From Candidatus Liberimonas magnetica (GTDB lineage Bacteria > Elusimicrobiota > Endomicrobiia > Endomicrobiales > JAFGIL01), in the NCBI GenBank assembly GCA_020523885.1, contig JAJAPY010000001.1, forward strand, positions 310,001 to 374,000: a stretch of 64,000 bases of DNA. Reading direction: 5' to 3'. Position numbers and translations under genes: made by a program. Under the pieces are notes generated by a model, which had not been told where the DNA came from, did not search any database, and saw only the letters and a program-made list of their open reading frames with translations. Every line of letters begins with the position of its first letter. Positions within the stretch are counted from its first letter, which is position 1. This document shows positions 1 to 64,000 of this stretch, piece after piece.

Positions 1-761
1 GGTTTGGCTGTGAAGTAGAACTGGTTGAAAAAGAAAAACAGCTTCTTCCAGGTGAAGACATGGAACTGGTGGAAGAAGTTAAAAAGATCCTTCAAAGGAA
101 CGGGATAAAAGTAAATGTCGGAGTTGAATCTTTAAGTGAATACATAAACAAAGCCAAACAGGTACTTGTTGCTATAGGAAGAAAACCCAATATTGAACCG
201 CTCAATTTGGATGCGGCAAAAATAAATTATAACAGCCGGGCGATAGAGATAAATACGCACTTTGAAACTTCACAAAAAGGTGTTTATGCCTGCGGAGATG
301 TTGCAGGGTTAGCTTTTTATGCCTATACGGCACAGGCTGAAGGCGTAATAGCTGTTGAAAATGCATTAGGAAAAGGGATTCAGTCTACTAACCCCATAGT
401 TCCAAGAGTAGTATTTAGCAATCCCGTTGTAGCAAGCGTAGGCAATGTTGCTGCTTCAGATGCTGTAGCCATAGGCCGCTTTCCTATTTCTGCTAACTCC
501 AAAGCATTTATCTTAGGAGAACGGCAGGGCTGGATAAAAATTACTGCACAAAAAGGTACTGGCTTAATATTGTCAGGGCATATTGTCGGCCCTGATGCCG
601 AAAACCTGATAACCATAATTGCGTTTGCAATTAAAAATAAAATGACGGTAAATGATCTAGTAAGAGAAAGTTTTTTTCATCCTTCTGTAGCAGAAACGAT
701 ACACGGCGCGTGCGAGGATTTACTGAACCAAAGTGTTGATTTGCCAAGGAAAAAACAATGA
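1..761 (+). CDS. lpdA: Dihydrolipoamide dehydrogenase (E3 / glycine cleavage L-protein), 5'-truncated by window edge
   Basis: FAD- and NAD-dependent oxidoreductase that reoxidises the dihydrolipoyl arm of GcvH (or of 2-oxoacid dehydrogenases) in the cytoplasm. The reading frame is open from base 3, upstream of the first ATG at 60, so the gene starts before the window and about 252 C-terminal residues are present. Visible are the end of the NAD-binding Rossmann fold (EVELVEKEKQLLPGEDME), the AIGRKPN turn, the FAD-contacting ACGDVAG motif, and the dimerisation domain with HPSVAE, matching the catalytic His-Pro-x-x-x-Glu. The disulfide-active N-terminus is outside the window. The stop overlaps the gcvT start (ATGA), so it heads or sits inside the glycine cleavage operon, which argues for the L-protein role. 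Confidence 0.93.
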   Translation, partial: FGCEVELVEKEKQLLPGEDMELVEEVKKILQRNGIKVNVGVESLSEYINKAKQVLVAIGRKPNIEPLNLDAAKINYNSRAIEINTHFETSQKGVYACGDVAGLAFYAYTAQAEGVIAVENALGKGIQSTNPIVPRVVFSNPVVASVGNVAASDAVAIGRFPISANSKAFILGERQGWIKITAQKGTGLILSGHIVGPDAENLITIIAFAIKNKMTVNDLVRESFFHPSVAETIHGACEDLLNQSVDLPRKKQ

Positions 762-1852
762 ATCAAACTATTATGCGTACACCATTATACGAACAACACA
801 AAAAATCAAATGCCAGGTTTGTTGAATTCGGCGGCTGGGAGATGCCTGTTATGTATTCATCAATAATAGATGAGCATAATGCGGTCAGGAACAACTGCGG
901 GTTGTTCGATGCTTCTCATATGGGCGAGTTTATAGTATCAGGAAAAATGGCTTCTGATTTCTTAAACAGAATGACCGTGGCAAATGTTCCGGATATAAAG
1001 CCTTATCAGGCTAAATATTCTCTTTTCTTGAATGAAAACGGCGGGATCATTGATGACCTTATAATTTATAGAAGAGAAAATGATTTTATGCTCATAGTAA
1101 ATGCCGGTAATATAGAAAAAGATTTTAACTGGCTAAAGAAAAATATATTTAAAAATGTGACTCTTGAAAATATCAGCGAGAACACAGCTCTTTTGGCGCT
1201 TCAGGGCCCGTTATCGGAAAAAATTTTGCAGCCTATGATAAATGAAGATTTAAAGGGGTTGAAGAGTTTTAATTTCATGATACCGGCATTTAAAAGCTAT
1301 AAACCTGATTTTGCAGTTATTTCAAGGACGGGCTATACAGGTGAGGATGGTTTTGAGATACTGGTCTCGAACTGTGAAGCACCTATGATTTGGCAGGAAC
1401 TTGTTTCAAATGGTGCCAAACCCTGCGGACTTGGGGCAAGAGATTCTCTGCGCCTTGAAGCTGCGATGAGCCTGCACGGCCATGAGATAAATGATGAAAC
1501 AACGCCTCTTGAAGCAACTCTCGGCTGGACTATATACTGGGAAAAAGAATTCATAGGGAAAAAAGCGCTTCTTAAACTGATAGAAAAAGGATTAATCAGG
1601 TTTTTAACTGCTTTTATTTTGGAAAATGGGATCGCGCGCGAAGGCGCTGATATAATGATGAATTCAACTAAGATAGGCAGGGTTACCAGCGGAAGTTTTT
1701 CGCCGACTTTGAAAAAAGGTATATGCCTTGGCTATGTAAATCAAAAACTTGAGCCGAATACGATCGTTGAGATTATAGTACATCACCAGCCCAAAAAGGC
1801 TGCGGTAGTTAAAAAGCCATTTTATAAAAGAAAAAACAGTGGACAGGTATAA
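758..1852 (+). CDS. gcvT: Aminomethyltransferase, glycine cleavage T-protein
   Basis: Transfers the aminomethyl carbon from GcvH-bound lipoate to tetrahydrofolate, releasing ammonia and forming 5,10-methylene-THF. The 364 residues are the usual family length. The N-terminal signature FVEFGGWEMPV (21-31), the DASHMGEF segment (51-58), and GGIIDDL (95-101), which contains the folate-binding aspartate, are all present. GARDSLRLEAAMSLHGHE and the C-terminal barrel (SGSFSPTLKKGI) also fit. The start follows AAGGA and overlaps the lpdA stop by 4 nt, implying translational coupling. Confidence 0.96.
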   Translation: MNQTIMRTPLYEQHKKSNARFVEFGGWEMPVMYSSIIDEHNAVRNNCGLFDASHMGEFIVSGKMASDFLNRMTVANVPDIKPYQAKYSLFLNENGGIIDDLIIYRRENDFMLIVNAGNIEKDFNWLKKNIFKNVTLENISENTALLALQGPLSEKILQPMINEDLKGLKSFNFMIPAFKSYKPDFAVISRTGYTGEDGFEILVSNCEAPMIWQELVSNGAKPCGLGARDSLRLEAAMSLHGHEINDETTPLEATLGWTIYWEKEFIGKKALLKLIEKGLIRFLTAFILENGIAREGADIMMNSTKIGRVTSGSFSPTLKKGICLGYVNQKLEPNTIVEIIVHHQPKKAAVVKKPFYKRKNSGQV

Positions 1853-1913
1853 GGGCTAAGGGATAAGTAATGACTTTTTTACTTACACCTTATACCTTAC
1901 ACCTTACCCCTAT
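1851..1913 (+). repeat. Heptad inverted repeat 1 (CTTAnnn words), gcvT-gcvH spacer
   Basis: The left arm (1851-1870), read in reverse complement, splits into CTTATCC CTTAGCC CTTATA. The right arm (about 1882-1913) splits into CTTACAC CTTATAC CTTACAC CTTACCC CT. Both arms keep a strict 7-nt period and can pair into a long imperfect hairpin. The repeat starts within the gcvT stop codon and ends just before the AAGGAG of gcvH. Confidence 0.8.
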
Positions 1914-1930
1914 AATTTAAGGAGATAAAG

Positions 1931-2311
1931 ATGAGCAATATACCAAAAGAGCTTCGTTATACGAAAACACATGAATGGGCGAAAAACGAGAACGGTAAAA
2001 TAAGAGTCGGAATAACCGATCATGCCCAGCATGAAATAACCGATGTGGTGCACGTGGAACTACCTCAGGTCGGGAAAAAATCCGAGAAAGGAAGCCCCAT
2101 AGCTGTTGTGGAATCCGTAAAAGCTGCTTTTGACATATACAGCCCTGTTTCAGGAACAGTAATTGAAATAAATAGCAAAATAGCTGACAACCCTGAACTT
2201 GTCAATAGTTCACCATATAGTGATGGTTTCTTTTTTATTATAGAAGCATCTAATAAGAGCGAGTTTGACACACTTCTGTCAGCTGATGAGTACCAAAAAA
2301 CATTAAAGTAG
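1931..2311 (+). CDS. gcvH: Glycine cleavage system H-protein (lipoyl carrier)
   Basis: Swinging-arm carrier that shuttles the aminomethyl intermediate between the P-, T- and L-proteins. It has 126 residues, the normal size. The lipoylated lysine is K64 in the canonical ESVKAA context (61-66), and the N-terminus RYTKTHEWAK is typical of the family. The start is preceded by AAGGAG at good spacing. It lies between gcvT and gcvPA, separated from both by heptad inverted repeats but in the same direction, so one transcript is likely. Confidence 0.97.
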   Translation: MSNIPKELRYTKTHEWAKNENGKIRVGITDHAQHEITDVVHVELPQVGKKSEKGSPIAVVESVKAAFDIYSPVSGTVIEINSKIADNPELVNSSPYSDGFFFIIEASNKSEFDTLLSADEYQKTLK

Positions 2312-2390
2312 TAGGGAGTATGGAGTTGGGAGTTCGTAGTAAAAATCTGACTATAACTACAAACTCCGAACTAATCACTCCGAACTAAGG
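2312..2390 (+). repeat. Heptad inverted repeat 2 (ACTnnnA words), gcvH-gcvPA spacer
   Basis: The right arm (about 2357-2388) reads ACTACAA ACTCCGA ACTAATC ACTCCGA ACTAAGG, all in 7-nt register. The left arm (2312-2340) in reverse complement reads ACTACGA ACTCCCA ACTCCAT ACTCCCT. The arms are imperfectly complementary around a short AT loop. The repeat begins directly after the gcvH stop, and its right end overlaps the AAGG preceding gcvPA. Confidence 0.82.
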
Positions 2391-2400
2391 ATTTAAGTCA

Positions 2401-3735
2401 ATGAATTACATCCCTGTAACGGATAAAGAAAAGCAGGAAATGCTTGCTAAAATAGGCGTTAAAACATCAGATGAACTATTTTCGTCAATCCCTAAATCTG
2501 CAAGAATAAAAGACCTGAATATTTCAGCCGGCATTTCAGAACAAGCCTTAATAAGACTGCTTGAAGATAAAAGCAAGAAGAATTCATCCCTAAAAGATTT
2601 TCTTAATTTTAGAGGAGCCGGGATATATGAACATTTCATTCCTACTCTTGTAGAAGAAATAACTTCAAGATCGGAATTTTCCACTGCGTATACGCCGTAC
2701 CAGCCGGAAGCAAGCCAGGGCACTTTACAGTCAATATTCGAGTATCAGAGCATGATAGCAGAAATTACCGGTATGGATGTTGCAAATGCCTCTATGTACG
2801 ACGGCGCAAGTGCCACGGCTGAGGCAGCTATGCTTTCTTTAAGAAGTTCAGGAAGAAGAAAACTTATTATTTCCGGCCTGCTTCATCCGGAATACCAACA
2901 GGTGCTTAGGACATACCTTCAAGGAACAGATGTGGATATAGAGGTAATCCAGCAAGTTGACGGCATAACATCTCTTTCAAAATTAAAAAACTTTGTGAAT
3001 AATGAATGCGCATCAGTAATTATACAATCGCCGAATTTTTTTGGCAGTATAGAAGACTTAGATGAGATAAGGAAATTAACTACAGAACACGGAGCACTTT
3101 TGATACAAGTATTAAACCCGTTATCTCTGGGGATATTAAAAACGCCGGGTGAAATAGGCTGCGATATCGCTGTAGGAGAAGGCCAGGTCCTCGGAAGTGC
3201 AACAGGTTTTGGTGGTTTTACTTTTGGTTTTTTTGCCGCAAAGAAAGCTCTTGCCTGGAAGATTCCCGGAAGGATAGTAGGGCAGACAATAGACACAAAA
3301 AACAGAAGAGGTTTTGTGCTTACCCTTCAGGCAAGGGAACAACACATCAAAAGGGAAAAAGCTACTTCCAATATCTGTACCAATGCAGCGTTAAATGCGC
3401 TTTCAGGATGCGTCTATTTATCCGGCTGGGGTCCTCATGGCTTAAAAGAACTGGCGGGATTAAATATACGCAAGAGTCATTATGCCTACGATAAAATATC
3501 TAAAGTAAAAGGGTTTGAACCGGCTTTTAAAAATCAGCTGTTTTTTAATGAGTTTGTTCTTAGGACAAAAAAAAATATTGATGAGATAGAAAAAAACCTT
3601 CTTTCCGAAAACATTATCGGGCCATTTGCTCTTAAAGGTTTCTATCCGGAACTTTCGGATTGCTTATTATTTTGTGTGACGGAAACAAAAACAAAAGAAG
3701 ACATTGATAAATTGGTGGCTATACTTGGCAAATAA
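2401..3735 (+). CDS. gcvPA: Glycine dehydrogenase (decarboxylating) subunit 1
   Basis: N-terminal half of the split P-protein. With GcvPB it forms the PLP-dependent glycine decarboxylase that loads the aminomethyl group onto GcvH. Its 444 residues match the two-subunit class, as opposed to the roughly 950-residue fused GcvP. Family signatures include NFRGAGIYEHFIPTLVEE, AYTPYQPEASQGTLQ, IAEITGMDVANASMYDGA and GFGGFTFGFFA. It is followed after one nucleotide by gcvPB, so the subunits are probably made by coupled translation. Confidence 0.96.
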   Translation: MNYIPVTDKEKQEMLAKIGVKTSDELFSSIPKSARIKDLNISAGISEQALIRLLEDKSKKNSSLKDFLNFRGAGIYEHFIPTLVEEITSRSEFSTAYTPYQPEASQGTLQSIFEYQSMIAEITGMDVANASMYDGASATAEAAMLSLRSSGRRKLIISGLLHPEYQQVLRTYLQGTDVDIEVIQQVDGITSLSKLKNFVNNECASVIIQSPNFFGSIEDLDEIRKLTTEHGALLIQVLNPLSLGILKTPGEIGCDIAVGEGQVLGSATGFGGFTFGFFAAKKALAWKIPGRIVGQTIDTKNRRGFVLTLQAREQHIKREKATSNICTNAALNALSGCVYLSGWGPHGLKELAGLNIRKSHYAYDKISKVKGFEPAFKNQLFFNEFVLRTKKNIDEIEKNLLSENIIGPFALKGFYPELSDCLLFCVTETKTKEDIDKLVAILGK

Positions 3736-3736
3736 A

Positions 3737-5173
3737 ATGGAAAAAATATTAATTGAATTGTCTCAGGAAGGGCAAATCGGATATTCAGTTCCGGAAAATG
3801 ATATGGGGGAAACTGATATATCCAAAATCTTGCCTCAAAAATATATGCGGGCAACTATCCCGAAGTTGCCTCAGGTAAGCGAACCTGACCTTAGACGACA
3901 TTTTACTAAATTGTCTCAGCTGAACTACTCTTTAACAACGAACTTTTATCCTTTAGGTTCTTGTACTATGAAATATAACCCTCCTGTTAATGAAAAGATC
4001 GCAAATCTGCCCGGATTAAGGTATTTGCACCCGTACCAGCCCGAAAACACCGTACAGGGTATGTTAGAGATACTTTATGAACTTCAAGATGTCTTCTGCC
4101 AGATAACCGGCATGGATAATATGACCTTACAACCCTCAGCAGGTGCTCAGGGAGAGTTTACAGGGCTTTTGCTCATCAGGGCATATTTTAAATCAAAGAA
4201 TGAAAGAAGAAACAAAATAATAGTGCCTGATTCAGCTCATGGAACAAACCCCGCATCTGCTAAAATAGCGGGATTTGAAATACTGCCGCTTCATTCAGAA
4301 CCTGACGGGCATATCGACCCGGCAAAGCTAAAAGAAATATTGACGGACGATGTCGCCGCTCTTATGCTTACTGCTCCGAATACGCTCGGTGTTTTTGAAA
4401 AAGATATTTTGATCTTAACCGATATGATGCATAAGAACGGCTCGTTATTATACTATGACGGCGCTAATTTAAATGCCCTTATGGGCCATGCAAGGCCTGG
4501 CGACCTCGGTTTTGACATAATCCATATAAACTTGCACAAAACCTTCTCTACTCCTCACGGCGGAGGCGGTCCCGGAGCTGGGCCTGTGGGTGTAAAGAAG
4601 GCATTAGAACCTTTCCTGCCGAAACCTGTAATTAATAAAAATAAAAACGTTTATTCTTTTATATACGACCGCCCAAAAAGCATTGGGAAAGTGCGCTCTT
4701 TTTACGGAAATATCCCGGTGCTAATAAAGGCTTATTGCTATATAAAAGCTTTGGGCAGAGAAGGTTTAAAAAAAGTAAGCGAACAGGCAGTGATAAACGC
4801 AAATTATTTGCTGGCGATACTTAAAGAAAAACTTCCTGCTCCTGCCGGGGACAGGTGTATGCATGAGTTCATCCTTTCAGGAAAACCTTTGAACAAATGC
4901 GGGGTAAAAACCCTTGATGTGGCAAAAAGGCTTCTCGATTACGGATATTATGCGCCGACCATATATTTTCCATTGATAATTGAAGAAGCTATAATGATAG
5001 AACCCACTGAAACAGAGTCAAAATCTACCCTTGATGAATTCGCAAGGGTTCTAATAAATATACTGGAAGAAGCCCAAAATACTCCTGATTTACTTAAAAA
5101 TGCCCCGCAAAACACGCCCGTAAGCCGCCTTAACGAAGTAGAAGCAGCCCGAAAACCCATCCTTCGCTGGTAA
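3737..5173 (+). CDS. gcvPB: Glycine dehydrogenase (decarboxylating) subunit 2
   Basis: PLP-binding half of the split P-protein. The ATG chosen lies one nucleotide after the gcvPA stop; in-frame codons further upstream fall inside gcvPA and would add an un-conserved tail. This gives 478 residues. The Schiff-base lysine is K268 in LHKTFSTPHGGGGPGAGP, and LGSCTMKYNP and LQPSAGAQGE are also diagnostic. No strong ribosome binding site is visible, consistent with coupling. It is the last gene of the glycine cleavage operon and is followed by an eroded heptad repeat. Confidence 0.96.
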   Translation: MEKILIELSQEGQIGYSVPENDMGETDISKILPQKYMRATIPKLPQVSEPDLRRHFTKLSQLNYSLTTNFYPLGSCTMKYNPPVNEKIANLPGLRYLHPYQPENTVQGMLEILYELQDVFCQITGMDNMTLQPSAGAQGEFTGLLLIRAYFKSKNERRNKIIVPDSAHGTNPASAKIAGFEILPLHSEPDGHIDPAKLKEILTDDVAALMLTAPNTLGVFEKDILILTDMMHKNGSLLYYDGANLNALMGHARPGDLGFDIIHINLHKTFSTPHGGGGPGAGPVGVKKALEPFLPKPVINKNKNVYSFIYDRPKSIGKVRSFYGNIPVLIKAYCYIKALGREGLKKVSEQAVINANYLLAILKEKLPAPAGDRCMHEFILSGKPLNKCGVKTLDVAKRLLDYGYYAPTIYFPLIIEEAIMIEPTETESKSTLDEFARVLINILEEAQNTPDLLKNAPQNTPVSRLNEVEAARKPILRW

Positions 5174-5180
5174 TCGAAGA

Positions 5181-5256
5181 AGTTTGTAGTTGTTAGTGAT
5201 TGTTAGTTGATAGTTCATAGTAAAATCCTAAAAGCTATAAACAGTTTTTTTATACC
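5181..5256 (+). repeat. Heptad inverted repeat 3 (eroded), after gcvPB
   Basis: The left arm (5181-5221) in reverse complement contains ACTATGA ACTATCA ACTAACA and further words in 7-nt register. The right arm (about 5230-5266) is only weakly complementary and runs into the next promoter, so this copy looks decayed. Confidence 0.55.
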
Positions 5257-5266
5257 TAAAACTATC

Positions 5267-5295
5267 TTGAAAAAGTAAAATATTTCTGATATACT
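5267..5295 (+). promoter_or_regulatory. Sigma-70-type promoter for the coiled-coil gene
   Basis: TTGAAA (5267-5272), 17-bp spacer, TATACT (5290-5295). The spacing is ideal, and a leader of about 25 nt would lead to the start at 5327. This separates the following gene from the gcv operon. Confidence 0.7.
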
Positions 5296-5326
5296 TTGTA
5301 CGTCAATTTACATAAAAGAGGTCTGT

Positions 5327-5689
5327 ATGTCAAAGAAACAAACATCAAAAAAGCAAAATGAAGAGCTTTTAACCCGAAAAGAATTTATTGGGATACATGA
5401 GGAATTTAAAAAGGATGTCAATCAACGATTTGAAAAAGTAGAAAATGCTCTTCAAAATCAGGCTAAAGCGATTTTAAAAAACAGTGATGACATAAAAATA
5501 ATTAAAGAAACGATGTCTACTAAAGATGATGTTGAAAAGATACTTACGGCTATTGACAGTTTTGCTTAAAAAAGCCAGGATGTAGAACGCAAGTCAATTG
5601 TAAACACGCATAGGATAAATGAAATAGAAGAAAAAGTCTCAAACCTTGAGAACCGTGTAAGCAGTCTGGAATCAACCGGTCATAAATAG
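5327..5689 (+). pseudogene. Coiled-coil protein gene interrupted by an in-frame TAA
   Basis: From the ATG, an 80-residue product runs to TAA at 5567-5569. It is rich in heptad-type charged residues (FEKVENALQNQAKAILKN). Directly after the stop the same frame stays open for 39 more codons, to TAG at 5687-5689. These encode the same kind of coiled coil (INEIEEKVSNLENRVSSLES) with no start codon or ribosome binding site. The simplest reading is one gene of about 120 codons broken by a single nonsense mutation. The short product may still be made from its own promoter. Function unknown; it stands just upstream of the fibre cassettes. Confidence 0.7.
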
Positions 5690-5746
5690 CATCCAGGCAA
5701 TTTTATTTTTAATTGTACAATCAGACAGCAGTGTCAATTTTCCCAC

Positions 5747-5776
5747 TTGACATTGTTTTTATTTTCATAATATACA
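5747..5776 (+). promoter_or_regulatory. Promoter for fibre cassette 1
   Basis: TTGACA (5747-5752), 18-bp spacer, TATACA (5771-5776). It lies upstream of the fibre-like gene, leaving a leader of roughly 55 nt with an AAGGGGG ribosome binding site. Confidence 0.65.
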
Positions 5777-5838
5777 ATATAGGTCAGGAAACATAAGTGT
5801 TTCTTAGCCCTAAAACTTATCTAACAAGGGGGCTTTCA

Positions 5839-6711
5839 ATGGCAGACACCGTAGTAACGTCAAATGAAGGATACCGCATAGACATTGACAACGCCAGCGC
5901 TTACAGCGATAAAGCATTCAAAGTATCTCACGACAACGGCACAGAACTTTTCAGAGTACAGGAAGACGGTAATGTTGGCGTCGGTGTGACTAGTCCGACA
6001 TATCCGTTTCAGGTATCAAAAGATGGGACGGAACTCAAAAATCCGGGCAAATCGGTAGGTTTATTTACAAATGCTGCGGTCAATCTTGGAATACATGTGG
6101 GTTATGATTCAGATAATGGCGGTGTAATTGCATCGGCAGGGGCAAATAAACCAATTACTTTCTGGACATATTATCCGGATTATGCAGAACGAGTAAGAAT
6201 TACAGGAAACGGTGCAGTAGGAATAGGTACCTCGAGCCCGGGAGCGAAGCTGGATGTAAGCGGTGATGCAAAGATAAGCGGGAATCTCGCGGTTGATACG
6301 AATGTTTTATTTGTTGATACAGCAAATGATAGAGTGGGAATAGGTACAGCAAGTCCGAGCAGTAAACTTGATGTTTCTGGTGATATTGAAATAGGAAGCG
6401 GGGATGCTATATATATTGGAGATCCCAATACAAACAACAGTTTGCGCATTCAGCAATACACTAATGCTTTTAGTTTTGAAAAACGGATTGATGGCAATTG
6501 GAATATTAGTACTGCTAGTATTGGAGTGGATGTAATAAGTGCAAATCAAATAAATGTGCCTACAGTAAATGCATCTACTCTTAATGTTGGAGATATATCA
6601 ATAGATGGGGTAATTCAAAACACCTCTGCATCTCCTGTTACTAATAAATTTTTGCGTATTTATTCAGATGATGATGAAAAGTACTACTATATACAATTAT
6701 GTGCAGTATAA
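5839..6711 (+). CDS. Tail-fibre-like repeat protein, cassette 1
   Basis: Predicted surface or secreted fibre of 290 residues; exact function unknown. It contains repeats of the phage-tail-fibre-type motif VGIGTSSPGAKLDVSG, followed by strand-rich linkers, which normally trimerise into a shaft. The start at 5839 (MADTVV...) follows AAGGGGG and matches the second cassette's MVDTY start; an ATG 42 nt earlier lacks a ribosome binding site. It ends in an acidic, tyrosine-rich tail (IYSDDDEKYYYIQLCAV) and lacks the S74 autoprocessing domain of its larger paralogue. No signal peptide is visible, so the export route is unclear. It is followed by a barrel protein after 30 nt. Confidence 0.75.
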   Translation: MADTVVTSNEGYRIDIDNASAYSDKAFKVSHDNGTELFRVQEDGNVGVGVTSPTYPFQVSKDGTELKNPGKSVGLFTNAAVNLGIHVGYDSDNGGVIASAGANKPITFWTYYPDYAERVRITGNGAVGIGTSSPGAKLDVSGDAKISGNLAVDTNVLFVDTANDRVGIGTASPSSKLDVSGDIEIGSGDAIYIGDPNTNNSLRIQQYTNAFSFEKRIDGNWNISTASIGVDVISANQINVPTVNASTLNVGDISIDGVIQNTSASPVTNKFLRIYSDDDEKYYYIQLCAV

Positions 6712-6741
6712 TATTTTTGAAATTAACCTGGAGGCAGTATA

Positions 6742-7413
6742 ATGACTAGAAATATATTGATAACAATAATTTGTTTTCAACTGGCATCAGCAATTTTGCT
6801 TGCAGAAGAAAATACAAAATTTTATTTCGTTCATAAATATCTCTTTTCAAATAATAATACATTAAGTGATGAAGTCGCATATTCTAACTCCAATACCAGT
6901 ATTTCTTCGCAAAAAGGGAAAGGCTACAGCTTGAACCTTTACGGGATAGGTATTAAATATAAAATTATATCCAATAGTTATCTGGATTTTGCCTATACGA
7001 TATTGCCTAATAAGGTTACTGTTACTAATAAAAGGTTTATTGATTATACTTATAATACTGATTCTATTTCAAATTATGACATAATTTCACTGAATGAAAT
7101 AGCGCTAGGATATATTTATGATTATAAGATTAGAAATAGGTTGTCAATACCTGCAGGAATAGGAATGAATTTTACAAGAGGCTCTATGTGGATTAATAGT
7201 TATGACAATTATTTGGCCAATGATTTTTCTCCATATTTAAAGTTAGGCATTAATTATAATCTTGCAAAACGTTGTGATGTTGGAATAAATATCTCATATA
7301 ATTGGCGAAAAAATCTAGATTTTCAAATAAATGAATCACGATCTTCGTCATCGAACATTAATATTGACATAAATCCATTATCAATTGAAGCAGTATTATT
7401 ACTGTATCTCTAA
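6742..7413 (+). CDS. Small outer-membrane beta-barrel protein, cassette 1
   Basis: 223 residues with a Sec signal peptide (about residues 1-22, ending ILLAEE). The mature part shows alternating aromatic/polar strands (YSLNLYGIGIKYKI, SYLDFAYTILPN, YLKLGINYN, DVGINISYNW) and a hydrophobic C-terminus ending LLLYL, as expected for a barrel of 8-10 strands. GGAGG precedes the ATG. It lies 30 nt after the fibre gene, and the second cassette has an equivalent barrel in the same place, which suggests it anchors or exports the fibre. No named family is recognised. Confidence 0.7.
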   Translation: MTRNILITIICFQLASAILLAEENTKFYFVHKYLFSNNNTLSDEVAYSNSNTSISSQKGKGYSLNLYGIGIKYKIISNSYLDFAYTILPNKVTVTNKRFIDYTYNTDSISNYDIISLNEIALGYIYDYKIRNRLSIPAGIGMNFTRGSMWINSYDNYLANDFSPYLKLGINYNLAKRCDVGINISYNWRKNLDFQINESRSSSSNINIDINPLSIEAVLLLYL

Positions 7414-7481
7414 AAAGGAAAAAGGAGTCTTTCTCGCTAAGAGGGATTTAACCTATTTAAATTTATATTGAGGAGTTCAAC

Positions 7482-7640
7482 ATGTCCGACCAGCAAAAGG
7501 CTGAGCTTACAAAAGAACAAATCTCGATTCTTCTTCAAATCATCAATAAAACCAGTGTTATAGGCGAGCAGGTAGAAGTAATAGCTCACCTCAAACAAAC
7601 CCTCGTTCAGATGTTTAACGAAAAAAAGAAAAACAGTTAA
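7482..7640 (+). CDS. Conserved 52-residue acidic/helical protein, cassette 1
   Basis: A short frame starting MSDQQKAELTKEQISIL and ending QMFNEKKKNS, with AGGAG at good spacing. It is predicted to be a single amphipathic helical hairpin with no membrane segment. A second copy at 12419-12571 differs at only a few residues and keeps the frame, which supports real coding despite the small size. The sequence just before it (TTTAAATTTA to AGGAGTTCAACATG) is nearly the same as the leader of the large fibre gene. Function unknown. Confidence 0.75.
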   Translation: MSDQQKAELTKEQISILLQIINKTSVIGEQVEVIAHLKQTLVQMFNEKKKNS

Positions 7641-7641
7641 T

Positions 7642-7745
7642 ATAGTTTGGAGTAATTGGTTCGTAATAAAACCATTAACTATGAACTCTTTGCTTGTTAT
7701 TGTTTTTTCTGCTTAATCCTTAATTCTTACCGCTTAAAACTATTG
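7642..7745 (+). repeat. Heptad inverted repeat 4 with trailing CTTAnnn half
   Basis: The left arm (7642-7668), reversed, contains ATTACGA ACCAATT ACTCCAA. The facing arm (7673-7688) contains ATTAACT ATGAACT. It is followed by an unpaired run, CTTAATC CTTAATT CTTACCG CTTAAAA (7712-7739), in 7-nt register. Related sequence recurs at 12578 and 13388, so this spacer was copied with the cassette. Confidence 0.65.
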
Positions 7746-7767
7746 TAATCCGTTTTTTCAATAAATC

Positions 7768-7796
7768 TTGACATGGCCATTTGAAATGACTATAAT
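7768..7796 (+). promoter_or_regulatory. Consensus promoter with palindromic operator candidate, TA locus 1
   Basis: TTGACA (7768-7773), exactly 17 bp, TATAAT (7791-7796): both hexamers are perfect consensus. The spacer holds the palindrome ATGGCCAT (7773-7780), a likely binding site for the Phd-type antitoxin in autorepression. The same block is identical at the second TA locus. Confidence 0.8.
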
Positions 7797-7815
7797 GACA
7801 ATAGGAGGTGGTTGT

Positions 7816-8046
7816 ATGAAAACCATGAATGTAACAGATTTTAAATCCCATGCTCTTCAGATAATAAGCAAGGTGGCTGAACTGCATGAGACAATAATCA
7901 TAACGAAACGAGGCAAGGCCTTGGCTGAGCTAATCCCATTTAAACCACATGATAAAAAAGCTTCTTACGGCAGGCTTTCATCGGCATTGATAAGTCAAAA
8001 AGATATAGTAGCGCCGATAGACGAAGAATGGGAGGCGAACAAGTGA
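7816..8046 (+). CDS. Phd/YefM-family antitoxin, copy 1 (toxin partner broken)
   Basis: A 76-residue DNA-binding antitoxin of the Phd/YefM fold. MNVTDFKSHALQII is the dimerisation/DNA-binding N-terminus, ITKRGKALAELIPF the characteristic strand-turn, and the acidic tail ending PIDEEWEANK the toxin-wrapping segment. The start at 7816 is set by AGGAGG 6-7 nt upstream; an ATG-like codon further upstream lies within the promoter. Its DNA is about 95% identical to copy 2 (12 differences in 231 nt by my count; 4 residue changes). Its own toxin is truncated, so it may serve as a spare antidote to the intact second toxin. Confidence 0.9.
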   Translation: MKTMNVTDFKSHALQIISKVAELHETIIITKRGKALAELIPFKPHDKKASYGRLSSALISQKDIVAPIDEEWEANK

Positions 8047-8177
8047 AGTATCTGATGGATACGCACGTGTGGATTTGGTGGCATATGCAGCCTGAAATGC
8101 TTTCCAAAAAAGCAAAAGAAATTATCAGTGATACCCGCGGCTATGAAGAAATGCTTGTATCGGCTATCTCAATATGA
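8043..8177 (+). pseudogene. Truncated PIN-domain toxin (VapC-like), copy 1
   Basis: GTG start overlapping the antitoxin stop (GTGA). The first 44 codons match the intact copy at 12983 almost base for base (MDTH-WIWWHM-PEMLSKK, EEMLVSAIS). Identity ends abruptly after TCAATATG at 8176, where transposase-element sequence begins and creates an immediate TGA. Only the first conserved acidic residue of the PIN active site remains, so the product should be inactive. Confidence 0.9.
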
Positions 8178-8208
8178 AAAGAGGGACGTAGATGCGATAA
8201 AGCGATAA

Positions 8209-8237
8209 TTGACAAATGAATATTGAAATGATAGAAT
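8209..8237 (+). promoter_or_regulatory. Transposase promoter, apparently leaderless
   Basis: TTGACA (8209-8214), 17 bp, TAGAAT (8232-8237), then only 6 nt to the ATG at 8244. The expected transcription start coincides with the start codon, and no Shine-Dalgarno sequence is present. Confidence 0.65.
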
Positions 8238-8243
8238 CGGAAT

Positions 8244-9248
8244 ATGCCAAGACAAGGAAGGATAAATATAGAAGGTGGGATATATCACGTAATACAACGT
8301 GGAATAGAGCGTAAAGCGATATACAAGGACGACGCAGATCGTGAAGAGTTTCTTTACAGGTTATCTGAAGGGCTAAAAGAAACTGGACACAAATGCCATG
8401 GTTGGGTGTTGATGCCCAACCATTTTCATTTATTGATAAGGACGGGTCTAAAACCACTAAGTGACTTGATGAGGAAATTACTGACAGGATATGCTTTGTA
8501 TTTTAATAAGAAATATAAGCGGAGCGGATATTTATATCAGGGTAGGTATAAATCGGTTTTATGTCAAGAAGACAGTTACTTGTTAGAACTGGTAAGGTAC
8601 ATACATTTAAATCCATTGAGAGCAAAGATAGTCAAGGATATGAAGGGATTAAGTAATTACAGATGGAGTGGGCATTCAGTGATAATGGGGAAAACGAAGG
8701 CGGAATGGCAGAGCAGCGGTGAGATACTAGAATATTTTGGGAAACGGGAATTGGATGCAATTAGGAAATATGAAGAATTTGTATCAGAAGCAAATGGGCA
8801 GGGGAAACGGGAAGATTTGACTGGTGGTGGATTAATAAGGAGTGTTGGCGGCTGGAAAGAGGTGCTAAATTTAAGGCGGTCAAAAGAAAAATGGTCAGCA
8901 GATGAACGGATTTTGGGTGATGGTGATTTTGTGGAAAAAGTATTAAAGGAAGCGGAAGGGATATTTATACAACGAGACAGATTGCAAAGAGAAGGATGGT
9001 CGCTTGAAAAACTTGTAGATGATGTTATAGAACATTATAAAATAGATAGGCTGGACTTAAAAAAGAAGGGGAGAAAAAACAAGATATCAGAAGCAAAATC
9101 TGTTATAGCGTATTATGGGAATAAATACTTGGGAGTAAAAAGTCTTGAAATAGCAGAACTATTTGGATGTGAGCGTTCTACTGTAACCAGGCTGGTTCAT
9201 AAAGGCGGAGCGAATGCGAACATGATTTCATTTAAAGCATTATCGTAA
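8244..9248 (+). CDS. REP-associated tyrosine (Y1/HUH) transposase with DnaA-like C-terminal domain
   Basis: 334 residues. Residues 1-135 form the Y1 transposase fold of the IS200/REP-associated (RAYT) type: GGIYHVIQRG, the metal-binding HUH pair H60-F-H62 in LMPNHFHLL, and the probable nucleophile Y119 in VRYIHLNP. Such enzymes cut single-stranded DNA at hairpins. Residues about 245-330 look like DnaA domain IV / a TrpR-like HTH (VDDVIEHYKI, SVIAYYGNKYL, EIAELFGCERSTVTRLVH), which would give double-strand DNA recognition. The gene is intact and has its own promoter. It is the only transposase in the window and a plausible actor on the many intergenic palindromes, but that link is inference. 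Confidence 0.88.
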   Translation: MPRQGRINIEGGIYHVIQRGIERKAIYKDDADREEFLYRLSEGLKETGHKCHGWVLMPNHFHLLIRTGLKPLSDLMRKLLTGYALYFNKKYKRSGYLYQGRYKSVLCQEDSYLLELVRYIHLNPLRAKIVKDMKGLSNYRWSGHSVIMGKTKAEWQSSGEILEYFGKRELDAIRKYEEFVSEANGQGKREDLTGGGLIRSVGGWKEVLNLRRSKEKWSADERILGDGDFVEKVLKEAEGIFIQRDRLQREGWSLEKLVDDVIEHYKIDRLDLKKKGRKNKISEAKSVIAYYGNKYLGVKSLEIAELFGCERSTVTRLVHKGGANANMISFKALS

Positions 9249-9293
9249 CAACGTCCCATATATCCCTTTTAAATTTACGTTAAGGAGTTCAAC

Positions 9294-11573
9294 ATGGTAG
9301 ACACCTACATTCAGGATGCTGATCAGGACACCAAAGTACAAACCGAAGCTAATTCCGATGAAGATAAAATAAGGTTTACTACAGCGGGTACTCAAAGAGC
9401 GATAATTCTTAACACAGGCGATGTAGGTATAGGGAAGAATCCTACAAGGCGATTAGATGTTCTGGGTGATATTTGTTCGGATATTGGCGAAGCTAGTGCA
9501 AGCGGTTTTATGTGGGGTTCAGGAGGTGGTAACAGGTTCAAGCTTACTTATGACGGGAAACTAAAACTGTTTTCAGATGCACTTGGAGACGAGTCCCCCA
9601 TAATTACTTTTATAAGAGCTGATGGCAGCGTAGGAATAAACACAGCAAGCCCGAACGCGAAACTGGATGTGCGTGGTAATGCGGTTTTTAATGAAGACGC
9701 TGGAAATTATGATTTTAGGGTAGAAGGTGTTACAAATGCCAATTTATTATTCATTGATGCTTCTGAAGACAAAATAGGTATAGGGAAAGGGAATCCTACG
9801 AGGCGATTAGACGTTCAAGGTGACATTTGTTCGGATATTGGCCAAGATAGTGCCAGGGGTTTTATATGGGGTTCAGCAGAAGCTAACAGGTTCAAACTTA
9901 CTTATGATGGGGCTTTAAAACTGTTTTCAGACGCACTTGGTGACAATACCCCTATAATTACTTTTATAAGAGCTGATGGAAAAGTAGGCATTAACACAGC
10001 AAGCCCGGGAGCAAAACTGGATGTAAGCGGTGATGCAAAGATAAGCGGGAATCTTGCGGTTGATACGAATGTTTTATTTGTGGATACTTCGGGTGATTAC
10101 GTTGGAATTGGAACGAATACCCCGGGAGCGAAGCTGGAGGTATCTGGCGGAAACTTAAAGATGACGAGCGGCAATATCATGCTTAATAACAACTGGCTAA
10201 GCGGGGACGGTGGCAATGAAGGGATATACATAGATTCTTCTGGACAAGTTGGAATCGGAACGTCAAGTCCTAATATAGCCGGTGGCGATTATAGGGTACT
10301 TACAATAGCTGACACTACCAATTATGGTGCAAGCTTAGAGCTTCTTTTTGGAAGCGGTGGAGTAGGCCTGATTTCGTTTCATAACTCGCAGGCGCAGCAA
10401 AGCGGAAAAACAATAGCGTATATCCATGGTGGCCCCGATGGTGGGAGCAATAACGCCGGAAAGATATCTTTTTGGACAGTAGATTCTTACGAGACAGGCC
10501 ATAATCCACTCGTATTAAGTAATGATGGAACATTAAGCATCACCGGGACAACCTCGGGCACAAATCCAAAGGTTACAATTGGAAATTCAAGTGATTATGT
10601 TAAATGTCTTGTCATTAACCAGAACGTAGATTCGCCCACGTCAGGAACAAGAGGGCTTGATATAGTTTACGGTGGAGCTAGCGGAAGGACGAGTGATAAT
10701 ACAGAGTTACTTCGCCTTTATGATGCAAACAATGCCTCATCAAAACCTATGCTTAACGTTCAATATGCGGGAACTGGGACGAATGTTCCTGTGGCAGTAT
10801 TCCAGGGCGGCAACGTGGGGATTGGGACAACAAATCCTGGGTTGTTACTAACATGTAATGGGTCTTTAGGATTTCCCGCTTCATCAGGTTCTACCCAAAC
10901 AGGGATATTCAGAATAGAAAACACGACGAACAATACCGTAATAGATATGGGAATAGCGAATAATTATACACCTTTCGGTGCATGGATACAGGCTGTTGAC
11001 AAGAGTAATCTTGCAACCGAACGTCCACTGATTTTAAATCCTAATGGAGGTGCGGTTGGCATCGGTGTGACAAGTCCTGCGGAAAGCCTTGAAGTTAATG
11101 GAAATACGATAATCAGTGGTGGTCTTGATGTTCATTCTGGCACTATATTTGTGGATCCTACCAATAATAGAGTTGGAATTGGTACTATTACCCCTAGTGA
11201 AACCTTACACTTAGATAGCGGCTCAATTCGTATCGATAGTATTGGTCAAGGTGATGTATATACTGATGCAAATTATACTTTGAGAACATCATCAGACGAA
11301 AGGAATAAGCGTGTATATGGTGACGTGCAATATGGATTAAAGGAAATCATGAAATTAAAACCAAAATTCTTTAATCTGAAAACTGACCCTCAAAATTCTG
11401 CTCGTAATATAGGATTCATAGCCCAGAATGTTGTTGAAGCCGGGATTATTGAAGCTGCTCCAAAAGATGAAAATGGATATTATAGCCTTAACTCCAGAGG
11501 AATTATTGCTGCTTTGGTAAATGCTGTAAAAGAACAACAAATTCAAATTGAAGAGCTAAAAAAGGCTAAATAA
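9294..11573 (+). CDS. Large tail-fibre-like protein with C-terminal S74 autoprocessing chaperone, cassette 2
   Basis: 759 residues. The shaft is built from many VGIGTxxPxxKLDVxG motifs, as in phage fibres and bacterial surface fibres. The last 94 residues are an intramolecular chaperone/peptidase S74 domain: TSSDERNKRVYGD carries the Ser667-Asp...Lys672 dyad that in this family cleaves the domain off after trimerisation. LKPKFFNLK, GFIAQNV and a terminal coiled coil (KEQQIQIEELKKAK) follow. AAGGAG precedes the ATG. No Sec signal is seen at the N-terminus (MVDTYIQDADQDT). It contains two near-repeat blocks (residues about 44-123 and 161-242) and one segment almost identical to the cassette 1 fibre. 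A barrel gene follows by 38 nt. Confidence 0.85.
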   Translation: MVDTYIQDADQDTKVQTEANSDEDKIRFTTAGTQRAIILNTGDVGIGKNPTRRLDVLGDICSDIGEASASGFMWGSGGGNRFKLTYDGKLKLFSDALGDESPIITFIRADGSVGINTASPNAKLDVRGNAVFNEDAGNYDFRVEGVTNANLLFIDASEDKIGIGKGNPTRRLDVQGDICSDIGQDSARGFIWGSAEANRFKLTYDGALKLFSDALGDNTPIITFIRADGKVGINTASPGAKLDVSGDAKISGNLAVDTNVLFVDTSGDYVGIGTNTPGAKLEVSGGNLKMTSGNIMLNNNWLSGDGGNEGIYIDSSGQVGIGTSSPNIAGGDYRVLTIADTTNYGASLELLFGSGGVGLISFHNSQAQQSGKTIAYIHGGPDGGSNNAGKISFWTVDSYETGHNPLVLSNDGTLSITGTTSGTNPKVTIGNSSDYVKCLVINQNVDSPTSGTRGLDIVYGGASGRTSDNTELLRLYDANNASSKPMLNVQYAGTGTNVPVAVFQGGNVGIGTTNPGLLLTCNGSLGFPASSGSTQTGIFRIENTTNNTVIDMGIANNYTPFGAWIQAVDKSNLATERPLILNPNGGAVGIGVTSPAESLEVNGNTIISGGLDVHSGTIFVDPTNNRVGIGTITPSETLHLDSGSIRIDSIGQGDVYTDANYTLRTSSDERNKRVYGDVQYGLKEIMKLKPKFFNLKTDPQNSARNIGFIAQNVVEAGIIEAAPKDENGYYSLNSRGIIAALVNAVKEQQIQIEELKKAK
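9423..10021 (+). repeat. Internal duplication within the large fibre gene
   Basis: Two diverged in-frame copies of about 245 bp (roughly 9423-9664 and 9775-10021). Each encodes NPTRRLDV-GDICSDIG, a GF-WGS block, NRFKLTYDG-LKLFSDALGD, PIITFIRADG and VGINTASP-AKLDV. They flank a unique linker, which suggests growth of the shaft by duplication. Confidence 0.85.
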
Positions 11574-11611
11574 ATTATGAGAGCCTAAATCTGTTTTATG
11601 GAGAACTACTA

Positions 11612-12403
11612 ATGAACAAATACTGCTTTGTTCTGATGTTTCTTTTTGTTACATCCGTTGCTTCTGCCGAAAGCAAATGGACTCCTTATACTTCTATTGG
11701 ATATAGATTCATCCCGGGGAAATATTATTATGTGCTAGTGAGTGGAGAGAAAAGCGGTGGAAGCGCAACTTCAATTGAGTATAGCCAACATGAGAAAAAC
11801 GCAAACCTGGAACTGGTAGCGGCAAGATTTTCGCTTATGAAATCTTGCGGCTCGTTTCAATTCGGGTTTGAATATGGATTGGATTTTTCTGGTAAAAATA
11901 CAAGTAATGAATGGAGACTGGCAAAAGATGTTTCCGATGGAGCGTTTGAGTATCTGCTGTCTGATGGTGGGCCATCACGCAATTCTGAAAAGACAATCAT
12001 TAAATCAATCGAAACCATGGCCATACCTTTGCTTGTTAACTGTAGCTTCAATATATTTGAAAAAAAAGAGTATGCATTTAGAACAAGGTTGGGAGCGGGT
12101 GTTTATATTATCAATCAAATGGAAGACAACAGTATAAATCCAGACGTGCTTAGCATAACTGGTTATAACTGGGATTGGAGAACTACAGATAGAGAAAATA
12201 TTTTAGTGATAAATACTATTTATGAATTTAGTCCAGAATTTATTTATAAAATATCAGATAGTTTAGATTTAGGCTTGAAATGCGATATTGCATATATCCC
12301 CAAATATAAACTATTTAATTTTGAAGTGCCTGCAGGTAAAACCGAATATGAATTCGGAGGAATTGCTTACGGTGGCGGAGTATCGCTAAATTTAAATTTC
12401 TAG
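11612..12403 (+). CDS. Small outer-membrane beta-barrel protein, cassette 2
   Basis: 263 residues with a Sec signal peptide (about 1-19, ending SVASAES). The mature part has alternating strand patterns (WTPYTSIGYRFIPG, FQFGFEYGLDF, FRTRLGAGVYII, SLDLGLKCDIAYIP, IAYGGGVSLNLNF) and ends in phenylalanine, the classic outer-membrane barrel signature. It occupies the same position relative to the fibre and 50-residue genes as the cassette 1 barrel, though sequence similarity between them is not obvious. Role inferred: anchoring or export partner of the fibre. Confidence 0.72.
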   Translation: MNKYCFVLMFLFVTSVASAESKWTPYTSIGYRFIPGKYYYVLVSGEKSGGSATSIEYSQHEKNANLELVAARFSLMKSCGSFQFGFEYGLDFSGKNTSNEWRLAKDVSDGAFEYLLSDGGPSRNSEKTIIKSIETMAIPLLVNCSFNIFEKKEYAFRTRLGAGVYIINQMEDNSINPDVLSITGYNWDWRTTDRENILVINTIYEFSPEFIYKISDSLDLGLKCDIAYIPKYKLFNFEVPAGKTEYEFGGIAYGGGVSLNLNF

Positions 12404-12418
12404 TAAAGGAGCCTTCCA

Positions 12419-12571
12419 ATGTCCGATCAGCAAAAGACTGAACTTACCAAAGAACAAATATCGATACTTCTTCAAATCATCAATAAAACCAGCGTTGTAG
12501 GCGAGCAGGTGGAAGTAGTGGCGAACCTCAAGCAGACCCTCGTTCAGATGTTTAATGAAAAAAAGAAATAG
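12419..12571 (+). CDS. Conserved 50-residue helical protein, cassette 2
   Basis: Paralogue of the frame at 7482: MSDQQKTELTKEQISIL, then conserved LLQIINKTSV-GEQVEV, ending QMFNEKKK. AAAGGAG lies about 8 nt upstream, and it starts 15 nt after the barrel stop. Most base differences from copy 1 fall at third codon positions, as expected if the protein is under selection. No function is recognised. Confidence 0.78.
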   Translation: MSDQQKTELTKEQISILLQIINKTSVVGEQVEVVANLKQTLVQMFNEKKK

Positions 12572-12577
12572 CTGAAT

Positions 12578-12687
12578 AAGTTCGGAGTAATTAGTTCGTA
12601 GTTTGTAGTAAAAACCGTGAACTAAAGACTATGAGCCAAAAATCTCTTTGCCTGACATTGAGTTTCTTATCGCTTAGAACTATCTGT
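12578..12687 (+). repeat. Heptad inverted repeat 5 with trailing half
   Basis: The left arm (12578-12609), reversed, reads ACTACAA ACTACGA ACTAATT ACTCCGA ACTTATT. The right arm (12617-12636) reads GTGA ACTAAAG ACTATGA. A trailing CTTATCG CTTAGAA CTATCTG run (about 12667-12687) resembles that of repeat 4. It lies between the 50-residue gene and the TA promoter, as in cassette 1. Confidence 0.68.
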
Positions 12688-12707
12688 AATCAATTTTTAA
12701 ACAAATC

Positions 12708-12736
12708 TTGACATGGCCATTTGAAATGACTATAAT
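12708..12736 (+). promoter_or_regulatory. Consensus promoter with palindromic operator candidate, TA locus 2
   Basis: TTGACA (12708-12713), 17 bp, TATAAT (12731-12736), with ATGGCCAT in the spacer. It is identical to the block at TA locus 1 through the ribosome binding site, so both antitoxins probably bind both operators. Confidence 0.8.
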
Positions 12737-12755
12737 GACAATAGGAGGTGGTTAT

Positions 12756-12986
12756 ATGAAAACGATGAATGTAACAGATTTTAAATCCCATGCTCTTCAG
12801 ATAATAAGCAGGGTGGCTGAACTGCATGAGACAGTAATCATAACAAAACGGGGCAAGGCCTTGGCCGAACTAATCCCATTTAAACCACATAATAAAAAAG
12901 CTTCTTGCGGCAGGCTTTCATCAGCATTGATAAGTCAAAAAGATATAGTAGCACCGATAGATGAAGAATGGGAGGCGAACAAGTGA
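12756..12986 (+). CDS. Phd/YefM-family antitoxin, copy 2
   Basis: A 76-residue antitoxin paired with the intact PIN toxin immediately downstream. Domain features are as in copy 1, with K-to-R, I-to-V, D-to-N and Y-to-C substitutions. The start is fixed by AGGAGG just upstream. The stop TGA overlaps the toxin GTG (GTGA), so antitoxin is translated first and the toxin by coupling, as is normal for type II TA operons. Confidence 0.93.
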   Translation: MKTMNVTDFKSHALQIISRVAELHETVIITKRGKALAELIPFKPHNKKASCGRLSSALISQKDIVAPIDEEWEANK

Positions 12987-13381
12987 AGTATGTGATGGAT
13001 ACGCATATATGGATTTGGTGGCATATGAAGCCTGAAATGCTTTCCAAAAAAACAAAAGAAATTATTAGTGATACCCGCGGGTATGAAGAAATGCTTGTAT
13101 CGGCTATCTCAATATGGGAGTTTTGCAAACTAATCCAAATGGAGAGGATTGTTATTTCCTGCGACACGGAAGAATGGATTAAGAAAGCTATTGACATGCC
13201 GAAATTCAGGATTGTCCCTTTGTCAACAGCAATTTCAATTAGTTCAACAACACTGCCTGAAGGATTTCACAGTGATCCTGCAGACCAGATAATAGTAGCA
13301 ACAGCACGAGAAGAAAATGCAACGATATTGACATCGGATAAGAAGATTATTTCCTATAAACATGTTAAATCAGTTTGGTAA
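12983..13381 (+). CDS. PIN-domain toxin (VapC-like ribonuclease), copy 2
   Basis: A 132-residue type II toxin; PIN toxins cleave tRNA or rRNA until neutralised. The four acidic metal-binding positions are visible: D in VMDTHIW, E in ISIWEFCKL, D in SDPADQIIVATA and D in LTSDKKI. I chose the GTG at 12983, with GGAGG 7 nt upstream and 4-nt overlap with the antitoxin; an ATG 15 nt earlier is possible. The combination of a Phd-type antitoxin with a PIN toxin is common. This copy is intact, unlike the one at 8043. Confidence 0.92.
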   Translation: MKYVMDTHIWIWWHMKPEMLSKKTKEIISDTRGYEEMLVSAISIWEFCKLIQMERIVISCDTEEWIKKAIDMPKFRIVPLSTAISISSTTLPEGFHSDPADQIIVATAREENATILTSDKKIISYKHVKSVW

Positions 13382-13387
13382 TATGAA

Positions 13388-13521
13388 TAGTTATTAGTTC
13401 GGAGTAATGAGTTCGTAGTCTAAAGGCGTGATTAACTACGAACTAAAAACTTTTTACTAATAACTACTAACATTGAGTTTCGTAATTCTTACCACTTAAT
13501 CCTTATCTTTCCGCTTAAACT
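13388..13521 (+). repeat. Heptad inverted repeat 6 with trailing half
   Basis: The left arm (13388-13419), reversed, reads ACTACGA ACTCATT ACTCCGA ACTAATA ACTA. The right arm (13435-13471) reads ACTACGA ACTAAAA ACTTTTT ACTAATA ACTACTA AC. This is one of the clearest 7-nt registers in the window. A trailing CTTACCA CTTAATC CTTATCT run follows. It sits between the TA operon and the transporter promoter. Confidence 0.82.
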
Positions 13522-13567
13522 CATCTGCAATTCATTCACTGTCTACCAGCTGCTGTTTATGAAAAAT

Positions 13568-13596
13568 TTGACTATAGAGAAATAATTTACTATACT
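13568..13596 (+). promoter_or_regulatory. Promoter of the sugar ABC transporter operon
   Basis: TTGACT (13568-13573), 17 bp, TATACT (13591-13596), followed by a short leader to the GTG start at 13625. Confidence 0.7.
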
Positions 13597-13624
13597 AATT
13601 TCTCATAAACACAAAGGGATTTCA

Positions 13625-14608
13625 GTGGAAAAAATAATAAAAAATCTTGAAGATTTTTTTAATAAAGAAACAGTTGTAGGGTACTGTTTTATCCTGCCTA
13701 ATTTTATCGGTTTTTTGATATTTACATCTCTTCCTATAGTCGCCTCTATGATATTGAGTTTTACCGAGTGGGACATATTTTCTGCTCCCAAATTTATTGG
13801 TTTAGAAAACTATTTTCATTTATTCTGGTTTCACGTACGCCATGGAATGACTTTTTCGTCGTGGTTTGACTATATCGCCGTATGGAGATATATTGAAGCA
13901 AATGACCCGGATTTCTGGTATTTCCTTTACAATACGGTCTTTATGATGATAGGCATACCTTTGGGGATGATAGGCTCGCTTTTCCTTGCGATTATAATGA
14001 ACCGGGCCTTGCGCGGGATTTATTTTTTCAGAACGATATATTTCCTCCCTACGGTTTCTTCGGCGGTAGCTATAGCCCTTCTCTGGAGATGGATATACAA
14101 TCCGGATTACGGTATGCTTAATACTATGCTTGCTTCAATCGGAATAATCGGGCCGCCCTGGCTCAACCATCCTGTCTGGGCAAAGATCAGCCTTATAATC
14201 ATGGGGTTATGGACATCAATAGGCGGGTATAGTATGTTGTTATATCTGGCGGCTTTACAGGGTATACCTCAGCATTTGTATGAAGCGGCAGACATCGACG
14301 GAGCAAATTTCTGGCAGAAATTCCGGCATATTACAGTACCCCTGATATCGCCTACAACGTTTTTTATCTTTATTATGGGCGTGATATCAGGTTTTCAAGG
14401 CGGTTTTCAAAATGCCTATCTTATGACAAGAGGCGGGCCTGCGCAGGCAACAACTACTATCGAATATTACATATATAACAATGCTTTTGTCTGGTTCCAT
14501 ATGGGTAAGGCTTCGGCGCTTGCCTGGTTTTTGTTTTTAATAATTTTTGTAGTTACGTTGTTTAATTGGAAATACGGCGGCAAAAAAGTAACATATACAT
14601 ACATTTAA
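13625..14608 (+). CDS. Sugar ABC transporter permease (MalF/UgpA-type)
   Basis: Inner-membrane permease of a carbohydrate uptake (CUT1) importer, 327 residues with six or so membrane helices starting at about residue 22 (FILPNFIGFLIFTSL). The cytoplasmic EAA loop that docks to the ATPase is present (EAADIDGANFWQKFRHITVP). A loop insertion near residues 70-100 (FHVRHGMTFSSWFDYIAVW) is longer than in typical MalF-class permeases. The start is GTG with AAAGGG upstream. It leads an operon with a second permease and a binding protein. The substrate cannot be told from sequence. Confidence 0.9.
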   Translation: MEKIIKNLEDFFNKETVVGYCFILPNFIGFLIFTSLPIVASMILSFTEWDIFSAPKFIGLENYFHLFWFHVRHGMTFSSWFDYIAVWRYIEANDPDFWYFLYNTVFMMIGIPLGMIGSLFLAIIMNRALRGIYFFRTIYFLPTVSSAVAIALLWRWIYNPDYGMLNTMLASIGIIGPPWLNHPVWAKISLIIMGLWTSIGGYSMLLYLAALQGIPQHLYEAADIDGANFWQKFRHITVPLISPTTFFIFIMGVISGFQGGFQNAYLMTRGGPAQATTTIEYYIYNNAFVWFHMGKASALAWFLFLIIFVVTLFNWKYGGKKVTYTYI

Positions 14609-14616
14609 AAAATTTA

Positions 14617-14725
14617 AGGAAAAGTGAAAAATAAAAAATGATATATCGCCTTCGGCGAGTTATTTTAATTGTTTCGCAAAAACAAAACACCATAATTTTG
14701 CATTTTGCATTTTGATTTTTACATT
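14617..14725 (+). repeat. Heptad inverted repeat 7 (TTTGCAT words) with a tetraloop-like hairpin inside
   Basis: The right arm (about 14690-14725) contains TTTGCAT TTTGCAT TTTGATT TTTACAT. The left arm (14617-14643), reversed, contains CATTTTT TATTTTT CACTTTT. Between them is a compact hairpin TCGCC-TTC-GGCGA (14646-14658). It separates two permease genes of one operon, with AAGG for the next gene at its end. Confidence 0.7.
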
Positions 14726-14736
14726 AAGGTTTAAAA

Positions 14737-15582
14737 ATGACTCTAAGCCAGATAAAAAAATTAAGAGATTTTATTAACAACACGGTAACGTATGCGATCC
14801 TTTGTGTTTTTGGGATCACGATGTTATTTCCTTTTCTGTGGATGTTTTCAACATCGTTAAAAGAATCATCCCAGGTTTTTACAGCATCGCTTGACTTATG
14901 GCCAAAACCCTTTGTTTTCAGGAACTATTTAGATGCCTGGAAGGTAATTCCTTTTGGAAAATTTTATATAAACAGTATATTGGTTGCATTATGTGTAACA
15001 GTCGGACAGACCATAACAAGCTCAATGGCCGCTTATGCGTTCGCACGGCTGAAATTCCCCGGCAGGGACAAGCTTTTTTTAGGCTACCTTGCAACCATGA
15101 TGGTGCCCTATATGGTAACTACCATACCTGTTTTTATTTTGATAAAAGAGCTAAACTGGCTCGATACTTACAAGGCGTTGATACTTCCTGCGATGTTTAC
15201 TGCCTACGGCACTTTTATGCTAAGGCAATTCTTTATGACACTGCCGTCCGAGCTTGAAGATGCCGCAAAAATAGACGGGTGCAGTTTTTGGAGGATCTAT
15301 TGGCAGATAATACTCCCTTTATCAAAACCTGCCCTTGCGACCCTTGCAACTTTTACTTTTCTTGCCAACTGGCAGAATTTCATATGGCCGTTGATAGTAA
15401 CGTCGTCTGAAGATATGAAAACGCTTCCTGTCGGACTGTCGTATTTTCAGGACCTATACACCACGAACTGGACACTGCTTATGGCGGCTGCCATAATTGT
15501 GCTTATTCCCGCATTGCTGGTTTTTATTTTTAACCAGCGCTTTATAACAAAAGGTATAGCTTTGAGCGGGCTTAAAGGTTAA
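14737..15582 (+). CDS. Sugar ABC transporter permease (MalG/UgpE-type)
   Basis: Second CUT1 permease, 281 residues. The N-terminal helix (ILCVFGITMLFPFLWMFSTSLK) and the SMAAYAFARLKFPGRDKLF segment are typical of MalG-class proteins. The EAA loop is EDAAKIDGCSFWRIYWQIILP, with about six helices overall. It pairs with the permease upstream and the lipoprotein downstream. No ATPase gene is found nearby, so a shared MsmX-like ATPase encoded elsewhere is likely. Confidence 0.92.
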   Translation: MTLSQIKKLRDFINNTVTYAILCVFGITMLFPFLWMFSTSLKESSQVFTASLDLWPKPFVFRNYLDAWKVIPFGKFYINSILVALCVTVGQTITSSMAAYAFARLKFPGRDKLFLGYLATMMVPYMVTTIPVFILIKELNWLDTYKALILPAMFTAYGTFMLRQFFMTLPSELEDAAKIDGCSFWRIYWQIILPLSKPALATLATFTFLANWQNFIWPLIVTSSEDMKTLPVGLSYFQDLYTTNWTLLMAAAIIVLIPALLVFIFNQRFITKGIALSGLKG

Positions 15583-15621
15583 TGTAAATAATCATATACA
15601 ACTTTGGAGGCTTGAAAAAGT

Positions 15622-16959
15622 ATGAAAAAAATAAGTGTTTTATTAATTACGGGCAGTATTTTATTCTCAGGGTTTATAGGATGCGGAAAAAAGAATGAGG
15701 CAGCTAAATCCGGCGAGGCGCAGCCTCCTGAGATCCGGGTAGCTTTCTGGGGAGCTGTGGAGGAAAAGGAAATTATAACTACTACTATCAATGCCTGGGA
15801 AAAAGAACATCCGAACATTAAGGTGGTTTTACAGCATATCCCTGCAGGTTCCTACAGCGACAAAATACTTACGGAAATAGCCGGCGGCAACCCTCCGGAC
15901 ATCATTTTTTCCGATGTGGATATATTTGTAACATTCATAAATAAAGACGCACTTCTTGACTTGACGCAGTTTTTGAATGCTGACAAAAGTTTTAACATAT
16001 CGGATTTCTTCCCGGGGATAGTGGACAGGTTCACGGTAAACGGTAAAATATACTGTATACCAAGGGATGTTGCCCCATTCGGGGTGATCTTTTATAATAA
16101 AACCTTGTTTGACAAGCTGAAAGTCAAATACCCTTCCGATGATTGGAATATGAACGATTTCGTAAAGACTGCAGAAAAATTAACAGTTGATGAAAACGGT
16201 AAAACCCCCCTTGATAAAGGATTTAATCCGAAAAAAATACAAAGATACGGGTTTTGGGGATGGTCGATACATAATTTCATTTATTCTTTCGGCGGGAAAT
16301 TCGTTGATGATGTAAAAAATCCTAAAAAATGCATTATAAATGAGAAACCGTCTGTAGACGGGATGCAGTTTTTTATGGACCTGTCTGATAAATACTATAT
16401 CGCCCCTATGACAGGAGCTTTGACGAATATGGGTATGAGCATAAACCAGCTGTTCTCTATGGAAAAACTGGCCATGTTCCAGTCCGGTATCTGGGAAACT
16501 CCGAATTTAAGAAGATTGATCGGTAACAGGTTTGACTGGGATGTAGTGATGTCTCCGAAAGGGCCGGACGGTAAAAGAGGGTTCGGGACAGGCGGTTCAG
16601 GCTACGCCATCATGAAAGTCACCAAACATCCTCAAGAGGCATGGGAAGTGCTAAAGTGCCTGGCAGGAGATAAAGGCCAGGAGATGCTTGCAGATAACGG
16701 CCTTGCCCAGCCTGCAAATAAGAAAATATCCGAAGGCCCGTTCTGGGCCGGAAGTCCTAAACAACCTGCAAACAAGAAAATGTTAAACGAGGCGGTACAA
16801 TATTCAGTATATAACCCTTTCCATCCTAAATGGAGGGAAGCCTGGGACAAGTTCGTTTATCCGCAGATAGACCTTATCTTCAATAAGCGTATAACCGTTA
16901 AAGAAGGGTTGGATAAAGCTGCCGAGAAAGTCAATTCTGCCTTTGCCGGCAACGAGTAG
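15622..16959 (+). CDS. Extracellular sugar-binding lipoprotein of the ABC importer
   Basis: 445 residues with a lipoprotein signal: a hydrophobic stretch ends in the lipobox SGFIGC (cysteine at residue 21). Family 1 solute-binding features include IRVAFWGAVEEKEI at the mature N-terminus, IPAGSYSDKILTEIAGGNPPDI, a mid-chain IPRDVAPFGVIFYNKTLFDK, and the GGSGYAIMKVTKHPQEAWEVLKCL hinge region. Strong GGAGG ribosome binding site. It delivers the substrate to the two permeases upstream. Confidence 0.93.
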   Translation: MKKISVLLITGSILFSGFIGCGKKNEAAKSGEAQPPEIRVAFWGAVEEKEIITTTINAWEKEHPNIKVVLQHIPAGSYSDKILTEIAGGNPPDIIFSDVDIFVTFINKDALLDLTQFLNADKSFNISDFFPGIVDRFTVNGKIYCIPRDVAPFGVIFYNKTLFDKLKVKYPSDDWNMNDFVKTAEKLTVDENGKTPLDKGFNPKKIQRYGFWGWSIHNFIYSFGGKFVDDVKNPKKCIINEKPSVDGMQFFMDLSDKYYIAPMTGALTNMGMSINQLFSMEKLAMFQSGIWETPNLRRLIGNRFDWDVVMSPKGPDGKRGFGTGGSGYAIMKVTKHPQEAWEVLKCLAGDKGQEMLADNGLAQPANKKISEGPFWAGSPKQPANKKMLNEAVQYSVYNPFHPKWREAWDKFVYPQIDLIFNKRITVKEGLDKAAEKVNSAFAGNE

Positions 16960-17038
16960 GTATATCTAAAATAATTAATGCTTTAAAGAAGATATTTAAC
17001 GGTCTTGCTGCTTTCTGTTCTTCGTAATTATAAAACCT

Positions 17039-17839
17039 ATGCAAGAAAAAAATAAATACCGCAAAATATTAATAGTTTTTTTAAGCTTATTCATTATGCT
17101 TGCCTATCCTTGTAGCTCATGGACAAAGGTCTCAAAAGGAGCGAGGATAGGGGAGAAAATATCCTTTAAAACTAAGGACGGCGTAGAAATACAGGGGCTT
17201 TTTGTAAAACCTGCCAGATCAAATATCAAAACTTTTGTTTTATTACACGGCCTGGCAAGCAGCCAGGATGAGTGGCAGCTGTTTGTCCATCAATTGTTAA
17301 AAAAAGGATACGGTTTTTTGTCTTATGATGCAAGAGGCCACGGTAAAAGCCTGGTGATAAAAGGCGGCCAGAAATTTACTTACGAAGATTTTGGCCCGCC
17401 TGGAGATAACTCGAACTGGGATAAGATGGTTTCAGACCTCAAAGAAGCCGTAGAATTCCTGAAAAACAGCAAGGGTATACCGTATCAAAAAATAGGAATT
17501 ATAGGCGCAAGCCTTGGCGCAAACGTTAGTTTGATCTATGCCGCTTCAAACGATAAGATTAGTCCTGTTATTCTTCTTTCCCCCGGGCTCAACTATGCAG
17601 GCATGGAAATAAGCCAGACCATTCTCTCCTTTACGTCGAAAGAAAACAAATACAGACCTATCGCCATCGTAGCATCTCCGAATGATACCTATGCATTTCA
17701 AAGCGGGTGTTTTTTATATAAACAAATCGAATCCAATAAAAAAGCAGTCTTAATACAGGGACAGAACTCAAACCACGGTGTCCAGATGCTTGATAAAGCT
17801 ATGATACGTAAGCTGTTTTTGTGGATCAGCCAGCATTAA
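17039..17839 (+). CDS. Exported or membrane-anchored alpha/beta hydrolase
   Basis: 266 residues. The N-terminal hydrophobic segment (KILIVFLSLFIMLAYPCSSW) is a signal peptide or anchor. The fold markers are VLLHGLASSQDEW (oxyanion region), SYDARGHGKS, the nucleophile elbow GASLGAN (Ser in G-x-S-x-G), a probable catalytic Asp in ASPNDTYAF, and His in NSNHGVQML. The substrate is unknown (esterase/lipase or aminopeptidase-like). No Shine-Dalgarno precedes the ATG; a TATAAA 4 nt upstream raises the possibility of a leaderless transcript. It is followed closely by the arfB-like gene. Confidence 0.85.
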   Translation: MQEKNKYRKILIVFLSLFIMLAYPCSSWTKVSKGARIGEKISFKTKDGVEIQGLFVKPARSNIKTFVLLHGLASSQDEWQLFVHQLLKKGYGFLSYDARGHGKSLVIKGGQKFTYEDFGPPGDNSNWDKMVSDLKEAVEFLKNSKGIPYQKIGIIGASLGANVSLIYAASNDKISPVILLSPGLNYAGMEISQTILSFTSKENKYRPIAIVASPNDTYAFQSGCFLYKQIESNKKAVLIQGQNSNHGVQMLDKAMIRKLFLWISQH

Positions 17840-17850
17840 TTTGATCTCAA

Positions 17851-18270
17851 ATGAAATATCCAGTAAACCCTCTGAAAGAAAAAAAACTTGACGAACGAAT
17901 GTTCAAATTTAATATCCTTGAGAAAGACATTCAGGAAAAATTTGTTCAATCTGGAGGCAAGGGCGGGCAAAACGTAAATAAATTGTCCACTTGTGTATAC
18001 CTGAAGCATCTTCCTACGGGTATAGAAGTGAAATGTCAGAAAGAACGCTCTCAAAGTTTAAACAGGTTTTTTGCAAGAAGGATTTTGGTAGAGAAAATCG
18101 AATCTTTATTCCTTGGCAATTTAAGCAAAGAACAGCAGAAAATAGAAAAGATCAGAAGACAAAAACGTAAAAGGTCAAAACGTGCAAAAGAAAAGATGCT
18201 GGAGCTTAAAAGAATCAAAGCTGAAAAGAAATCTTTAAGAAAGCCGGTATCAGATTATAATGATCAATAG
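17851..18270 (+). CDS. arfB: ArfB/YaeJ-like peptidyl-tRNA hydrolase (RF-1 domain)
   Basis: 139 residues with the class I release factor catalytic domain. The GGQ motif occurs in SGGKGGQNVNKLST, followed by VYLKHLPTGIEVKCQKERSQS. The highly basic tail (RRQKRKRSKRAKEKML and onward) is the type that, in ArfB, inserts in the mRNA channel of stalled ribosomes. The codon-recognition domains of true RF1/RF2 are absent, supporting a ribosome-rescue role. An RF-like companion of unknown function (PrfH type) is a less likely alternative because of the length and tail. Confidence 0.87.
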   Translation: MKYPVNPLKEKKLDERMFKFNILEKDIQEKFVQSGGKGGQNVNKLSTCVYLKHLPTGIEVKCQKERSQSLNRFFARRILVEKIESLFLGNLSKEQQKIEKIRRQKRKRSKRAKEKMLELKRIKAEKKSLRKPVSDYNDQ

Positions 18271-18278
18271 GGCCTACT

Positions 18279-18980
18279 ATGCCTCTAATTTCTAAGCGAA
18301 AGAATTCCAAACAAACTTATACAGGACACAGAAAAAGGATCAAAGATAAATTTAAAGCAGGCGGCATAGAGTCCTGGCTTGATTATGAGATACTTGAGTT
18401 TGCCCTTTCCTACGCTATCGCAAGAAAGGACACAAAAACTCTGGCAAAAGAGCTTGTCCATAAATTTAATTCTTTTAACGGCGTACTTGATGCTGATTAT
18501 AAAGATCTAAAGTCCATAAACGGGATATCCGAACACACCGCTCTTTTTATAAAGCTTTTAAAAGAAATAACAAAGTATTATTCTAAAAATACAATAGCTA
18601 AAAAAAACCTGCTTGCTTCTCCTGAAGGTGTAGTTAATTTTTTAACAACTGTCCTGAAAGGTTCATTTGACGAAGAATTTCATGCGGTTTTTTTAAACAG
18701 GAGCAACAACCTGATAAAACAGGAACTCCTGCAAAAAGGGACTATTGATAAATCTATTGTTTATCCAAGGAAAATCGTTGAACGTGCCCTGTATCACCAT
18801 GCAGTTAACGTAATTATCGCTCACAATCATCCCGGAGAGACTCTAAAGCCTTCTAAGAATGATATAGAGGTGACGGATGCTATTAAAACTGCTCTCAAAA
18901 CAGTTGATGTAGATTTATTAGATCATATTATAATAACTGGCAGCGGTTATTTTAGTTTTAAAGAACAAAATTTACTTTGA
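18279..18980 (+). CDS. radC: RadC-family JAB1/MPN domain protein
   Basis: 233 residues. The N-terminal helix-hairpin-helix region (DYEILEFALSYAIARKDTKTLAKEL, SINGISEHTALFIKLL) and the C-terminal RadC domain (FLNRSNNLIKQELL, KSIVYPRKIVERAL, AHNHPGETLKPSKND) with metal ligands H-x-H...D match the family. The usual HNHPSG is HNHPGE here. Despite the historic name, a DNA repair role is not established for RadC; the MPN fold suggests a metal-dependent hydrolase. It is packed in the same direction as arfB-like upstream and recA further down. Confidence 0.88.
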   Translation: MPLISKRKNSKQTYTGHRKRIKDKFKAGGIESWLDYEILEFALSYAIARKDTKTLAKELVHKFNSFNGVLDADYKDLKSINGISEHTALFIKLLKEITKYYSKNTIAKKNLLASPEGVVNFLTTVLKGSFDEEFHAVFLNRSNNLIKQELLQKGTIDKSIVYPRKIVERALYHHAVNVIIAHNHPGETLKPSKNDIEVTDAIKTALKTVDVDLLDHIIITGSGYFSFKEQNLL

Positions 18981-19036
18981 TGAAAGAAAAACTGTGCCTT
19001 TATTGCTGGACAGGCAAATGCCCATCTGAAGAGTAA
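18980..19036 (+). CDS. Putative 18-residue cysteine-rich micro-ORF
   Basis: ATG overlapping the radC TGA (TGATG), encoding MKEKLCLYCWTGKCPSEE. It resembles the C-terminal tail of amidophosphoribosyltransferase PurF (C-x-x-C-[FW]-T-G-K-x-P-[TS]-E in family members I remember). It may be a coupled microprotein, a relic of a purF end, or chance. No other purF sequence is seen beside it. Confidence 0.3.
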   Translation: MKEKLCLYCWTGKCPSEE

Positions 19037-19040
19037 GAGC

Positions 19041-19727
19041 ATGAATGTACTTGTAATAATCCCTACCTATAACGAGAAAGATAATGTAAAAACGATAGTT
19101 GAGGGCATTATGGGCTTTGACTGCGATATTTTGTTTATTGATGACAACTCGCCCGACGGCACAGCCCTTGAAATTGAGAACATCAAGAAAACGAACAACA
19201 AGCTGAAATTGATAAAACGGCCCGGTAAAATGGGATTAGGGTCAGCATACATAGAAGGTTTTACTTATGCTCTTAATAATAATTATGAAAAGATAGTTAT
19301 GATGGATGCTGACTTATCTCATCCATACGCCAAAATACCCGAATTGATAGGTGCTAATTCGGATTATAGTGTCGGTTCCCGCTATATCCCAGGCGGTAAA
19401 ATTGAAGGCTGGCCTCTCTACAGGCACCTGCTCAGCAAGTGTGCGAACTTATATGCATCGACCATTTTGAATATCGGTGTCAATGACCTGACAAGCGGGT
19501 TCAACTGTATGGGAAAGCGGGTTTTAGAACAGTTAGATTATAGGAACTTGAAGGGCGAAGGATACGCTTTTCTTATAGAATTAAAATACCGTGTTTTTCA
19601 AAAAGGGTTTAAATTAAAAGAAGTACCTATAACATTTAAAGAAAGAGAAAAAGGAAGATCCAAAATAAGCAATAAAATAGTCTGGGAAGCTTTCTGGCTC
19701 GTTCCGAGATTAAAATTGTTTTCTTGA
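19041..19727 (+). CDS. Dolichol-phosphate-mannose-synthase-like GT2 glycosyltransferase
   Basis: 228 residues, GT-A fold without C-terminal membrane helices. The nucleotide-sugar site is VIIPTYNEKDNV (residues 4-15). ILFIDDNSPDGTA and the catalytic-metal MDADLSHPY segment follow, then VGSRYIPGGKIEGWPLYR and LTSGFNCMGKRVL. This is the pattern of polyprenol monophosphomannose synthase, which loads a mannose- or glucose-type sugar onto a lipid carrier at the inner membrane. Such enzymes feed glycan or protein glycosylation; the nearby polysaccharide cluster fits, but the acceptor is not known. Confidence 0.9.
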   Translation: MNVLVIIPTYNEKDNVKTIVEGIMGFDCDILFIDDNSPDGTALEIENIKKTNNKLKLIKRPGKMGLGSAYIEGFTYALNNNYEKIVMMDADLSHPYAKIPELIGANSDYSVGSRYIPGGKIEGWPLYRHLLSKCANLYASTILNIGVNDLTSGFNCMGKRVLEQLDYRNLKGEGYAFLIELKYRVFQKGFKLKEVPITFKEREKGRSKISNKIVWEAFWLVPRLKLFS

Positions 19728-19751
19728 AATATCAATGAATTCATATTATCG

Positions 19752-19780
19752 TTGACAATCAATATATAGTTATATATAAT
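19752..19780 (+). promoter_or_regulatory. Perfect consensus promoter of recA
   Basis: TTGACA (19752-19757), exactly 17 bp, TATAAT (19775-19780). No LexA-type palindrome could be recognised around it. Transcription would begin near 19787, at the foot of the heptad inverted repeat. Confidence 0.8.
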
Positions 19781-19788
19781 AAAAAATC

Positions 19789-19864
19789 AGTGATAAGGGA
19801 TAAGTTGTAAGTGATAAGATAAAACGAGATTTTTCTTACGACTTACCCCTTAAACCTTACCCCT
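19789..19864 (+). repeat. Heptad inverted repeat 8 forming the recA mRNA leader
   Basis: The left arm (19789-19818), reversed, reads CTTATCA CTTACAA CTTATCC CTTATCA CT. The right arm (19835-19864) reads CTTACGA CTTACCC CTTAAAC CTTACCC CT. The pairing arms begin at the predicted +1 and end about 8 nt before the GGAGG of recA. Confidence 0.82.
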
Positions 19865-19881
19865 GAGTTACGGAGGGAAAA

Positions 19882-20952
19882 ATGGCAAAAGATGAACGTT
19901 TAAAAGCTCTTGATCTGGCTTTGACACAGATTGAAAAAGATTTCGGCAAAGATGCTATAATGAGATTAGGTGAAAAGCATGCAAAGATGCCTGTTTCGGC
20001 GATACCTACAGGGATTTTGCCTTTAGATATTGCAATAGGAGTAGGCGGTATACCCCGCGGACGGGTTATAGAAATATTTGGCCCTGAATCCGGAGGCAAG
20101 ACAACTCTTTCACTCTGTATCGTATCTCAGGCTCAAAAACTCGGCGGTATAGCCGCATTTATAGATGCCGAACATGCCATGGACCCGGATTATGCTTTAA
20201 AACTCGGTGTAGATATAGATAACTTGTTGATCTCCCAGCCGGATTCAGGCGAACAAGGGCTTGAGATAGCGGATAAACTTGTCCGTTCCGGTGCTGTTGA
20301 TGTGATCGTGATAGATTCGGTTGCGGCACTAGTACCTAAAGCTGAAATTGAAGGAGAGATGGGCGATTCGCACATGGGGCTTCAGGCCAGGTTGATGAGC
20401 CAGGCTCTTAGAAAACTTACTTCGACTATTTCAAAATCAAAGACCTCTGTAATTTTCATCAACCAGGTCCGTCAGAAGATCGGTGTCATGTGGGGGAATC
20501 CCGAAACTACGCCCGGCGGCCTTGCTTTGAAATTTTACTCGTCAGTACGTCTGGATATAAGAAAAATTGAGTCCGTTAAAAAGGGCGAGGAAGTGATAGC
20601 CAATAGGGTAAGGGTTAAAGTTGTAAAAAACAAAGTTGCACCGCCCTTCAGGCAGGCTGAGTTTGAAATAACTTTCGGGCAGGGCGTAGACCGCTTCGGC
20701 TATTTAATAGATATGGGTATTGAAGAAAAGATCATTGATAAATCCGGAGCCTTCTTTTCTTTTAAAGACCTCAAGCTGGGACAAGGGCGTGACAACGTGA
20801 AACAGTTTTTACAAGAGAATCCAAAGACAACTGACGAGATTGAAAGCATAATAAGGCAAAAATATTTTCCTGCAGCAGTTCTTAAAACCCAAGATACTCA
20901 AGAAAAAGCTGAAGCAAAAGACGATAAACCTGTCCGCGCTGGTAAGAAATAA
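19882..20952 (+). CDS. recA: RecA recombinase
   Basis: 356 residues, full length. Walker A is GPESGGKTT (67-75; usually GPESSGKTT), Walker B lies in [12 protein letters not shown], loop L1 in [23 protein letters not shown], and loop L2 in [20 protein letters not shown]. It polymerises on single-stranded DNA for homologous recombination and, where LexA exists, stimulates its self-cleavage. GGAGG ribosome binding site. It is monocistronic: its own consensus promoter lies upstream and a strong intrinsic terminator follows 23 nt after the stop. Confidence 0.98.
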
Positions 20953-20975
20953 ATTTTTTAAGCGTATTTAATTTT

Positions 20976-21014
20976 AAAAGAGATTGCTTCATGTTCTGAA
21001 ACAATCTCTTTTTG
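20976..21014 (+). terminator. Intrinsic terminator of recA
   Basis: A perfect 11-bp stem, AAAAGAGATTG (20976-20986) against CAATCTCTTTT (21002-21012), with a 15-nt loop and a T-rich tail. Confidence 0.88.
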
Positions 21015-21031
21015 TTCTCTATGATTTTTGC

Positions 21032-22141
21032 ATGAAGATTCTATTTGCTTCTCATTCACTGGTTGAAGAAGAATACAGGAAATATCTAAAAGAGCTTTCA
21101 AATCTTGGATTTGAAATAAAAGCCTTATGCCCGGATATATGGAAGGAATGCGGAGAAGATAAAGTTGTTAAAGAACCTGTCGAAAAAGACGGTTATGTGC
21201 TTTATCCAGTCCCTGTAATATTTAGGAATCATATTCGCAGTTTTTTCTACCGGAACGATAAACTTGTTAAAGAACTGGTAAGGGATTTTATGCCAGATTT
21301 GGTCCATATTTTTGAGGAGCCGTATTCTATCTCTGCTTTTCAATTAATAAATGCTTTAAAAATACTTAAAAACCGCCCTAAGGTCGTGATTCAGTCATTT
21401 GAAAATATATATACCAGGCAGCCGTTCCCTTTTTCCTGGATAGAAAAATACAACCTGAGATTTGCAGATGCAATAATATCAGTTCCTATTGAAGGGAGAG
21501 GATTATGGCAAAAAAAAGGTTTTAAAAATAAGATTTTTAATTTGCCGGTCGGTATCGACGATGAAGTATTTTATAAAAAAGAAACTGTAAAAGAAGGTAT
21601 AATAAAAATATGCTATATAGGCAGGATAGTTAAAGAAAAAGGTATTCCTATATTGGTCGAAGCATTCAATAAACTTTCTTCTAAATATAAAAACATTGAA
21701 TTGTCTTTAATTGGTAACGGCTATCTCAAAAAAGAACTGCTCCTAAGAAATAAGAACCTTAGTATAAAATTCATAGACTCTGTTTCTAATAAGGAGCTTC
21801 CCGCCTTATATTCAAAAATGGATATTTTAGTATTGCCTTCCTTGACCACAAAAAACTGGAAAGAGCAATTTGGAAGGGTTTTAATAGAAGCAATGGCATG
21901 TGGTGTTGCAGTAATAGGTTCTTCAAGCGGTGAAATAGCGAATGTAATAAGTGACTCAGGAATAATCTTTAAAGAAGGCAGCCAGGAAGGATTAAGTGCT
22001 GCTATGGAAGAATTGATAGAAAACCCAAAAAGGCTTGAAGAGATGAAAGCAAAAAGTTTAGAAAGAGTGAAAAATAATTATACCTGGGCTAAAGTCGGGA
22101 TAAAACTGAAAAATATTTATGATGAAATCACGGCAAAATAA
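21032..22141 (+). CDS. GT4-family glycosyltransferase
   Basis: 369 residues, GT-B fold. The N-terminus MKILFASHSLVEEEYRKYL is the acceptor domain. The C-terminal donor domain has ICYIGRIVKEKGIPILVEAF, LSLIGNGYLKKEL, and the EX7E-type segment FGRVLIEAMACGVAVIGSSSGEI. The start at 21032 is preferred because an upstream in-frame TTG lies in the loop of the recA terminator. First gene of a cluster of polysaccharide genes; its end overlaps the next gene by 23 nt. Sugar specificity unknown. Confidence 0.88.
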   Translation: MKILFASHSLVEEEYRKYLKELSNLGFEIKALCPDIWKECGEDKVVKEPVEKDGYVLYPVPVIFRNHIRSFFYRNDKLVKELVRDFMPDLVHIFEEPYSISAFQLINALKILKNRPKVVIQSFENIYTRQPFPFSWIEKYNLRFADAIISVPIEGRGLWQKKGFKNKIFNLPVGIDDEVFYKKETVKEGIIKICYIGRIVKEKGIPILVEAFNKLSSKYKNIELSLIGNGYLKKELLLRNKNLSIKFIDSVSNKELPALYSKMDILVLPSLTTKNWKEQFGRVLIEAMACGVAVIGSSSGEIANVISDSGIIFKEGSQEGLSAAMEELIENPKRLEEMKAKSLERVKNNYTWAKVGIKLKNIYDEITAK

Positions 22142-23291
22142 AAACAGGTTAAAAAATGGCTATCATTTTCAGCGTCTTTATGCGAGACTGTTGTTTATCC
22201 TCATTGATTTTGCAGGTAATCTGATTTTACGCCCGTTTATTAAGAAAGCACTGCCCCAAAATAGTTCTCATCGTAAAGTATTGCTTTGTAAAAATGACCA
22301 TTTAGGAGATATTGTTTTGTTTTTGCAGGTACTTCCTGAAATAAAAAAAGTATTTTTAAATGACGAACTGCACCTTGTTATAGGGAGTTGGTCAAAAGAC
22401 CTTGTGAACGGCAACCCTTATATTAATAAAGTTATTTATTATGACAATTATTTTTTAAACCGGGGTAAGAATATTGTTAAAAAAGTATTTATCGATATAA
22501 TTTCATCAATAAATTTTGTAGAAGAGGCTCTAAAAAACAAATATGATATGGCCATAGATTTTAGGGCTTATTTCCCGAATATGATACCGCTTTTGATTTT
22601 TGGCAATATTAAATACAGGATAGGGTTTACGAGCGCAGGGCTCGGTTTTTTGCTGAATCATAGCGAAAAATGGAAAGAAAATATTCCGGAAACAGAACAT
22701 TTCCTAGATTTAATCAGGATATTCTCGTACGGACCGCATGAAAACAAAACAGATGCGTTAGACTACCTTGTGGATATCGATAAAGCTGAAAGGTTGATGA
22801 ATAATTACCGCATAAACACTGATAAAAAGCTGATACTCGTTCACCCTTTCGGAGGAAATGCTACGAAAAAGTGGGAAATAAATGCCTGGAAAAAAGTTAT
22901 AAGAGAGTCTATCAAGAATAATTGTATTGTAATTTTAGTAGGTCAGCATCCGGAAAACCCCTTTGTTGATCTGGTTGACAACCAGAATGTTTTTAGTGCA
23001 ATCAATAAAACCGATATAAAGACGCTTGCCGGGTTGATTAAAAAAGCTGAGTTAGTAATAGGAATGGATTCGTTCCCAGCCCAGTTTTCAATAGCGCTAA
23101 ATAGGAAAACTATCGTAATAATGAGCGGGATTGAAAATCGATCGCAATGGTACGATAAAAAAGACAATGTTTCAGTATTGCAGAAGGAAGTCGACTGCAG
23201 TCCGTGTTATAGAAAAAATGGATGTGAAAAGATGTCCTGCCTTGAAATCGGTTCAGATGAAGTAGTAAAGCTTATCAATTCTTATCTTTGA
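22119..23291 (+). CDS. GT9-family glycosyltransferase (heptosyltransferase-like)
   Basis: 390 residues. The GT9 pattern is clear: KVLLCKNDHLGDIVLFLQVLPEI at about residues 53-75, YDMAIDFRAY in the N-domain, LILVHPFGGNATKKW at the donor domain, and a C-terminal Cys cluster (CSPCYRKNGCEKMSCL), common in the family. Members usually add heptose or related sugars to lipopolysaccharide core. Overlap with the upstream glycosyltransferase indicates co-translation. An alternative start 3 nt downstream (second ATG) is equivalent. Confidence 0.86.
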   Translation: MMKSRQNKNRLKNGYHFQRLYARLLFILIDFAGNLILRPFIKKALPQNSSHRKVLLCKNDHLGDIVLFLQVLPEIKKVFLNDELHLVIGSWSKDLVNGNPYINKVIYYDNYFLNRGKNIVKKVFIDIISSINFVEEALKNKYDMAIDFRAYFPNMIPLLIFGNIKYRIGFTSAGLGFLLNHSEKWKENIPETEHFLDLIRIFSYGPHENKTDALDYLVDIDKAERLMNNYRINTDKKLILVHPFGGNATKKWEINAWKKVIRESIKNNCIVILVGQHPENPFVDLVDNQNVFSAINKTDIKTLAGLIKKAELVIGMDSFPAQFSIALNRKTIVIMSGIENRSQWYDKKDNVSVLQKEVDCSPCYRKNGCEKMSCLEIGSDEVVKLINSYL

Positions 23292-23303
23292 CATTAAAAT
23301 AGA

Positions 23304-24407
23304 ATGAGAAAATTAAGAGATATAAAGATTGCAATAGTTCATGACTGGCTTACCGGAATGCGCGGCGGGGAAAAGGTTTTGGAGGCATTCTGCGAGTTAT
23401 TCCCTGATGCGGATATTTATACGCTTTTGTGGGACAAAGACAGTGTGTCAGATACAATTGAAAAGCATAGGATAAATACTTCATTCTTGCAGTATATCCC
23501 GAAGATCGAAAAGAACTACAGATATTACCTTCCTCTAATGCCCTTTGCCATATCAAGTTTTAACCTTGACAGATATGACCTGGTCATTTCATCAAGCCAC
23601 TGCGTCGCAAAAGGGGTAAAAACAAAAAAAGAAATCCCTCATATTTGTTATTGCTACACTCCTATGCGTTATATCTGGGACCAGTATGATGAATATTTTA
23701 ATGCCAAAAAATCCGGTTTTATAGTTAATTTACTGATGTTTATGGTAAGGCCTTTTCTTCAGGATTGGGATGTTGAAAGTTCCAGGAATGTAAAAGAATT
23801 TATCGGTATATCTGAACATATAATAAATAAAATAAAAAAGTATTATAACAGGGATGCAAAAGTAATTTATCCTCCTGTAGATGTTGAAAACTATCCAAAT
23901 GCGTGGGATGGGAATTATTATTTAATGGTGACAGCAATGGTACCATACAAGAGGACAGACTTAGCGATAGAAGTTTTTAATGAGTTAAAATATCCTCTAA
24001 AGATCATAGGAAAAGGTCCAGACGAATCCAAATTAAGGAAAATGGCCAATCCTAACATTGAATTTCTCGGCTGGCTTTCAGATGAAGAGATTAAGCGTTA
24101 TTATTCAGGATGCAAAGCTTTTATATTCCCTCAGGAAGAAGATTTCGGCATAACAGCTGTTGAAGCCCAGGCAGCCGGCAAACCTGTAATAGCCTTCGGC
24201 AAAGGCGGTGCCGCCGAAACCGTTATTAATGGACTAACAGGAGTATATTTTAGTGAGCCAACACATGAAGGCTTGAAAGATTGTATTTTAAAATTTGAGA
24301 AAATGAATTTTGATAAAAACAAGATACGAGAAAATGCCTTGAAGTTTTCACGCGAACATTTTAAAAAAGAGATAGTTTCATTTTTTTCAAGATACATTGA
24401 ATTCTAA
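23304..24407 (+). CDS. GT4-family glycosyltransferase (WbaZ-like)
   Basis: 367 residues. KIAIVHDWLTGMRGGEKVLEA, then CYCYTPMRYIWDQYDEYF, then the donor domain with YYLMVTAMVPYKRTDLAIE, IIGKGPDESKLR, and FIFPQEEDFGITAVEAQAAG containing the EX7E glutamates. This resembles WbaZ-type GDP-mannose-dependent mannosyltransferases of O-antigen clusters, though donor assignment is only by resemblance. It starts 12 nt after the GT9 gene; downstream is the repeat-filled spacer. Confidence 0.87.
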   Translation: MRKLRDIKIAIVHDWLTGMRGGEKVLEAFCELFPDADIYTLLWDKDSVSDTIEKHRINTSFLQYIPKIEKNYRYYLPLMPFAISSFNLDRYDLVISSSHCVAKGVKTKKEIPHICYCYTPMRYIWDQYDEYFNAKKSGFIVNLLMFMVRPFLQDWDVESSRNVKEFIGISEHIINKIKKYYNRDAKVIYPPVDVENYPNAWDGNYYLMVTAMVPYKRTDLAIEVFNELKYPLKIIGKGPDESKLRKMANPNIEFLGWLSDEEIKRYYSGCKAFIFPQEEDFGITAVEAQAAGKPVIAFGKGGAAETVINGLTGVYFSEPTHEGLKDCILKFEKMNFDKNKIRENALKFSREHFKKEIVSFFSRYIEF

Positions 24408-24541
24408 AATGCCTGTCATTCCCTAAAGTAGTAATCGGGAATCCAGCCGAATAAGTAATGTTTGAAAAAGGATTTTAAGAAACAGTTAGTGGTATGCGGA
24501 AGCATTCAGGAATTTCCTTTTCGCTAATAATGCATTCATTC

Positions 24542-24670
24542 GTATTTTTCAGGGGCCGATAAATCGGCATTCCATTTAAGTAAATAGAGGAAGTCACTGC
24601 CGGAACTCGGTCTTCGGCTTCGCCAGGAATGACCTCAGACAGTCCTCGCCGACTACTTCCTGAAAAACAC
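24542..24670 (-). repeat. Dispersed repeat, copy A (inverted relative to copy B)
   Basis: Ends are GTATTTTTCAGG (24542-24553) and CCTGAAAAACAC (24659-24670). Read on the minus strand from 24670, it shares AGGACTGTC, TGGCGAAGCCGAAG and GAGTTCCG with copy B in the same order. Confidence 0.7.
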
Positions 24671-24744
24671 TCATTCATAGCCGCATTAAACCCGCTCAAA
24701 GAAAATCCCTGAATGTTTCAATGAATGGTGTTGTGTGGAGTGGA

Positions 24745-24817
24745 CACTGCAAGGGTTCGCAGACTCACCAAACCCGCTAAAAGCGTGCTTAATTGCCTCC
24801 CGGCAATACTTGCAGTG
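24745..24817. repeat. Nested palindrome with CACTGCAAG ends
   Basis: A perfect 9-bp inverted repeat CACTGCAAG (24745-24753) / CTTGCAGTG (24809-24817). It encloses a second perfect hairpin, ATTGC-ctcccg-GCAAT (24792-24807). Confidence 0.65.
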
Positions 24818-24838
24818 CGAAAACCTGACATAAGATAC

Positions 24839-24982
24839 CACTACTTCGTTAAGTGAGGTTTACCATTGCGAGCCAGAGGCGAAGCAATCTCGACGTTTTG
24901 GAGATTGCCACGTCGCTTCGCTCCTCGCAAAGACACCGAAGAAGAAAGAGTGTCGTATGATATTCGACTTAACGAAGTAGTG
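24839..24982. repeat. 144-bp MITE-like element with perfect 16-bp inverted ends
   Basis: CACTACTTCGTTAAGT (24839-24854) is the exact reverse complement of 24967-24982. Inside is the widespread ATTGCGAG...CTCGCAA type palindrome (GCGAAGCAATCTC facing GAGATTGCCACGTCGCTTCGC). It appears to be a composite of two different palindromic elements. Confidence 0.78.
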
Positions 24983-25055
24983 CTATAATAGTCAAAATAT
25001 TTAAGCCTCTTATGTTGGTTTTGTTATAAACCCCATTTTGGCTGGTAATGAGAGA

Positions 25056-25141
25056 GTATTTTTCAGGGAATTATTCAAGGACTGTCCGAAGCCCTTTCTG
25101 GCGAAGCCGAAGGGCAAGTTCCGCAGAATCCTGAAAAATAC
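25056..25141 (+). repeat. Dispersed repeat, copy B
   Basis: Perfect 12-bp terminal inverted repeat GTATTTTTCAGG (25056-25067) / CCTGAAAAATAC (25130-25141). It encloses an inner GCCCTTTCTGGCG...CGAAGGGC stem and the AGGACTGTC core shared with copy A. Confidence 0.75.
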
Positions 25142-25290
25142 GAAAGAATAGCCAAGGGGGCGCCTTTCTTTTGGTTCGTTTTCTTTGAGCGGCCAAAGAA
25201 AATGAACTCAGGGGTGCGGGGGCGGAACAGCCCCGCAAACAATAGCTTAAAGCTTGCAATTTCCGTCAAATATTGATAATATACCAAAAT

Positions 25291-26670
25291 ATGAAAATCA
25301 CCGGCATTAAACCAATTATCGTAGTTACATTGCTGACATTGGATGCAGCGGTCATTTGTTTTGCGTTTTATTTTTCATATCATATGAGGTTTTTCTCGAT
25401 AGTAACGGATGTTTTCCCGCTTGAGAGGGGGATCCCCGAATGGATTTTTTACAAGTACCTGCTTTATTTGATAGTACCTCTTTACTTATTTGTATTCTCG
25501 CAGCACAGTTTCTACAGCGTTTATTTTACACCGTTTTTAGATGAGTTATTAAGAGTAGCCAGGGCAGGAAGTGAAAGTTTCTTTTTCCTTGTAATGGCAA
25601 CATTTTTTTATAGGGATTTCTCTTTCTCCAGGCTAACTTTTCTGTTTTTTTGGATAAATTCAATATTATTCATATTTATAGCACGGGAAATCTTTAAAAC
25701 AACGACAACTTATTTTTTATATAGGATTTTGGGAAAAGAAAGAATATTAGTAATAGGAAAGGAAAACAAAGTTTTAAAAAAAATAATAAAGCAGCATCCG
25801 TATATAAAGGTGACTTACTACCCGTATGACGATCTGCCTAATGCTGAAAAAATAAAAAGTATTATTTTAGATAAATCGATAAACCAGGTTATACTTACCC
25901 ACCAAAAATGGCCTCAAGACAAACTGCTTAATTTTTATGACATGTGTGAAAATTTAAAAACTGATTTGAAATTTGTCCCTGACATAGTGCAGATATGCAG
26001 GGGAGAGATAATCATCGATTCATCTCTAGGGATACCAGTTTTCCATTTAAAATCGGTTTCATTAGACGGGTTCAACTTCTATTTTAAACGCGTAGTTGAT
26101 CTGATACTTTCAATAATCTTTATATCTTTTTCCTGGCCGGTGCTGCTTTTTATAATTTATTTAATTAAAGTTGATTCTTCCGGAAGTTTTTTATACTATC
26201 ATAAAAGAGTTGGTTATCGTGGGAAGATATTTTCATTTTATAAATTCAGAACGATGGTAAAAAATGCAGATGCGCTGCTTGAAGAAGTAAAATCTCAGAA
26301 TGAACGCCAGGGTCCGGTTTTTAAAATGTCGAAGGATCCAAGAATAACAAGAGTTGGTAGGTTTTTAAGGCGGTACAGTCTGGACGAAATACCTCAAATA
26401 ATTAATGTGTTGCGTGGTGAAATGAGCATTGTCGGGCCAAGGCCCCAGGTTTTATGGGAAGCTGAAGCTTATGATGACTGGTCAAGAAGAAGGCTGAGGG
26501 TGCTTCCAGGAATTACAGGGATTTGGCAGGTATCGGGCCGGGCATCCTTGAGTTATGAAGAAATGATAGAACTTGATATATTCTATATAGAGAACTGGTC
26601 GATGGGATTGGACCTGAACATAATATTTAGGACTATACCTGCAGTTATTACCAAGGAAGGGGCTTACTGA
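25291..26670 (+). CDS. Undecaprenyl-phosphate sugar phosphotransferase (WbaP/WcaJ-like PHPT)
   Basis: 459 residues. The N-terminal half has four to five membrane helices (VTLLTLDAAVICFAFYFSY, YLLYLIVPLYLFVFS and others) and a degenerate CoA-binding-like domain. The C-terminal catalytic domain (from about residue 265) is complete: FKRVVDLILSIIFISFSWP, YYHKRVGYRGKIFSFYKFRTM, RRYSLDEIPQIINVLRGEMS, VGPRPQ, LPGITGIWQVSGR. It starts polysaccharide assembly by moving a phosphosugar onto undecaprenyl phosphate at the inner membrane. The ATG at 25291 is preferred over a TTG 18 nt earlier. The stop abuts the epimerase ATG. Confidence 0.93.
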   Translation: MKITGIKPIIVVTLLTLDAAVICFAFYFSYHMRFFSIVTDVFPLERGIPEWIFYKYLLYLIVPLYLFVFSQHSFYSVYFTPFLDELLRVARAGSESFFFLVMATFFYRDFSFSRLTFLFFWINSILFIFIAREIFKTTTTYFLYRILGKERILVIGKENKVLKKIIKQHPYIKVTYYPYDDLPNAEKIKSIILDKSINQVILTHQKWPQDKLLNFYDMCENLKTDLKFVPDIVQICRGEIIIDSSLGIPVFHLKSVSLDGFNFYFKRVVDLILSIIFISFSWPVLLFIIYLIKVDSSGSFLYYHKRVGYRGKIFSFYKFRTMVKNADALLEEVKSQNERQGPVFKMSKDPRITRVGRFLRRYSLDEIPQIINVLRGEMSIVGPRPQVLWEAEAYDDWSRRRLRVLPGITGIWQVSGRASLSYEEMIELDIFYIENWSMGLDLNIIFRTIPAVITKEGAY

Positions 26671-27600
26671 ATGAAGATATTGGTAACCGGAGGTGCCGGT
26701 TTCATCGGTTCAAATATAGCAGATGCATTTATAAACGATAGGCATAAAGTAATCATAGTTGATGACTTGTCATCCGGAAAGAAAGAAAACCTTAACAACA
26801 AGGCGAAGTTTTTCAACGTTGATATACGTGATAAAAACAGGCTTTCAAATTTATTCAAAAAAGAAAAGATAGATGTTATATGCCACCATGCCGCACAGAT
26901 AGACGTTAGAAAATCAGTAAGTGACCCTGTTTTGGATGCCGGTATAAATGTATTGGGAACAATTAACCTGATGGAAAATGCCAAAGCCTTTAAAGTGAAA
27001 AAAATAATATTTGCGTCTTCCGGCGGGACCATCTATGGCGAATGCGGTAAATCTGCACCGGATGAAAATTATATCCCAAGGCCGGATTCACCGTACGGTA
27101 TAACAAAACACTCGGCAGAACTCTATCTTCAGTATTATTCAAAGTTGTTCGGAATAAGCTTTACTTCTCTTAGGTACGCAAATGTATTCGGCCCAAGGCA
27201 GGACCCGCAGGGAGAAGCGGGTGTTGTAGCTATATTTTCAAACAGAATGCTGAACAGCGAAACTGTGGTAATTTACGGAGACGGCGAACAAAAAAGAGAT
27301 TATGTTTTTGTTAAAGATGTTGTAAAAGCGAATATTCTGGCTCTTCATAATGGGAATAGTGAGATCATTAATATCGGAACAGAAAAAGCAATATCAGTAA
27401 ATGAACTTTTTAAAAGCATGGCTGATATTTTAGATTATAAATTAAAACCAATGCATAAACCAAAACGAACAGGTGAACTTTTAAAAAGTTTCCTAAATGC
27501 GGACAAAGCGAAAAAAGTGCTGGGCTGGGAACCGATATACGATTTTAAAGAAGGTTTAAGGCAAACGATAGATTATTTTAGATCAGTAAATAGCAAGTAG
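26671..27600 (+). CDS. NAD-dependent nucleotide-sugar epimerase/dehydratase (GalE-like)
   Basis: 309 residues of the extended SDR family. The NAD-binding TGGAGFIGSN is at residues 6-15, HHAAQIDVRKSV in the middle, and catalytic Ser and Tyr-x-x-x-Lys in ASSGGTIYGE and SPYGITKHS. LRYANVFGPRQDP and GDGEQKRDYVFVKD are typical of UDP-glucose 4-epimerase-like proteins. It starts immediately after the stop of the priming transferase. The last residues (VNSK) are encoded by the left arm of a heptad inverted repeat, suggesting the repeat replaced the original gene end. Confidence 0.92.
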   Translation: MKILVTGGAGFIGSNIADAFINDRHKVIIVDDLSSGKKENLNNKAKFFNVDIRDKNRLSNLFKKEKIDVICHHAAQIDVRKSVSDPVLDAGINVLGTINLMENAKAFKVKKIIFASSGGTIYGECGKSAPDENYIPRPDSPYGITKHSAELYLQYYSKLFGISFTSLRYANVFGPRQDPQGEAGVVAIFSNRMLNSETVVIYGDGEQKRDYVFVKDVVKANILALHNGNSEIINIGTEKAISVNELFKSMADILDYKLKPMHKPKRTGELLKSFLNADKAKKVLGWEPIYDFKEGLRQTIDYFRSVNSK

Positions 27601-27637
27601 TGAATGGAAATAATTTAAAACTATTCACAAATAACTG
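27584..27637 (+). repeat. Heptad inverted repeat 12, overlapping the end of the epimerase gene
   Basis: The left arm reads CAGTAAA TAGCAAG TAGTGAA TGG (27584-27607) and contains the stop codon. The right arm (27619-27637), reversed, reads CAGTTAT TTGTGAA TAGTT. The right arm ends in the GGAG ribosome binding site of the next gene. Confidence 0.6.
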
Positions 27638-27648
27638 GAGGTTTTTCA

Positions 27649-28704
27649 ATGAAAGCTCTCATTCTAATTGGAGGGTTAGGGACGAGATTAAGGCCTTTGA
27701 CATGTTTTACTCCAAAACCTCTATTGCCTATTGTGAATGTACCATTTTTAGAATACCAGTTTAAATTACTAAAACAGCATATGATAAAAGAAATAGTCCT
27801 TTGTATTGCCTATTTACCCGACGAATTTAAGAGGCATTTTGGAACCGGAAAGAAATGGGGCCTGAAAATTCATTATGTGCACGAAGATCATCCTCTTGGG
27901 ACAGGTGGGGCTGTTAGAAATGCTGATAAGCACATTAATGAACCTATAGTAGTTTTTAACGGTGACATGTTTACTGATATCAACCTAACTAAAATGTATG
28001 AGTATCATAAAAAGAAAAAAGCTTATGTGACCCTAGCTTTAACAAGAGTTAAGGACCCTACGCTTTTCGGTCTTGTAGAAACCGATAAAAACGGCAGGAT
28101 CGAAAGATTTTTGGAAAAACCTTTCTGGGATGAAATAACCTGTAATACGATTAATGCAGGAACTTATATTTTTGAACCGGAAGCTATTAAACATATTCCG
28201 GAAGCTGTGAATTATTCATTAGAAAGGGGACTTTTCCCGAACTTATTGAATAAAAAATATAACTTATACGGCTATATATTCAACGGTTATTGGCTGGACA
28301 TAGGCACGATTGATAAATACTTACAGGCGCATCATGATATGATTTCAGGCAAAATGCAGTTCAATCTGCCAGGGCATAGGGTGTTTAACAATGTCTGGGC
28401 AGGGAAAAAACTGCAATGGGGTAAAAATATAGACTTGAACGGCAGGTTGGTTTGCGGAGAAAATGTAAGGATAGGGGATTTTGTGCAAATAGTAGGTAAT
28501 GTATGCCTCGGGGACAACATTAGCCTCGGAAAAGGCTGTTACATAAATGATTCCGTTGTAATGGATAATACGAAAATCGGCGAAGGTGTAAGGATTGAAA
28601 CGGCTTTGATCGGGAAAAAATGCTGTATTGAAGCAAATAGTGTATTAAGTTCAATGGTTACGCTTGGCGATAATTCCGTAATTCAAAAATACTCAAGGCT
28701 TTAA
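27649..28704 (+). CDS. Sugar-1-phosphate nucleotidyltransferase (mannose-1-phosphate guanylyltransferase-like)
   Basis: 351 residues. The N-terminal NTP-transferase domain opens with ALILIGGLGTRLRPLTCFTPKPLLPI. It includes the metal/sugar-binding FNGDMFTDI, LEKPFWDEI and NAGTYIFEPEA. From about residue 250, hexapeptide repeats predict a left-handed beta-helix (RIGDFVQIVGNVCLGDNISLGKG and onward). The layout is that of GDP-mannose pyrophosphorylase-type enzymes, which would supply GDP-mannose to the WbaZ-like transferase; glucose-1-phosphate thymidylyl/uridylyl activity is an alternative. GGAGG precedes the ATG. Confidence 0.88.
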   Translation: MKALILIGGLGTRLRPLTCFTPKPLLPIVNVPFLEYQFKLLKQHMIKEIVLCIAYLPDEFKRHFGTGKKWGLKIHYVHEDHPLGTGGAVRNADKHINEPIVVFNGDMFTDINLTKMYEYHKKKKAYVTLALTRVKDPTLFGLVETDKNGRIERFLEKPFWDEITCNTINAGTYIFEPEAIKHIPEAVNYSLERGLFPNLLNKKYNLYGYIFNGYWLDIGTIDKYLQAHHDMISGKMQFNLPGHRVFNNVWAGKKLQWGKNIDLNGRLVCGENVRIGDFVQIVGNVCLGDNISLGKGCYINDSVVMDNTKIGEGVRIETALIGKKCCIEANSVLSSMVTLGDNSVIQKYSRL

Positions 28705-28780
28705 AAAATATTTTATTTTTTTATTAAAAAATGCTACAATCACAATTCATTGTTTATTATAATTCTAAAGGAGGAAAAAA

Positions 28781-29953
28781 ATGAGTTCTATAAGTAAGGG
28801 CAAAGATTTTGTTTTTACATCAGAATCAGTGACTGAAGGCCATCCTGATAAAGTTTGTGACCAAATATCCGACGGGGTACTTGACGAAGTCTTAAAACAA
28901 GACCCCAGAGGCAGGGTAGCTTGCGAAACTTTCGTGACTATGGGGCTTTTGATCGTGGGCGGTGAAATAACCACGCACGCATTTATAGACATTCATAAAA
29001 TGGTACGAAATATAATCAAAGAAATAGGCTATGTGCATCCAAAGTACGGGTTTGATTATGAGACTTGCGCTATATTGAATGCAATTCATACACAATCCCC
29101 GGACATAGCTCAAGGAGTAGATACAGGAGGGGCAGGTGACCAGGGGCTGATGATAGGTTATGCATGTAATGAAACGAACGAACTCATGCCTCTTCCTATA
29201 ATGCTTGCTCATAAATTGACGCTGCAGCTTGCCAAAGTAAGAAAAGAAAAGATCCTGAAATATCTTGGGCCTGACGGAAAATCACAGGTCACAGTCGAAT
29301 ATAAGGACGGCAAACCTCTAAGAGTAGACACGGTTGTTATTTCGTCCCAGCATACCGCTGATATTCTGGATAGAACCGGCAAAAAGATAACGAACAAAGC
29401 AAAAGAAGAGATCATTGCAAAAGTTTGTATGCCTATAGTTAGAAACTGGGTTGATAAAAAAACAAAATATTTTATAAATCCGACCGGTAAATTCGTTATT
29501 GGCGGTCCTCAATCCGATACCGGCATGACAGGGCGAAAAATAATCGTTGATACGTACGGCGGAATGGCTGCGCACGGCGGCGGCGCTTTCTCAGGCAAAG
29601 ACCCGACGAAGGTTGACAGAAGCGCATGTTATATGGCGCGGCATATAGCCAAGAATATAGTTGCGTCAAAACTGGCAGATAAATGTACAGTACAATTGGC
29701 CTATGCTATCGGAGTCGCAGATCCCGTGTCCGTAATGGTTGATACGCATGATACAGCGCGGATACCTGAAAAAGAAATCGATAAACTCGTAAGAAGATAT
29801 TTCCCGCTGACACCGAAAGGGATAATTGAATATCTGGATTTAAGGCGCCCATTCTATAGAAAGACGGCATCCTATGGGCATTTTGGGAGAAAAGATAAAG
29901 ATTTCTTATGGGAAAATACTAATAAAGTCAAAGAACTGCAGAAACATATATAG
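28781..29953 (+). CDS. metK: S-adenosylmethionine synthetase
   Basis: 390 residues, complete. Motifs are [20 protein letters not shown] (N-terminal substrate site), [37 protein letters not shown], and [17 protein letters not shown] (P-loop). It condenses methionine and ATP to SAM. The ribosome binding site AGGAGG is strong. The 76-nt spacer upstream is too short for a SAM riboswitch and shows none. It is paired with ahcY downstream, giving SAM synthesis and S-adenosylhomocysteine removal side by side. Confidence 0.98.
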
Positions 29954-30033
29954 CGTTCAGCGGATAGCGTAGAGCGTATAGGAAAGTCAAAGACTTTAAC
30001 TATCCGCTAAACGCTGAACGCTATACGCTATAA
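29951..30033 (+). repeat. Heptad inverted repeat 9 (TnnnCGC words), metK-ahcY spacer
   Basis: The right arm (about 29992-30031) reads GACTTTAAC TATCCGC TAAACGC TGAACGC TATACGC TA. The left arm (29951-29988), reversed, reads GACTTTCC TATACGC TCTACGC TATCCGC TGAACGC TA. This is the cleanest heptad register in the window. The metK stop codon TAG is the first three bases of the repeat. Confidence 0.88.
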
Positions 30034-30038
30034 TTTAA

Positions 30039-31307
<1,269 letters not shown>

Positions 31308-31319
31308 TTTATAAAATTT

Positions 31320-31422
31320 CAATAACCAAGAAACAATAACCAAACTAAAAAGAAAAATGATAAATCCCAAAGATTGGTTATTGGGATTTGAATATTAGTT
31401 GGTGATTGTTTCTTGGTTATTG
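31320..31422 (+). repeat. Heptad inverted repeat 10 (CAAnnnn words), nested double hairpin
   Basis: The outer arms 31320-31343 and 31399-31422 are 24 nt each with one mismatch, and read CAATAAC CAAGAAA CAATAAC CAA. Between them is a second, perfect inverted repeat AAATCCCAA (31362-31370) / TTGGGATTT (31381-31389). The AAATCCCAATAAC words recur in repeat 11, 10 kb away. Confidence 0.88.
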
Positions 31423-31442
31423 TTATTTTTAGAAGCTAAATC

Positions 31443-33143
31443 ATGAAAAATAGAATATGGTCTATCGTTTTATCTTGCTGGTTTCTTTTAATATTCAAAT
31501 TGCCGCTTTTTGCAGTTATACATATTAATGGTACAGACACTGGCCCAAAGGAATATACAAGACCGGCAAAGAAATATGATGAACAAACCTTAATAAAAAT
31601 GGGTTATGCTCCCGAAAAGGTCATGGGGGTAGTAGCGCCTGCAACCGGGACTAAAAAAATTGCAGTAATACTCGTACAATTTACAATAAGCGGTTCTAAT
31701 ACTTCCGGACAAAATACCTTAACTTCCGGCGATATTGTAGGTTTTAATAACACCCTGGACTATTTGAAGAATTTTTATAATGAAGCCTCTTGCGGAAAAT
31801 TAGTGCTTGATATAACGTATTTCTATAATAATGGGACGGCATCTGTTTTAACAGGGAATGAAACTCCGTACAAGCTTAGCAGTTCGATGGCCAGCTATGG
31901 TGCTGATACAGAAGCCAGCCTTAGCCAGCTTATTCTGGATAGCTTAAACATGGTAAATCCGTCTGCCCTTAATTCTTCGCTCTATGACGCTGTAATTGTC
32001 GCACATGCAGGTTACGGCAATGAATCTACCTCAAATGCAGGAGATATCTGGTCTGCTGCTGTAGGGCCGTTTATAAACTCATCTGGTAATCAGGTGTCAG
32101 CAAACGGTTTTACGGATGGCACGAATATACCTGCAAGAGAAAGCAATGCAAGCCCGATAGGTGTAACCTGTCATGAATTTGGCCATATACTGGGCCTTTT
32201 TGACCTCTACTCAACAACTGATTCTAGAAGCAGGGTAGGTAAATGGTGCCTGATGGATTACGGCCCATGGGTAAATAACGGTTATACACCTACGCATCCA
32301 AGCGTGTGGTGCAAAAAATATCTGGGTTGGGTTAATCCAATCAAAATCACTAATGATGAGACAATTTCAGCTATCCTTCCGGTACAGATTTCATCAACTA
32401 CATCTTATCAGGTTCCGATACTTGGAAGCACACAGGAATATTTTCTAATATGCCATTCAACTGCATCAACTTATGACCCTAATACCCCGGGCGGGGGTAT
32501 AATGATCATGCATATAGACGAAGGAATAATTGACGGAAGTTCATTTATCGACAGGATGGCAAATAATTCTCTTAATAATTATTCCCATAATACAGTAGGT
32601 ATCGAACCGGCAGGCAATAGTGATCCAAGTAATCCTCCTTATGGAAATCCAAATGATCTTTGGCCGGGCATAAAAAAAACGTTCGCTTCTCCAGATTCTG
32701 ATTCATATTCGGGCAAAGTATCAAATATCACAATATCAAATATCTCGTTCTCAGGAAATAAAGCAGGTTTTGTAACGACGAACCTTTCCATGACAGATGT
32801 TGCGAGCATCCAAAGCATCGTAAATTACCCAAACCCTTGTGGCCAGGGATATTTCCATCCAAGGAAAAATACAGGTGTAATCACTACTTTTGCCTTAAAA
32901 CTATCAAAGGTTACAGATAATATAGGCTTATCCATATATAACCTGGCAGGCGAAAAAATTATAGATGTAGCGGGCAATAATTTTCAATTTAAGGTCACTC
33001 AATCATCGGATTATAAAATAGTTTATGAATATGACTGGAATGGAAAAAATCAGAATTTCGAAAATGTAGCGCCTGGTATTTATTTCTATAAATTCAATGT
33101 GGGAAATGAAACAAAAACCGGTAAAATGGCGGTCGCAAGATAA
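31443..33143 (+). CDS. Secreted M6-family metalloprotease with type-IX-like C-terminal sorting domain
   Basis: 566 residues. Signal peptide at about 1-25 (IVLSCWFLLIFKLPLFA). The zinc site is HEFGHILGLFD (H244, E245, H248, D254), the HExxHxxGxxD form of the M6/immune-inhibitor-A group, followed by WCLMDYGPWVN. The final 100 residues (VNYPNPCGQGYF, LSIYNLAGEKI, YDWNGKNQNFENVAPGIYFYKF, KTGKMAVAR) match the FlgD-like/type A C-terminal domain that addresses proteins to type IX secretion. A SprA-like translocon gene lies 2.4 kb downstream, so this protease is a good candidate client. Confidence 0.9.
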   Translation: MKNRIWSIVLSCWFLLIFKLPLFAVIHINGTDTGPKEYTRPAKKYDEQTLIKMGYAPEKVMGVVAPATGTKKIAVILVQFTISGSNTSGQNTLTSGDIVGFNNTLDYLKNFYNEASCGKLVLDITYFYNNGTASVLTGNETPYKLSSSMASYGADTEASLSQLILDSLNMVNPSALNSSLYDAVIVAHAGYGNESTSNAGDIWSAAVGPFINSSGNQVSANGFTDGTNIPARESNASPIGVTCHEFGHILGLFDLYSTTDSRSRVGKWCLMDYGPWVNNGYTPTHPSVWCKKYLGWVNPIKITNDETISAILPVQISSTTSYQVPILGSTQEYFLICHSTASTYDPNTPGGGIMIMHIDEGIIDGSSFIDRMANNSLNNYSHNTVGIEPAGNSDPSNPPYGNPNDLWPGIKKTFASPDSDSYSGKVSNITISNISFSGNKAGFVTTNLSMTDVASIQSIVNYPNPCGQGYFHPRKNTGVITTFALKLSKVTDNIGLSIYNLAGEKIIDVAGNNFQFKVTQSSDYKIVYEYDWNGKNQNFENVAPGIYFYKFNVGNETKTGKMAVAR

Positions 33144-33185
33144 GGCATAACTAAATAAATCCAAACCGAAAAAATCCAAAATATT

Positions 33186-34265
33186 TTACTTCTTAACTTT
33201 AATTAGCAAAATAATCCCTATGAACCCAAATACGATATTCCCAAGCCACGCAGCTAATATTGGGGATACAACCTTATTCTCTCCCAAAGACTGCCCGATA
33301 GCTTGTACTGCCCAATAGAAAGAAGCAAAGATCAATGCAAAAGTAAAACTCAGTATCTTTCCGTGTTTACTTCCGAAGCTTAAAGCAAACGGGATACCTA
33401 AGAACATAACGATAAGGTGGCTTAAAGGTAAAGCCCATCTTAAATGCATAAGAATGACTTCCTTTTCAACAGGGATCCCGATGTTTTTTAAGCGGCTTAT
33501 GTATTTTTTCTGTTCTTTAAAAGACATCTGCTCTGGACGTTTGCCGACATGAATGAAGTCCTCTGGTGTAAAAGGCAAGCCAATGATTTTTTTTGCAAAA
33601 TATGCCTCGCTGAAACGATTGCCGTTAAAAATACGCTCTACTCCATTTTCCATATGCCAGTTCTTCCCGTCAAAACTTCCTTGAGGAGAAACTAACTGTG
33701 AAACTAATACAAAATCTTTGTTGTAATAATCTATAACGATATTTTCTACCCTGCCCAAATTGGCATTTAAATAACCTATGGTCATTCTGCCGTTCTCGGG
33801 TAAGGAAATTACAAGGTTGTGATGCTCGAACTGTGTTTCGATATTTTCTTTTTTTATCAAGGAAATTCTTATATATTCAGCCCTATTGGTAGTATAGGGT
33901 ATTATCTTTTCTCTTAAAATAACATCTATTAAACCAATAACTATTCCGCAGATTATAAGTAATCCGATTATGCGCCATAGATTTATACCGGCTGCTTTTA
34001 TTGCGGTTATTTCGCCGCTCCTAGCAAGCCCTCCTAATGAAAACAGGACCGCCAAGAGTACTGCTACGGGAAGTACTTGAATTATCCACCAAGGCAGGTT
34101 AAGAAACAAATATTCAAAAACGTAAACGAATGAAGCCTTTTTTTCAAGGTAAAAATTCAATTCCCTGAAGAATTCCGACAATAAAACCAGCCCGCCAAAC
34201 ACAACAGAGCTGAAGAGCAGGGGCTTAAGGAATTCTTTGACTAAATAACGTGTGATTATATTCAT
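33186..34265 (-). CDS. lptG: LPS export permease, LptF/LptG (YjgP/YjgQ) family
   Basis: 359 residues with the family layout. Three N-terminal helices (LLFSSVVFGGLVLLSEFFREL, IQVLPVAVLLAVLFSLGGLARSGEITAIKAAG) are followed by a periplasmic beta-jellyroll of about 160 residues, then three C-terminal helices. Together with the neighbouring paralogue and LptB it forms the inner-membrane ABC exporter that lifts lipopolysaccharide to the Lpt bridge. It is second of the two on the minus strand, 9 nt after its partner, hence the tentative lptG label. Evidence for a diderm cell. Confidence 0.9.
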   Translation of the reverse strand: MNIITRYLVKEFLKPLLFSSVVFGGLVLLSEFFRELNFYLEKKASFVYVFEYLFLNLPWWIIQVLPVAVLLAVLFSLGGLARSGEITAIKAAGINLWRIIGLLIICGIVIGLIDVILREKIIPYTTNRAEYIRISLIKKENIETQFEHHNLVISLPENGRMTIGYLNANLGRVENIVIDYYNKDFVLVSQLVSPQGSFDGKNWHMENGVERIFNGNRFSEAYFAKKIIGLPFTPEDFIHVGKRPEQMSFKEQKKYISRLKNIGIPVEKEVILMHLRWALPLSHLIVMFLGIPFALSFGSKHGKILSFTFALIFASFYWAVQAIGQSLGENKVVSPILAAWLGNIVFGFIGIILLIKVKK

Positions 34266-34274
34266 CTTCTAAGA

Positions 34275-35372
34275 CTATTTTTTCAACATATTATGCCAGA
34301 GCCAGCCTCCTAATACCAAAGAAATAATGTTTGGCATACACAACATTATTGCTGGCGGTACGTAACCCTTTTCTGCTATATTTAGACCTGTTATTAATAG
34401 CATGTAATAACTAAAAAGTATCAATAAGCTGAACCCAAAACTAATGGATTTTCCGCCTTTCTCAAGGATAATGCCTAAAGGCATGCCTAGGCCGGCAAAA
34501 ATAAAAGGCGCAAAGGCTAATGTTAATCTCATCCAGTATTCGGTTTCTAAAAAATGGATCGGCAAATTCTTTTGTTTAAAATTCTTAATTTCTTCTAAAA
34601 TTGCCTTCCCTTTCATTTCCTTTAAGGATTGGCTAAAGGGCATGGTTTTTTCTGTGATAGGTATAGTAAACATGTAATTTGAAAATTTCATATGGACCAG
34701 GTTCTCGGGGCGGACAGGGTTGGGTTTTTGCCAATAGCCGTCTTTAAGGTTGAATACTATTTCTGAGGGTGTCACAGAAACATATGAAGTTTGAGCTCCT
34801 ATGCGCCAGAACGATGAAGCGTCATCTTTTGTGTTCGAAAACTTATAGATATTTATGCCTTTTATAAGGTTATTCTTTTTATCGACTTTGTTAACGTAGA
34901 CCTTGTACTCGTCTATATTTATTATAGCTTTTTCTTCGAATTTGATTAATGGTTTTTGTTCAATGATCTCTTTATAGATCTTTCTAAATTTATTGTGAGT
35001 AAGAGGGGCGATATTCTGGTTAAAGTACACTAAAAAAATACTCAAAGAAAGTATCAACAATAAAACTGGGGAAGTAAAATCCCAATATTTAAACCCTGTT
35101 GAGCGAAGGGCTGTTATTTCATTGTCTTCAGAAAGCCTGCCATAGGATAAGAGGATCCCAAACAAAACAGCCATGGGTATTGTTAACGTTAAGATATTGG
35201 GCAAAACCAGAATAAAAAGTTTTAAAACAGTCAAAGAGGGTATCCCCTTTGACAAAAGCAGGTTTACAAGTTGAAATACCTGATCTATTAATAAGATGCA
35301 GGAAAACACCAAAAGGCCAAAAATAAATGATTCGACAAACTCTTTTAAAATATATTTATATATTATTTTCAT
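34275..35372 (-). CDS. lptF: LPS export permease, LptF/LptG (YjgP/YjgQ) family
   Basis: 365 residues, paralogous to the gene after it. YILKEFVESFIFGLLVFSCILLIDQVFQ, TLTIPMAVLFGILLSYGRLSEDNEITALRSTG, then a periplasmic domain and C-terminal helices (LAFAPFIFAGLGMPLGIIL). First of the pair in transcription order. It is divergent from the sprA-like gene; the 199-bp AT-rich spacer between them must hold both promoters, but none is strong enough to call. Assignment of F versus G is by order only. Confidence 0.9.
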   Translation of the reverse strand: MKIIYKYILKEFVESFIFGLLVFSCILLIDQVFQLVNLLLSKGIPSLTVLKLFILVLPNILTLTIPMAVLFGILLSYGRLSEDNEITALRSTGFKYWDFTSPVLLLILSLSIFLVYFNQNIAPLTHNKFRKIYKEIIEQKPLIKFEEKAIINIDEYKVYVNKVDKKNNLIKGINIYKFSNTKDDASSFWRIGAQTSYVSVTPSEIVFNLKDGYWQKPNPVRPENLVHMKFSNYMFTIPITEKTMPFSQSLKEMKGKAILEEIKNFKQKNLPIHFLETEYWMRLTLAFAPFIFAGLGMPLGIILEKGGKSISFGFSLLILFSYYMLLITGLNIAEKGYVPPAIMLCMPNIISLVLGGWLWHNMLKK

Positions 35373-35571
35373 ATTTAATTTTCAATTATTTATCTCTATA
35401 CGATATATAACCTGCGAGATTTTCTATTATAGCAAAAATTCTGGTAAAATCAAATAAAATTAGCTATAATAATTAAAAATTTGCTGACAAAACCAAAATG
35501 TTTTAATTTACTGCTTTTTTGCAGTTTATCATAATTTATTGTTTAAAATCTTTATTATTTTAAATTAATCA

Positions 35572-38500
35572 ATGAAAAAACGCATTATATTATCACTGTT
35601 TATTTTATTTTCCCAAATGGCGGTAATCCAATCATTGCATGCTCAAAATATTCTAAACACAAAAAAGAAGTTTTCTATTTTGCAGGACAATAAAGAAATA
35701 TTGCTTTCAATCTCAACATCTCCGGCAAAAAGTACTCAAACTTACCAGACTAAAACCTCGACTTCACAGGCAAATAACGTCACAATATCTTCCCAGACAG
35801 CGAGTATAACACCTACTGAACAAGCCGGCAAGGAATTATTAAATTTTCTTGAACAGAAGAAAATATTATTTTACAGTAAAGAAAGATGGCTTAAAATGCG
35901 CGAGCGTATTGAAGGAACCGGAGAATACCAGCCAGGAGGGGTAAGTGTAAGTACAGCTCCAAAGGCTGCGCCTGCACCATTGCCGCCCGGTCTGACTGTC
36001 GAACTCCCGTATGAATCCCAGCTTTCAATAACAGGCAGGAAGACCATAGGTGTGGCAGTAAAAGCGACTATATATGAAAAACCGGATCCTATAAAAAGGA
36101 TTTCTTCTTCATCAATTGATATGAACCAGGAGTTACAGGTCAGGATCAAAGGCCGCGTGGGAAGAAAAATAAATGTCAACGTTGACTTTGACGATACAAG
36201 TGCAGACAAAAGAGATATATCCGTAGTATACAAAGGCGACCCGAAAGAATTTGTCCAGGAAGCTGCCTTCGGGGATATATCAATGTCTCTTCCTTCTACG
36301 GAATTCGTAGGGTATTCACGCCAGCTTTTTGGCATAAAACTGCTTACAAAATATAAAAGCTGGAATTCCTGGAATTTCTTCAGCCGCACAAAGGGAGATT
36401 CTGAGGTGAAAAGATTTACAGGAAATACACAGCTTGTAAGGCAGAGCATAGCCGATACTTCTTACATACCCTTTAAATACTACCTCATAAAATTCGGAGA
36501 TGATAAAATAAAAAACGGAACTGTGAAAGTCTACAGGGACGACCGTATCGCAAGCAACAATAATATAAATACATCGACTAATACGGTAGTAGAAACCAAA
36601 ATAGACTCGCTGACAACCATAAACCAAACTTACACGGGTGATTTTGACCTGCTCGTTGCCGGCCAGGATTATACGATAGATTACGACAGGGGCATAGTGA
36701 TCTTTAGAAATTCTCTGCCGTCAAACCATGTGGTCGCAGTAGATTATCAAAGGCAAGGAGATGGTTCTTTCTTGAGGGATGATGACGGAAGACTTAAGAT
36801 AGTAAAGGACGAATCAAATACGAACGGCATTACAAGAGAATTAAAAACGTTTTATAATTTAGGAAATGTTAAAATAATCCGGGACGATAGCCGCGGTAAC
36901 TTTATTCTTAAAGTGCAGGACTTAAACGGAGATATTCCTAAAGCGATAGAAGGCGGGAAAAAAGTACCTTTATATTCAACGGTTTCAAACTCCGATATAA
37001 CAGTAGATTTTGAAAGCGGAGTCTTCTTCTTTGAACCTCCGGACCAAAAGCCTTTCCATAATGAATTGTATACGACAGCTAAACATCTATATAATATTTT
37101 TGTAGAGTACCGCTACCGGGTAAAGATAATAAGCCTCGGCAGGTTCGGGATCGTTCCCCAATCAGAGCGTATAACGATGGACGGCAAAGTCATAGTCAGG
37201 GATGCAGATTACTATATCGACTATGACGCCGGCATAGTTACCTTGTTCAATGAAGAAAAAATAAATGAAAGTACAGTTATAGAAATTTCGTATGATTACG
37301 CGCCGTTTGGAACTGCCGGCGGATCAACTTTAGTAGGGACAAGGTCTGAACTCTCCTTAACAAAGAACATTTTTGTCGGCGGTACATTCATTTATAATTT
37401 TGCGGCCAATACCGTAAAGCTGCCGGATATACGTACAACCCCTACGTCTTTAATGGTCTGGGAATCTGATTCAAGGATAAAGGACATTAAACTCCCCTTT
37501 ACGCCCATGAAACTCTCTATAGGCGGGGAATATGCTCAAAGTAAGAATAATCCGAATACCATGGATAAAGCAGTAATCGAATCAATGGAAAGCATAAAAC
37601 TTGAGGATTCTGTTTCATTATTTAACGAGTCCTGGAAACCCGGGAGTAACCCGGACGGATCAAAGTATTACTTAAATGACATAACCTGGGGCAGTGCTAT
37701 GATATCAAAAAGGGATATTAACACGAGCCTTGACCAAAATAACCAGGAAAAGCAGCAAGTTCTTGTAATTGACTATTCCCTAGACCCGCTCCGTCAAACA
37801 GAACTGTCGATCGTACAACCGATATCCAATGTCGGTGTGGATTATTCTAAAAAGCTTTTTCTTGAGACCTGGATTCTGGGTGACGCAAAGGGCGAAGAAT
37901 TGCTCATTTCATACGGATCTTTTAACGAAAGGGTTGATAGCGATGTAAATACTCTGCCAAAGACAGAAGATAAAAATCAAGATGGTACCCTTGGTACTGG
38001 AGAAGATATAGGATGGTTTTTTATAAATCCTGACGGGAAAAAGGAAACGGTAAATATAAAGGCAAAACTCGATACTGAAGACTTAGATGGCGACGGTGTC
38101 CTAAAGACTGCTGATACTATAGCTTCACCCGGGCCGTTTGGCCTGGGACAGGGAAAACAGTTGATAGATAATAACGGTGTAGCTTATTCAGCTGTTACCT
38201 GGTCAGGATGGAAATATTTTAAGGTACCGTTAAATATAACCAATTTTGATGACTGGAAAGGCATTAAGCAGGTAAGGATTACTTTGCGCAACAGTGGAGC
38301 TGGAACAAAAGCCGGGCATATAGAAATAGGGAACATATCCTTGATAAGCAACAGGTGGGAGATTTCAGGAAATACGGTTGCAGGCAGCACTATTGCTATA
38401 TCTGCAATAAACAATGAAGAAAATCCGGACTATGCATCCTTAAGGACATACCCTGATTACCAGAGCCTTTATGATATGCAAAGCACCGATTCTCTTACAG

Positions 38501-41001
38501 CAAGGGAACAGGCCTTATCTGTAAGATACAACGTGTATAAAGCAACTACAGCCGAGCTCGGTACCAGGCTCCTATTCGGAAGAGCCTATGACCTGTCTAA
38601 CTACAAATATTTTAAATTCTTTGTATACAATAAGAATGCCGACGGTGATACTATTTTTCTACAGGTAGGCAATGACACGAACTATTTCGAGTACTCTGTT
38701 CCGGTAAACTGGGCCGGGTGGAAATTAATAACTATCCAGCAAGCAGATATAAACGGTGATAATAAACCTGAGAAATGGCTTGCTGACGCAACACCCGGAG
38801 CAAAAACAAAAATCACCGGTAACCCAAATTTGCTTAACATAAGCCAGCTGAGGGTCGGGGTAAGAGCCAAGGGCCCTGACAAATCAGGTGAGGTTTGGTT
38901 CAATGAGATACATGTCAGCGAAGCGTGGAAAAAAGAAGGGAATGCCTGGCGTTTGAATACCGACCTTGACTGGCCTGGCTGGATATCTATGGGGGGGAAA
39001 AGAAAGTCAATAGATAGAAGTTTTCAAACTTTTTCTGCGGATGTTTATAACCGGGATTATCTGGAAGATTCGGGATATTTTAATCTTGTAAGAATCCCGT
39101 TTCTGCCTATCAATACAAACCTTACCAAAACAAGAACGATTACACCTGCGGTCGCTCAAAATCAGCCCGGGGACCTTGTATCTATACTTCAAGAAGGACG
39201 GGTAATAAGTTATACGGGTTCTGCTTCTGCCAATCCAAACCTTCAACTGTTCTTTTCACCGGTAACCAAATATATTCCTGTTATGCGAAAGCTCATTCCG
39301 ACTATAGGGGGTTCATACTCCAGGTCTATAACCGATTCAAACCAGATAAAAAGGCTTGAGGACAAAGATACCTTAAGCGGGAATTTAAGTTATGAATTTC
39401 CTCTTAAATTCGATAATTTTATGCCCTTTAAAACCGGGCTTAACATTTTTCCGGGCAACATTTCCGGAAATTATAGTGTAACAAATTCTTTCTTTAAGGT
39501 CTATCCTTCGACAAGTATCACTGACAGTGATAGCTTTCTTAGCCTTGATACTTTAAACAAGTATCTGGAGATCTCTAATTATAGTACATTGGAAATAACC
39601 GAAGCCTGGAGGGCAAATGCGCCTTTCCAGTTCTGGAAAAACTTTACATTTTCTCCCAGCTACAGTTTGTCTAAGGTAAAGGCAAAAGATAAAGCCTTTG
39701 ACTCTTCTCATGAACAATATCCAAAAGCTGCAAGCCAGAATGTAGCCGCGAGTTCAAGCTTAAGGATATTTTCCTGGCTCAATCCGGCATTTTCATATAA
39801 TATTACTACCAATGAAAACTATAATTTATATTATAGTACGGTAAACCCGTTTAAAATAATTTATCCTTCTCAAACAAAATATATAGACAGGAACAGTAAT
39901 GCGGAAGTTAGCTGGAATTTTCAGGTTAAAGATGTGGTTAAGACAAAATATTTCGAGTCTTTGGGGTTTGCAGCTTCCTATAAGCAATTTGATAATGATA
40001 TATATGAAAATGTTGAGAGTTCTTATAGCGTAATAGGGATCTTTGACAGCAAAAGATTATGGATACGCGAAAATCTGCTCAAACCTTTAAACCCGGGCAA
40101 TACTACATTTTACAGAATAAAATCCATAACGAAAAGAGATGACAGACGGCTCTCCGGTAATTACAAACCGTTTGAGGCTTTTCCAATCACCGGCAGGTTT
40201 TCTCCGTTCAAAACCTTATCTACAAACTTTACGTACACGGACAGCCTTCAAAACACATACACTACGGGGACTCAACAAGATGTGTTGACTGTGCTTTGGC
40301 CGGACCTTAACATAGGGCTTAACAAATGGGAAAAGTTAGTCTGGCTTGAGAGATGGCTTGATGATTCAAGTTTAAACCTGCGCCACCAAAAAAAATATTC
40401 TACTACTTCAAGCGTTTCTCAAAACAATACCCTGACCTATGGAAGTGACATAAGGTTCCGTTTAAAGAAAAGACTCGAATTAAGTTTGGGAGGAAATTAC
40501 TCTAACACTAAAGACGAAGACCTTACAAAAATAGTCCCTATAGTTACTAATAAGGGCGACAACACGTCCTTGTATACCCAGACAGGTTTTAATATAAAAG
40601 TCTGGCGTTTTACAGTAAGGTATGATTATGCCAAAAACTTTGGTGAAGACGGGGCAGGCAAGATAACCGCAGACCTGATAACTCATGCCGGTACAGTACA
40701 AACAAATGCAGATATGTCGTTTCCTCACGGCCTTCCGCTGCCGTTTACTAAGAGGACCCTGCCTTTAACTAACAGGCTGATATTTAGTTCAAATTTAAAA
40801 TATATCAGCAAAATCTCCTCGATTAATATCGGAACAGACAATACAGACCAGTACAGCCTGAGCTCTACAGGTGATTATGAAATATCACAAAACTTCAGGG
40901 CAGCCTTAGGTTTTGGTTATAGCTACCTTATGAACAGGAGTGATTCCGACCAGAATTTTCATGCTCTTGAAGCCTCAGCTAAATTAACGATACAATTCTA
41001 A
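35572..41001 (+). CDS. sprA: SprA-like giant outer-membrane protein (type IX secretion translocon homologue)
   Basis: 1809 residues; Bacteroidota SprA is usually 2300-2500. Signal peptide at about 1-25 (LSLFILFSQMAVIQSLHAQ). SprA-typical blocks are LQVRIKGRVGRKINVNVDFDD, ISVVYKGDPKEFVQEAAFGDIS, YSRQLFGIKLL, the repeated DYDxGIV blocks (YTIDYDRGIVIFRNSLP, YYIDYDAGIVTLFNEEK), and a long strand-rich barrel region ending KLTIQF with a terminal phenylalanine. SprA forms the outer-membrane pore through which folded type IX clients leave the cell. No ribosome binding site precedes the ATG; TTGTTT-16-TAAATT lies 5 nt upstream of it, possibly a leaderless start. Confidence 0.85.
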   Translation: MKKRIILSLFILFSQMAVIQSLHAQNILNTKKKFSILQDNKEILLSISTSPAKSTQTYQTKTSTSQANNVTISSQTASITPTEQAGKELLNFLEQKKILFYSKERWLKMRERIEGTGEYQPGGVSVSTAPKAAPAPLPPGLTVELPYESQLSITGRKTIGVAVKATIYEKPDPIKRISSSSIDMNQELQVRIKGRVGRKINVNVDFDDTSADKRDISVVYKGDPKEFVQEAAFGDISMSLPSTEFVGYSRQLFGIKLLTKYKSWNSWNFFSRTKGDSEVKRFTGNTQLVRQSIADTSYIPFKYYLIKFGDDKIKNGTVKVYRDDRIASNNNINTSTNTVVETKIDSLTTINQTYTGDFDLLVAGQDYTIDYDRGIVIFRNSLPSNHVVAVDYQRQGDGSFLRDDDGRLKIVKDESNTNGITRELKTFYNLGNVKIIRDDSRGNFILKVQDLNGDIPKAIEGGKKVPLYSTVSNSDITVDFESGVFFFEPPDQKPFHNELYTTAKHLYNIFVEYRYRVKIISLGRFGIVPQSERITMDGKVIVRDADYYIDYDAGIVTLFNEEKINESTVIEISYDYAPFGTAGGSTLVGTRSELSLTKNIFVGGTFIYNFAANTVKLPDIRTTPTSLMVWESDSRIKDIKLPFTPMKLSIGGEYAQSKNNPNTMDKAVIESMESIKLEDSVSLFNESWKPGSNPDGSKYYLNDITWGSAMISKRDINTSLDQNNQEKQQVLVIDYSLDPLRQTELSIVQPISNVGVDYSKKLFLETWILGDAKGEELLISYGSFNERVDSDVNTLPKTEDKNQDGTLGTGEDIGWFFINPDGKKETVNIKAKLDTEDLDGDGVLKTADTIASPGPFGLGQGKQLIDNNGVAYSAVTWSGWKYFKVPLNITNFDDWKGIKQVRITLRNSGAGTKAGHIEIGNISLISNRWEISGNTVAGSTIAISAINNEENPDYASLRTYPDYQSLYDMQSTDSLTAREQALSVRYNVYKATTAELGTRLLFGRAYDLSNYKYFKFFVYNKNADGDTIFLQVGNDTNYFEYSVPVNWAGWKLITIQQADINGDNKPEKWLADATPGAKTKITGNPNLLNISQLRVGVRAKGPDKSGEVWFNEIHVSEAWKKEGNAWRLNTDLDWPGWISMGGKRKSIDRSFQTFSADVYNRDYLEDSGYFNLVRIPFLPINTNLTKTRTITPAVAQNQPGDLVSILQEGRVISYTGSASANPNLQLFFSPVTKYIPVMRKLIPTIGGSYSRSITDSNQIKRLEDKDTLSGNLSYEFPLKFDNFMPFKTGLNIFPGNISGNYSVTNSFFKVYPSTSITDSDSFLSLDTLNKYLEISNYSTLEITEAWRANAPFQFWKNFTFSPSYSLSKVKAKDKAFDSSHEQYPKAASQNVAASSSLRIFSWLNPAFSYNITTNENYNLYYSTVNPFKIIYPSQTKYIDRNSNAEVSWNFQVKDVVKTKYFESLGFAASYKQFDNDIYENVESSYSVIGIFDSKRLWIRENLLKPLNPGNTTFYRIKSITKRDDRRLSGNYKPFEAFPITGRFSPFKTLSTNFTYTDSLQNTYTTGTQQDVLTVLWPDLNIGLNKWEKLVWLERWLDDSSLNLRHQKKYSTTSSVSQNNTLTYGSDIRFRLKKRLELSLGGNYSNTKDEDLTKIVPIVTNKGDNTSLYTQTGFNIKVWRFTVRYDYAKNFGEDGAGKITADLITHAGTVQTNADMSFPHGLPLPFTKRTLPLTNRLIFSSNLKYISKISSINIGTDNTDQYSLSSTGDYEISQNFRAALGFGYSYLMNRSDSDQNFHALEASAKLTIQF

Positions 41002-41017
41002 AAATTACATACAGTAT

Positions 41018-41078
41018 AAATCCCAATAACAAATCGAATGAGTTAATTTGGGAATTTGACATTAGCTTGTTGGGATTT
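41018..41078 (+). repeat. Heptad inverted repeat 11 (AAATCCC words)
   Basis: Left arm AAATCCC AATAACA A (41018-41032) and right arm TTGTTGGGATTT (41067-41078), with heptad words (AAATCCC AACAAGC TAATGTC) on the reverse strand. It shares words with the inner hairpin of repeat 10. It ends 5 nt before the comF start, leaving no Shine-Dalgarno. Confidence 0.68.
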
Positions 41079-41083
41079 AACCT

Positions 41084-41797
41084 ATGCCGTCTCTACAGCA
41101 ACATATAATTAATTTATTTTTCCCGGTCACATGTATTCAATGCGGTTCGGATCTGGCAGCTGATGATAACCTGAGAGTCTGTTCGGATTGCTGGCGAAAC
41201 ATAAAACAAATAGGGGATATATATTGCCAAAAGTGCGGCTCCTATCTGCCCGATGGGGGGGCTTTGTGCTATACTTGCAAAAAAAACCCAAAATATTACT
41301 TTGAGTACCTGCGCGCTTACGGCATGTATGACGGTGTTTTAAGGGATTTAATACACAAGTTTAAATATAAGAACAGGGATTACCTTTCAAGGTTCCTAGG
41401 CAAACTTCTTAAAGACACGATACAAAAGCATAAAGAGCTCATAGATGTAGATTATATTATCCCAGTCCCGATGCACTGGTTTAAGAAATTATTAAGAGGT
41501 TATAATCAGACAGAACTTCTTGCATTGAATATCTCTAAGTATTATGGAAAGGCCGTATTAAATAATTCGCTTATAAGGACAAAATATACAAATTCACAGA
41601 TAAAGCTGAAAAAAGAGGAAAGGATGGGAAACATAAAAGGCTGTTTTTCCGTTAAGTACAGAGAAACCCTTAAAAATAAAAGAGTTTTATTGGTTGATGA
41701 TGTTTGCACGACGGGAGCCACAATAAATGAATGTTCTAAAGCCTTGAAAAAAGCAGGCGCAAGCAAAATTTATGCTGTAGCTGTAGCGCGGGATTAG
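41084..41797 (+). CDS. comF: ComF-family phosphoribosyltransferase-like protein
   Basis: 237 residues. An N-terminal zinc-ribbon-like segment has four CxxC pairs (CIQCG, CSDC, CQKCG, CYTCK). A PRPP-binding domain follows: DYIIPVPMHWFKKLLRGYNQTELLA and RVLLVDDVCTTGATINEC. In naturally competent bacteria ComF takes part in DNA uptake at the cytoplasmic side; in many others its role is unknown. A run of seven G lies in the coding sequence at 41255-41261. Confidence 0.93.
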   Translation: MPSLQQHIINLFFPVTCIQCGSDLAADDNLRVCSDCWRNIKQIGDIYCQKCGSYLPDGGALCYTCKKNPKYYFEYLRAYGMYDGVLRDLIHKFKYKNRDYLSRFLGKLLKDTIQKHKELIDVDYIIPVPMHWFKKLLRGYNQTELLALNISKYYGKAVLNNSLIRTKYTNSQIKLKKEERMGNIKGCFSVKYRETLKNKRVLLVDDVCTTGATINECSKALKKAGASKIYAVAVARD

Positions 41798-41864
41798 TTT
41801 AGTTCAATGGGCGCAGGGAAAGTTGTAAAGAACTTACTAATTTTGTAAAATTCACTAATAAATT

Positions 41865-43658
41865 ATGAATATAAAAAAAATAAAACTATTTATAAATATA
41901 GGGTTGTTATTGGGTGGCAGTATTTTCTTATGCTCTGGATGCAGTTCTCTTGAGAGGAGTTTGATCTCCGGGGATGACAACATAAGGCAGTCTGCTTTGG
42001 ATAAATTAACCATTCTTGAGCCTTACCAAAAGGCTAAGCTTGTTAATCCTCTTTTACAAGACCTTGATAGCAGCTATTGGGAAGTAAGGGCAAGGGCTGC
42101 GGAGGCTTTAGGTTCGATCACGGATAAAAAAGTACTTGAGGCGCTAGTAAAAGCATTGAAAGATGACGATAAGGAAGTTAGGGTCAAGGCTGCGCAATCT
42201 CTGGGAAAATTAAGGGATCCCAATTCGATAGCTCCATTAATTGAAGCTACAAACGATAAAGAATATGATGTCAGAAAAAGTGCCGTGATAGCTTTGGGTA
42301 TAATAGGGACATGCGCATCAGGAGATGAGGAAGTACTCGATGCACTTATAAAAATTTTGAAGGATGTTAATAATGATTTAAAAATAGATGCATTATGGTC
42401 AATTGTGTGTTTTGGCGAAAAGGCCATAGAGCCTCTTTTCGGGCTTCTAAAAGACGAAAACTTCTATATTAGATGGACAGTTGAAGCAGGCTTGGTGAAT
42501 ATAGGGGCAACAGCTGCAAAATATTTGGACGAAGTATTTCCAAACCAGGAATGGTTTGTAAAATGGCGGATAGTAAAAATGCTTGGTTTGATAAAAGGCA
42601 AGGAAAGCAATAAAGCCCTGGAATATTCACTAGGAAGTAATGAAGATGTAAAGTTCAAAGCTACCGAAGCTCTTGGGCTAAAAAACAACCCGGATATGGT
42701 TCAACCATTATTAAAATATCTTAAAGATAAGGATCCCAATATCAGGATGAGGGTAATCGAGTATCTTGGGTTTTCTGAAAATAAAAACGTTATAAAGGAT
42801 ATACTGCCTTTCATTAAAGATGGAGATAAAAATATCAAAGAAGAAGCTTTAGCATCTATTGATCTGCTGGGATATAAGCCGGACACGTTGGAAGATAAAA
42901 TTACTTATTTTGTTTCAAAGAAGAAGTGGCCTGAGCTGAACGGTCTTGGAACCAAAACGGTTAAGAAGTTGATAGAAATGCTGTATAATACAACAAACGA
43001 TGATATAAAAGCCATGTTCATTGAAGCACTCGGTGAAATGAAATACAGGGCCGTATTCAGGCCCGTTTTGTCGAATGCGCGCAGTGTAAATCCCAAGGTG
43101 CGCTTGGCAGTACTTGAAGCTTTGACGAAAATCCAGGATGTTGATATCATTGATGAAGTAATAAGTGCGTTACACGATGAAGATGAAGGTGTTGTAATAA
43201 AAGCTATACAAATTTTAGCAAAAAAGAAGGACCAAAGAGCGATCAAATCCTTAGTAAAAATACTTGCTTCCGAAAGCGTCAGGGTACGGGATGAGTTGAT
43301 AACCGCACTTGTAAGTTTTGGCAAACCGGCTATAAATGCCGTTATTTCAAGATTGAGAGATAATAATAGTGCAAGAGATGCTGCTATCAAGATACTTGAA
43401 AATATGACTTTTATTGAAGCCAAGGCAGGCCTTGATAATTACTGGCATCAAAAGCAGGTCAAACTAAAAATAGAAAAAGAGAAATCAAGAAAAAAACCGA
43501 AAGTAAATAAAAAGGATGAATCGGAGGATAAACAAGGATCAGCCGTGACAAATGGTCAAAAAGATGATAATAATAAAGTACAGGAAAATCAAACGCAAAA
43601 AAGCAATGAAGATGAAAAAAAGACCGATGCGAAAAAAGGCGGCGAAAACAACAAATAG
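41865..43658 (+). CDS. HEAT-repeat lipoprotein
   Basis: 597 residues. A signal peptide ends in the lipobox LCSGC (Cys about residue 25). From about residue 50 there are a dozen or so PBS-lyase/HEAT repeats of the form D-x-x-x-x-VRxxAAxALGxIxD, such as YWEVRARAAEALGSITDKK and DKEVRVKAAQSLGKLRD. A low-complexity, very charged tail (KEKSRKKPKVNKKDESED and onward) ends the protein. Likely a periplasm-facing scaffold; partners unknown. No Shine-Dalgarno; TTGTAA-17-TAAAAT ends 13 nt before the ATG. Confidence 0.87.
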   Translation: MNIKKIKLFINIGLLLGGSIFLCSGCSSLERSLISGDDNIRQSALDKLTILEPYQKAKLVNPLLQDLDSSYWEVRARAAEALGSITDKKVLEALVKALKDDDKEVRVKAAQSLGKLRDPNSIAPLIEATNDKEYDVRKSAVIALGIIGTCASGDEEVLDALIKILKDVNNDLKIDALWSIVCFGEKAIEPLFGLLKDENFYIRWTVEAGLVNIGATAAKYLDEVFPNQEWFVKWRIVKMLGLIKGKESNKALEYSLGSNEDVKFKATEALGLKNNPDMVQPLLKYLKDKDPNIRMRVIEYLGFSENKNVIKDILPFIKDGDKNIKEEALASIDLLGYKPDTLEDKITYFVSKKKWPELNGLGTKTVKKLIEMLYNTTNDDIKAMFIEALGEMKYRAVFRPVLSNARSVNPKVRLAVLEALTKIQDVDIIDEVISALHDEDEGVVIKAIQILAKKKDQRAIKSLVKILASESVRVRDELITALVSFGKPAINAVISRLRDNNSARDAAIKILENMTFIEAKAGLDNYWHQKQVKLKIEKEKSRKKPKVNKKDESEDKQGSAVTNGQKDDNNKVQENQTQKSNEDEKKTDAKKGGENNK

Positions 43659-43678
43659 AATCAGAAAAAACAAATATT

Positions 43679-43707
43679 TTGACAAAAAGGTCAGATTTTA
43701 ATAAAAT
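43679..43707 (+). promoter_or_regulatory. Promoter of psd, apparently leaderless
   Basis: TTGACA (43679-43684), 17 bp, TAAAAT (43702-43707), then 7 nt to the ATG at 43715. The predicted transcription start falls on or next to the start codon, and no Shine-Dalgarno is present. Confidence 0.72.
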
Positions 43708-43714
43708 ATCCAAC

Positions 43715-44323
43715 ATGTCTATAGCTAAAGCAGGTTTTCCATTTATAATAATTCCATTGATAATAGGAGTAATTTTATTGTTCCTTGGGGGGGGCTGGAA
43801 ATATCCCGGGGCATTCTTTATTTTGCTTTGTTTCTTTTGCTGTTATTTCTTTCGTGATCCTAAAAGGAACGTCCCACATGACGAAAAACTTGTAATTTCA
43901 CCGGCAGACGGAAGGATAATGGAAATTATTAAAGAAGGTGACACCAATGTCATAAGGATATTCTTATCGGTATTTAATGTGCATTTACAGCGTTCTCCAG
44001 TATCAGGCAAAGTTGTGTCAATGGATTATAAGCCGGGTAAATTCCTTCCGGCCATGGATAAAGCAGCACACATGGAAAATGAGCAGAACATAATTAAAAT
44101 AAGGAACGCAAACGGCGAGTATACAGTAAAACAGATAGCCGGGATACTTGCAAGAAGGGTCGTATCTTGGGTAAAAAAGAACGATGAACTAAAAATGGGC
44201 CAGCAAATAGGATTAATAAAATTCGGTTCTCAAGTCGATATATCCATACCTGTATCTGCACGGATTAAGGTCAAAGAAGGCGATAAAGTAACAGGCGGCG
44301 AAACTGTCCTATCAGAATTATAA
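43715..44323 (+). CDS. psd: Phosphatidylserine decarboxylase proenzyme (short, Psd-A type)
   Basis: 202 residues, the short form also found in archaea-like and Bacteroidota sets. Two N-terminal membrane segments are followed by CYFFRDPKRNVP, ISPADGRIMEI, IFLSVFNVHLQRSP and the self-cleavage site FGSQVD (Gly171-Ser172), where the pyruvoyl cofactor is made. It converts phosphatidylserine to phosphatidylethanolamine at the inner membrane. The start at 43715 is chosen because the upstream in-frame TTG is the -35 box. A run of eight G (43787-43794) in the codons for L-G-G-G is a frameshift-prone tract. pssA follows 27 nt downstream. Confidence 0.94.
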   Translation: MSIAKAGFPFIIIPLIIGVILLFLGGGWKYPGAFFILLCFFCCYFFRDPKRNVPHDEKLVISPADGRIMEIIKEGDTNVIRIFLSVFNVHLQRSPVSGKVVSMDYKPGKFLPAMDKAAHMENEQNIIKIRNANGEYTVKQIAGILARRVVSWVKKNDELKMGQQIGLIKFGSQVDISIPVSARIKVKEGDKVTGGETVLSEL

Positions 44324-44350
44324 ATATTTTATCTAGAAACGGGAAAATAA

Positions 44351-45163
44351 ATGTTACGAGGGATTTACATTTTACCAAGTTTAATAACTACAGGCAATCT
44401 TGCCGCAGGTTTTGTTTCAATGCTTTATTCAATAAATATGCAATTTACCCATGCTGCCTGGTGTATAATTATTGCCATAGGATTTGACATGCTTGACGGC
44501 CGTGTGGCAAGGCTGACGAAGTCTACAAGCCGTTTTGGCGTAGAACTTGATTCGTTAGCTGATCTGGTTTCTTTCGGTGTTGCTCCTTCGGTACTTATTT
44601 ATCAGATGGTTTTACAGACTATGCATAAACCGGGGATAGCAATTGCGCTGTTTTTTGTTATTGCAAGCGCACTTCGTTTGGCAAAATTCAACGTAAAAGC
44701 GCAGGAAGGGGAAAGCTCAAGTGATTTTTCGGGACTGCCTACTCCTGCTGCTGCAGGGATCATTGCCTCTTTCGTTTTAAGTTATGAATTATTTGAACAA
44801 GGAGAGGAAATTACCGTTAGGACAATCCCGATCTTAATGAAAAGAATGCCGTTCTTTTTTAAGACTTTACCTTTGCTTATGATCCTGGTTTCATTTTTAA
44901 TGATATCAAATGTGCCGTATTTTGGGTTTAAGAAATTCAGGTTTAACCGGCCAAAATCCCTTCAGTTTCTGATATTAATAGTTATAAGTATTTTATTGAT
45001 AATCACTTATCCTCAAAATTCTATTTTTATTATATTTATGCTGTATTTCCTATCCGGGGTCTTCTTGTATATATTGAGATATTGGCGATTGCAAAGGTCT
45101 CTCAAACTATCTTTACGACTTAAAAAACCAGAAAGAGATACGTTAAAGAATGTTGATGAGTAA
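44351..45163 (+). CDS. pssA: CDP-diacylglycerol-serine O-phosphatidyltransferase
   Basis: 270 residues, multi-helix CDP-alcohol phosphatidyltransferase. The active-site motif D-G-x2-A-R-x8-G-x3-D-x3-D is intact in DGRVARLTKSTSRFGVELD and the following SLAD. The family-typical ILPSLITTGNLAAGF opens the protein and FSGLPTPAAAG follows. It makes phosphatidylserine, the substrate of the Psd encoded just upstream; together they form the phosphatidylethanolamine branch. It belongs to the class II (membrane) PssA type. Confidence 0.95.
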   Translation: MLRGIYILPSLITTGNLAAGFVSMLYSINMQFTHAAWCIIIAIGFDMLDGRVARLTKSTSRFGVELDSLADLVSFGVAPSVLIYQMVLQTMHKPGIAIALFFVIASALRLAKFNVKAQEGESSSDFSGLPTPAAAGIIASFVLSYELFEQGEEITVRTIPILMKRMPFFFKTLPLLMILVSFLMISNVPYFGFKKFRFNRPKSLQFLILIVISILLIITYPQNSIFIIFMLYFLSGVFLYILRYWRLQRSLKLSLRLKKPERDTLKNVDE

Positions 45164-45219
45164 ACAAGAACTTTGACGGCAGCAAACCTGAAAAATAATC
45201 TTGAAAATTCAAATGATTC

Positions 45220-45253
45220 CGCCTACCTCACCGGCAGGCTCGCTGAGGAGGCG
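45220..45253 (+). promoter_or_regulatory. Hairpin ahead of leuA next to its ribosome binding site
   Basis: CGCCTACCTCA (45220-45230) faces TGAGGAGGCG (45244-45253) with one bulged base. The descending arm touches the GAGGAGG that serves as the leuA ribosome binding site. It could be a remnant palindrome, a weak terminator of pssA, or a translation-control element. No leucine-rich leader peptide or T-box is visible. Confidence 0.45.
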
Positions 45254-45268
45254 AGGAGGACAAATTAA

Positions 45269-46816
45269 ATGAAAAATAAAAAAATAATATTTTTTGACAC
45301 TACGTTAAGGGACGGCGAACAATCGCCCGGTGCCAGTATGAACATTAAGGAGAAAATCGAGGTGGCACGCCAGCTGGAGCGGTTGGGGGTAGATATAATC
45401 GAAGCCGGTTTCCCGATCTCAAGCCCGGGAGATTTTGAATCAGTTAAGCTTGTTGCAAAAGAAATAAAAGGCCCCGCCATAGCGGGATTGTGCAGGGCAA
45501 ACACTAAAGATATCAATACCTGCTGGAATGCAGTCAAATACTCAAAAAAACCCAGGATCCATATTTTCCTTTCAACTTCCGATTTACATATAAAACGCAA
45601 GCTTCAGAAGACTCGTGAAGAAGTATTTGATATGGCGGTAAATTCTGTGCGTTATGCAAAAAAATATTGCGAAGACATAGAGTTTTCTGCAGAAGATGCT
45701 TCGCGTTCGGATTTTGACTATTTGGAAAGTGTTGTAGAAGCAGTGATAGATGCCGGGGCAACGACACTGAATATTCCTGATACCGTGGGCTATGCTATGC
45801 CGGAAGAATTCGGGAGAATGATAAATAAACTGCATTCGCGCGTCAGAAATATAGATAAAACGGTTTTGAGCATACACTGTCATAATGACCTTGGCCTTGC
45901 AGTTGCAAACTCCCTTGCTGCTATCCTGAACGGAGCAAGGCAGATCGAGTGCACTATTAACGGAATTGGAGAAAGAGCCGGCAATGCTTCTCTTGAAGAA
46001 GTTGTGATGGCATTAAAAACCAGAAAGAAATATTTCGGGTATGATTACGGAATTAATACAAGAGAATTATATAAATCAAGCAGGCTGGTATCGATGCTGA
46101 CGGGGATATTAGTACAGCCGAACAAAGCCGTTGTCGGTTCAAATGCCTTTGCTCATGAAGCGGGCATTCATCAGGATGGCGTGATCAAAGAGCGCCTGAC
46201 TTATGAAATTATGCGACCTCAGGATGTTGGCGTGCCGTCAAGCAAGCTGGTCCTTGGCAAGCACTCCGGACGGCATGCCCTGCTAAAAAGGCTTAAAGAA
46301 CTGGGCTACGGTTTGGGCGCAGCAGAACTTGAGAAGGTCTATGAAAAATTTAAAGTCCTGACTGATAAAAAGAAAGTCGTGTTTGATGACGATATAGCCG
46401 CACTTGTTGAAGAAGGGATCAGGCAGCTGCCGGAAACCTATGCCTTGAATTATTTAAATACATCAAGCGGCACTGGTATAATCCCTACAGCTACTATAAG
46501 GATAGGAAAGATCGATAAGTTAAATAAAGGCAAAAGGATTATTATTCAGGAAGCTGCCTGCGGCGACGGGCCTGTAGATGCGGCCTATAAAGCCATAGAC
46601 AAGATAGTTTCAATAAAGCCGAAGCTGATCGATTACTCTCTCAGAGCTATCTCCAGCGGAAAGGATGCACAGGGCGAGGTCAGCGTAAAGGTAGAATATA
46701 AAGACATAAGCTATTCAGGTCGCGGTACTTCAACAGATATAATTGAAGCAAGCGCGAAAGCTTATCTTAAGGCTATAAATAAAATAATGTCATCCACAAA
46801 AATCAATAGCATATGA
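45269..46816 (+). CDS. leuA: 2-isopropylmalate synthase
   Basis: 515 residues, full-length form with the C-terminal regulatory domain. The catalytic TIM barrel has [17 protein letters not shown] (residues 7-23) and the metal/substrate site [19 protein letters not shown], then [27 protein letters not shown] completes the active site. The C-terminal LeuA dimer domain (about 385-510) is where leucine would bind for feedback inhibition. It condenses acetyl-CoA with 2-oxoisovalerate. First gene of leuA-leuC-leuD-x-leuB. Confidence 0.95.
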
Positions 46817-46847
46817 TAAATCTACATTTACCTAAAAGAGGATTAAT

Positions 46848-48107
46848 ATGAGTCAGACTATAGTTGAAAAGATATTAGCAAGGCATTGCGGTAAAAAAGA
46901 GGTTTTCCCAGGGGAGTTCATTGAACCTAATGTCGATGTTGCTCTGGGAAACGATGTAACCTCTCCGTTAGCGATAAAAGAGTTCAGAAAAGCCGGAGCC
47001 TCTGAAGTCTTTGATAAGGGAAAAGTAGTCCTTGTTATGGACCACTTTACTCCGAACAAAGATATTAAAAGTGCAGATCAGGTTAAATTCATAAGGGAGT
47101 TTGCAAAAGAACAAAACCTTAAGAATTATTTCGAAGGCGGGAACTGCGGAGTAGAGCATGCACTTTTGCCTGAAAAAGGCATAGTTCTGCCGGGTGATTT
47201 GGTTATCGGAGCTGATTCCCACACCTGCACTTACGGTGCACTTGGCGCTTTTGCCACAGGAGTTGGCTCGACGGACCTGGCAGCAGCAATGATAACCGGC
47301 AGGATATGGCTTAAGGTCCCATCCACAATAAAGTTTGTTTTTAACGGGAAACTGAATAAATGGGCCGGAGGAAAAGATCTTATCTTATTTGCTATAGGGA
47401 TGATCGGTGTTGACGGCGCTCTTTATCAGGCAATGGAATTTACCGGCCCTGTTATCGAAAAATTGCCGATGTCCGACCGGTTTTCGATGTCGAATATGGC
47501 GATAGAAGCCGGGGCAAAATGCGGGCTTATAGCACCTGATAAGATAACTGTAGATTATGTCAGGGGCAGGGCAAAAAGAAAGTATAATATTTATAAAAGC
47601 GATCCTGACGCAAAGTATGCTAAAGTAATTGAGATCGATTGTTCAAAGATCGACCTGCAGGTTTCTCTGCCGTTTTTGCCTTCAAATGCCAAATCGGTTC
47701 ATGCTCTGGACAAGATATATATAAATCAGGTTGTAATAGGCTCATGTACTAACGGCCGTATTGAAGATTTCAGGATAGCAGCAAAGATATTAAAAGGAAA
47801 AAAAGTAGACCTGGATGTGCGGTTATTGATCATCCCTGCTACGCCAAAGGTTTACGATCAAATACTTGAAGAGGGCTTGATAAAGCTTTTTAGAAATTCC
47901 GGCGCGATAATATCACCGCCTACCTGCGGGCCCTGCCTTGGCGGGCATATGGGTATTCTTGCCGAAGGCGAGAGGTGCGTCGCAACTACGAACCGTAATT
48001 TTGTAGGGCGTATGGGCCATCCAAAGTCTGAAGTTTATCTTGCAGGCCCGGCCGTTGCGGCAGCGAGTGCTATAAAAGGGTACATCGTTTCACCTGATAA
48101 AATATAA
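46848..48107 (+). CDS. leuC: 3-isopropylmalate dehydratase large subunit (LeuC/HacA family)
   Basis: 419 residues. The 4Fe-4S cluster cysteines are visible in [12 protein letters not shown] and in [36 protein letters not shown] is the family signature. It is the shorter two-subunit class that also includes homoaconitate and methylthioalkylmalate isomerases; the leu neighbours decide for isopropylmalate. It works as a heterodimer with the LeuD encoded 10 nt downstream. GAGG ribosome binding site. Confidence 0.95.
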
Positions 48108-48117
48108 GGATAATAAA

Positions 48118-48630
48118 ATGAAAATGATATTAAAAGGAAAGGCTCATAAATATGGGTCAAATGTCAATACGGATGAAATAATACCGGCCCGTTATTTAAA
48201 TACTTCAGATGCAGATGAACTTGCAAAACATTGCATGGAAGATATTGATAAAGATTTCATGAAGAAAATGAATAAAGGCGATTTTATAGTGGCTGCCGAT
48301 AACTTCGGCTGCGGCTCGTCCCGCGAGCATGCGCCGCTGGCAATAAAACAGGCCGGGATTTCTGCCGTAGTAGCAAAATCTTTTGCAAGGATATTTTTCA
48401 GGAACTCCATTAATATAGGCTTCCCTATCTTAGAATCGGCAGAAGCTGTTGATAATATACAAACCGGCGATGAATTGGAAGCCGACCTAGTTAGCGGAGA
48501 GATCAAGAATATAACAAGGAATCAAGTATATCATGCCCAGCCTTTTCCTGAATTTATGCAGGAGATAATCCAAAGAGGAGGCCTACTAGAGTGTATAAAG
48601 ACTCAGATCCAGAAGATCAGGAACAAATGA
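48118..48630 (+). CDS. leuD: 3-isopropylmalate dehydratase small subunit
   Basis: 170 residues, swivel domain. [15 protein letters not shown] near the N-terminus and the conserved [17 protein letters not shown] loop that contacts the substrate are present, then [17 protein letters not shown]. Partner of LeuC. Its 3' end overlaps the start of the next, unrelated PilZ-like gene. Confidence 0.95.
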
Positions 48631-48983
48631 AATCAGAGGCAAAGGAAAGGCGAAAGACTCAAAGGATAGAAGTTAAAAACATACCTGTGGAGATTTTCGA
48701 TGCAGACGGCCTTACTATTTTAGGTGTCGGGCAAATCGCTAACCTTGGAATCAATTGTGCGGGGCTTTATAGCACGATAAATTTTGCAGTGAACACTAAT
48801 TTTGCCATTCGTTTTATTTTAGAAGGCAGGTATGTGCTCAATATATATGCTACTGTTGCCCGGGTCGTTGAAAAAGAACGGAAAAAATATTACGGGATAA
48901 GATTTAATAAGGTAGATTTTTTGCAGGAAGAGAATCTCAAAGAGTTCCTCGAAAAAAAATTGCTGGAAAATAAAACAAGTTAG
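48591..48983 (+). CDS. PilZ-domain-like protein inside the leucine operon
   Basis: Up to 130 residues. [17 protein letters not shown] resembles the RxxxR entry of PilZ c-di-GMP-binding domains, and the later strand pattern ([32 protein letters not shown]) fits, but the second D/NxSxxG motif is only loosely present (NLGINCAG). GTG at 48591 has AGAGGAGG 9 nt upstream; ATG at 48627 overlaps the leuD stop (ATGA) and is an equal alternative. Its job in a leucine operon is unclear; transcriptional read-through from the leu promoter is likely. Confidence 0.65.
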
Positions 48984-49020
48984 ATATTTGTTTTACGAAT
49001 AATTAGAAGGGAGTACTTAA

Positions 49021-50091
49021 ATGAATATGAATAAAAAGAGTTACAGAATAGGTGTATTAGGAGGAGATGGTACCGGACCTGAAGTTATAAGAGAAGGTAT
49101 TAAGGTTATAGAAGCGCTCTCAAAGAAAGATAGTTTTAAGATAGATTGGGTTTATTATGACCTGGGCGGCGAGAGGTTCAAGAAGACAGGAGAGATACTG
49201 CCTGACACTGTGCTTTCAGAGTTGAAAAAGCTGGATGCGATATACCTTGGAGCGATAGGCCATCCTGACGTAAGACCTGGTATCCTTGAGAAAGGGCTCC
49301 TTTTAAGGCTTCGTTTTGAGCTTGACCAATACATAAATTTAAGGCCTGTAAAACTTTATCCGAACGTTGAGTCTCCCCTAAAAGATAAAAAGGCGGAAGA
49401 TATTGATTTTGTCGTAGTGCGTGAAAATACAGAAGGGCTGTACACAGGTTCAGGCGGTTTCTTAAGGAAAGGGACACTGAACGAAGTGGCTATCCAAGAA
49501 TCTATTAACACTCGTTTTGGTATTGAACGCTGCCTGCGCTATGCGTTTGAATATACAAAGAACAGGAATAAAAACAATAAATTAACTCTTTGCGGAAAAA
49601 CAAACGTGCTTACTTTTGCTTTTGACCTGTGGGAACGGGCATTTTATGAAGTAGCAAAAGAATACCCTGATATTAAGACAGATTATGCCCATGTAGATGC
49701 GACGTGCATGTGGATGGTGAAAAACCCGGAATGGTTTGATGTCATTGTGACCGACAACATGTTCGGAGATATAATTACCGACCTTGCTGCAATGATCCAG
49801 GGCGGCATGGGGATAGCTGCAGGTGGAAATATCAATCCAAAAGGCGTATCCATGTTTGAACCTATAGGTGGTTCAGCACCTAAATATACGGGAAAAAATG
49901 TCATTAATCCTTTAGCTGCTATTTGTGCCGGAGGGATGATGCTCGAAGTCCTCGGTTTAAAAGAATCCGGAAAAAGAATCGAAGGTGCTGTCATAAACGC
50001 ATTATCTAGCGGCAAGATAAAGAGCTTATCAGCAGGGAAAATGGGTTTATCCACTACCCAAGTAGGCGATTTGATTGCAAATAGCTTATAA
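49021..50091 (+). CDS. leuB: 3-isopropylmalate dehydrogenase (isocitrate/isopropylmalate dehydrogenase family)
   Basis: 356 residues. [16 protein letters not shown] at the N-terminus, the loop [42 protein letters not shown] with the metal-binding aspartates, and [21 protein letters not shown] for NAD binding. It oxidatively decarboxylates 3-isopropylmalate, giving the leucine precursor. The family includes NAD-isocitrate and tartrate dehydrogenases, but leu neighbours favour LeuB. GGGAG ribosome binding site. Confidence 0.9.
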
Positions 50092-50119
50092 AAAATGTAA
50101 AGGAAAGGAACAGAAAATC

Positions 50120-51139
50120 ATGGATAAAAAGTATAAAGTTGCAGTTGTAGGAGCGACAGGCGTGGTCGGGCAGGAAATGATCAAGATGTTAGAAGCGAGG
50201 AATTTTCCCGTTGATACGCTAAGGCTGCTTGCATCAAAAAAATCTGCAGGGAAGAAACTAAAATTCCGTGGGAAAGATATAGAGGTTAAGGAACTTTCTA
50301 AGGAAACTTCCAAGGGTTTAGATATAGCGCTTTTCAGTGCAGGAGGGGCCGTATCAAAGGAATTTGCCCCTGTTTTTGCCGAAGAGAATTGTTTTGTAAT
50401 TGACAATTCAAGTGCCTGGCGCATGGAACCCGGCATCCCGTTGGTAGTCCCTGAAGTAAATTCTGATGTTCTTAGTACCGGCAAAAAAATAATAGCAAAT
50501 CCTAATTGTTCGACCATCCAGATGGTGGTTGTTCTTAAGCCTATACATGATGCTGTAAAAATAAAGAGGGTGATAGTTTCTACCTATCAGGCTGTTTCAG
50601 GTGCTGGAAGGAACGGCATAGTAGATCTTGAGGAGCAGGCTATCGCCTGGTCAAGGAAAGAAGCGATGCCTGCATTTAAAAAATTTCCTTATCAGATCGC
50701 TTTTAACGTAATCCCTCAAATAGATGTTTTCACAGAGAATGGTTATACAAAGGAAGAGATGAAAATGGTAAATGAAACAAAGAAAATAATGGGTGACAGC
50801 TCAATTAATGTTTCAGCTACCTGTGTAAGGGTACCGGTTTTTCGCGCACATTCAGAGTCTGTATGGATAGAGACAGATAAGAAAATAACTCCGCAACAAG
50901 CGACTGAGCTACTTTTAAAAGCTCCCGGAGTAGAAGTGATAGATGATCCTAAAAATAATAAATACCCTATGCCTATTGATGCGGCACATAAACAAGTAAC
51001 TTTTGTAGGCAGGCTTAGGGAAGATATTTCGGCAAAAAATGGGTTGACTTTTTGGGTCGTTTCTGATAATCTATTAAAAGGAGCAGCACTAAACGCCGTA
51101 GAGATAGCAGAAGCGCTTGTTTTTAAAGGAATAGTATGA
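50120..51139 (+). CDS. asd: Aspartate-semialdehyde dehydrogenase
   Basis: 339 residues from the ATG at 50120, which follows AAAGGAAAGGAA; an upstream in-frame TTG overlapping leuB is unlikely. NADP fold VAVVGATGVVGQEM, active-site Cys130 in NPNCSTIQM, STYQAVSGAGRNG, and VRVPVFRAHSESV with the catalytic histidine. It makes aspartate semialdehyde for lysine/diaminopimelate, methionine and threonine. The stop overlaps the next gene (ATGA). Confidence 0.95.
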   Translation: MDKKYKVAVVGATGVVGQEMIKMLEARNFPVDTLRLLASKKSAGKKLKFRGKDIEVKELSKETSKGLDIALFSAGGAVSKEFAPVFAEENCFVIDNSSAWRMEPGIPLVVPEVNSDVLSTGKKIIANPNCSTIQMVVVLKPIHDAVKIKRVIVSTYQAVSGAGRNGIVDLEEQAIAWSRKEAMPAFKKFPYQIAFNVIPQIDVFTENGYTKEEMKMVNETKKIMGDSSINVSATCVRVPVFRAHSESVWIETDKKITPQQATELLLKAPGVEVIDDPKNNKYPMPIDAAHKQVTFVGRLREDISAKNGLTFWVVSDNLLKGAALNAVEIAEALVFKGIV

Positions 51140-51828
51140 AAAAACTTATAATCAATGCTGACGATTTCGGATACAGAGAAAACGTGAACAAAGGTGTGAT
51201 TTACGCGCATAAAAACGGGCTTGTTACCAGTGCTTCTCTTTTTGTTGATAAGGAAAGCACGCCTGAAGCAGTGAGGCTTGCGAAAGAAAACTCCGCGCTC
51301 GGGCTTGGGCTTCATGTTGACCTCGATAAATATTTTGAAATAGACCACACTCTGGGACAGATAGTTAAGATGTATGATCAGAACCAGGATATAAATGAAT
51401 TGAAAAGCGAGGTAAGAAGACAGCTTGATAAATTTTATTCGTTTGGTTTCCAAGCTGACCATATCGACAGCCATCATCACGCACACCTGCACCCTAAGGT
51501 TTTTACCGTTGTCTGTGAACTGGCAAAGGAATTTAAAATACCGGTTGTCAGAATTTTTGAGAAGTTCTATTTAAACAGGCAGGATTTTGAAAACTCGTCT
51601 AATATCTGCAAGGATAACGGATTAAAAACAGTGGACCATTTTATAGAAGGGTGGTATTGGGGAAACATTGATGAAAATTATGTTTTAGCAGAGCTTATGA
51701 CCCATCCCGGCTATGGCGAAATCTGGCGCGAAGCGGAGCTTGCAAATTGCTGCCAGCCAAAACTGAAAGATTATTTGATTGCACAAAAAATAGAATTGGT
51801 AAGATTTTCAGATATGGTTAATGGTTGA
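51136..51828 (+). CDS. YdjC/ChbG-family carbohydrate deacetylase
   Basis: 230 residues. Metal-binding ADDFGYRENVNKGV at the N-terminus and HIDSHHHAHLHPKVF in the middle are the family hallmarks, with LGLGLHVDLD between them. Members remove acetyl groups from N-acetylated sugars (ChbG: chitobiose; HpnK: hopanoid glycosides). Substrate here unknown. It overlaps asd by 4 nt and truA by 8 nt, so it is translated within that operon. Confidence 0.88.
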   Translation: MKKLIINADDFGYRENVNKGVIYAHKNGLVTSASLFVDKESTPEAVRLAKENSALGLGLHVDLDKYFEIDHTLGQIVKMYDQNQDINELKSEVRRQLDKFYSFGFQADHIDSHHHAHLHPKVFTVVCELAKEFKIPVVRIFEKFYLNRQDFENSSNICKDNGLKTVDHFIEGWYWGNIDENYVLAELMTHPGYGEIWREAELANCCQPKLKDYLIAQKIELVRFSDMVNG

Positions 51829-52564
51829 ATTTAAATATAATTATATTCTGTTCTTTGAATTTGACGGCACTAATTTCCTGGGCTGGCAGAAACAGCTGGA
51901 GGGAAGGACAGTTTTTACAGAAATAGAAAAGGCAGCTAAAAAGATATTGGGGGATATAAAGCTTATAGGGTCAAGCAGGACTGACAGCGGAGTTCATGCG
52001 TTAGCCTACGCAGCAAATATCCTTGCAAATAAGAATTATGACCTTTCTATGCTCAAGGCATCCTTAAATGCCACTCTTCCGGAAGACATAGCAATAAATA
52101 AAATTGGAAAAGCAGGGCTTGATTTTAACGCCAGGTTCGATGCAAAGCATAAAGTGTATGAATATAGGATATGGAACAGCCCTGACAAAAATATCTGGAC
52201 CAAAAATCATTCCTGGCATATCAAAAAAAAGCTGGACAAGAAGAAGATAAAAGAAGCATTTAAATATTTTTCAGGGAAACACGACTTTAATGCTTTTTGC
52301 GGGTCAAAATCATCTTCAACGAACAAATGGGTTAATTTAGAGAATATAAGCATTAAATCCAAAAATAAGCATATAGTTTTGAATTTTAAAGCCGACAGGT
52401 TCTTAAATCATATGGTACGAAATATTGTCGGGACGCTGGTAGATGTCGGTATGGGGAAAATCGAACCGGAAAATATACAGGTAATGCTTAAAAGAGGGAG
52501 AAGGACAACGATAGGCCCGTCAGCACCCGGTAAAGGCCTCTATTTAAAAGAAGTTATATTTTAA
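51821..52564 (+). CDS. truA: tRNA pseudouridine(38-40) synthase
   Basis: 247 residues. The nucleophile D55 lies in SSRTDSGVHALAYAAN; FDGTNFLGWQKQ, RFDAKHKVYEYRIW and FKADRFLNHMVRNIVGTLVDVG are the other family blocks. It modifies the anticodon stem-loop of many tRNAs. The start codon overlaps the end of the deacetylase gene. Confidence 0.96.
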   Translation: MVEFKYNYILFFEFDGTNFLGWQKQLEGRTVFTEIEKAAKKILGDIKLIGSSRTDSGVHALAYAANILANKNYDLSMLKASLNATLPEDIAINKIGKAGLDFNARFDAKHKVYEYRIWNSPDKNIWTKNHSWHIKKKLDKKKIKEAFKYFSGKHDFNAFCGSKSSSTNKWVNLENISIKSKNKHIVLNFKADRFLNHMVRNIVGTLVDVGMGKIEPENIQVMLKRGRRTTIGPSAPGKGLYLKEVIF

Positions 52565-52597
52565 TAATGCCAGAATAATTGAAAAGGCAGGGATCTT

Positions 52598-52855
52598 ATG
52601 AGTAAAAAAAACAAACAAAACGTAAATTCAAACTCTGCTATGGAGACTAAAATACATGGAATTTCTAAAATGGGGAAAAAGATTATTTTTTCCGGTATAT
52701 TGATCGTTATAGCCGGGTTTTATATACTTACAAAGACAGACTCTTACGGACAAAACTGGGCATCAAAGCTATCTCCTTTTCTTATACTGGGCGGTTATAC
52801 TATTATCGGTGTAGGCATAATCTATCCTGACAAAAAGCAAGAAGACCCTTCCTGA
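52598..52855 (+). CDS. Small two-helix membrane protein (DUF3098-like)
   Basis: 85 residues. After a polar N-terminus of about 25 residues there are two membrane helices (IIFSGILIVIAGFYIL and FLILGGYTIIGVGIIYP) and a short charged tail. The pattern MGKKxxFSGILxxxxGFxxL...ILGG resembles DUF3098 proteins, which often sit beside cell-envelope and pseudouridine synthase genes. Function unknown. AGGGA ribosome binding site. Confidence 0.75.
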   Translation: MSKKNKQNVNSNSAMETKIHGISKMGKKIIFSGILIVIAGFYILTKTDSYGQNWASKLSPFLILGGYTIIGVGIIYPDKKQEDPS

Positions 52856-52865
52856 AAAGCTGCAT

Positions 52866-53366
52866 ATGAAAACCTTTAAGATAGGTGTTATTTCTGATAC
52901 ACATTACCCGTCTTTTAAATCAAAACCACCCTTTGAAAAAATACGAGAACATTTTTCAGGTTCGGACATCATTATTCATGCGGGAGACCTCGTATCTTTA
53001 AATGTTATAGATATGCTGGAAAATATTTCAAAAGTTGAAGCCGTTTGCGGAAACATGGATTTACCTGAGGTAATAGCTAAATTACCTAAAACAAAAATAC
53101 TTAATCTAAACGGTGTCTCCATAGGTATTATACATGGTTTTGGCCCCCCCTTTGGTTTTCCAAAAAAGTTGTTACCTTTCTTTAAAGAAAAAATAAACAT
53201 ATTGATTTTTGGACATACTCACAAAGCTTTTAATAAAGTTGTAAATGGTATTCTTTGTTTTAACCCAGGTTCACCGGCCATGAATATTTTCAACGATCAG
53301 CCAACCTTAGGGCTTATCACTTTTTCAAGTATTGATGATATAAAAGCAAAAGTACTATTCCTATAA
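52866..53366 (+). CDS. Calcineurin-like metallophosphoesterase (YfcE/MJ0936 family)
   Basis: 166 residues. Metal ligands are in VISDTHYP (D, H), IIHAGDLVS (D), VCGNMDLP (N, D), IIHGFG (H) and IFGHTHKAF (H, H), the complete binuclear site. Such enzymes hydrolyse phosphodiesters; the natural substrate here is unknown. Last gene of the asd-truA run. A C7 tract lies in the coding region near 53143. Confidence 0.92.
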   Translation: MKTFKIGVISDTHYPSFKSKPPFEKIREHFSGSDIIIHAGDLVSLNVIDMLENISKVEAVCGNMDLPEVIAKLPKTKILNLNGVSIGIIHGFGPPFGFPKKLLPFFKEKINILIFGHTHKAFNKVVNGILCFNPGSPAMNIFNDQPTLGLITFSSIDDIKAKVLFL

Positions 53367-54215
53367 AATTGTCATTCCCAAGTATTAAAAACCTCATAAA
53401 TTTACACCCATTCCAATTTCATCGTCGATAAAACATCAAATATTCGATTTTAGGCCCATAAAAATATCAAGCAATGGTTTTATACCCTTAAAAAACATAA
53501 GGTTATATGGTTTTTTCGATTTTTTCCAAAAATAATTTCCTTAAGTGTTTTTTTGCCTTTGATAGAATTTATAGAATGTATTATTACTAATGATTTTTAA
53601 AGAATCAAGATTAGATGATATAGTAGTATTTCTAAAAATAAAGCATTTTTGGCAAAAAAACTTGCGAGGGTTAAAATTTAAGTATTTTAATACAGGAAAC
53701 CATACTTTTATGGTATTTTTTGGTAAAGGCAATGAAAAAAAGATTTATCGGATAGTTTATTAATAGTAAACCCGATTTAAGCAAAAGAACCTAAAAAAAG
53801 TCAAATTTTAAAATAAATTGAAAAAAGTCGAAATAAAAGCTATCAAAATAGAGTGCTATAATTAAAAAGTTAAATTAGAATATTATATACAGTGCAAGAA
53901 TAATAGATTATAGCACAATAACATAGTATAGTTAAAGCAATACATTAACATAACAAAAACGGTACAATACATATATAACAAAACATAATATAACTTATCG
54001 GAACATTCATCAATAGCTATTATTAGCAGTTTAATAAGTATTTAAGAAAAAACATTATAGTTTCTTGATATTATATAGAAGATGATTTTTCAAGGTTTTT
54101 ACAATAATTATATTATATTTCCATATAAGAATAGTAATATAAGAATACAAATATATGAATAAGATAGAAAGCTATATTGAAAATAATCATAGGAAAATAA
54201 ATAGCTCACAGGGTA
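53367..54215. other. Very AT-rich, almost gene-free stretch
   Basis: About 850 bp, markedly richer in A+T than the flanks, with long runs of ATA/TAA words between about 53800 and 54200. Only one short frame (53590-53763) could code. No tRNA, terminator or clear inverted repeat was found. It looks like foreign or decaying DNA ahead of a promoter at 54216. Confidence 0.6.
53590..53763 (+). CDS. Possible 57-residue hypothetical protein
   Basis: ATG to TAA frame beginning MIFKESRLDDIVVFLKIKHFW and ending EKKIYRIVY. The centre (LRGLKFKYFNTGNHTFMVFFGKG) is basic and aromatic, faintly like small HicA-type proteins, but not enough to assign. There is no ribosome binding site. The base composition is as AT-rich as its surroundings. 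It may not be a gene. Confidence 0.25.
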   Translation: MIFKESRLDDIVVFLKIKHFWQKNLRGLKFKYFNTGNHTFMVFFGKGNEKKIYRIVY

Positions 54216-54244
54216 TTGACTATTTTTTTTAAAAAGGATAAAAT
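54216..54244 (+). promoter_or_regulatory. Promoter of the small exported protein, apparently leaderless
   Basis: TTGACT (54216-54221), 17 bp, TAAAAT (54239-54244), then 6 nt to the ATG at 54251. This is the same geometry as the psd and transposase promoters. Confidence 0.65.
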
Positions 54245-54250
54245 ATAATC

Positions 54251-54586
54251 ATGCAAATACTAGTAATGCCATTAATTATGTTAATAATAGTAGGTTCGAA
54301 TTTAGTAGCACCAAAGCATCTTTCTGAAAATACAAAACCATCAGATATAGAAGTATATAGTGCTAGCAATACAAATTTTGACTATATAGAAATATGTGAA
54401 ATAGAAGTAAATGATGGTTCTGATATAACGAATATGAGAAAAGCGAAAGAGAAGGCAAGAGAAGTTGGCGCAGATGCTATTATAATAAAAAAGAATATTT
54501 CAAAAGGTATTAACAAAAGTGTAAAGTATAGTATTTCTTCAGCTCAAGACTCTGGATTGAAAGCAATAGCTATAAAATATAATTAG
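54251..54586 (+). CDS. Small exported protein of unknown function
   Basis: 111 residues with a short hydrophobic N-terminus (ILVMPLIMLIIVGSNLVA) that looks like a signal peptide. The rest resembles small surface/lipoprotein domains with a C-terminal GADAIIIKK strand (KAKEKAREVGADAIIIKKN), seen in several DUFs; no lipobox cysteine is present. Codon use is AT-biased, matching the surrounding island rather than the flanking genes. It is convergent with the LacI-like gene. Confidence 0.6.
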   Translation: MQILVMPLIMLIIVGSNLVAPKHLSENTKPSDIEVYSASNTNFDYIEICEIEVNDGSDITNMRKAKEKAREVGADAIIIKKNISKGINKSVKYSISSAQDSGLKAIAIKYN

Positions 54587-54698
54587 AAAGATAATAAAAA
54601 GCAGGAAAGTTTTGGAAAAGTTGTTGAGCTGTAATGATCTAAATTAGAATTAATTTATTGAGTAAAAGGAACATCCAATAGTAAATGTAATTTAAGTA

Positions 54699-54708
54699 CC
54701 CCCCCCCC
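54699..54708. repeat. Homopolymer of ten C
   Basis: A non-coding C10 tract in the 147-bp convergent spacer between the small exported protein and the LacI-like gene. No hairpin terminator is visible around it. Its length may be unreliable in the assembly. Confidence 0.8.
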
Positions 54709-54733
54709 GAATTAAAGCCTCTTAAAAATGGTT

Positions 54734-55573
54734 CTATTCTATTTTTGCTCCGCAGGAATTCCTGATAATAAGCTCGCCAATAAGCTCAAATTGGTATAAT
54801 GTGTTGGCTTTAGATTCATAATTCTTCAGTAAGAACTTTGTTGCCAAGAAAGAAAAATTATGAAAGGGTTGCCTATAGGTTGTTAAAGGGATGTGATAAG
54901 TTGCTGAAAAGTCAAAATCGTCAAAACCAACCACAGCCATTCCATGAGGAACACTTATACCCATATCAGCAAGGGCCCTTATTGCGCCAACAGCCATAAG
55001 GTCATTTGAAGCGAATATAGCGCTAAAATCAGGTTTTATATTTTTGCTAAGCAGGTTTTTTACCCTTTCATAAGTTAAAGAAATACTAAAATCGCAGTTC
55101 ATTACAAGTTCAGGGTTAAATTTGATATTATGCAGGGATAAGACTTCCTTAAAGCTTTCCAACCTGTCAATAGCATTTTGGCTTTCTAAAAATCCGTTTA
55201 TAAAGAATATCTTTTTATGGCCAAGACTTATAAGGTGTTCAGTAACAACCTTTACCCCGTGCTTGCTATTAGAATCTACCCAGCTCAGGCTGTCTGACCG
55301 GCAGTTTACCAGGATAGACGGTATCTTCTTTGTTATAAGGGTTTGAATTGACGGACAGTTAACGTGGGGTGAGATATTAATGACTCCGACGTTTTTAATG
55401 TCATTTTTATCCAGGTTATCAAGGAAATTGCTGGTTTGCTGGTACATCATAACTTCATAATCTGTATTTTCAAGGGCTGTATCAATCCCATATTTTATTT
55501 TTTGAAAATAAAATGATTCAATAAAATGTGCCTCTGGCCTGGTTAAGATTATGATTTTTTTTCTTGGACGCAT
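54734..55573 (-). CDS. LacI-type ligand-sensor protein lacking the DNA-binding domain
   Basis: 279 residues with a periplasmic-binding-protein-like type I fold. SISLTYERVKNLL, FSAIFASNDLMAVGAIRALADMG, and VVGFDDFDFSATYHIPLTTYRQP are the LacI/PurR effector-domain signatures. The usual N-terminal 50-60 residue HTH (YTIKDVAxxAGVS...) is absent: the protein starts at MRPRKKIIILTRPE, directly at the first strand of the sensor. AGGAGG lies 5 nt before this ATG, so this is a real start. There is no signal peptide. It follows the GH57 gene, so it may sense the sugar released there. Confidence 0.82.
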   Translation of the reverse strand: MRPRKKIIILTRPEAHFIESFYFQKIKYGIDTALENTDYEVMMYQQTSNFLDNLDKNDIKNVGVINISPHVNCPSIQTLITKKIPSILVNCRSDSLSWVDSNSKHGVKVVTEHLISLGHKKIFFINGFLESQNAIDRLESFKEVLSLHNIKFNPELVMNCDFSISLTYERVKNLLSKNIKPDFSAIFASNDLMAVGAIRALADMGISVPHGMAVVGFDDFDFSATYHIPLTTYRQPFHNFSFLATKFLLKNYESKANTLYQFELIGELIIRNSCGAKIE

Positions 55574-55625
55574 CAATGCCTCCTGATATTAAAACTAATA
55601 CAATTATATAATAAAATATTAAAAG

Positions 55626-57794
55626 CTAAGTTGCCCAGGTCTTAAGCGAGATATTCTCCGACGGCTTTGGCATAATAATTGAACTTTGATACGGCCATCT
55701 TTCTATCTCTGACCCATTTTTCAGGATTACAACATTGAACTCTATAGTGTTATTATCTTGGCTAAGCTTTAAGTTTTCTATAGGCACGGCTAGTTCAATG
55801 ATCTTTTTTGCTTTTGCCGTAGATAAGTCCTCTTTACCTAATGGAGTAGTAATATAAAATTCTTTAATGTTACCATCAGCTGTAAAGGAAAGCACAGTCT
55901 CCGTTTTTTCAGGAATAAAAAATATTATCTTGAAGCTCAAATTCTCGATAACTGCAAGAATTGGAGCATGGAAGTCAAGCCTTAAATAAATATTTTTAAG
56001 ATCAAAACCATAATAAAGTTCTTTCAAGAGTGTTTCAACCTGGTGCATCGAACCGCCGCTATGCCCGACTTGGTAGTAGCCGGCAGAATGCCACTCAAAA
56101 TAATTTGTAACTTTACCATCGATCGTGGGGCTTATAAGATCTATAGGTTCTAATGTCGGTGTTTTACGCGCTATGCCCTTTATTGATTTGAATAAGTAAT
56201 CCGGTGCTTTAAGTTTTAAGAGTTCGTATACGTTTATCAGGTACTGCCTGAAAAGGTAGTCAAAGATCTCGTCATTTCCCGAAGAATGGTCGTCCCCGTA
56301 CCACCAGTTCCAATCAGAGCCTTCTGCAATATAGATATTTTCCCAGGCTGACAATACTTCTTTTGAGTTTTCTTTTTCAGGATTATTTAAAACATAATCT
56401 GTCAAGAACAGCCTGGTTTCGTTTAAATAATCCCAGGCCGTATTATCTTCAGGATGGCCTATCCAAATATCATAATTAGCGTTGATCCATGAGCCGGGCC
56501 AAAGCCTTTTTAGTTTTTCAGTTGGTGGGTTCTCCTGGATATATTGGCTGATAGTTACTGTTTCAATTAAAGGGTCATCTGAAATAGTTTGGTACAGGCA
56601 GCGCAGGAAGTCCCAGCCGTCATTACTGTAATACTCCCAGCAGTTTTCCCCATCAAGTATAACTGAAATCAAATTATTTTCTACGGAATTTTCCAGAGAC
56701 ATGCGTATAGAGTGGACCTTGTTTATAAAATCCTTTACTGCGAATTTGGGGTCCCATTTGCTGTAAATAAAACCTATCGCATCAGAAAGCGCATGGTCCC
56801 TGAAAACTATATTTAGGTCGCTGTTGAAAATATCAATTTTATAAGGCCTGAAAAGTTTATTTCGTCCGCCATTTTCTGTCAGGCTGTGGAATAAGATTTC
56901 CTCGTCAGTAGCTATCCATTTTATTTCGGCTTCAGTAAGCAGAGGGATCAAGTCTTCGGATACCGAACCTTCAGAAGGCCACATGCCTTTCGGAGGGTTC
57001 CCGAACTTCTCCTTGTAATAATTTACAGCTTTTTGAATCTGTACCTGTGCATCTTTCCTGTGTTGGAACCTGTTTTTAGGAAGTGCTGTGTTAGAGTTTG
57101 ATATCCGGGCATTATTAGTGTCAAGCAGTAGAGGCAATATCGGATGGTAAAAAGGAGTCACCGATACTTCAATTTGTCCTTTGTCCTGCAATTCTTTATA
57201 TTTATTGATTATAAGCCCGCAAATTGACAGCTGTTTATCGATGAGTGCCTTTTTATCTTCTTCCGTGAAGTTTTCGCCTTTTTTATACAAAGATGACACT
57301 AACTCATCATTTTCTCTCCAATACGGATCCATCCATGAAAGATTGAACCAAACCTGGAGGTCGAGCATATCCTGTATCCTAAAATAACTCTGGATCCTTT
57401 TTAGATCATCGATTGAAATATGTTTCCCTCTTTTTTCAAGAAGGTTTTTATATCTGGGATAAGGGAAAATCATCGTTTCCCAGTTGGCCATGAAAAAATT
57501 ATGCAGGATAAATACTTTTTCATCTAAACTTAATTCTGCAGCTTTTTTTAAGGTCATATCCATGTATTTGTCACGGGCAATGCCTTTTGCATATTCATCG
57601 AGCTGGATCATAAGGGAAGGAACCAGGTTAAAATTTGCCCTGATTTTTGGAAATTCATCAAGTATGGCAGCGGTATCGAAGTAATCTTTACAGGCATGCA
57701 ACCTGACCCAGGGCAGTTCGTATATTCCTGTAGAAGGGTTTTTATATATTGGCTGGTGGTTGTGCCATAAAAAAGCAAGATATATCTTTTTCAA
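55626..57794 (-). CDS. Glycoside hydrolase family 57 (amylase-type) protein
   Basis: 722 residues. FLWHNHQPIYKNPSTG (residues 8-23) is GH57 region 1, and WPSE275 holds the likely nucleophile glutamate. D381-G-E-N holds the acid/base aspartate, with the RDHALSDAIGFIYSKW block between. The last 250 residues form a strand-rich domain (FEWHSAGYYQVGHSGGSMHQVE). GH57 enzymes act on alpha-glucans (amylase, branching, 4-alpha-glucanotransferase). No signal peptide, so cytoplasmic. The start is TTG with GAGGA 7 nt upstream. It lies between the LacI-like sensor and the outer-membrane barrel. Confidence 0.9.
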   Translation of the reverse strand: MKKIYLAFLWHNHQPIYKNPSTGIYELPWVRLHACKDYFDTAAILDEFPKIRANFNLVPSLMIQLDEYAKGIARDKYMDMTLKKAAELSLDEKVFILHNFFMANWETMIFPYPRYKNLLEKRGKHISIDDLKRIQSYFRIQDMLDLQVWFNLSWMDPYWRENDELVSSLYKKGENFTEEDKKALIDKQLSICGLIINKYKELQDKGQIEVSVTPFYHPILPLLLDTNNARISNSNTALPKNRFQHRKDAQVQIQKAVNYYKEKFGNPPKGMWPSEGSVSEDLIPLLTEAEIKWIATDEEILFHSLTENGGRNKLFRPYKIDIFNSDLNIVFRDHALSDAIGFIYSKWDPKFAVKDFINKVHSIRMSLENSVENNLISVILDGENCWEYYSNDGWDFLRCLYQTISDDPLIETVTISQYIQENPPTEKLKRLWPGSWINANYDIWIGHPEDNTAWDYLNETRLFLTDYVLNNPEKENSKEVLSAWENIYIAEGSDWNWWYGDDHSSGNDEIFDYLFRQYLINVYELLKLKAPDYLFKSIKGIARKTPTLEPIDLISPTIDGKVTNYFEWHSAGYYQVGHSGGSMHQVETLLKELYYGFDLKNIYLRLDFHAPILAVIENLSFKIIFFIPEKTETVLSFTADGNIKEFYITTPLGKEDLSTAKAKKIIELAVPIENLKLSQDNNTIEFNVVILKNGSEIERWPYQSSIIMPKPSENISLKTWAT

Positions 57795-57823
57795 ATTTAT
57801 TCCTCGAAGCGTCTGTTTTACGA

Positions 57824-59158
57824 TTAAAATTTAGCGAGCATCTCAAGATTATAGAATGTGGCAGGGTCTCTTTTCGACCAGTAATATCCCTGAATAGCCG
57901 GAGGTGTATAGCGGGAATAGGAGAACTGGGTTGCTAAGTATTTTGAAAATACATACTGGGCACTTAGATCAAGTTCTATTCCTAAGGTGAATTCAGCGCC
58001 GAATATCCTTTCAAATCCGGAAGCAACAGGAGCGCCGTTAGGTCCCTGGGATGCGGAGTACAGGAAATAATTTACTCCGAATGTCCACCCATACCACGGT
58101 GACAACTCAGATCCAACACCTAAAGTGTCGATCCCTGAATAACTGCTCGGTATCTCAAAAAACGCATCAAAAGGAGATGCAGCAAAGAGCTTTCCGTAAC
58201 CTACTCTTTCAAGCCCGTCATATCTTTTAGTCAGGTCGGGTGAGAATAAGCCATCCGTATTACCTGATACATCGCTATTGCCGCTGTTAATAGCCAGCAG
58301 GGCATGAGCTGCTACCTTGCCCAATTTTGTTCTTTCTCCGATCAGTTCCCCTCTTGCAACATAGCCAAAACCGTCAAAAGTTATATTTGTTCCGTTAATT
58401 TCTGAAACCTGGCCGGCTTGCTTTACATATTCTAACTGATAATTCATGAATCTTTCCTGTCTTCCCAGGCGCAAGCTTATAAAATTCTTAATAATTGAAC
58501 TAGTCCTGTTTTGGTTATAAAATGACCCTGAATGATCTACGTCCTGAAAATATCCAAGTTCTAATAAATTCTTTTTCAAAGTTATACTGCCTACTCCGCC
58601 GTACAAATCTCTGTCTGAGGTGGGCCTTAGGTTATCTGTAACTTTAGCTGTAAAAACATCAAGTTTTAAGGGCCATGGTTTTTCATATCTTGCAGTAATA
58701 CGGAAAGCAAAATATCCTAAGCCATTATCTGAAAGAACAAGCCCGTCTCCAAACTCAAGGCTTTGTTTTCCTATGGTCAGCTCTACAGGCATATCTGCTA
58801 AATCTTTTACCTTAAAATATACATTTTCAATGAAAGGCACAAAATTGGCATTTTGATAAGGGAAAGTCGTTTTTAAAACAGAAAATACTGTTTTTGTGCT
58901 TCCGGCAACACCCAGCGCAGTTATTTTAGTTCCTATCTCAATATTTGTCGAAAAATTACCTTTTATCGATAATTGCATCCTTTGGCTGTAATAACTTATT
59001 GAATCATTGATTGAATTGTCAAAACGGTTATTTTGGTAGCTGATCCCGCGGATACGATAGTTTGTGTCAATGTCCAATTTGTCAGCATGAAGAAAAACAG
59101 GAAATAGTATAACAGACAGTAAGGCAAGATAAAGCTTTTTTAAAATTAAATTTTTCAT
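57824..59158 (-). CDS. Outer-membrane porin-like beta-barrel protein
   Basis: 444 residues. Signal peptide at about 1-25 (YLALLSVILFPVFLHA). The mature protein is a string of amphipathic strands with loops (NYRIRGISYQNNRF, FVPFIENVYFKVKDL, VELTIGKQSLEFGDGLVLSDNG, FRITARYEKPWPLKLDVFTAKV) and ends LEMLAKF with a terminal phenylalanine. The TIGKQSLEFGDG segment recalls alginate-export/porin families with a [KR]-x-x-[FL]-x-x-G-x-x constriction strand. Probably a pore for a glycan or solute; 29 nt before the GH57 gene in the same direction. AAGGA ribosome binding site. Confidence 0.82.
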   Translation of the reverse strand: MKNLILKKLYLALLSVILFPVFLHADKLDIDTNYRIRGISYQNNRFDNSINDSISYYSQRMQLSIKGNFSTNIEIGTKITALGVAGSTKTVFSVLKTTFPYQNANFVPFIENVYFKVKDLADMPVELTIGKQSLEFGDGLVLSDNGLGYFAFRITARYEKPWPLKLDVFTAKVTDNLRPTSDRDLYGGVGSITLKKNLLELGYFQDVDHSGSFYNQNRTSSIIKNFISLRLGRQERFMNYQLEYVKQAGQVSEINGTNITFDGFGYVARGELIGERTKLGKVAAHALLAINSGNSDVSGNTDGLFSPDLTKRYDGLERVGYGKLFAASPFDAFFEIPSSYSGIDTLGVGSELSPWYGWTFGVNYFLYSASQGPNGAPVASGFERIFGAEFTLGIELDLSAQYVFSKYLATQFSYSRYTPPAIQGYYWSKRDPATFYNLEMLAKF

Positions 59159-59211
59159 ATAAGTCCTTGTTAATCTGTGTAAATCGACAAGTTCCCCAAG
59201 GGATTAACTTG

Positions 59212-59889
59212 TTATTTTTTGAATTGTGGGCTTTGGTTGATTATGTCTATTCTTTCCTGCGCTCGTTGAGCCCAGGGTGATGTAGGGTATAATGCCACCA
59301 GTTTTTCATATGATGCTTTTGCTTCCATCAAAGAATTTGTAAGCTCATAGACCCTTGCAAGGGATTCGTATATTTTGGGAGCAAAAAAATGTTCCGGGAA
59401 TTTGTTCAGGAACTGGTTATAGGTTTCTATAGCCTCTTTATATTTTTGTGCGTTTTCTTGTATCGCCCCGAGTTCTGCCAATGATAAAGGTATTATAGGT
59501 TTTGGTTTTGCACTATCTATGTTGGGTTTTATAAAATCCTCTGCCTTTTGAAAATCCATCTGGTCCATATAATAACCGGCCAAGTTCATCCTGGCATGGG
59601 ATGAGATATCTGATTTAGGGTAAGACCTTATTAATTCATCAAGCATAGGGACAGCTTTCTGGGAATCGCCCTGATAAAATAGGCTTTGAGCGATGGATAG
59701 TTTGTCCACCGCACCTAATTTTAATGTGTGAAGACGTACAAGAAAAAATGATGTAAATATTATTATACCCGCAAGTATGCCTAACACATTTAAAAACAGG
59801 GTGCGGTTGTTTTTTATCCAGAAAATAATTTTTAATACTAATTCATTTAGCTCGTCTTTTTTTATTTGCTGCCGGGTTGTGTCAGCCAT
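59212..59889 (-). CDS. Membrane-anchored TPR protein (YfgM/BamD-like)
   Basis: 225 residues. One membrane helix near residues 29-52 (NRTLFLNVLGILAGIIIFTSFFLV) follows a charged N-terminus, so the rest should face the periplasm. Four or so tetratricopeptide repeats follow: KLSIAQSLFYQGDSQKAVPML, DISSHARMNLAGYYMDQMDFQKAEDF, KYKEAIETYNQFLNKFPEH, SYEKLVALYPTSPWAQRAQE. The layout resembles YfgM-type periplasmic chaperone partners and BamD repeats, but the protein is not lipidated. GGAG ribosome binding site. Confidence 0.82.
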   Translation of the reverse strand: MADTTRQQIKKDELNELVLKIIFWIKNNRTLFLNVLGILAGIIIFTSFFLVRLHTLKLGAVDKLSIAQSLFYQGDSQKAVPMLDELIRSYPKSDISSHARMNLAGYYMDQMDFQKAEDFIKPNIDSAKPKPIIPLSLAELGAIQENAQKYKEAIETYNQFLNKFPEHFFAPKIYESLARVYELTNSLMEAKASYEKLVALYPTSPWAQRAQERIDIINQSPQFKK

Positions 59890-59924
59890 ATTTTATGCTC
59901 CAAATATCCCGTTAGAACCGGGGT

Positions 59925-60572
59925 TTATAAAATTTTAGATATTAATTTATTTGCTGTATTTTGCATTATTTCAAAATCTGATTTTTTTAAACCGCTCATC
60001 TTTAGGATTTTCTTTATCTTTTCTTCGGTTAGCAGGTCTTCAGGGGTATGGGTGTCAGTGTTCAAAACGAGGCTTGCATTGTATTTCTTCGCCAGTTTTG
60101 CAACGTGCCGGTTGGTTTTGTTATGTCCGTTTCTGGAGGTAATTTCCAGTAAAACGTTCCTGGCTTTTGCAAGTTTTACATCGTCTGCACTGATGTAACC
60201 CGGATGTGCTATTATATCTGCGCCTGAAAGTATCCCGGCCTTATTTGTTCCAGGAGGGACAGGTTCGACAGGTGATTGGCCGTGAATTACAACTATTTTT
60301 GCTCCGAGCCTACGGGCTTTTTTTACAACAGATTTAATGAGTTTAACAGGTACATATGTCAATTCAATACCGGGTATTACTTTAATGCCATAATATTTAC
60401 CGGTTACTCTGGAAACTTTTACAATGCGGGGTATAATAAAATCTATCGTTGATATATCTCCGTGATCTGTCAAGGCTATGGCGCTATAACCTTTCGCTTT
60501 TGCACGGTATATAAGTTCTGAAGGTAATAATACTCCATCGGAAAATAATGTATGTGAATGTAAATCTATCAT
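59925..60572 (-). CDS. PHP-domain phosphoesterase (histidinol-phosphatase-like)
   Basis: 215 residues. Motif I DLHSHTLFSDG, motif II LTDHGD, PGIELTYV, VVIHGQSP, IIAHPGYIS, EITSRNGHN and LNTDTHTPED give the full set of PHP metal ligands. Members hydrolyse small phosphate esters or work as 5'-3' exonucleases; this short stand-alone form resembles histidinol phosphatase/YcdX-like enzymes. Substrate unknown. AAAGGA precedes the ATG; tRNA-Arg lies just upstream on the same strand. Confidence 0.88.
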   Translation of the reverse strand: MIDLHSHTLFSDGVLLPSELIYRAKAKGYSAIALTDHGDISTIDFIIPRIVKVSRVTGKYYGIKVIPGIELTYVPVKLIKSVVKKARRLGAKIVVIHGQSPVEPVPPGTNKAGILSGADIIAHPGYISADDVKLAKARNVLLEITSRNGHNKTNRHVAKLAKKYNASLVLNTDTHTPEDLLTEEKIKKILKMSGLKKSDFEIMQNTANKLISKIL

Positions 60573-60620
60573 CTAGGTCCTTTAGTGAATAAAAAACTGT
60601 TAATATCCTGCTGAAATAAT

Positions 60621-60694
60621 TACCCCGGAGAGGACTTGAACCTCCAACCTTGTCCTTAGGACGGACCTGCTCTATCCAGTTGAGCTACCAGGGC
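60621..60694 (-). tRNA. tRNA-Arg (anticodon CCT)
   Basis: Read on the minus strand: acceptor GCCCTGG pairs with CCGGGGT (two G-U pairs). The D-arm is GCTC...GAGC, the anticodon loop GTCCTAA with CCT after the invariant T33, and the T-arm GGAGG-TTCAAGT-CCTCT. CCA is not encoded. It decodes AGG. Confidence 0.93.
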
Positions 60695-60731
60695 ATTTAC
60701 TAAATTGAGATGGTTGAAAAAACCCCTTTTA

Positions 60732-60806
60732 TGTCATTCCTGCGAAAGCAGGAATCTATAGTTTTCGTCAATAATAGATTCCCGATAACAGCACTCGGGA
60801 ATGACA
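60732..60806. repeat. TGTCATTCC-type palindromic element
   Basis: Outer ends TGTCATTCC (60732-60740) and GGAATGACA (60798-60806) are perfect inverted repeats. Inside are two smaller hairpins: ATTCCTGC-gaaa-GCAGGAAT and ATTCCCG...CGGGAAT. A half copy lies at 24414-24444. Confidence 0.8.
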
Positions 60807-60925
60807 AAAAGGCAAAAAACAGAGTTTTTCAATTAACTCAAATTTAAAAATTCACGATTGAAATCAGTATCCGGTTTTAACCGGGACAAAATGAAAAATT
60901 AAAACTAAAATATAAAGATATCCTA

Positions 60926-61453
60926 TTAATATTGTATCAAAGTCAGTATGTCGTAATCCTTTAACTTATCCCTGCCTTTCAAGAACGATAATTCGATAAG
61001 GAATGCAAGCCCGACTATTTTTCCGCTTAATTTTTTTACAAGGTCAATAGTTGCACTTATAGTCCCGCCTGTAGCGAGCAGGTCGTCTATAATCAAGACT
61101 TTTTCATCAGGCATGAGCGCATCTTCGTGCATTTCAAGGGTGTCCGTCCCGTATTCCAATTGATAGGTCGAAGCGAGGGTTTTAAAAGGCAGTTTGCCTT
61201 TTTTTCTGACAGGCACAAACCCTGCTTTTAGTTTGTATGCAAGAGTGGCTCCGAAGATAAATCCCCGGGACTCTATAGCCACAACTTTTTGTATGCCTTT
61301 AGTTTGATAATATGAAGCGAACTGGTCAATCACGTAATGAAATAATTTACCCTGGTTAAGAAGGGTCGTAATGTCTTTAAACAGAATTCCTTTTTTTGGA
61401 AAATCAGGGATATCCCGTATAGAATTTTTCAGGTCTAAGATTTTTTTTTGCAT
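60926..61453 (-). CDS. apt: Adenine phosphoribosyltransferase
   Basis: 175 residues. SIRDIPDFPKKGILFKDITTLL is the Apt-specific N-terminus, AIESRGFIFGATLA binds the base, and VLIIDDLLATGGTIS (119-133) is the PRPP-binding loop. It salvages adenine to AMP. GAGGG ribosome binding site. It follows the sigma factor gene by 16 nt on the same strand. Confidence 0.96.
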   Translation of the reverse strand: MQKKILDLKNSIRDIPDFPKKGILFKDITTLLNQGKLFHYVIDQFASYYQTKGIQKVVAIESRGFIFGATLAYKLKAGFVPVRKKGKLPFKTLASTYQLEYGTDTLEMHEDALMPDEKVLIIDDLLATGGTISATIDLVKKLSGKIVGLAFLIELSFLKGRDKLKDYDILTLIQY

Positions 61454-61469
61454 TTAATGCCCTCTCTTA

Positions 61470-62318
61470 TTAAGCTGTTTTTGCATCAAATTCTATTAGT
61501 TTCATCCTTAAAGCGATCGATTTAAGCCTTCGGATGGCCCGTTCTTCAAGTTGTCTAACTCTTTCTCTTGATATCTTAAGCAAACTCCCTACTTTTTCAA
61601 GGGAATAAGGTTGTTTGTTATTAAGCCCGAAACGCAATTCAACTATTTTCCTTTCCCTTAACGACAGATGGGCAAGAGCCTGGTCTATTTCTGAGTTTGT
61701 CCTTAACAACTCCGCTATAGATTCTGGGGAAGAACTTTTTTTATCTGAGATTATATCTCGAATAAATAGATTTCCTTCATCATCTATGGGTGTTTCAAGC
61801 GAACTGGTACCTTGAGTTATCTTTGATGCTTTAAGGATATTATCTATCTGGTTAGGTGAAAGATCCAGCCTTTTTGCCATTTCAGACAACGTAGGATTAC
61901 GTCCGAATTGCTCCTGCAATGAATCCCAGTTCTTAAGCCATTTGTGAAGAGCATCCCAGACATGCGGAGGTATCCTTATCACTTTGCTTTGTTCTTCGAC
62001 TGCCCGCCTGATTGCCTGGTCTATCCAATAAGTCGCATAGGTTGAAAAATGGATCCTTTTTCTTGGGTCAAATTTTTCAACCGCTCTCATAAGCCCCATA
62101 TTCCCTTCTTCTATCAGGTCAAGGAAATCTATTCCGCCTCTATAATATTTCTTTGCCATAGGGATTACAAGCCTTAAATTCATTTCTACCAGTCTTTTTT
62201 GAGATTTTTTATCGCCCTTTCTGGCTTTTTTCCATAATTCTCTTACTTGTTCGTGTGAAAGTGCAGGGATATCTTTTATTTCTTTAAAATAAAGCTGAAC
62301 AAGATTGAATTTGTCCAT
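61470..62318 (-). CDS. Sigma-70 family RNA polymerase sigma factor (short RpoD/RpoS-like)
   Basis: 282 residues with region 1.2 (VQLYFKEIKDIPALS), region 2 (NLRLVIPMAKKYY, DLIEEGNMGLMRAVEKFDP, FSTYATYWIDQAIRRAVEEQ), region 3 (TLSEMAKRLDLSPNQIDNIL), and region 4.2 HTH (EKVGSLLKISRERVRQLEERAIRRL). Region 1.1 and the long non-conserved region of primary RpoD are missing, so it could be the group 2 (stationary/general) factor or a reduced housekeeping one. Region 2.4 is close to the RpoD consensus, in line with the TTGACA/TATAAT promoters here. GGAGA ribosome binding site. Confidence 0.92.
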   Translation of the reverse strand: MDKFNLVQLYFKEIKDIPALSHEQVRELWKKARKGDKKSQKRLVEMNLRLVIPMAKKYYRGGIDFLDLIEEGNMGLMRAVEKFDPRKRIHFSTYATYWIDQAIRRAVEEQSKVIRIPPHVWDALHKWLKNWDSLQEQFGRNPTLSEMAKRLDLSPNQIDNILKASKITQGTSSLETPIDDEGNLFIRDIISDKKSSSPESIAELLRTNSEIDQALAHLSLRERKIVELRFGLNNKQPYSLEKVGSLLKISRERVRQLEERAIRRLKSIALRMKLIEFDAKTA

Positions 62319-62358
62319 AAGGTCTCCAAAATGAGATTTTTCACATGCAACTTGAAAA

Positions 62359-62383
62359 CCCCTCCCGCAAAGCGGGATCGGGG
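62359..62383. repeat. GC-rich hairpin upstream of the sigma factor gene
   Basis: CCCCTCCCGC-aaa-GCGGGATCGGGG forms a 9-10 bp stem with one mismatched pair. It sits in the 138-bp spacer ahead of the sigma factor gene, within its probable leader or promoter region on the minus strand. Confidence 0.6.
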
Positions 62384-62420
62384 AATGAATGTATTAATGA
62401 TATCGCAGTAGGCCGCGTTA

Positions 62421-62448
62421 TTAAAGAAGCCTCCATCTTCAGTAGGAG
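62421..62448 (-). terminator. Likely intrinsic terminator of acyP
   Basis: On the minus strand, CCTCC, a 10-nt loop, GGAGG, then CTTCTTTA. The stem is short (5-6 bp) but GC-rich and close to the acyP stop. Confidence 0.5.
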
Positions 62449-62456
62449 GAGCGTCA

Positions 62457-62747
62457 CTAAAATCTTATTTCAAAATCACGATAACTGTTCTCATTCTGCA
62501 GCCACTGGGTTTCTATTTCAGTGACCTGTGCCCATTTATGCCCATAATTCAAAGATTTCAAAAATTCATCCAACGTTTTTCGTTCACCTTCTGCTTCCAG
62601 TTCCACATCTCCATTTGATAGGTTTCTAACCCAACCGGTAAGGTTTAAATTATTAGCGGTCTTTTGTACAAACCAGCGGTATCCTATGCCCTGAACACTT
62701 CCTTTAACAATTGCGTGTACTCTTGTTATATTTGATATTTTTGACAT
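62457..62747 (-). CDS. acyP: Acylphosphatase
   Basis: 96 residues. VHAIVKGSVQGIGYRWFVQKTAN carries the phosphate-binding loop and catalytic arginine (R in GYRWF), and TGWVRNLSNGDVELEAEG the catalytic asparagine in the usual position. It hydrolyses carboxyl phosphates such as acetyl phosphate. No strong ribosome binding site; tRNA-Pro lies just upstream on the same strand. Confidence 0.95.
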   Translation of the reverse strand: MSKISNITRVHAIVKGSVQGIGYRWFVQKTANNLNLTGWVRNLSNGDVELEAEGERKTLDEFLKSLNYGHKWAQVTEIETQWLQNENSYRDFEIRF

Positions 62748-62759
62748 CTTATTAGCACA

Positions 62760-62832
<73 letters not shown>

Positions 62833-62916
62833 TGACATTTAAATACCTTGAGATTTTACAAAATTTTTAGCGCACCGTCAAATTATTTAAATATTAATTG
62901 GAAATTTAATGAGATT

Positions 62917-63552
62917 TTAGTATTTCATCCCATGTCTACCGGTAAGCGGAACAAAAACGCAACTCCCAAGATTATCAGTCTGCATTTTTCCATTGATTTT
63001 TTCAACTAAAAACAAGTCCTGCATATGCCGCTCGCCTATTGGTATAAGCATCCTGCCGTTTTCAGAAAGTTGTTCAAATAAAGGAGGAGGCACATCATTA
63101 GCTCCTGCTGTTACGATAATTCTGTCAAATGGAGACTTATCAGACCAGCCTATCGTTCCATCATCGATCTTAAAAAAAATATTTTTATAATTTAGTTTTC
63201 TAAGGTTTTCCTGCGAATTGACAGATAAGGATGCTATAGTTTCAACAGTATAGACTTCCTTTGATAGTTCGGCAAGTATTGCGGTTTGATATCCTGAACC
63301 GGTACCAATCTCAAGCACTTTTTCCAGGCCGGTTAATTTTAATGATTCTGTCATCCAGGCTACCATGTACGGCTGGGATATGGTTTGTCCTTCACCTATC
63401 GGCAACGGGTGGTCTTCGTAAGCTTCTGTTTGCAGGTTTTTCGGAACAAAAATATGCCTCGGTATCTTCTCCATAACAGAAAGGAGATTCCGGTCTCTTA
63501 TTCCCCTTGGAATAAGCTGGGTATTTATCATTTTTCTTGATAATTCATACAC
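62917..63552 (-). CDS. pcm: Protein-L-isoaspartate O-methyltransferase
   Basis: 211 residues. IPRHIFVPKNLQTEAYEDHPLPIGEGQTISQP is the conserved substrate region, VLEIGTGSGYQTAILAEL the SAM-binding motif, and FDRIIVTAGANDVPPPLFEQL the post-motif. It uses SAM to methylate isoaspartyl residues for protein repair. The start is GTG (residues YELSRKM follow); the ATG at residue 8 is an alternative, and neither has a strong ribosome binding site. Confidence 0.95.
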   Translation of the reverse strand: MYELSRKMINTQLIPRGIRDRNLLSVMEKIPRHIFVPKNLQTEAYEDHPLPIGEGQTISQPYMVAWMTESLKLTGLEKVLEIGTGSGYQTAILAELSKEVYTVETIASLSVNSQENLRKLNYKNIFFKIDDGTIGWSDKSPFDRIIVTAGANDVPPPLFEQLSENGRMLIPIGERHMQDLFLVEKINGKMQTDNLGSCVFVPLTGRHGMKY

Positions 63553-63569
63553 TGTCTTAGAAGAGTTTC

Positions 63570-63911
63570 TTATAAGTATTTAACAAATCTATTTTTTTTA
63601 TCAACTAAAACCTTCTTTGGTTTAACGGGATTATTTGAAAGCTCAAAACCCATAATTATTATCTTTTCACCTTTTTTAATCAAATGTGCAGATGCCCCGT
63701 TCATGCAAATTATCCCGGAATCATATTTGCCGACAATTACATAGGTCTCAAGCCTGTTGCCGGTAGTAATGCTTGCTACAAGCACTTTTTCAAAAGGCCT
63801 TAATCCTGATTTTTTGATCAGGGCATCATCTATCGTGATACTACCTTCATAATTAATATTTGCTTGTGTGACGGTTGCTTTAAATATTTTAGATCGTAAA
63901 AACCATCTCAT
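63570..63911 (-). CDS. panD: Aspartate 1-decarboxylase proenzyme
   Basis: 113 residues. SKIFKATVTQANINYEGSITID contains the self-cleavage site Gly23-Ser24, which generates the pyruvoyl group. NGASAHLIKKGEKIIIMGF is the C-terminal family signature. It makes beta-alanine for pantothenate and CoA. AAAGGAG lies 11 nt before the ATG. The final 89 bp of the window upstream of it are AT-rich with a TATAAT-like word on the minus strand, but no confident -35. Confidence 0.95.
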   Translation of the reverse strand: MRWFLRSKIFKATVTQANINYEGSITIDDALIKKSGLRPFEKVLVASITTGNRLETYVIVGKYDSGIICMNGASAHLIKKGEKIIIMGFELSNNPVKPKKVLVDKKNRFVKYL

Positions 63912-64000
63912 TTTGACTATCGCTCCTTTATGAGAATTTATAATATTATATCAAATTTCTAAGGTAAATATAATATTGGAAAGTGTTTTTGGAGTGGATT

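Follow-up and report, generated by a model that had tools for sequence, protein, structure and literature searches.

A conserved small helical protein encoded behind phage-like fibre and outer-membrane barrel genes in Elusimicrobiota: a candidate fibre-assembly factor

The closest described counterparts of the system reported here are helper proteins of phage tail fibres and phage-like fibres encoded by bacterial chromosomes. The phage T4 protein gp57A, which is 79 residues long and free of aromatic residues, cysteine and proline, is described as a general tail-fibre chaperone (PMC3004832). The Tfa-type protein gp25 of Pam3 is a separate fibre chaperone that is encoded with its fibre and that combines a beta-sandwich and a helical domain in 162 residues (PMC9608196). 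The MAT fibres of Bdellovibrio are described as chromosomal, phage-like, modular and trimeric; some of them carry an S74 domain, and their signal peptide is followed by an N-terminal domain of about 130 residues (PMC10769870). The passages of that paper on MAT fibres name no small partner gene (PMC10769870).

The locus described here lies in a stretch of 64,000 nucleotides (the window) from Candidatus Liberimonas magnetica (Elusimicrobiota), whose genome assembly comprises 3.39 Mb in 29 contigs; sequence relatives place it in this phylum, the one at family level being an Endomicrobiales MAG. Two cassettes were found in this window, each composed of a tail-fibre-like gene, a gene for an outer-membrane beta-barrel and a small gene:

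5839..6711, + strand: tail-fibre-like protein 1, 290 aa from ATG 5839; PHROG tail fiber families at E 8.4e-17; N-terminal family A4
6742..7413, + strand: outer-membrane beta-barrel 1, 223 aa with a signal peptide; Pfam OMP_b-brl at E 9.9e-6 (26.3 bits, under the 28.7 cut-off)
7470..7475, + strand: ribosome binding site GAGGAG of small protein copy 1, from the sequence
7482..7640, + strand: small protein copy 1, 52 aa, ATG start, predicted helical hairpin; from the open reading frame, homologues and an AlphaFold2 model
9294..11573, + strand: tail-fibre-like protein 2, 759 aa; Peptidase_S74 chaperone domain at the C-terminus (PF13884, E 6.3e-8)
11612..12403, + strand: outer-membrane beta-barrel 2, 263 aa with a signal peptide; from sequence comparison, model and Foldseek
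12406..12411, + strand: ribosome binding site AAGGAG of small protein copy 2, from the sequence
12419..12571, + strand: small protein copy 2, 50 aa, ATG start; 92% protein identity to copy 1

The frame of fibre 1 is open from GTG 5797. Neither window fibre has a signal peptide according to hydropathy, and no S74 domain was detected in fibre 1. Like T4 gp57A, the small protein is very small and would be a single helper for several fibres; the window copy contains no Cys, no Pro and a single Phe. gp57A, however, serves phage fibres, and the small protein matches no PHROG family with an assigned function: in a comparison of all seven members with PHROGs up to E 10, every hit was to a functionally unassigned family, and none was to a gp57A family. 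The likeness to Tfa and Pam3 gp25 lies in the presence of a separate putative fibre chaperone beside the fibre, but the small protein is a predicted hairpin of about 50 residues. In contrast with the MAT fibres, the window fibres are signal-less and none of ten fibres compared has a hydrophobic N-terminus; the S74 subgroup of MAT fibres is echoed in the C-terminus of window fibre 2 only. The order of fibre, outer-membrane protein and fibre helper recalls the J-lom-stf-tfa region of phage lambda, a likeness for which a literature search gave no support. An extracellular contractile injection system was also considered and rejected, the sheath domain PF04984 being found in none of nine genomes. 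No account of a fibre-barrel-small protein cassette in Elusimicrobia was found in the literature searched on tail fibers and adhesins.

The frame at 7482-7640 is a real protein-coding gene under purifying selection. The original prediction had called it too short for gene callers; common ones accept lengths of 90 nt or more. It had described a 52-residue protein nearly identical to the frame at 12419, and the two proteins indeed share 92% of their residues over 50 positions, for 134 identical nucleotides out of 150 (89%). It had also announced mainly synonymous changes: 15 of the 50 codons differ, 11 by synonymous and four by non-synonymous changes, and the dN/dS ratio is low whether computed by NG86 (0.038/0.546 = 0.07), YN00 (0.056/0.234 = 0.24) or maximum likelihood (0.043/0.343 = 0.12). 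The expected ribosome binding sites were recognized as an AGGAG-type motif before the start of both window copies. Frameshifts or an excess of non-synonymous changes were searched for in the homologues; no such excess was observed (271, 99 and 425 differences at the three codon positions, over 21 pairs and 36 codons) and six of the seven copies are intact. The notion of a conserved, coding and cassette-linked small gene was thereby confirmed.

These seven copies were recovered from six of 340 Elusimicrobiota genomes by a single-sequence protein search (E 3.2e-10 or better). A profile built from the seven proteins (A1) returned the same seven copies from the 340 genomes at E 4.8e-26 or better, and the best match beyond them reached only E 0.003. 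A scan of GTDB contigs for close relatives yielded two loci, both from Elusimicrobiota. Residues Q13, Q19, I20, N22, G28, Q30, L37, K38, L41 and M44 are invariant in the seven copies. An ATG codon and an upstream purine-rich stretch resembling a Shine-Dalgarno sequence were found in six of them, the exception being L014 (genome G339), which has neither. This seventh copy has lost its start, adjoins no fibre or barrel gene and lies near a contig end, so it is probably a remnant.

The order fibre, barrel, small protein is found in all six complete loci, which come from five genomes (the two window copies, L011, L012, L013 and L015). The barrel gene and the small gene are separated by 68, 15, 11, 347, 12 and 13 nt, that is 11-68 nt in five loci and 347 nt in L012, and the cassette is presumably transcribed as one operon. 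The long gap of L012 contains, within 889-1236 on the minus strand, a remnant of the C-terminus of a type-2 barrel about 12 nt ahead of the intact small gene, together with two possible decayed small-gene starts (none of 200 shuffles as good, tblastn E around 0.01, wider scan marginal). These remnants suggest a collapsed tandem array.

Fibres and barrels are distinguished by their N-termini: the maximal 15-residue hydropathy in this region does not exceed 1.46 in ten fibres and is at least 2.29 in six barrels, so that the fibres have no hydrophobic N-terminus and the barrels have one. Barrel 2 is 40% identical to the L015 barrel and 29% to the L069 barrel; its model has about 10 strands (pLDDT 66), and Foldseek retrieved ordinary outer-membrane barrels (OmpA, Legionella porins, OprG, OmpT, FadL). 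The two window barrels are only 14% identical to each other, and all the barrels compared are 14-26% identical to barrel 1, whereas the small proteins of the relatives are 44-92% identical to copy 1. Fibres and barrels are thus either swapped or change rapidly around a small protein that remains constant.

Several fibre loci are devoid of the small gene. Four fibres have a common N-terminal module (A4), whose profile gave eight strong matches (E <1e-20) in seven of the 340 genomes. Among the seven A4 loci that could be assessed, the small gene is present in four (G000 copy 1, G324, G327 and G333) and absent from three (G240, G212 and G171:C282), a count biased toward the small gene because A4 was built from the four fibres that have it; the remaining one, G171:C213, is interrupted where its contig ends. 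G333 has, at another locus, a related fibre cassette lacking the small gene, and G212 and G171 have a fibre and a barrel without it. When signal-less fibre loci are counted (the two of the window, L011-L013, L015, L066, L067, L069 and L227), six of ten have the small gene, and no clear decayed copy was seen in L066, L067, L069 or L227. As the gene is missing from related fibre cassettes in other genera, the small protein is considered accessory. It is not essential for the folding of all such fibres, since four of the ten loci do without it and fibre 2 has its own S74 domain. No correlation between the presence of the small gene and that of S74 was apparent by eye. Additionally, L229 (5857-8529) encodes a fibre with a signal peptide, alongside a lipoprotein and a barrel, without a small gene. 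The S74 fibre loci of L227 (2528-6797) and L229 (5857-8529) have one to three similar lipoprotein-like genes between fibre and barrel. Glycosyltransferase-like proteins, recognized by eye, are encoded beside signal-less fibres in L015 (10192-11568), L066 (7493-8179) and L227 (1729-2379), and these proteins from three genomes share one C-terminal motif.

AlphaFold2 predicts from the seven sequences a compact two-helix hairpin, with helices at residues 11-23 and 30-50 and a mean pLDDT of 87.8. No significant family match of the small protein was found in Pfam, NCBIfam, PHROG or the PDB. A Pfam match to SarA/Rot (E 0.05, 14.2 of the 27 bits required) and two PDB sequence matches (E 0.044 and 0.3) are sub-threshold. 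Foldseek aligned the hairpin with small uncharacterised phage proteins, the best at E 6.6e-3 and none below 0.001; no weight was given to these matches because hairpins resemble one another readily. PHROG families 21778, 20869, 21915, 5198 and 1113 were considered as relatives (E 0.02-4) and dropped after members of the phage small-protein families described below had failed to match them. PHROG 21778 ranks other sites of the window's genome as high as the small protein or above it.

The fibres are connected to phages: their shafts match PHROG tail-fibre families, and relatives of module A4 were found in 55 viral contig loci, where small helical ORFs were seen downstream of fibres. Direct phage homologues were searched for by tblastn, with none found for the window protein or that of L015. 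Five records obtained with L013 (E about 6) were rejected as chance matches; they include an internal match in a longer phage protein and a ribonucleotide reductase. The A1 profile gave no match in the viral contigs, nor among 3729 small ORFs taken from the first 55 of the viral loci. In IMG/VR, two related families of phage small proteins were gathered near tail-fibre genes, one (L142-L221) with at least 508 relatives and the other (L230-L309) with 154. Of their members, 17 compared with PHROGs gave nothing below E 0.02, and five compared with Pfam matched no family. In the first, V2 (at least 508 relatives), a detectable fibre lies upstream in 38 of 80 loci, typically 306-340 nt before the small gene. 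The other, initially V1 from 11 loci, matches V2 (hhalign P 1.4e-5). Six V1 sequences aligned with the small-protein family at P 0.021, close to chance since one to four of 150 controls were as good. A wider V1 set, V3, was also assessed (79 hits, 56 of them distinct, from 80 loci of the 154 relatives); its members are roughly 50-75 residues long and are encoded beside tail-fibre genes in uncultured phages (e.g. L287:2998-3147 and L134:4001-4192).

With V3, the hhalign score against the small-protein family rose from about 15 for V1 to 23.8 in an unchanged register (P 1.1e-4, probability 56), over just 21 columns corresponding to the first helix. None of 600 column-permuted controls was as good (best 17.4); by plain HMM bits, two to eight of 300 controls were. 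With 22 sequences, P was 1.8e-4 and the probability 48. Against 1843 host ORFs, the V3 model ranked five family copies 1, 2, 4, 5 and 7 (E 0.25-3.6, none significant), and in the reverse search with the small-protein model the 23 best listed among 1479 ORFs of V3 loci were all V3 members (best E 0.013). When the 340 genomes were searched with a phage profile (A8), the window protein was not among the matches at E 0.1, while other frames reached 6.8e-4. No intermediate sequences between the small-protein family and V3 were found. The gene context is comparable: a tail-fibre gene, one further gene and then the small gene are found in the window, L011, L012, L013, L015 and many V3 phage contigs. 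Six of nine genes upstream of V3 members match PHROG families labelled tail fibre, two match only the unlabelled phrog_5906 and phrog_9563, as the window fibres also do, and one has no match. Both groups have about the same size and the helix start LTxEQxxxLLQxI[DN]. They differ in the intermediate gene, which codes for a protein of about 115 residues or a glycosyltransferase-like protein in V3 and for the barrel in the Elusimicrobiota cassette, in the acidic C-terminal tails of many V3 members and in that only the first helix aligns. From these sequence comparisons, a common origin of the two families is somewhat favored; the LTxEQ start could also have arisen by convergence.

The reading that fits best is that the small protein is a general fibre-assembly factor of phage origin, i.e. 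a holding or trimerisation chaperone, to which we give a probability of roughly 0.45. It is preferred because the protein is conserved and helical, has no export signal and is encoded last in an operon with a signal-less fibre. The original prediction had proposed a chaperone, a regulator or a fibre adaptor in a cassette with the toxin-antitoxin (TA) genes; these roles agree with the context, a chaperone or assembly factor being the best supported, but the TA link does not. The hairpin protein of about 50 residues, encoded after a signal-less fibre and a secreted barrel, would reside in the cytoplasm and would bind and chaperone the fibres, remaining constant while fibre and barrel diversify. 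Its gene was probably taken over together with the fibre from a phage tail-fibre operon. If the small protein does assist fibre assembly, it would offer for study a chaperone pared down to some 50 residues. A more elaborate scheme, in which a domesticated phage tail-fibre operon became a surface-fibre system whose fibre is kept export-competent or trimerised by the hairpin and uses the barrel as route or anchor, is improbable as a whole; if true, the fibre would reach the surface through or onto the barrel, a route that such fibres are not known to take. In any case, an uncatalogued small-protein family tied to phage-like fibres in bacterial chromosomes is added to a phylum on which few experiments have been made.

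In the window, both small genes are followed by a TA pair and a transposase gene lies between the cassettes:

7768..7796, + strand: sigma70-type consensus promoter of TA copy 1, TTGACA-17-TATAAT, from the sequence
7816..8046, + strand: PhdYefM-like antitoxin copy 1; open reading frame, family assigned from the scan of copy 2
8028..8177, + strand: PIN toxin copy 1, ending early after about 49 codons
8244..9248, + strand: IS200-like (Y1) transposase with a DnaA-like C-terminal domain, between the cassettes; family scan
12708..12736, + strand: sigma70-type consensus promoter of TA copy 2
12756..12986, + strand: PhdYefM-like antitoxin copy 2; Pfam PF02604 at E 4.7e-8
12968..13381, + strand: intact PIN-domain toxin copy 2; Pfam PF01850 at E 1.3e-15

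The small gene and the TA pair were copied together within the window, as would be expected if its product were a third component of the PhdYefM-PIN module. However, other genes lie downstream of the small gene in L011, L012, L013 and L015, where the TA pair is absent, and both window pairs have a promoter of their own, located between the small gene and the pair and matching the consensus at 12 of 12 positions. The TA pair is thus regarded as a passenger, the tie to the small protein was rejected and a third component is extremely improbable. The position between barrel and TA, originally predicted to be invariant, is conserved on the barrel side in the six complete loci, but its TA side is confined to the window. 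The shortened PIN toxin copy 1 adjoins the IS200-like transposase, and antitoxin copy 1 is intact. Other fibre cassettes are flanked by what we take to be TA-like or AbiE-like genes (L069 448-905 and 3073-3634, L012 3200-4695).

As the main rival to the assembly factor, the small protein could serve as a structural adaptor or cap. It would remain on the fibre, link the conserved fibre N-terminus with the barrel or some other part of the envelope and exit the cell in the way the signal-less fibre does. The small gene is indeed present directly behind the barrel in all complete loci with fibre and barrel, and its product lacks a signal peptide as the fibre does, but G212 and G171 make do with fibre and barrel, no export route is known and Phage_sheath is missing from all nine genomes, so that this role is rather unlikely. 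Less likely still is a small regulator acting on operon expression or as an RNA- or DNA-binding hairpin: the small size, the helices and the place of the gene at the end of the operon would suit it, as would the weak SarA/Rot match, but this match is far under the cut-off, a winged helix would not fit into so short a protein and the net charge of the seven sequences ranges from -1 to +3. The gene could also act as a homology anchor, i.e. a constant repeated end allowing exchange or deletion of fibre-barrel modules, with a protein of little importance. Such a function would account for window copies 89% identical in DNA next to unrelated barrels and for the barrel remnant and possible decayed starts of L012; selection on the protein across the phylum contradicts it and makes it very unlikely.

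The 30 nt that precede small gene 1 (7452-7481) and fibre gene 2 (9264-9293) are identical at 25 of 30 positions, whereas the leaders of small genes 1 and 2 are unlike (8 of 30), which points to a possible recombination scar. Elsewhere in the window's genome (G000), contigs C17 and C4 contain open frames of 11,894 and 12,656 codons, which possibly code for giant surface proteins.

What the first reader, a model, noticed from the sequence alone, without database searches (positions are those of the whole stretch)
31443..41001. SprA-like translocon near a protease carrying a type-IX-like sorting domain
A 1809-residue SprA homologue and an M6 protease with a C-terminal YPNP...GIYFYKF...KTGK domain lie within 10 kb, with lptF/lptG between. 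Type IX secretion is best described in Bacteroidota; this genome shows a shorter SprA in what looks like a different phylum. It may represent a minimal or ancestral type IX system.
Basis: partly seen in the sequence, partly recalled or inferred. Interest (0 to 1): 0.66.

Follow-up and report, generated by a model that had tools for sequence, protein, structure and literature searches.

The report
Type IX secretion variant in Elusimicrobiota
A little-studied bacterial phylum, Elusimicrobiota, has its own form of the type IX protein export machine, in which most exported proteins are encoded next to their own outer-membrane carrier, often fused to a cell-wall-binding piece, while the usual motor and processing enzyme were not found.

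Summary
In detail: a 1809-aa SprA homologue (35572-41001) and an M6 protease (31443-33143) with a type IX C-terminal domain (CTD) flank lptG/lptF. The genome belongs to Elusimicrobiota (Endomicrobiales). A SprA profile finds F. johnsoniae SprA (6h3i) at 2.9e-34. SprA occurs in 107 of 120 genomes of the phylum, in conserved synteny. They come in pairs: 25 of 39 CTD genes have the barrel gene immediately downstream, and CTD and barrel divergence are correlated (Mantel r 0.82; 0.54 after removing similar CTDs; 0 of 5000 permutations each). Many barrels carry C-terminal OmpA, LysM, LpoB/CsgG or TPR modules; one predicted model matches the T9SS PorV chain plus LpoB. GldM, GldN and the C25 part of PorU were not found; GldL gave chance-level hits only. 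Best reading: a type IX variant with dedicated, cell-wall-tethered carriers, lacking the canonical motor and sortase. Energy source and any CTD processing are unknown; the sprA-linked M6 protease is a speculative PorU substitute. 'Ancestral' was not tested. Carrier pairing is not unique: a Rhodothermus plasmid shows one such pair.

The parts
31443..33143 (+). M6-family metalloprotease (566 aa) with signal-peptide-like N-terminus and C-terminal type IX sorting domain; linked to sprA across part of the phylum
   Evidence: TIGR03296 3.3e-39; HExxH invariant in 13 homologues; synteny
32865..33140 (+). C-terminal sorting domain of the M6 protease (about residues 475-566), type A with conserved last-strand Lys561
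   Evidence: TIGR04183 29.8 bits over cut-off 23; K561 invariant; predicted model hits PorZ (5m11) and the NucA substrate CTD (8glk_D) weakly
32172..32186 (+). HEFGH zinc-binding motif of the M6 protease (residues 244-248)
   Evidence: H244, E245, H248 invariant
33186..34265 (-). lptG; conserved neighbour, not a type IX component
   Evidence: PF03739 2.4e-78; synteny
34275..35372 (-). lptF; conserved neighbour, divergent from sprA
   Evidence: PF03739 1.5e-76; synteny
35572..41001 (+). sprA: outer-membrane translocon homologue, 1809 aa
   Evidence: TIGR04189 3.6e-48, sub-cut-off; profile to 6h3i 2.9e-34; 107/120 phylum genomes
41084..41797 (+). comF-like gene, conserved directly downstream of sprA in most relatives
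   Evidence: TIGR00201 4.1e-36; family in 19 of 21 neighbourhoods

Best explanation
This is the translocon locus of a type IX protein export system of the phylum Elusimicrobiota. Proposed working: a substrate with signal peptide and CTD enters the periplasm by Sec; its CTD is bound inside the SprA barrel by the loops of its own PorV/PorQ-family carrier barrel (or, for type B CTDs, a weaker-scoring, sometimes PorP/SprF-like carrier), encoded just downstream; the carrier leaves SprA with the substrate and stays as its outer-membrane anchor, often tied to the cell wall or periplasm by its own C-terminal OmpA, LysM, LpoB/CsgG or TPR module. So both type A and type B substrates follow the pairing logic that F. 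johnsoniae uses for type B substrates (SprB-SprF), with the PorE-like wall anchor fused to the carrier. No GldM or GldN, no convincing GldL, and (in 59 of 60 genomes) no C25 sortase were found, so the energy input and any CTD removal must differ or use proteins not recognised here. Shown: homologies, pairing, correlated divergence, fusions, phylum distribution, failure to find these components. Inferred: transport itself, carrier as permanent anchor, no CTD cleavage, alternative or absent motor.
For: SprA homology to 6h3i 2.9e-34; 107/120 genomes. CTD proteins: 34 at E<=0.001 with TIGR04183 in this genome, 39 with a tuned profile; type B CTDs over the curated cut-off too. PorV/PorQ family NF033709: about 35 genes. 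25 strict CTD-then-barrel pairs of 39 CTD genes; binomial P about 1e-38 assuming 3000 genes; 13 of 20 PorV loci from 20 genomes have the CTD gene next door, 15 of 20 within a few genes. Divergence: Mantel r 0.82, and 0.54 with similar CTDs removed, 0/5000 permutations each. CTDs lacking the last-strand Lys pair with low-scoring barrels 4/4, against 1/21 of those with Lys, P=4e-4; that Lys contacts PorV in F. johnsoniae (PMC10994853). Carrier fusions; carrier model hits the PorV-size chains of 8gl6/6h3i at 1e-14 to 4e-14 and LpoB at 5e-6. Joint loss: all 8 genomes without PorV-family genes also lack SprA, P=1.5e-9, and within one genus P=3e-5. Operon CTD-PorV-sprA-comF in four Endomicrobium-group loci. 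GldM 0 credible in 60, GldN 0 credible in 60, C25 in 1 of 60.
Against: No experiment. SprA scores under its equivalog cut-off, so motor proteins could be present but too diverged for these profiles; none of the 14 control genomes gave a SprA match, so there was no positive control. GldK, SprE, SprT, PorE, PorZ were not searched. 31 SprA genomes, mostly the gut family f12, have no TIGR04183 match, so SprA there may do something else or the CTDs are diverged. The window's own M6 protease has no barrel partner next to it. The carrier model is only moderately confident (pLDDT 70.7, pTM 0.54).
Confidence: 0.68

Rival explanations
1. Canonical type IX system: GldK-N, SprE and a PorU are present but too diverged for the profiles; only the carrier number is unusual.
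For: SprA and PorV themselves score under their equivalog cut-offs, so other parts may fall below detection; GldL search gave weak hits down to 1.8e-5 in one genome.
Against: GldM, GldN and C25 give almost nothing in 60 genomes each, while SprA, PorV and CTD are found at once; the PorU model mainly matches its own sorting domain; GldL-like hits also appear in 9 of 14 control genomes; no motor genes in the conserved sprA neighbourhood.
Confidence: 0.22
2. The giant protein is not an export channel for CTD proteins; SprA-like serves outer-membrane or LPS biogenesis (lptF/lptG next door), and CTD/PorV pairs are exported otherwise.
For: lptFG-sprA synteny; SprA kept in 31 genomes without TIGR04183 matches.
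Against: sprA forms an apparent operon with a CTD gene and a PorV gene where lptFG is gone (L131, L134, L136, L140); PorV-family genes are absent only where SprA is absent; PorV and CTD are exactly the partners SprA has in the solved translocon (PMC10994853).
Confidence: 0.07
3. The sprA-linked M6 metalloprotease replaces PorU as the enzyme that removes or exchanges CTDs (an addition to the best explanation rather than an alternative to it).
For: Own CTD like PorU; active site invariant in 13 homologues; linked to lptFG/sprA in the window and 11 of 80 named loci; C25 not found in 59 of 60 genomes.
Against: Linkage is patchy; M6 presence elsewhere in the genomes was not surveyed; in the Endomicrobium-group operons the linked CTD protein is not a clear M6; secreted M6 proteases are plausible ordinary substrates; no sign that CTDs are cleaved at all.
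Confidence: 0.15

Closest known systems
Type IX secretion system of Bacteroidota (F. johnsoniae / P. gingivalis)
   Same: SprA translocon homologue, PorV-family carrier barrels, type A and type B C-terminal sorting domains with the conserved last-strand Lys in type A
   Different: About 35 PorV/PorQ-family genes, most paired one-to-one with substrates, instead of one shared PorV for all type A substrates; carriers fused to wall-binding modules; no GldM, GldN or C25 sortase found; phylum outside the FCB group to which T9SS has been said to be confined (PMC11285876)
SprB-SprF and other type B substrate / PorP-like shuttle pairs, with PorE (PMC9143113, PMC12618676)
   Same: Shuttle gene directly downstream of its substrate gene; shuttle thought to stay as anchor; OmpA-type cell-wall link
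   Different: Here mostly type A CTDs and PorV/PorQ-family shuttles; the OmpA/LysM/TPR part is on the same polypeptide as the shuttle instead of on a separate PorE
Type A CTD + PorV/PorQ gene pair on Rhodothermus marinus plasmid pRMAR01
   Same: Gene ending in a type A-like CTD overlaps the start of a PorV/PorQ gene
   Different: Single example in Rhodothermota (among the FCB phyla listed in PMC11285876); no wall-binding fusion looked for, a peptidoglycan-recognition-family gene follows instead

Membership tests
Type IX secretion system | SprA/Sov outer-membrane translocon | tested here: met
   Profile to 6h3i 2.9e-34; TIGR04189 3.6e-48 although under the 200-bit cut-off
Type IX secretion system | Substrates with type A or type B C-terminal sorting domain | tested here: met
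   About 39 genes in this genome, many over TIGR04183 cut-off; L209 and L223 over TIGR04131 cut-off
Type IX secretion system | PorV carrier | tested here: met
   PorV/PorQ subfamily NF033709 met over cut-off by many genes; PorV equivalog NF033710 not met by any; structural match to the PorV-size chain
Type IX secretion system | GldL/GldM proton motor | tested here: not met
   GldM: 0 credible in 60 genomes; GldL: weak hits as in control genomes. No positive control available
Type IX secretion system | GldK/GldN ring | tested here: inconclusive
   GldN not found in 60 genomes; GldK not searched because of expected cross-hits with other FGE-sulfatase proteins
Type IX secretion system | PorU sortase with C25 domain | tested here: not met
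   PorU model matches mainly its own C-terminal domain; Peptidase_C25 in 1 of 60 genomes, not in this one
Type IX secretion system | SprE/PorW, SprT/PorT, PorE, PorZ and other accessory parts | not tested
Type IX secretion system | Demonstrated export of CTD proteins | not testable with these tools
   Needs an experiment

The most novel reading that the evidence does not exclude
A type IX system that works with no GldKLMN motor and no PorU: each substrate is drawn out by its own PorV-family carrier whose periplasmic, wall-bound domain supplies or replaces the pulling force, with a sprA-linked M6 protease as the only processing enzyme.
Probability: 0.25. Interest if true: 0.88.

Novelty: new variant of a known kind. 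Interest (0 to 1): 0.73.

Why it matters
A 2024 paper states that type IX genes are absent outside the FCB phyla (PMC11285876), and a 2016 survey found them only in Bacteroidetes (PMC4793230). A phylum-wide system in Elusimicrobiota with one carrier per substrate changes that picture. It offers some 25 natural CTD-carrier pairs in one genome for working out the recognition code, and poses a testable question: is the rotary motor really needed for type IX export? It also suggests a function for many 'PorV/PorQ family' genes and for very large surface proteins in termite-gut, rumen and groundwater bacteria.

Tried and rejected
Single-sequence PDB search with SprA found nothing; the profile was needed. 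The PorU profile hits in many genomes looked like PorU but cover almost only its C-terminal sorting domain; rejected as PorU. GldL hits rejected as chance: weak and also in control genomes. First Mantel test could have been driven by one close subfamily; repeated without similar CTDs. The M6 'hits' in L131/L136 (about 24-25 bits) were judged to be the CTD only, not an M6 domain. Literature searches found no report of type IX secretion in Elusimicrobiota in the open library; subscription journals and preprints were not covered. The single genome-contig scan returned only Elusimicrobiota-type records (best 80 of 417), so distribution of SprA in other phyla stays open. Search of plasmids with SprA found one Parabacteroides SprA.

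Full report
OBSERVATION. The 1809-aa product of 35572-41001 matches the SprA/Sov equivalog TIGR04189 at 3.6e-48 but under its cut-off (163.7 of 200 bits). A profile of 21 relatives finds F. johnsoniae SprA 6h3i at 2.9e-34 in three collinear stretches, so it is a genuine but shorter SprA. 31443-33143 encodes an M6 metalloprotease (TIGR03296 3.3e-39) with HEFGH and a type A sorting domain (29.8 bits for the last 119 residues against a cut-off of 23). Between them lie lptG and lptF on the other strand.

WHERE. The genome (3.39 Mb, 97.8% complete) belongs to Elusimicrobiota: the named relatives are Endomicrobiales, Endomicrobiia and Elusimicrobia. SprA is found in 107 of 120 genomes across the phylum. 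Across 20 genomes of many families the order lptG-lptF / sprA-comF is mostly kept. In the window and in at least 11 of 80 named loci an M6+CTD gene, usually with a PorV-family gene, adjoins lptFG. In four Endomicrobium-group loci (L131, L134, L136, L140) lptFG is gone and the order is CTD gene, PorV-family gene, sprA, comF on one strand.

SUBSTRATES AND CARRIERS. The genome has 34 places matching TIGR04183 at E<=0.001, 39 genes with a tuned profile, and about 35 PorV/PorQ-family genes (NF033709). CTD and barrel sites were found by separate genome-wide searches; I then read stretches around them. In 25 of 39 CTD genes the next gene on the same strand is a PorV-family barrel (median gap 51 bases); chance would be about 1e-38 if the genome has some 3000 genes (my assumption). 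In 20 PorV loci, one per genome and including this one, 13 barrels have the CTD gene directly beside them and 15 within a few genes. Substrates carry subtilase, NHL/RCC1 propeller, fibronectin III and carboxypeptidase-regulatory-like domains, as expected of surface proteins.

CO-DIVERGENCE. CTD and barrel distances correlate over 24 pairs (Mantel r 0.82, 0 of 5000 permutations) and over 18 pairs after removing similar CTDs (r 0.54, 0 of 5000). In F. johnsoniae a conserved Lys of type A CTDs contacts PorV (PMC10994853), and P. gingivalis CTDs share a Lys in the last strand (PMC11285876). In this genome all paired CTDs but four have a Lys there (read by eye). The four without it pair with barrels scoring under 75 bits to NF033709, two of which match PorP/SprF; only 1 of 21 Lys-bearing CTDs does (P=4e-4). 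The 75-bit split was chosen after seeing the scores. Some Lys-less CTDs pass the type B cut-off (L209, L223). So a type A/type B split seems to exist here as in Bacteroidota.

CARRIER ANATOMY. 17 of 25 paired barrels are 400 aa or longer, beyond a 300-340 aa barrel. The extra parts, in paired and unpaired barrels, include OmpA (L227, L235), LysM (L214, L229), CsgG/LpoB (L211, L212, L216, L220, L224, L239) and TPR (L205, L206, L228, L235). An AlphaFold2 model of a sprA-linked carrier from L174 (pLDDT 70.7) hits first the PorV-size chains of the T9SS complexes 8gl6 and 6h3i (1e-14, 4e-14) and then, with its C-terminal part, LpoB (5e-6). I identify those chains as PorV from their length and my own knowledge of the entries. 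The M6 model hits PorZ (5m11) and the NucA CTD chain 8glk_D weakly.

WHAT WAS NOT FOUND. In 60 genomes of the phylum: GldM no credible hit, GldN none, GldL only weak hits of the kind seen in control genomes, Peptidase_C25 in one genome, not this one. PorU's model matched mainly its sorting domain. There was no T9SS-positive control genome, and SprA itself is under its cut-off, so diverged forms are possible. GldK, SprE, SprT, PorE and PorZ were not searched.

CO-LOSS. All 8 genomes with no PorV-family gene also lack SprA; no genome with a SprA match lacks PorV (Fisher P 1.5e-9; within genus g2 3e-5). 11 of 13 SprA-less genomes have no TIGR04183 match, against 31 of 107 with SprA (P 1.6e-4). 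This links SprA to the pair families, although shared ancestry of the reduced genomes weakens the P values, and some losses may be assembly gaps.

MECHANISM. The SprA-PorV-CTD core works, in F. johnsoniae, by the carrier binding the CTD in the SprA pore and leaving with it (PMC10994853). For type B substrates there, the shuttle is encoded directly downstream and is thought to stay as anchor, with PorE-like proteins tying some to the wall (PMC9143113, PMC12618676). The Elusimicrobiota pattern looks like this logic applied to type A CTDs as well, with the wall anchor fused to the carrier. This is inference from anatomy. Energy source and CTD fate are open. The M6 protease as PorU substitute is a guess.

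NOVELTY. The stated view is that type IX genes are absent outside FCB phyla (PMC11285876), and a 2016 survey found them only in Bacteroidetes (PMC4793230). I found no report for Elusimicrobiota in the open library. Pairing of a type A-like CTD with a PorV/PorQ gene also occurs on a Rhodothermus marinus plasmid, so pairing is not unique to this phylum. I rate this a new variant of a known kind.

Noticed in passing
L244 (Rhodothermus marinus pRMAR01), 2499-5897 and 5869-6936: A 1132-aa 'hypothetical protein' ends in a type A-like sorting domain and overlaps a downstream PorV/PorQ gene: the same pairing outside Elusimicrobiota.
   Followed up: partly
G037:C6:90200-90490; G004:C3:110811-111176; G030:C6:189653-189958: Sorting-domain matches lie in open frames of 17343, 14455 and 13077 aa; probably giant surface proteins.
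   Followed up: no
L228:4232-4639, L235:6642-7208, L239:4443-5003, L241:3687-4235, L236:6173-6721, L232:3611-4312: Small proteins (135-233 aa) consisting largely of a sorting domain, often downstream of a large ORF and upstream of a carrier; perhaps separate adaptors.
   Followed up: no
G017:C1:953512-953781; L052 (G064): SprA remnant with two stops in one reduced Endomicrobium-group genome, and one in-frame TAG in an otherwise full SprA in another: possible ongoing loss.
   Followed up: no
L240 (G000:C25:33000-37912), 2928-3702: A PorV-family gene is split into two overlapping frames, a frameshift or assembly error.
   Followed up: no
family f12 genomes (e.g. G003, G025): Gut Elusimicrobiaceae-like genomes keep SprA and 2-6 PorV-family genes but mostly have no TIGR04183 match; their substrates, if any, are unrecognised.
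   Followed up: no
G006:C83:8486-8974 and C55:15182-15640: The only Peptidase_C25 matches in 60 genomes of the phylum (one genome, two places).
   Followed up: no
window 41865-43658: 597-aa HEAT-repeat protein following sprA-comF.
   Followed up: no
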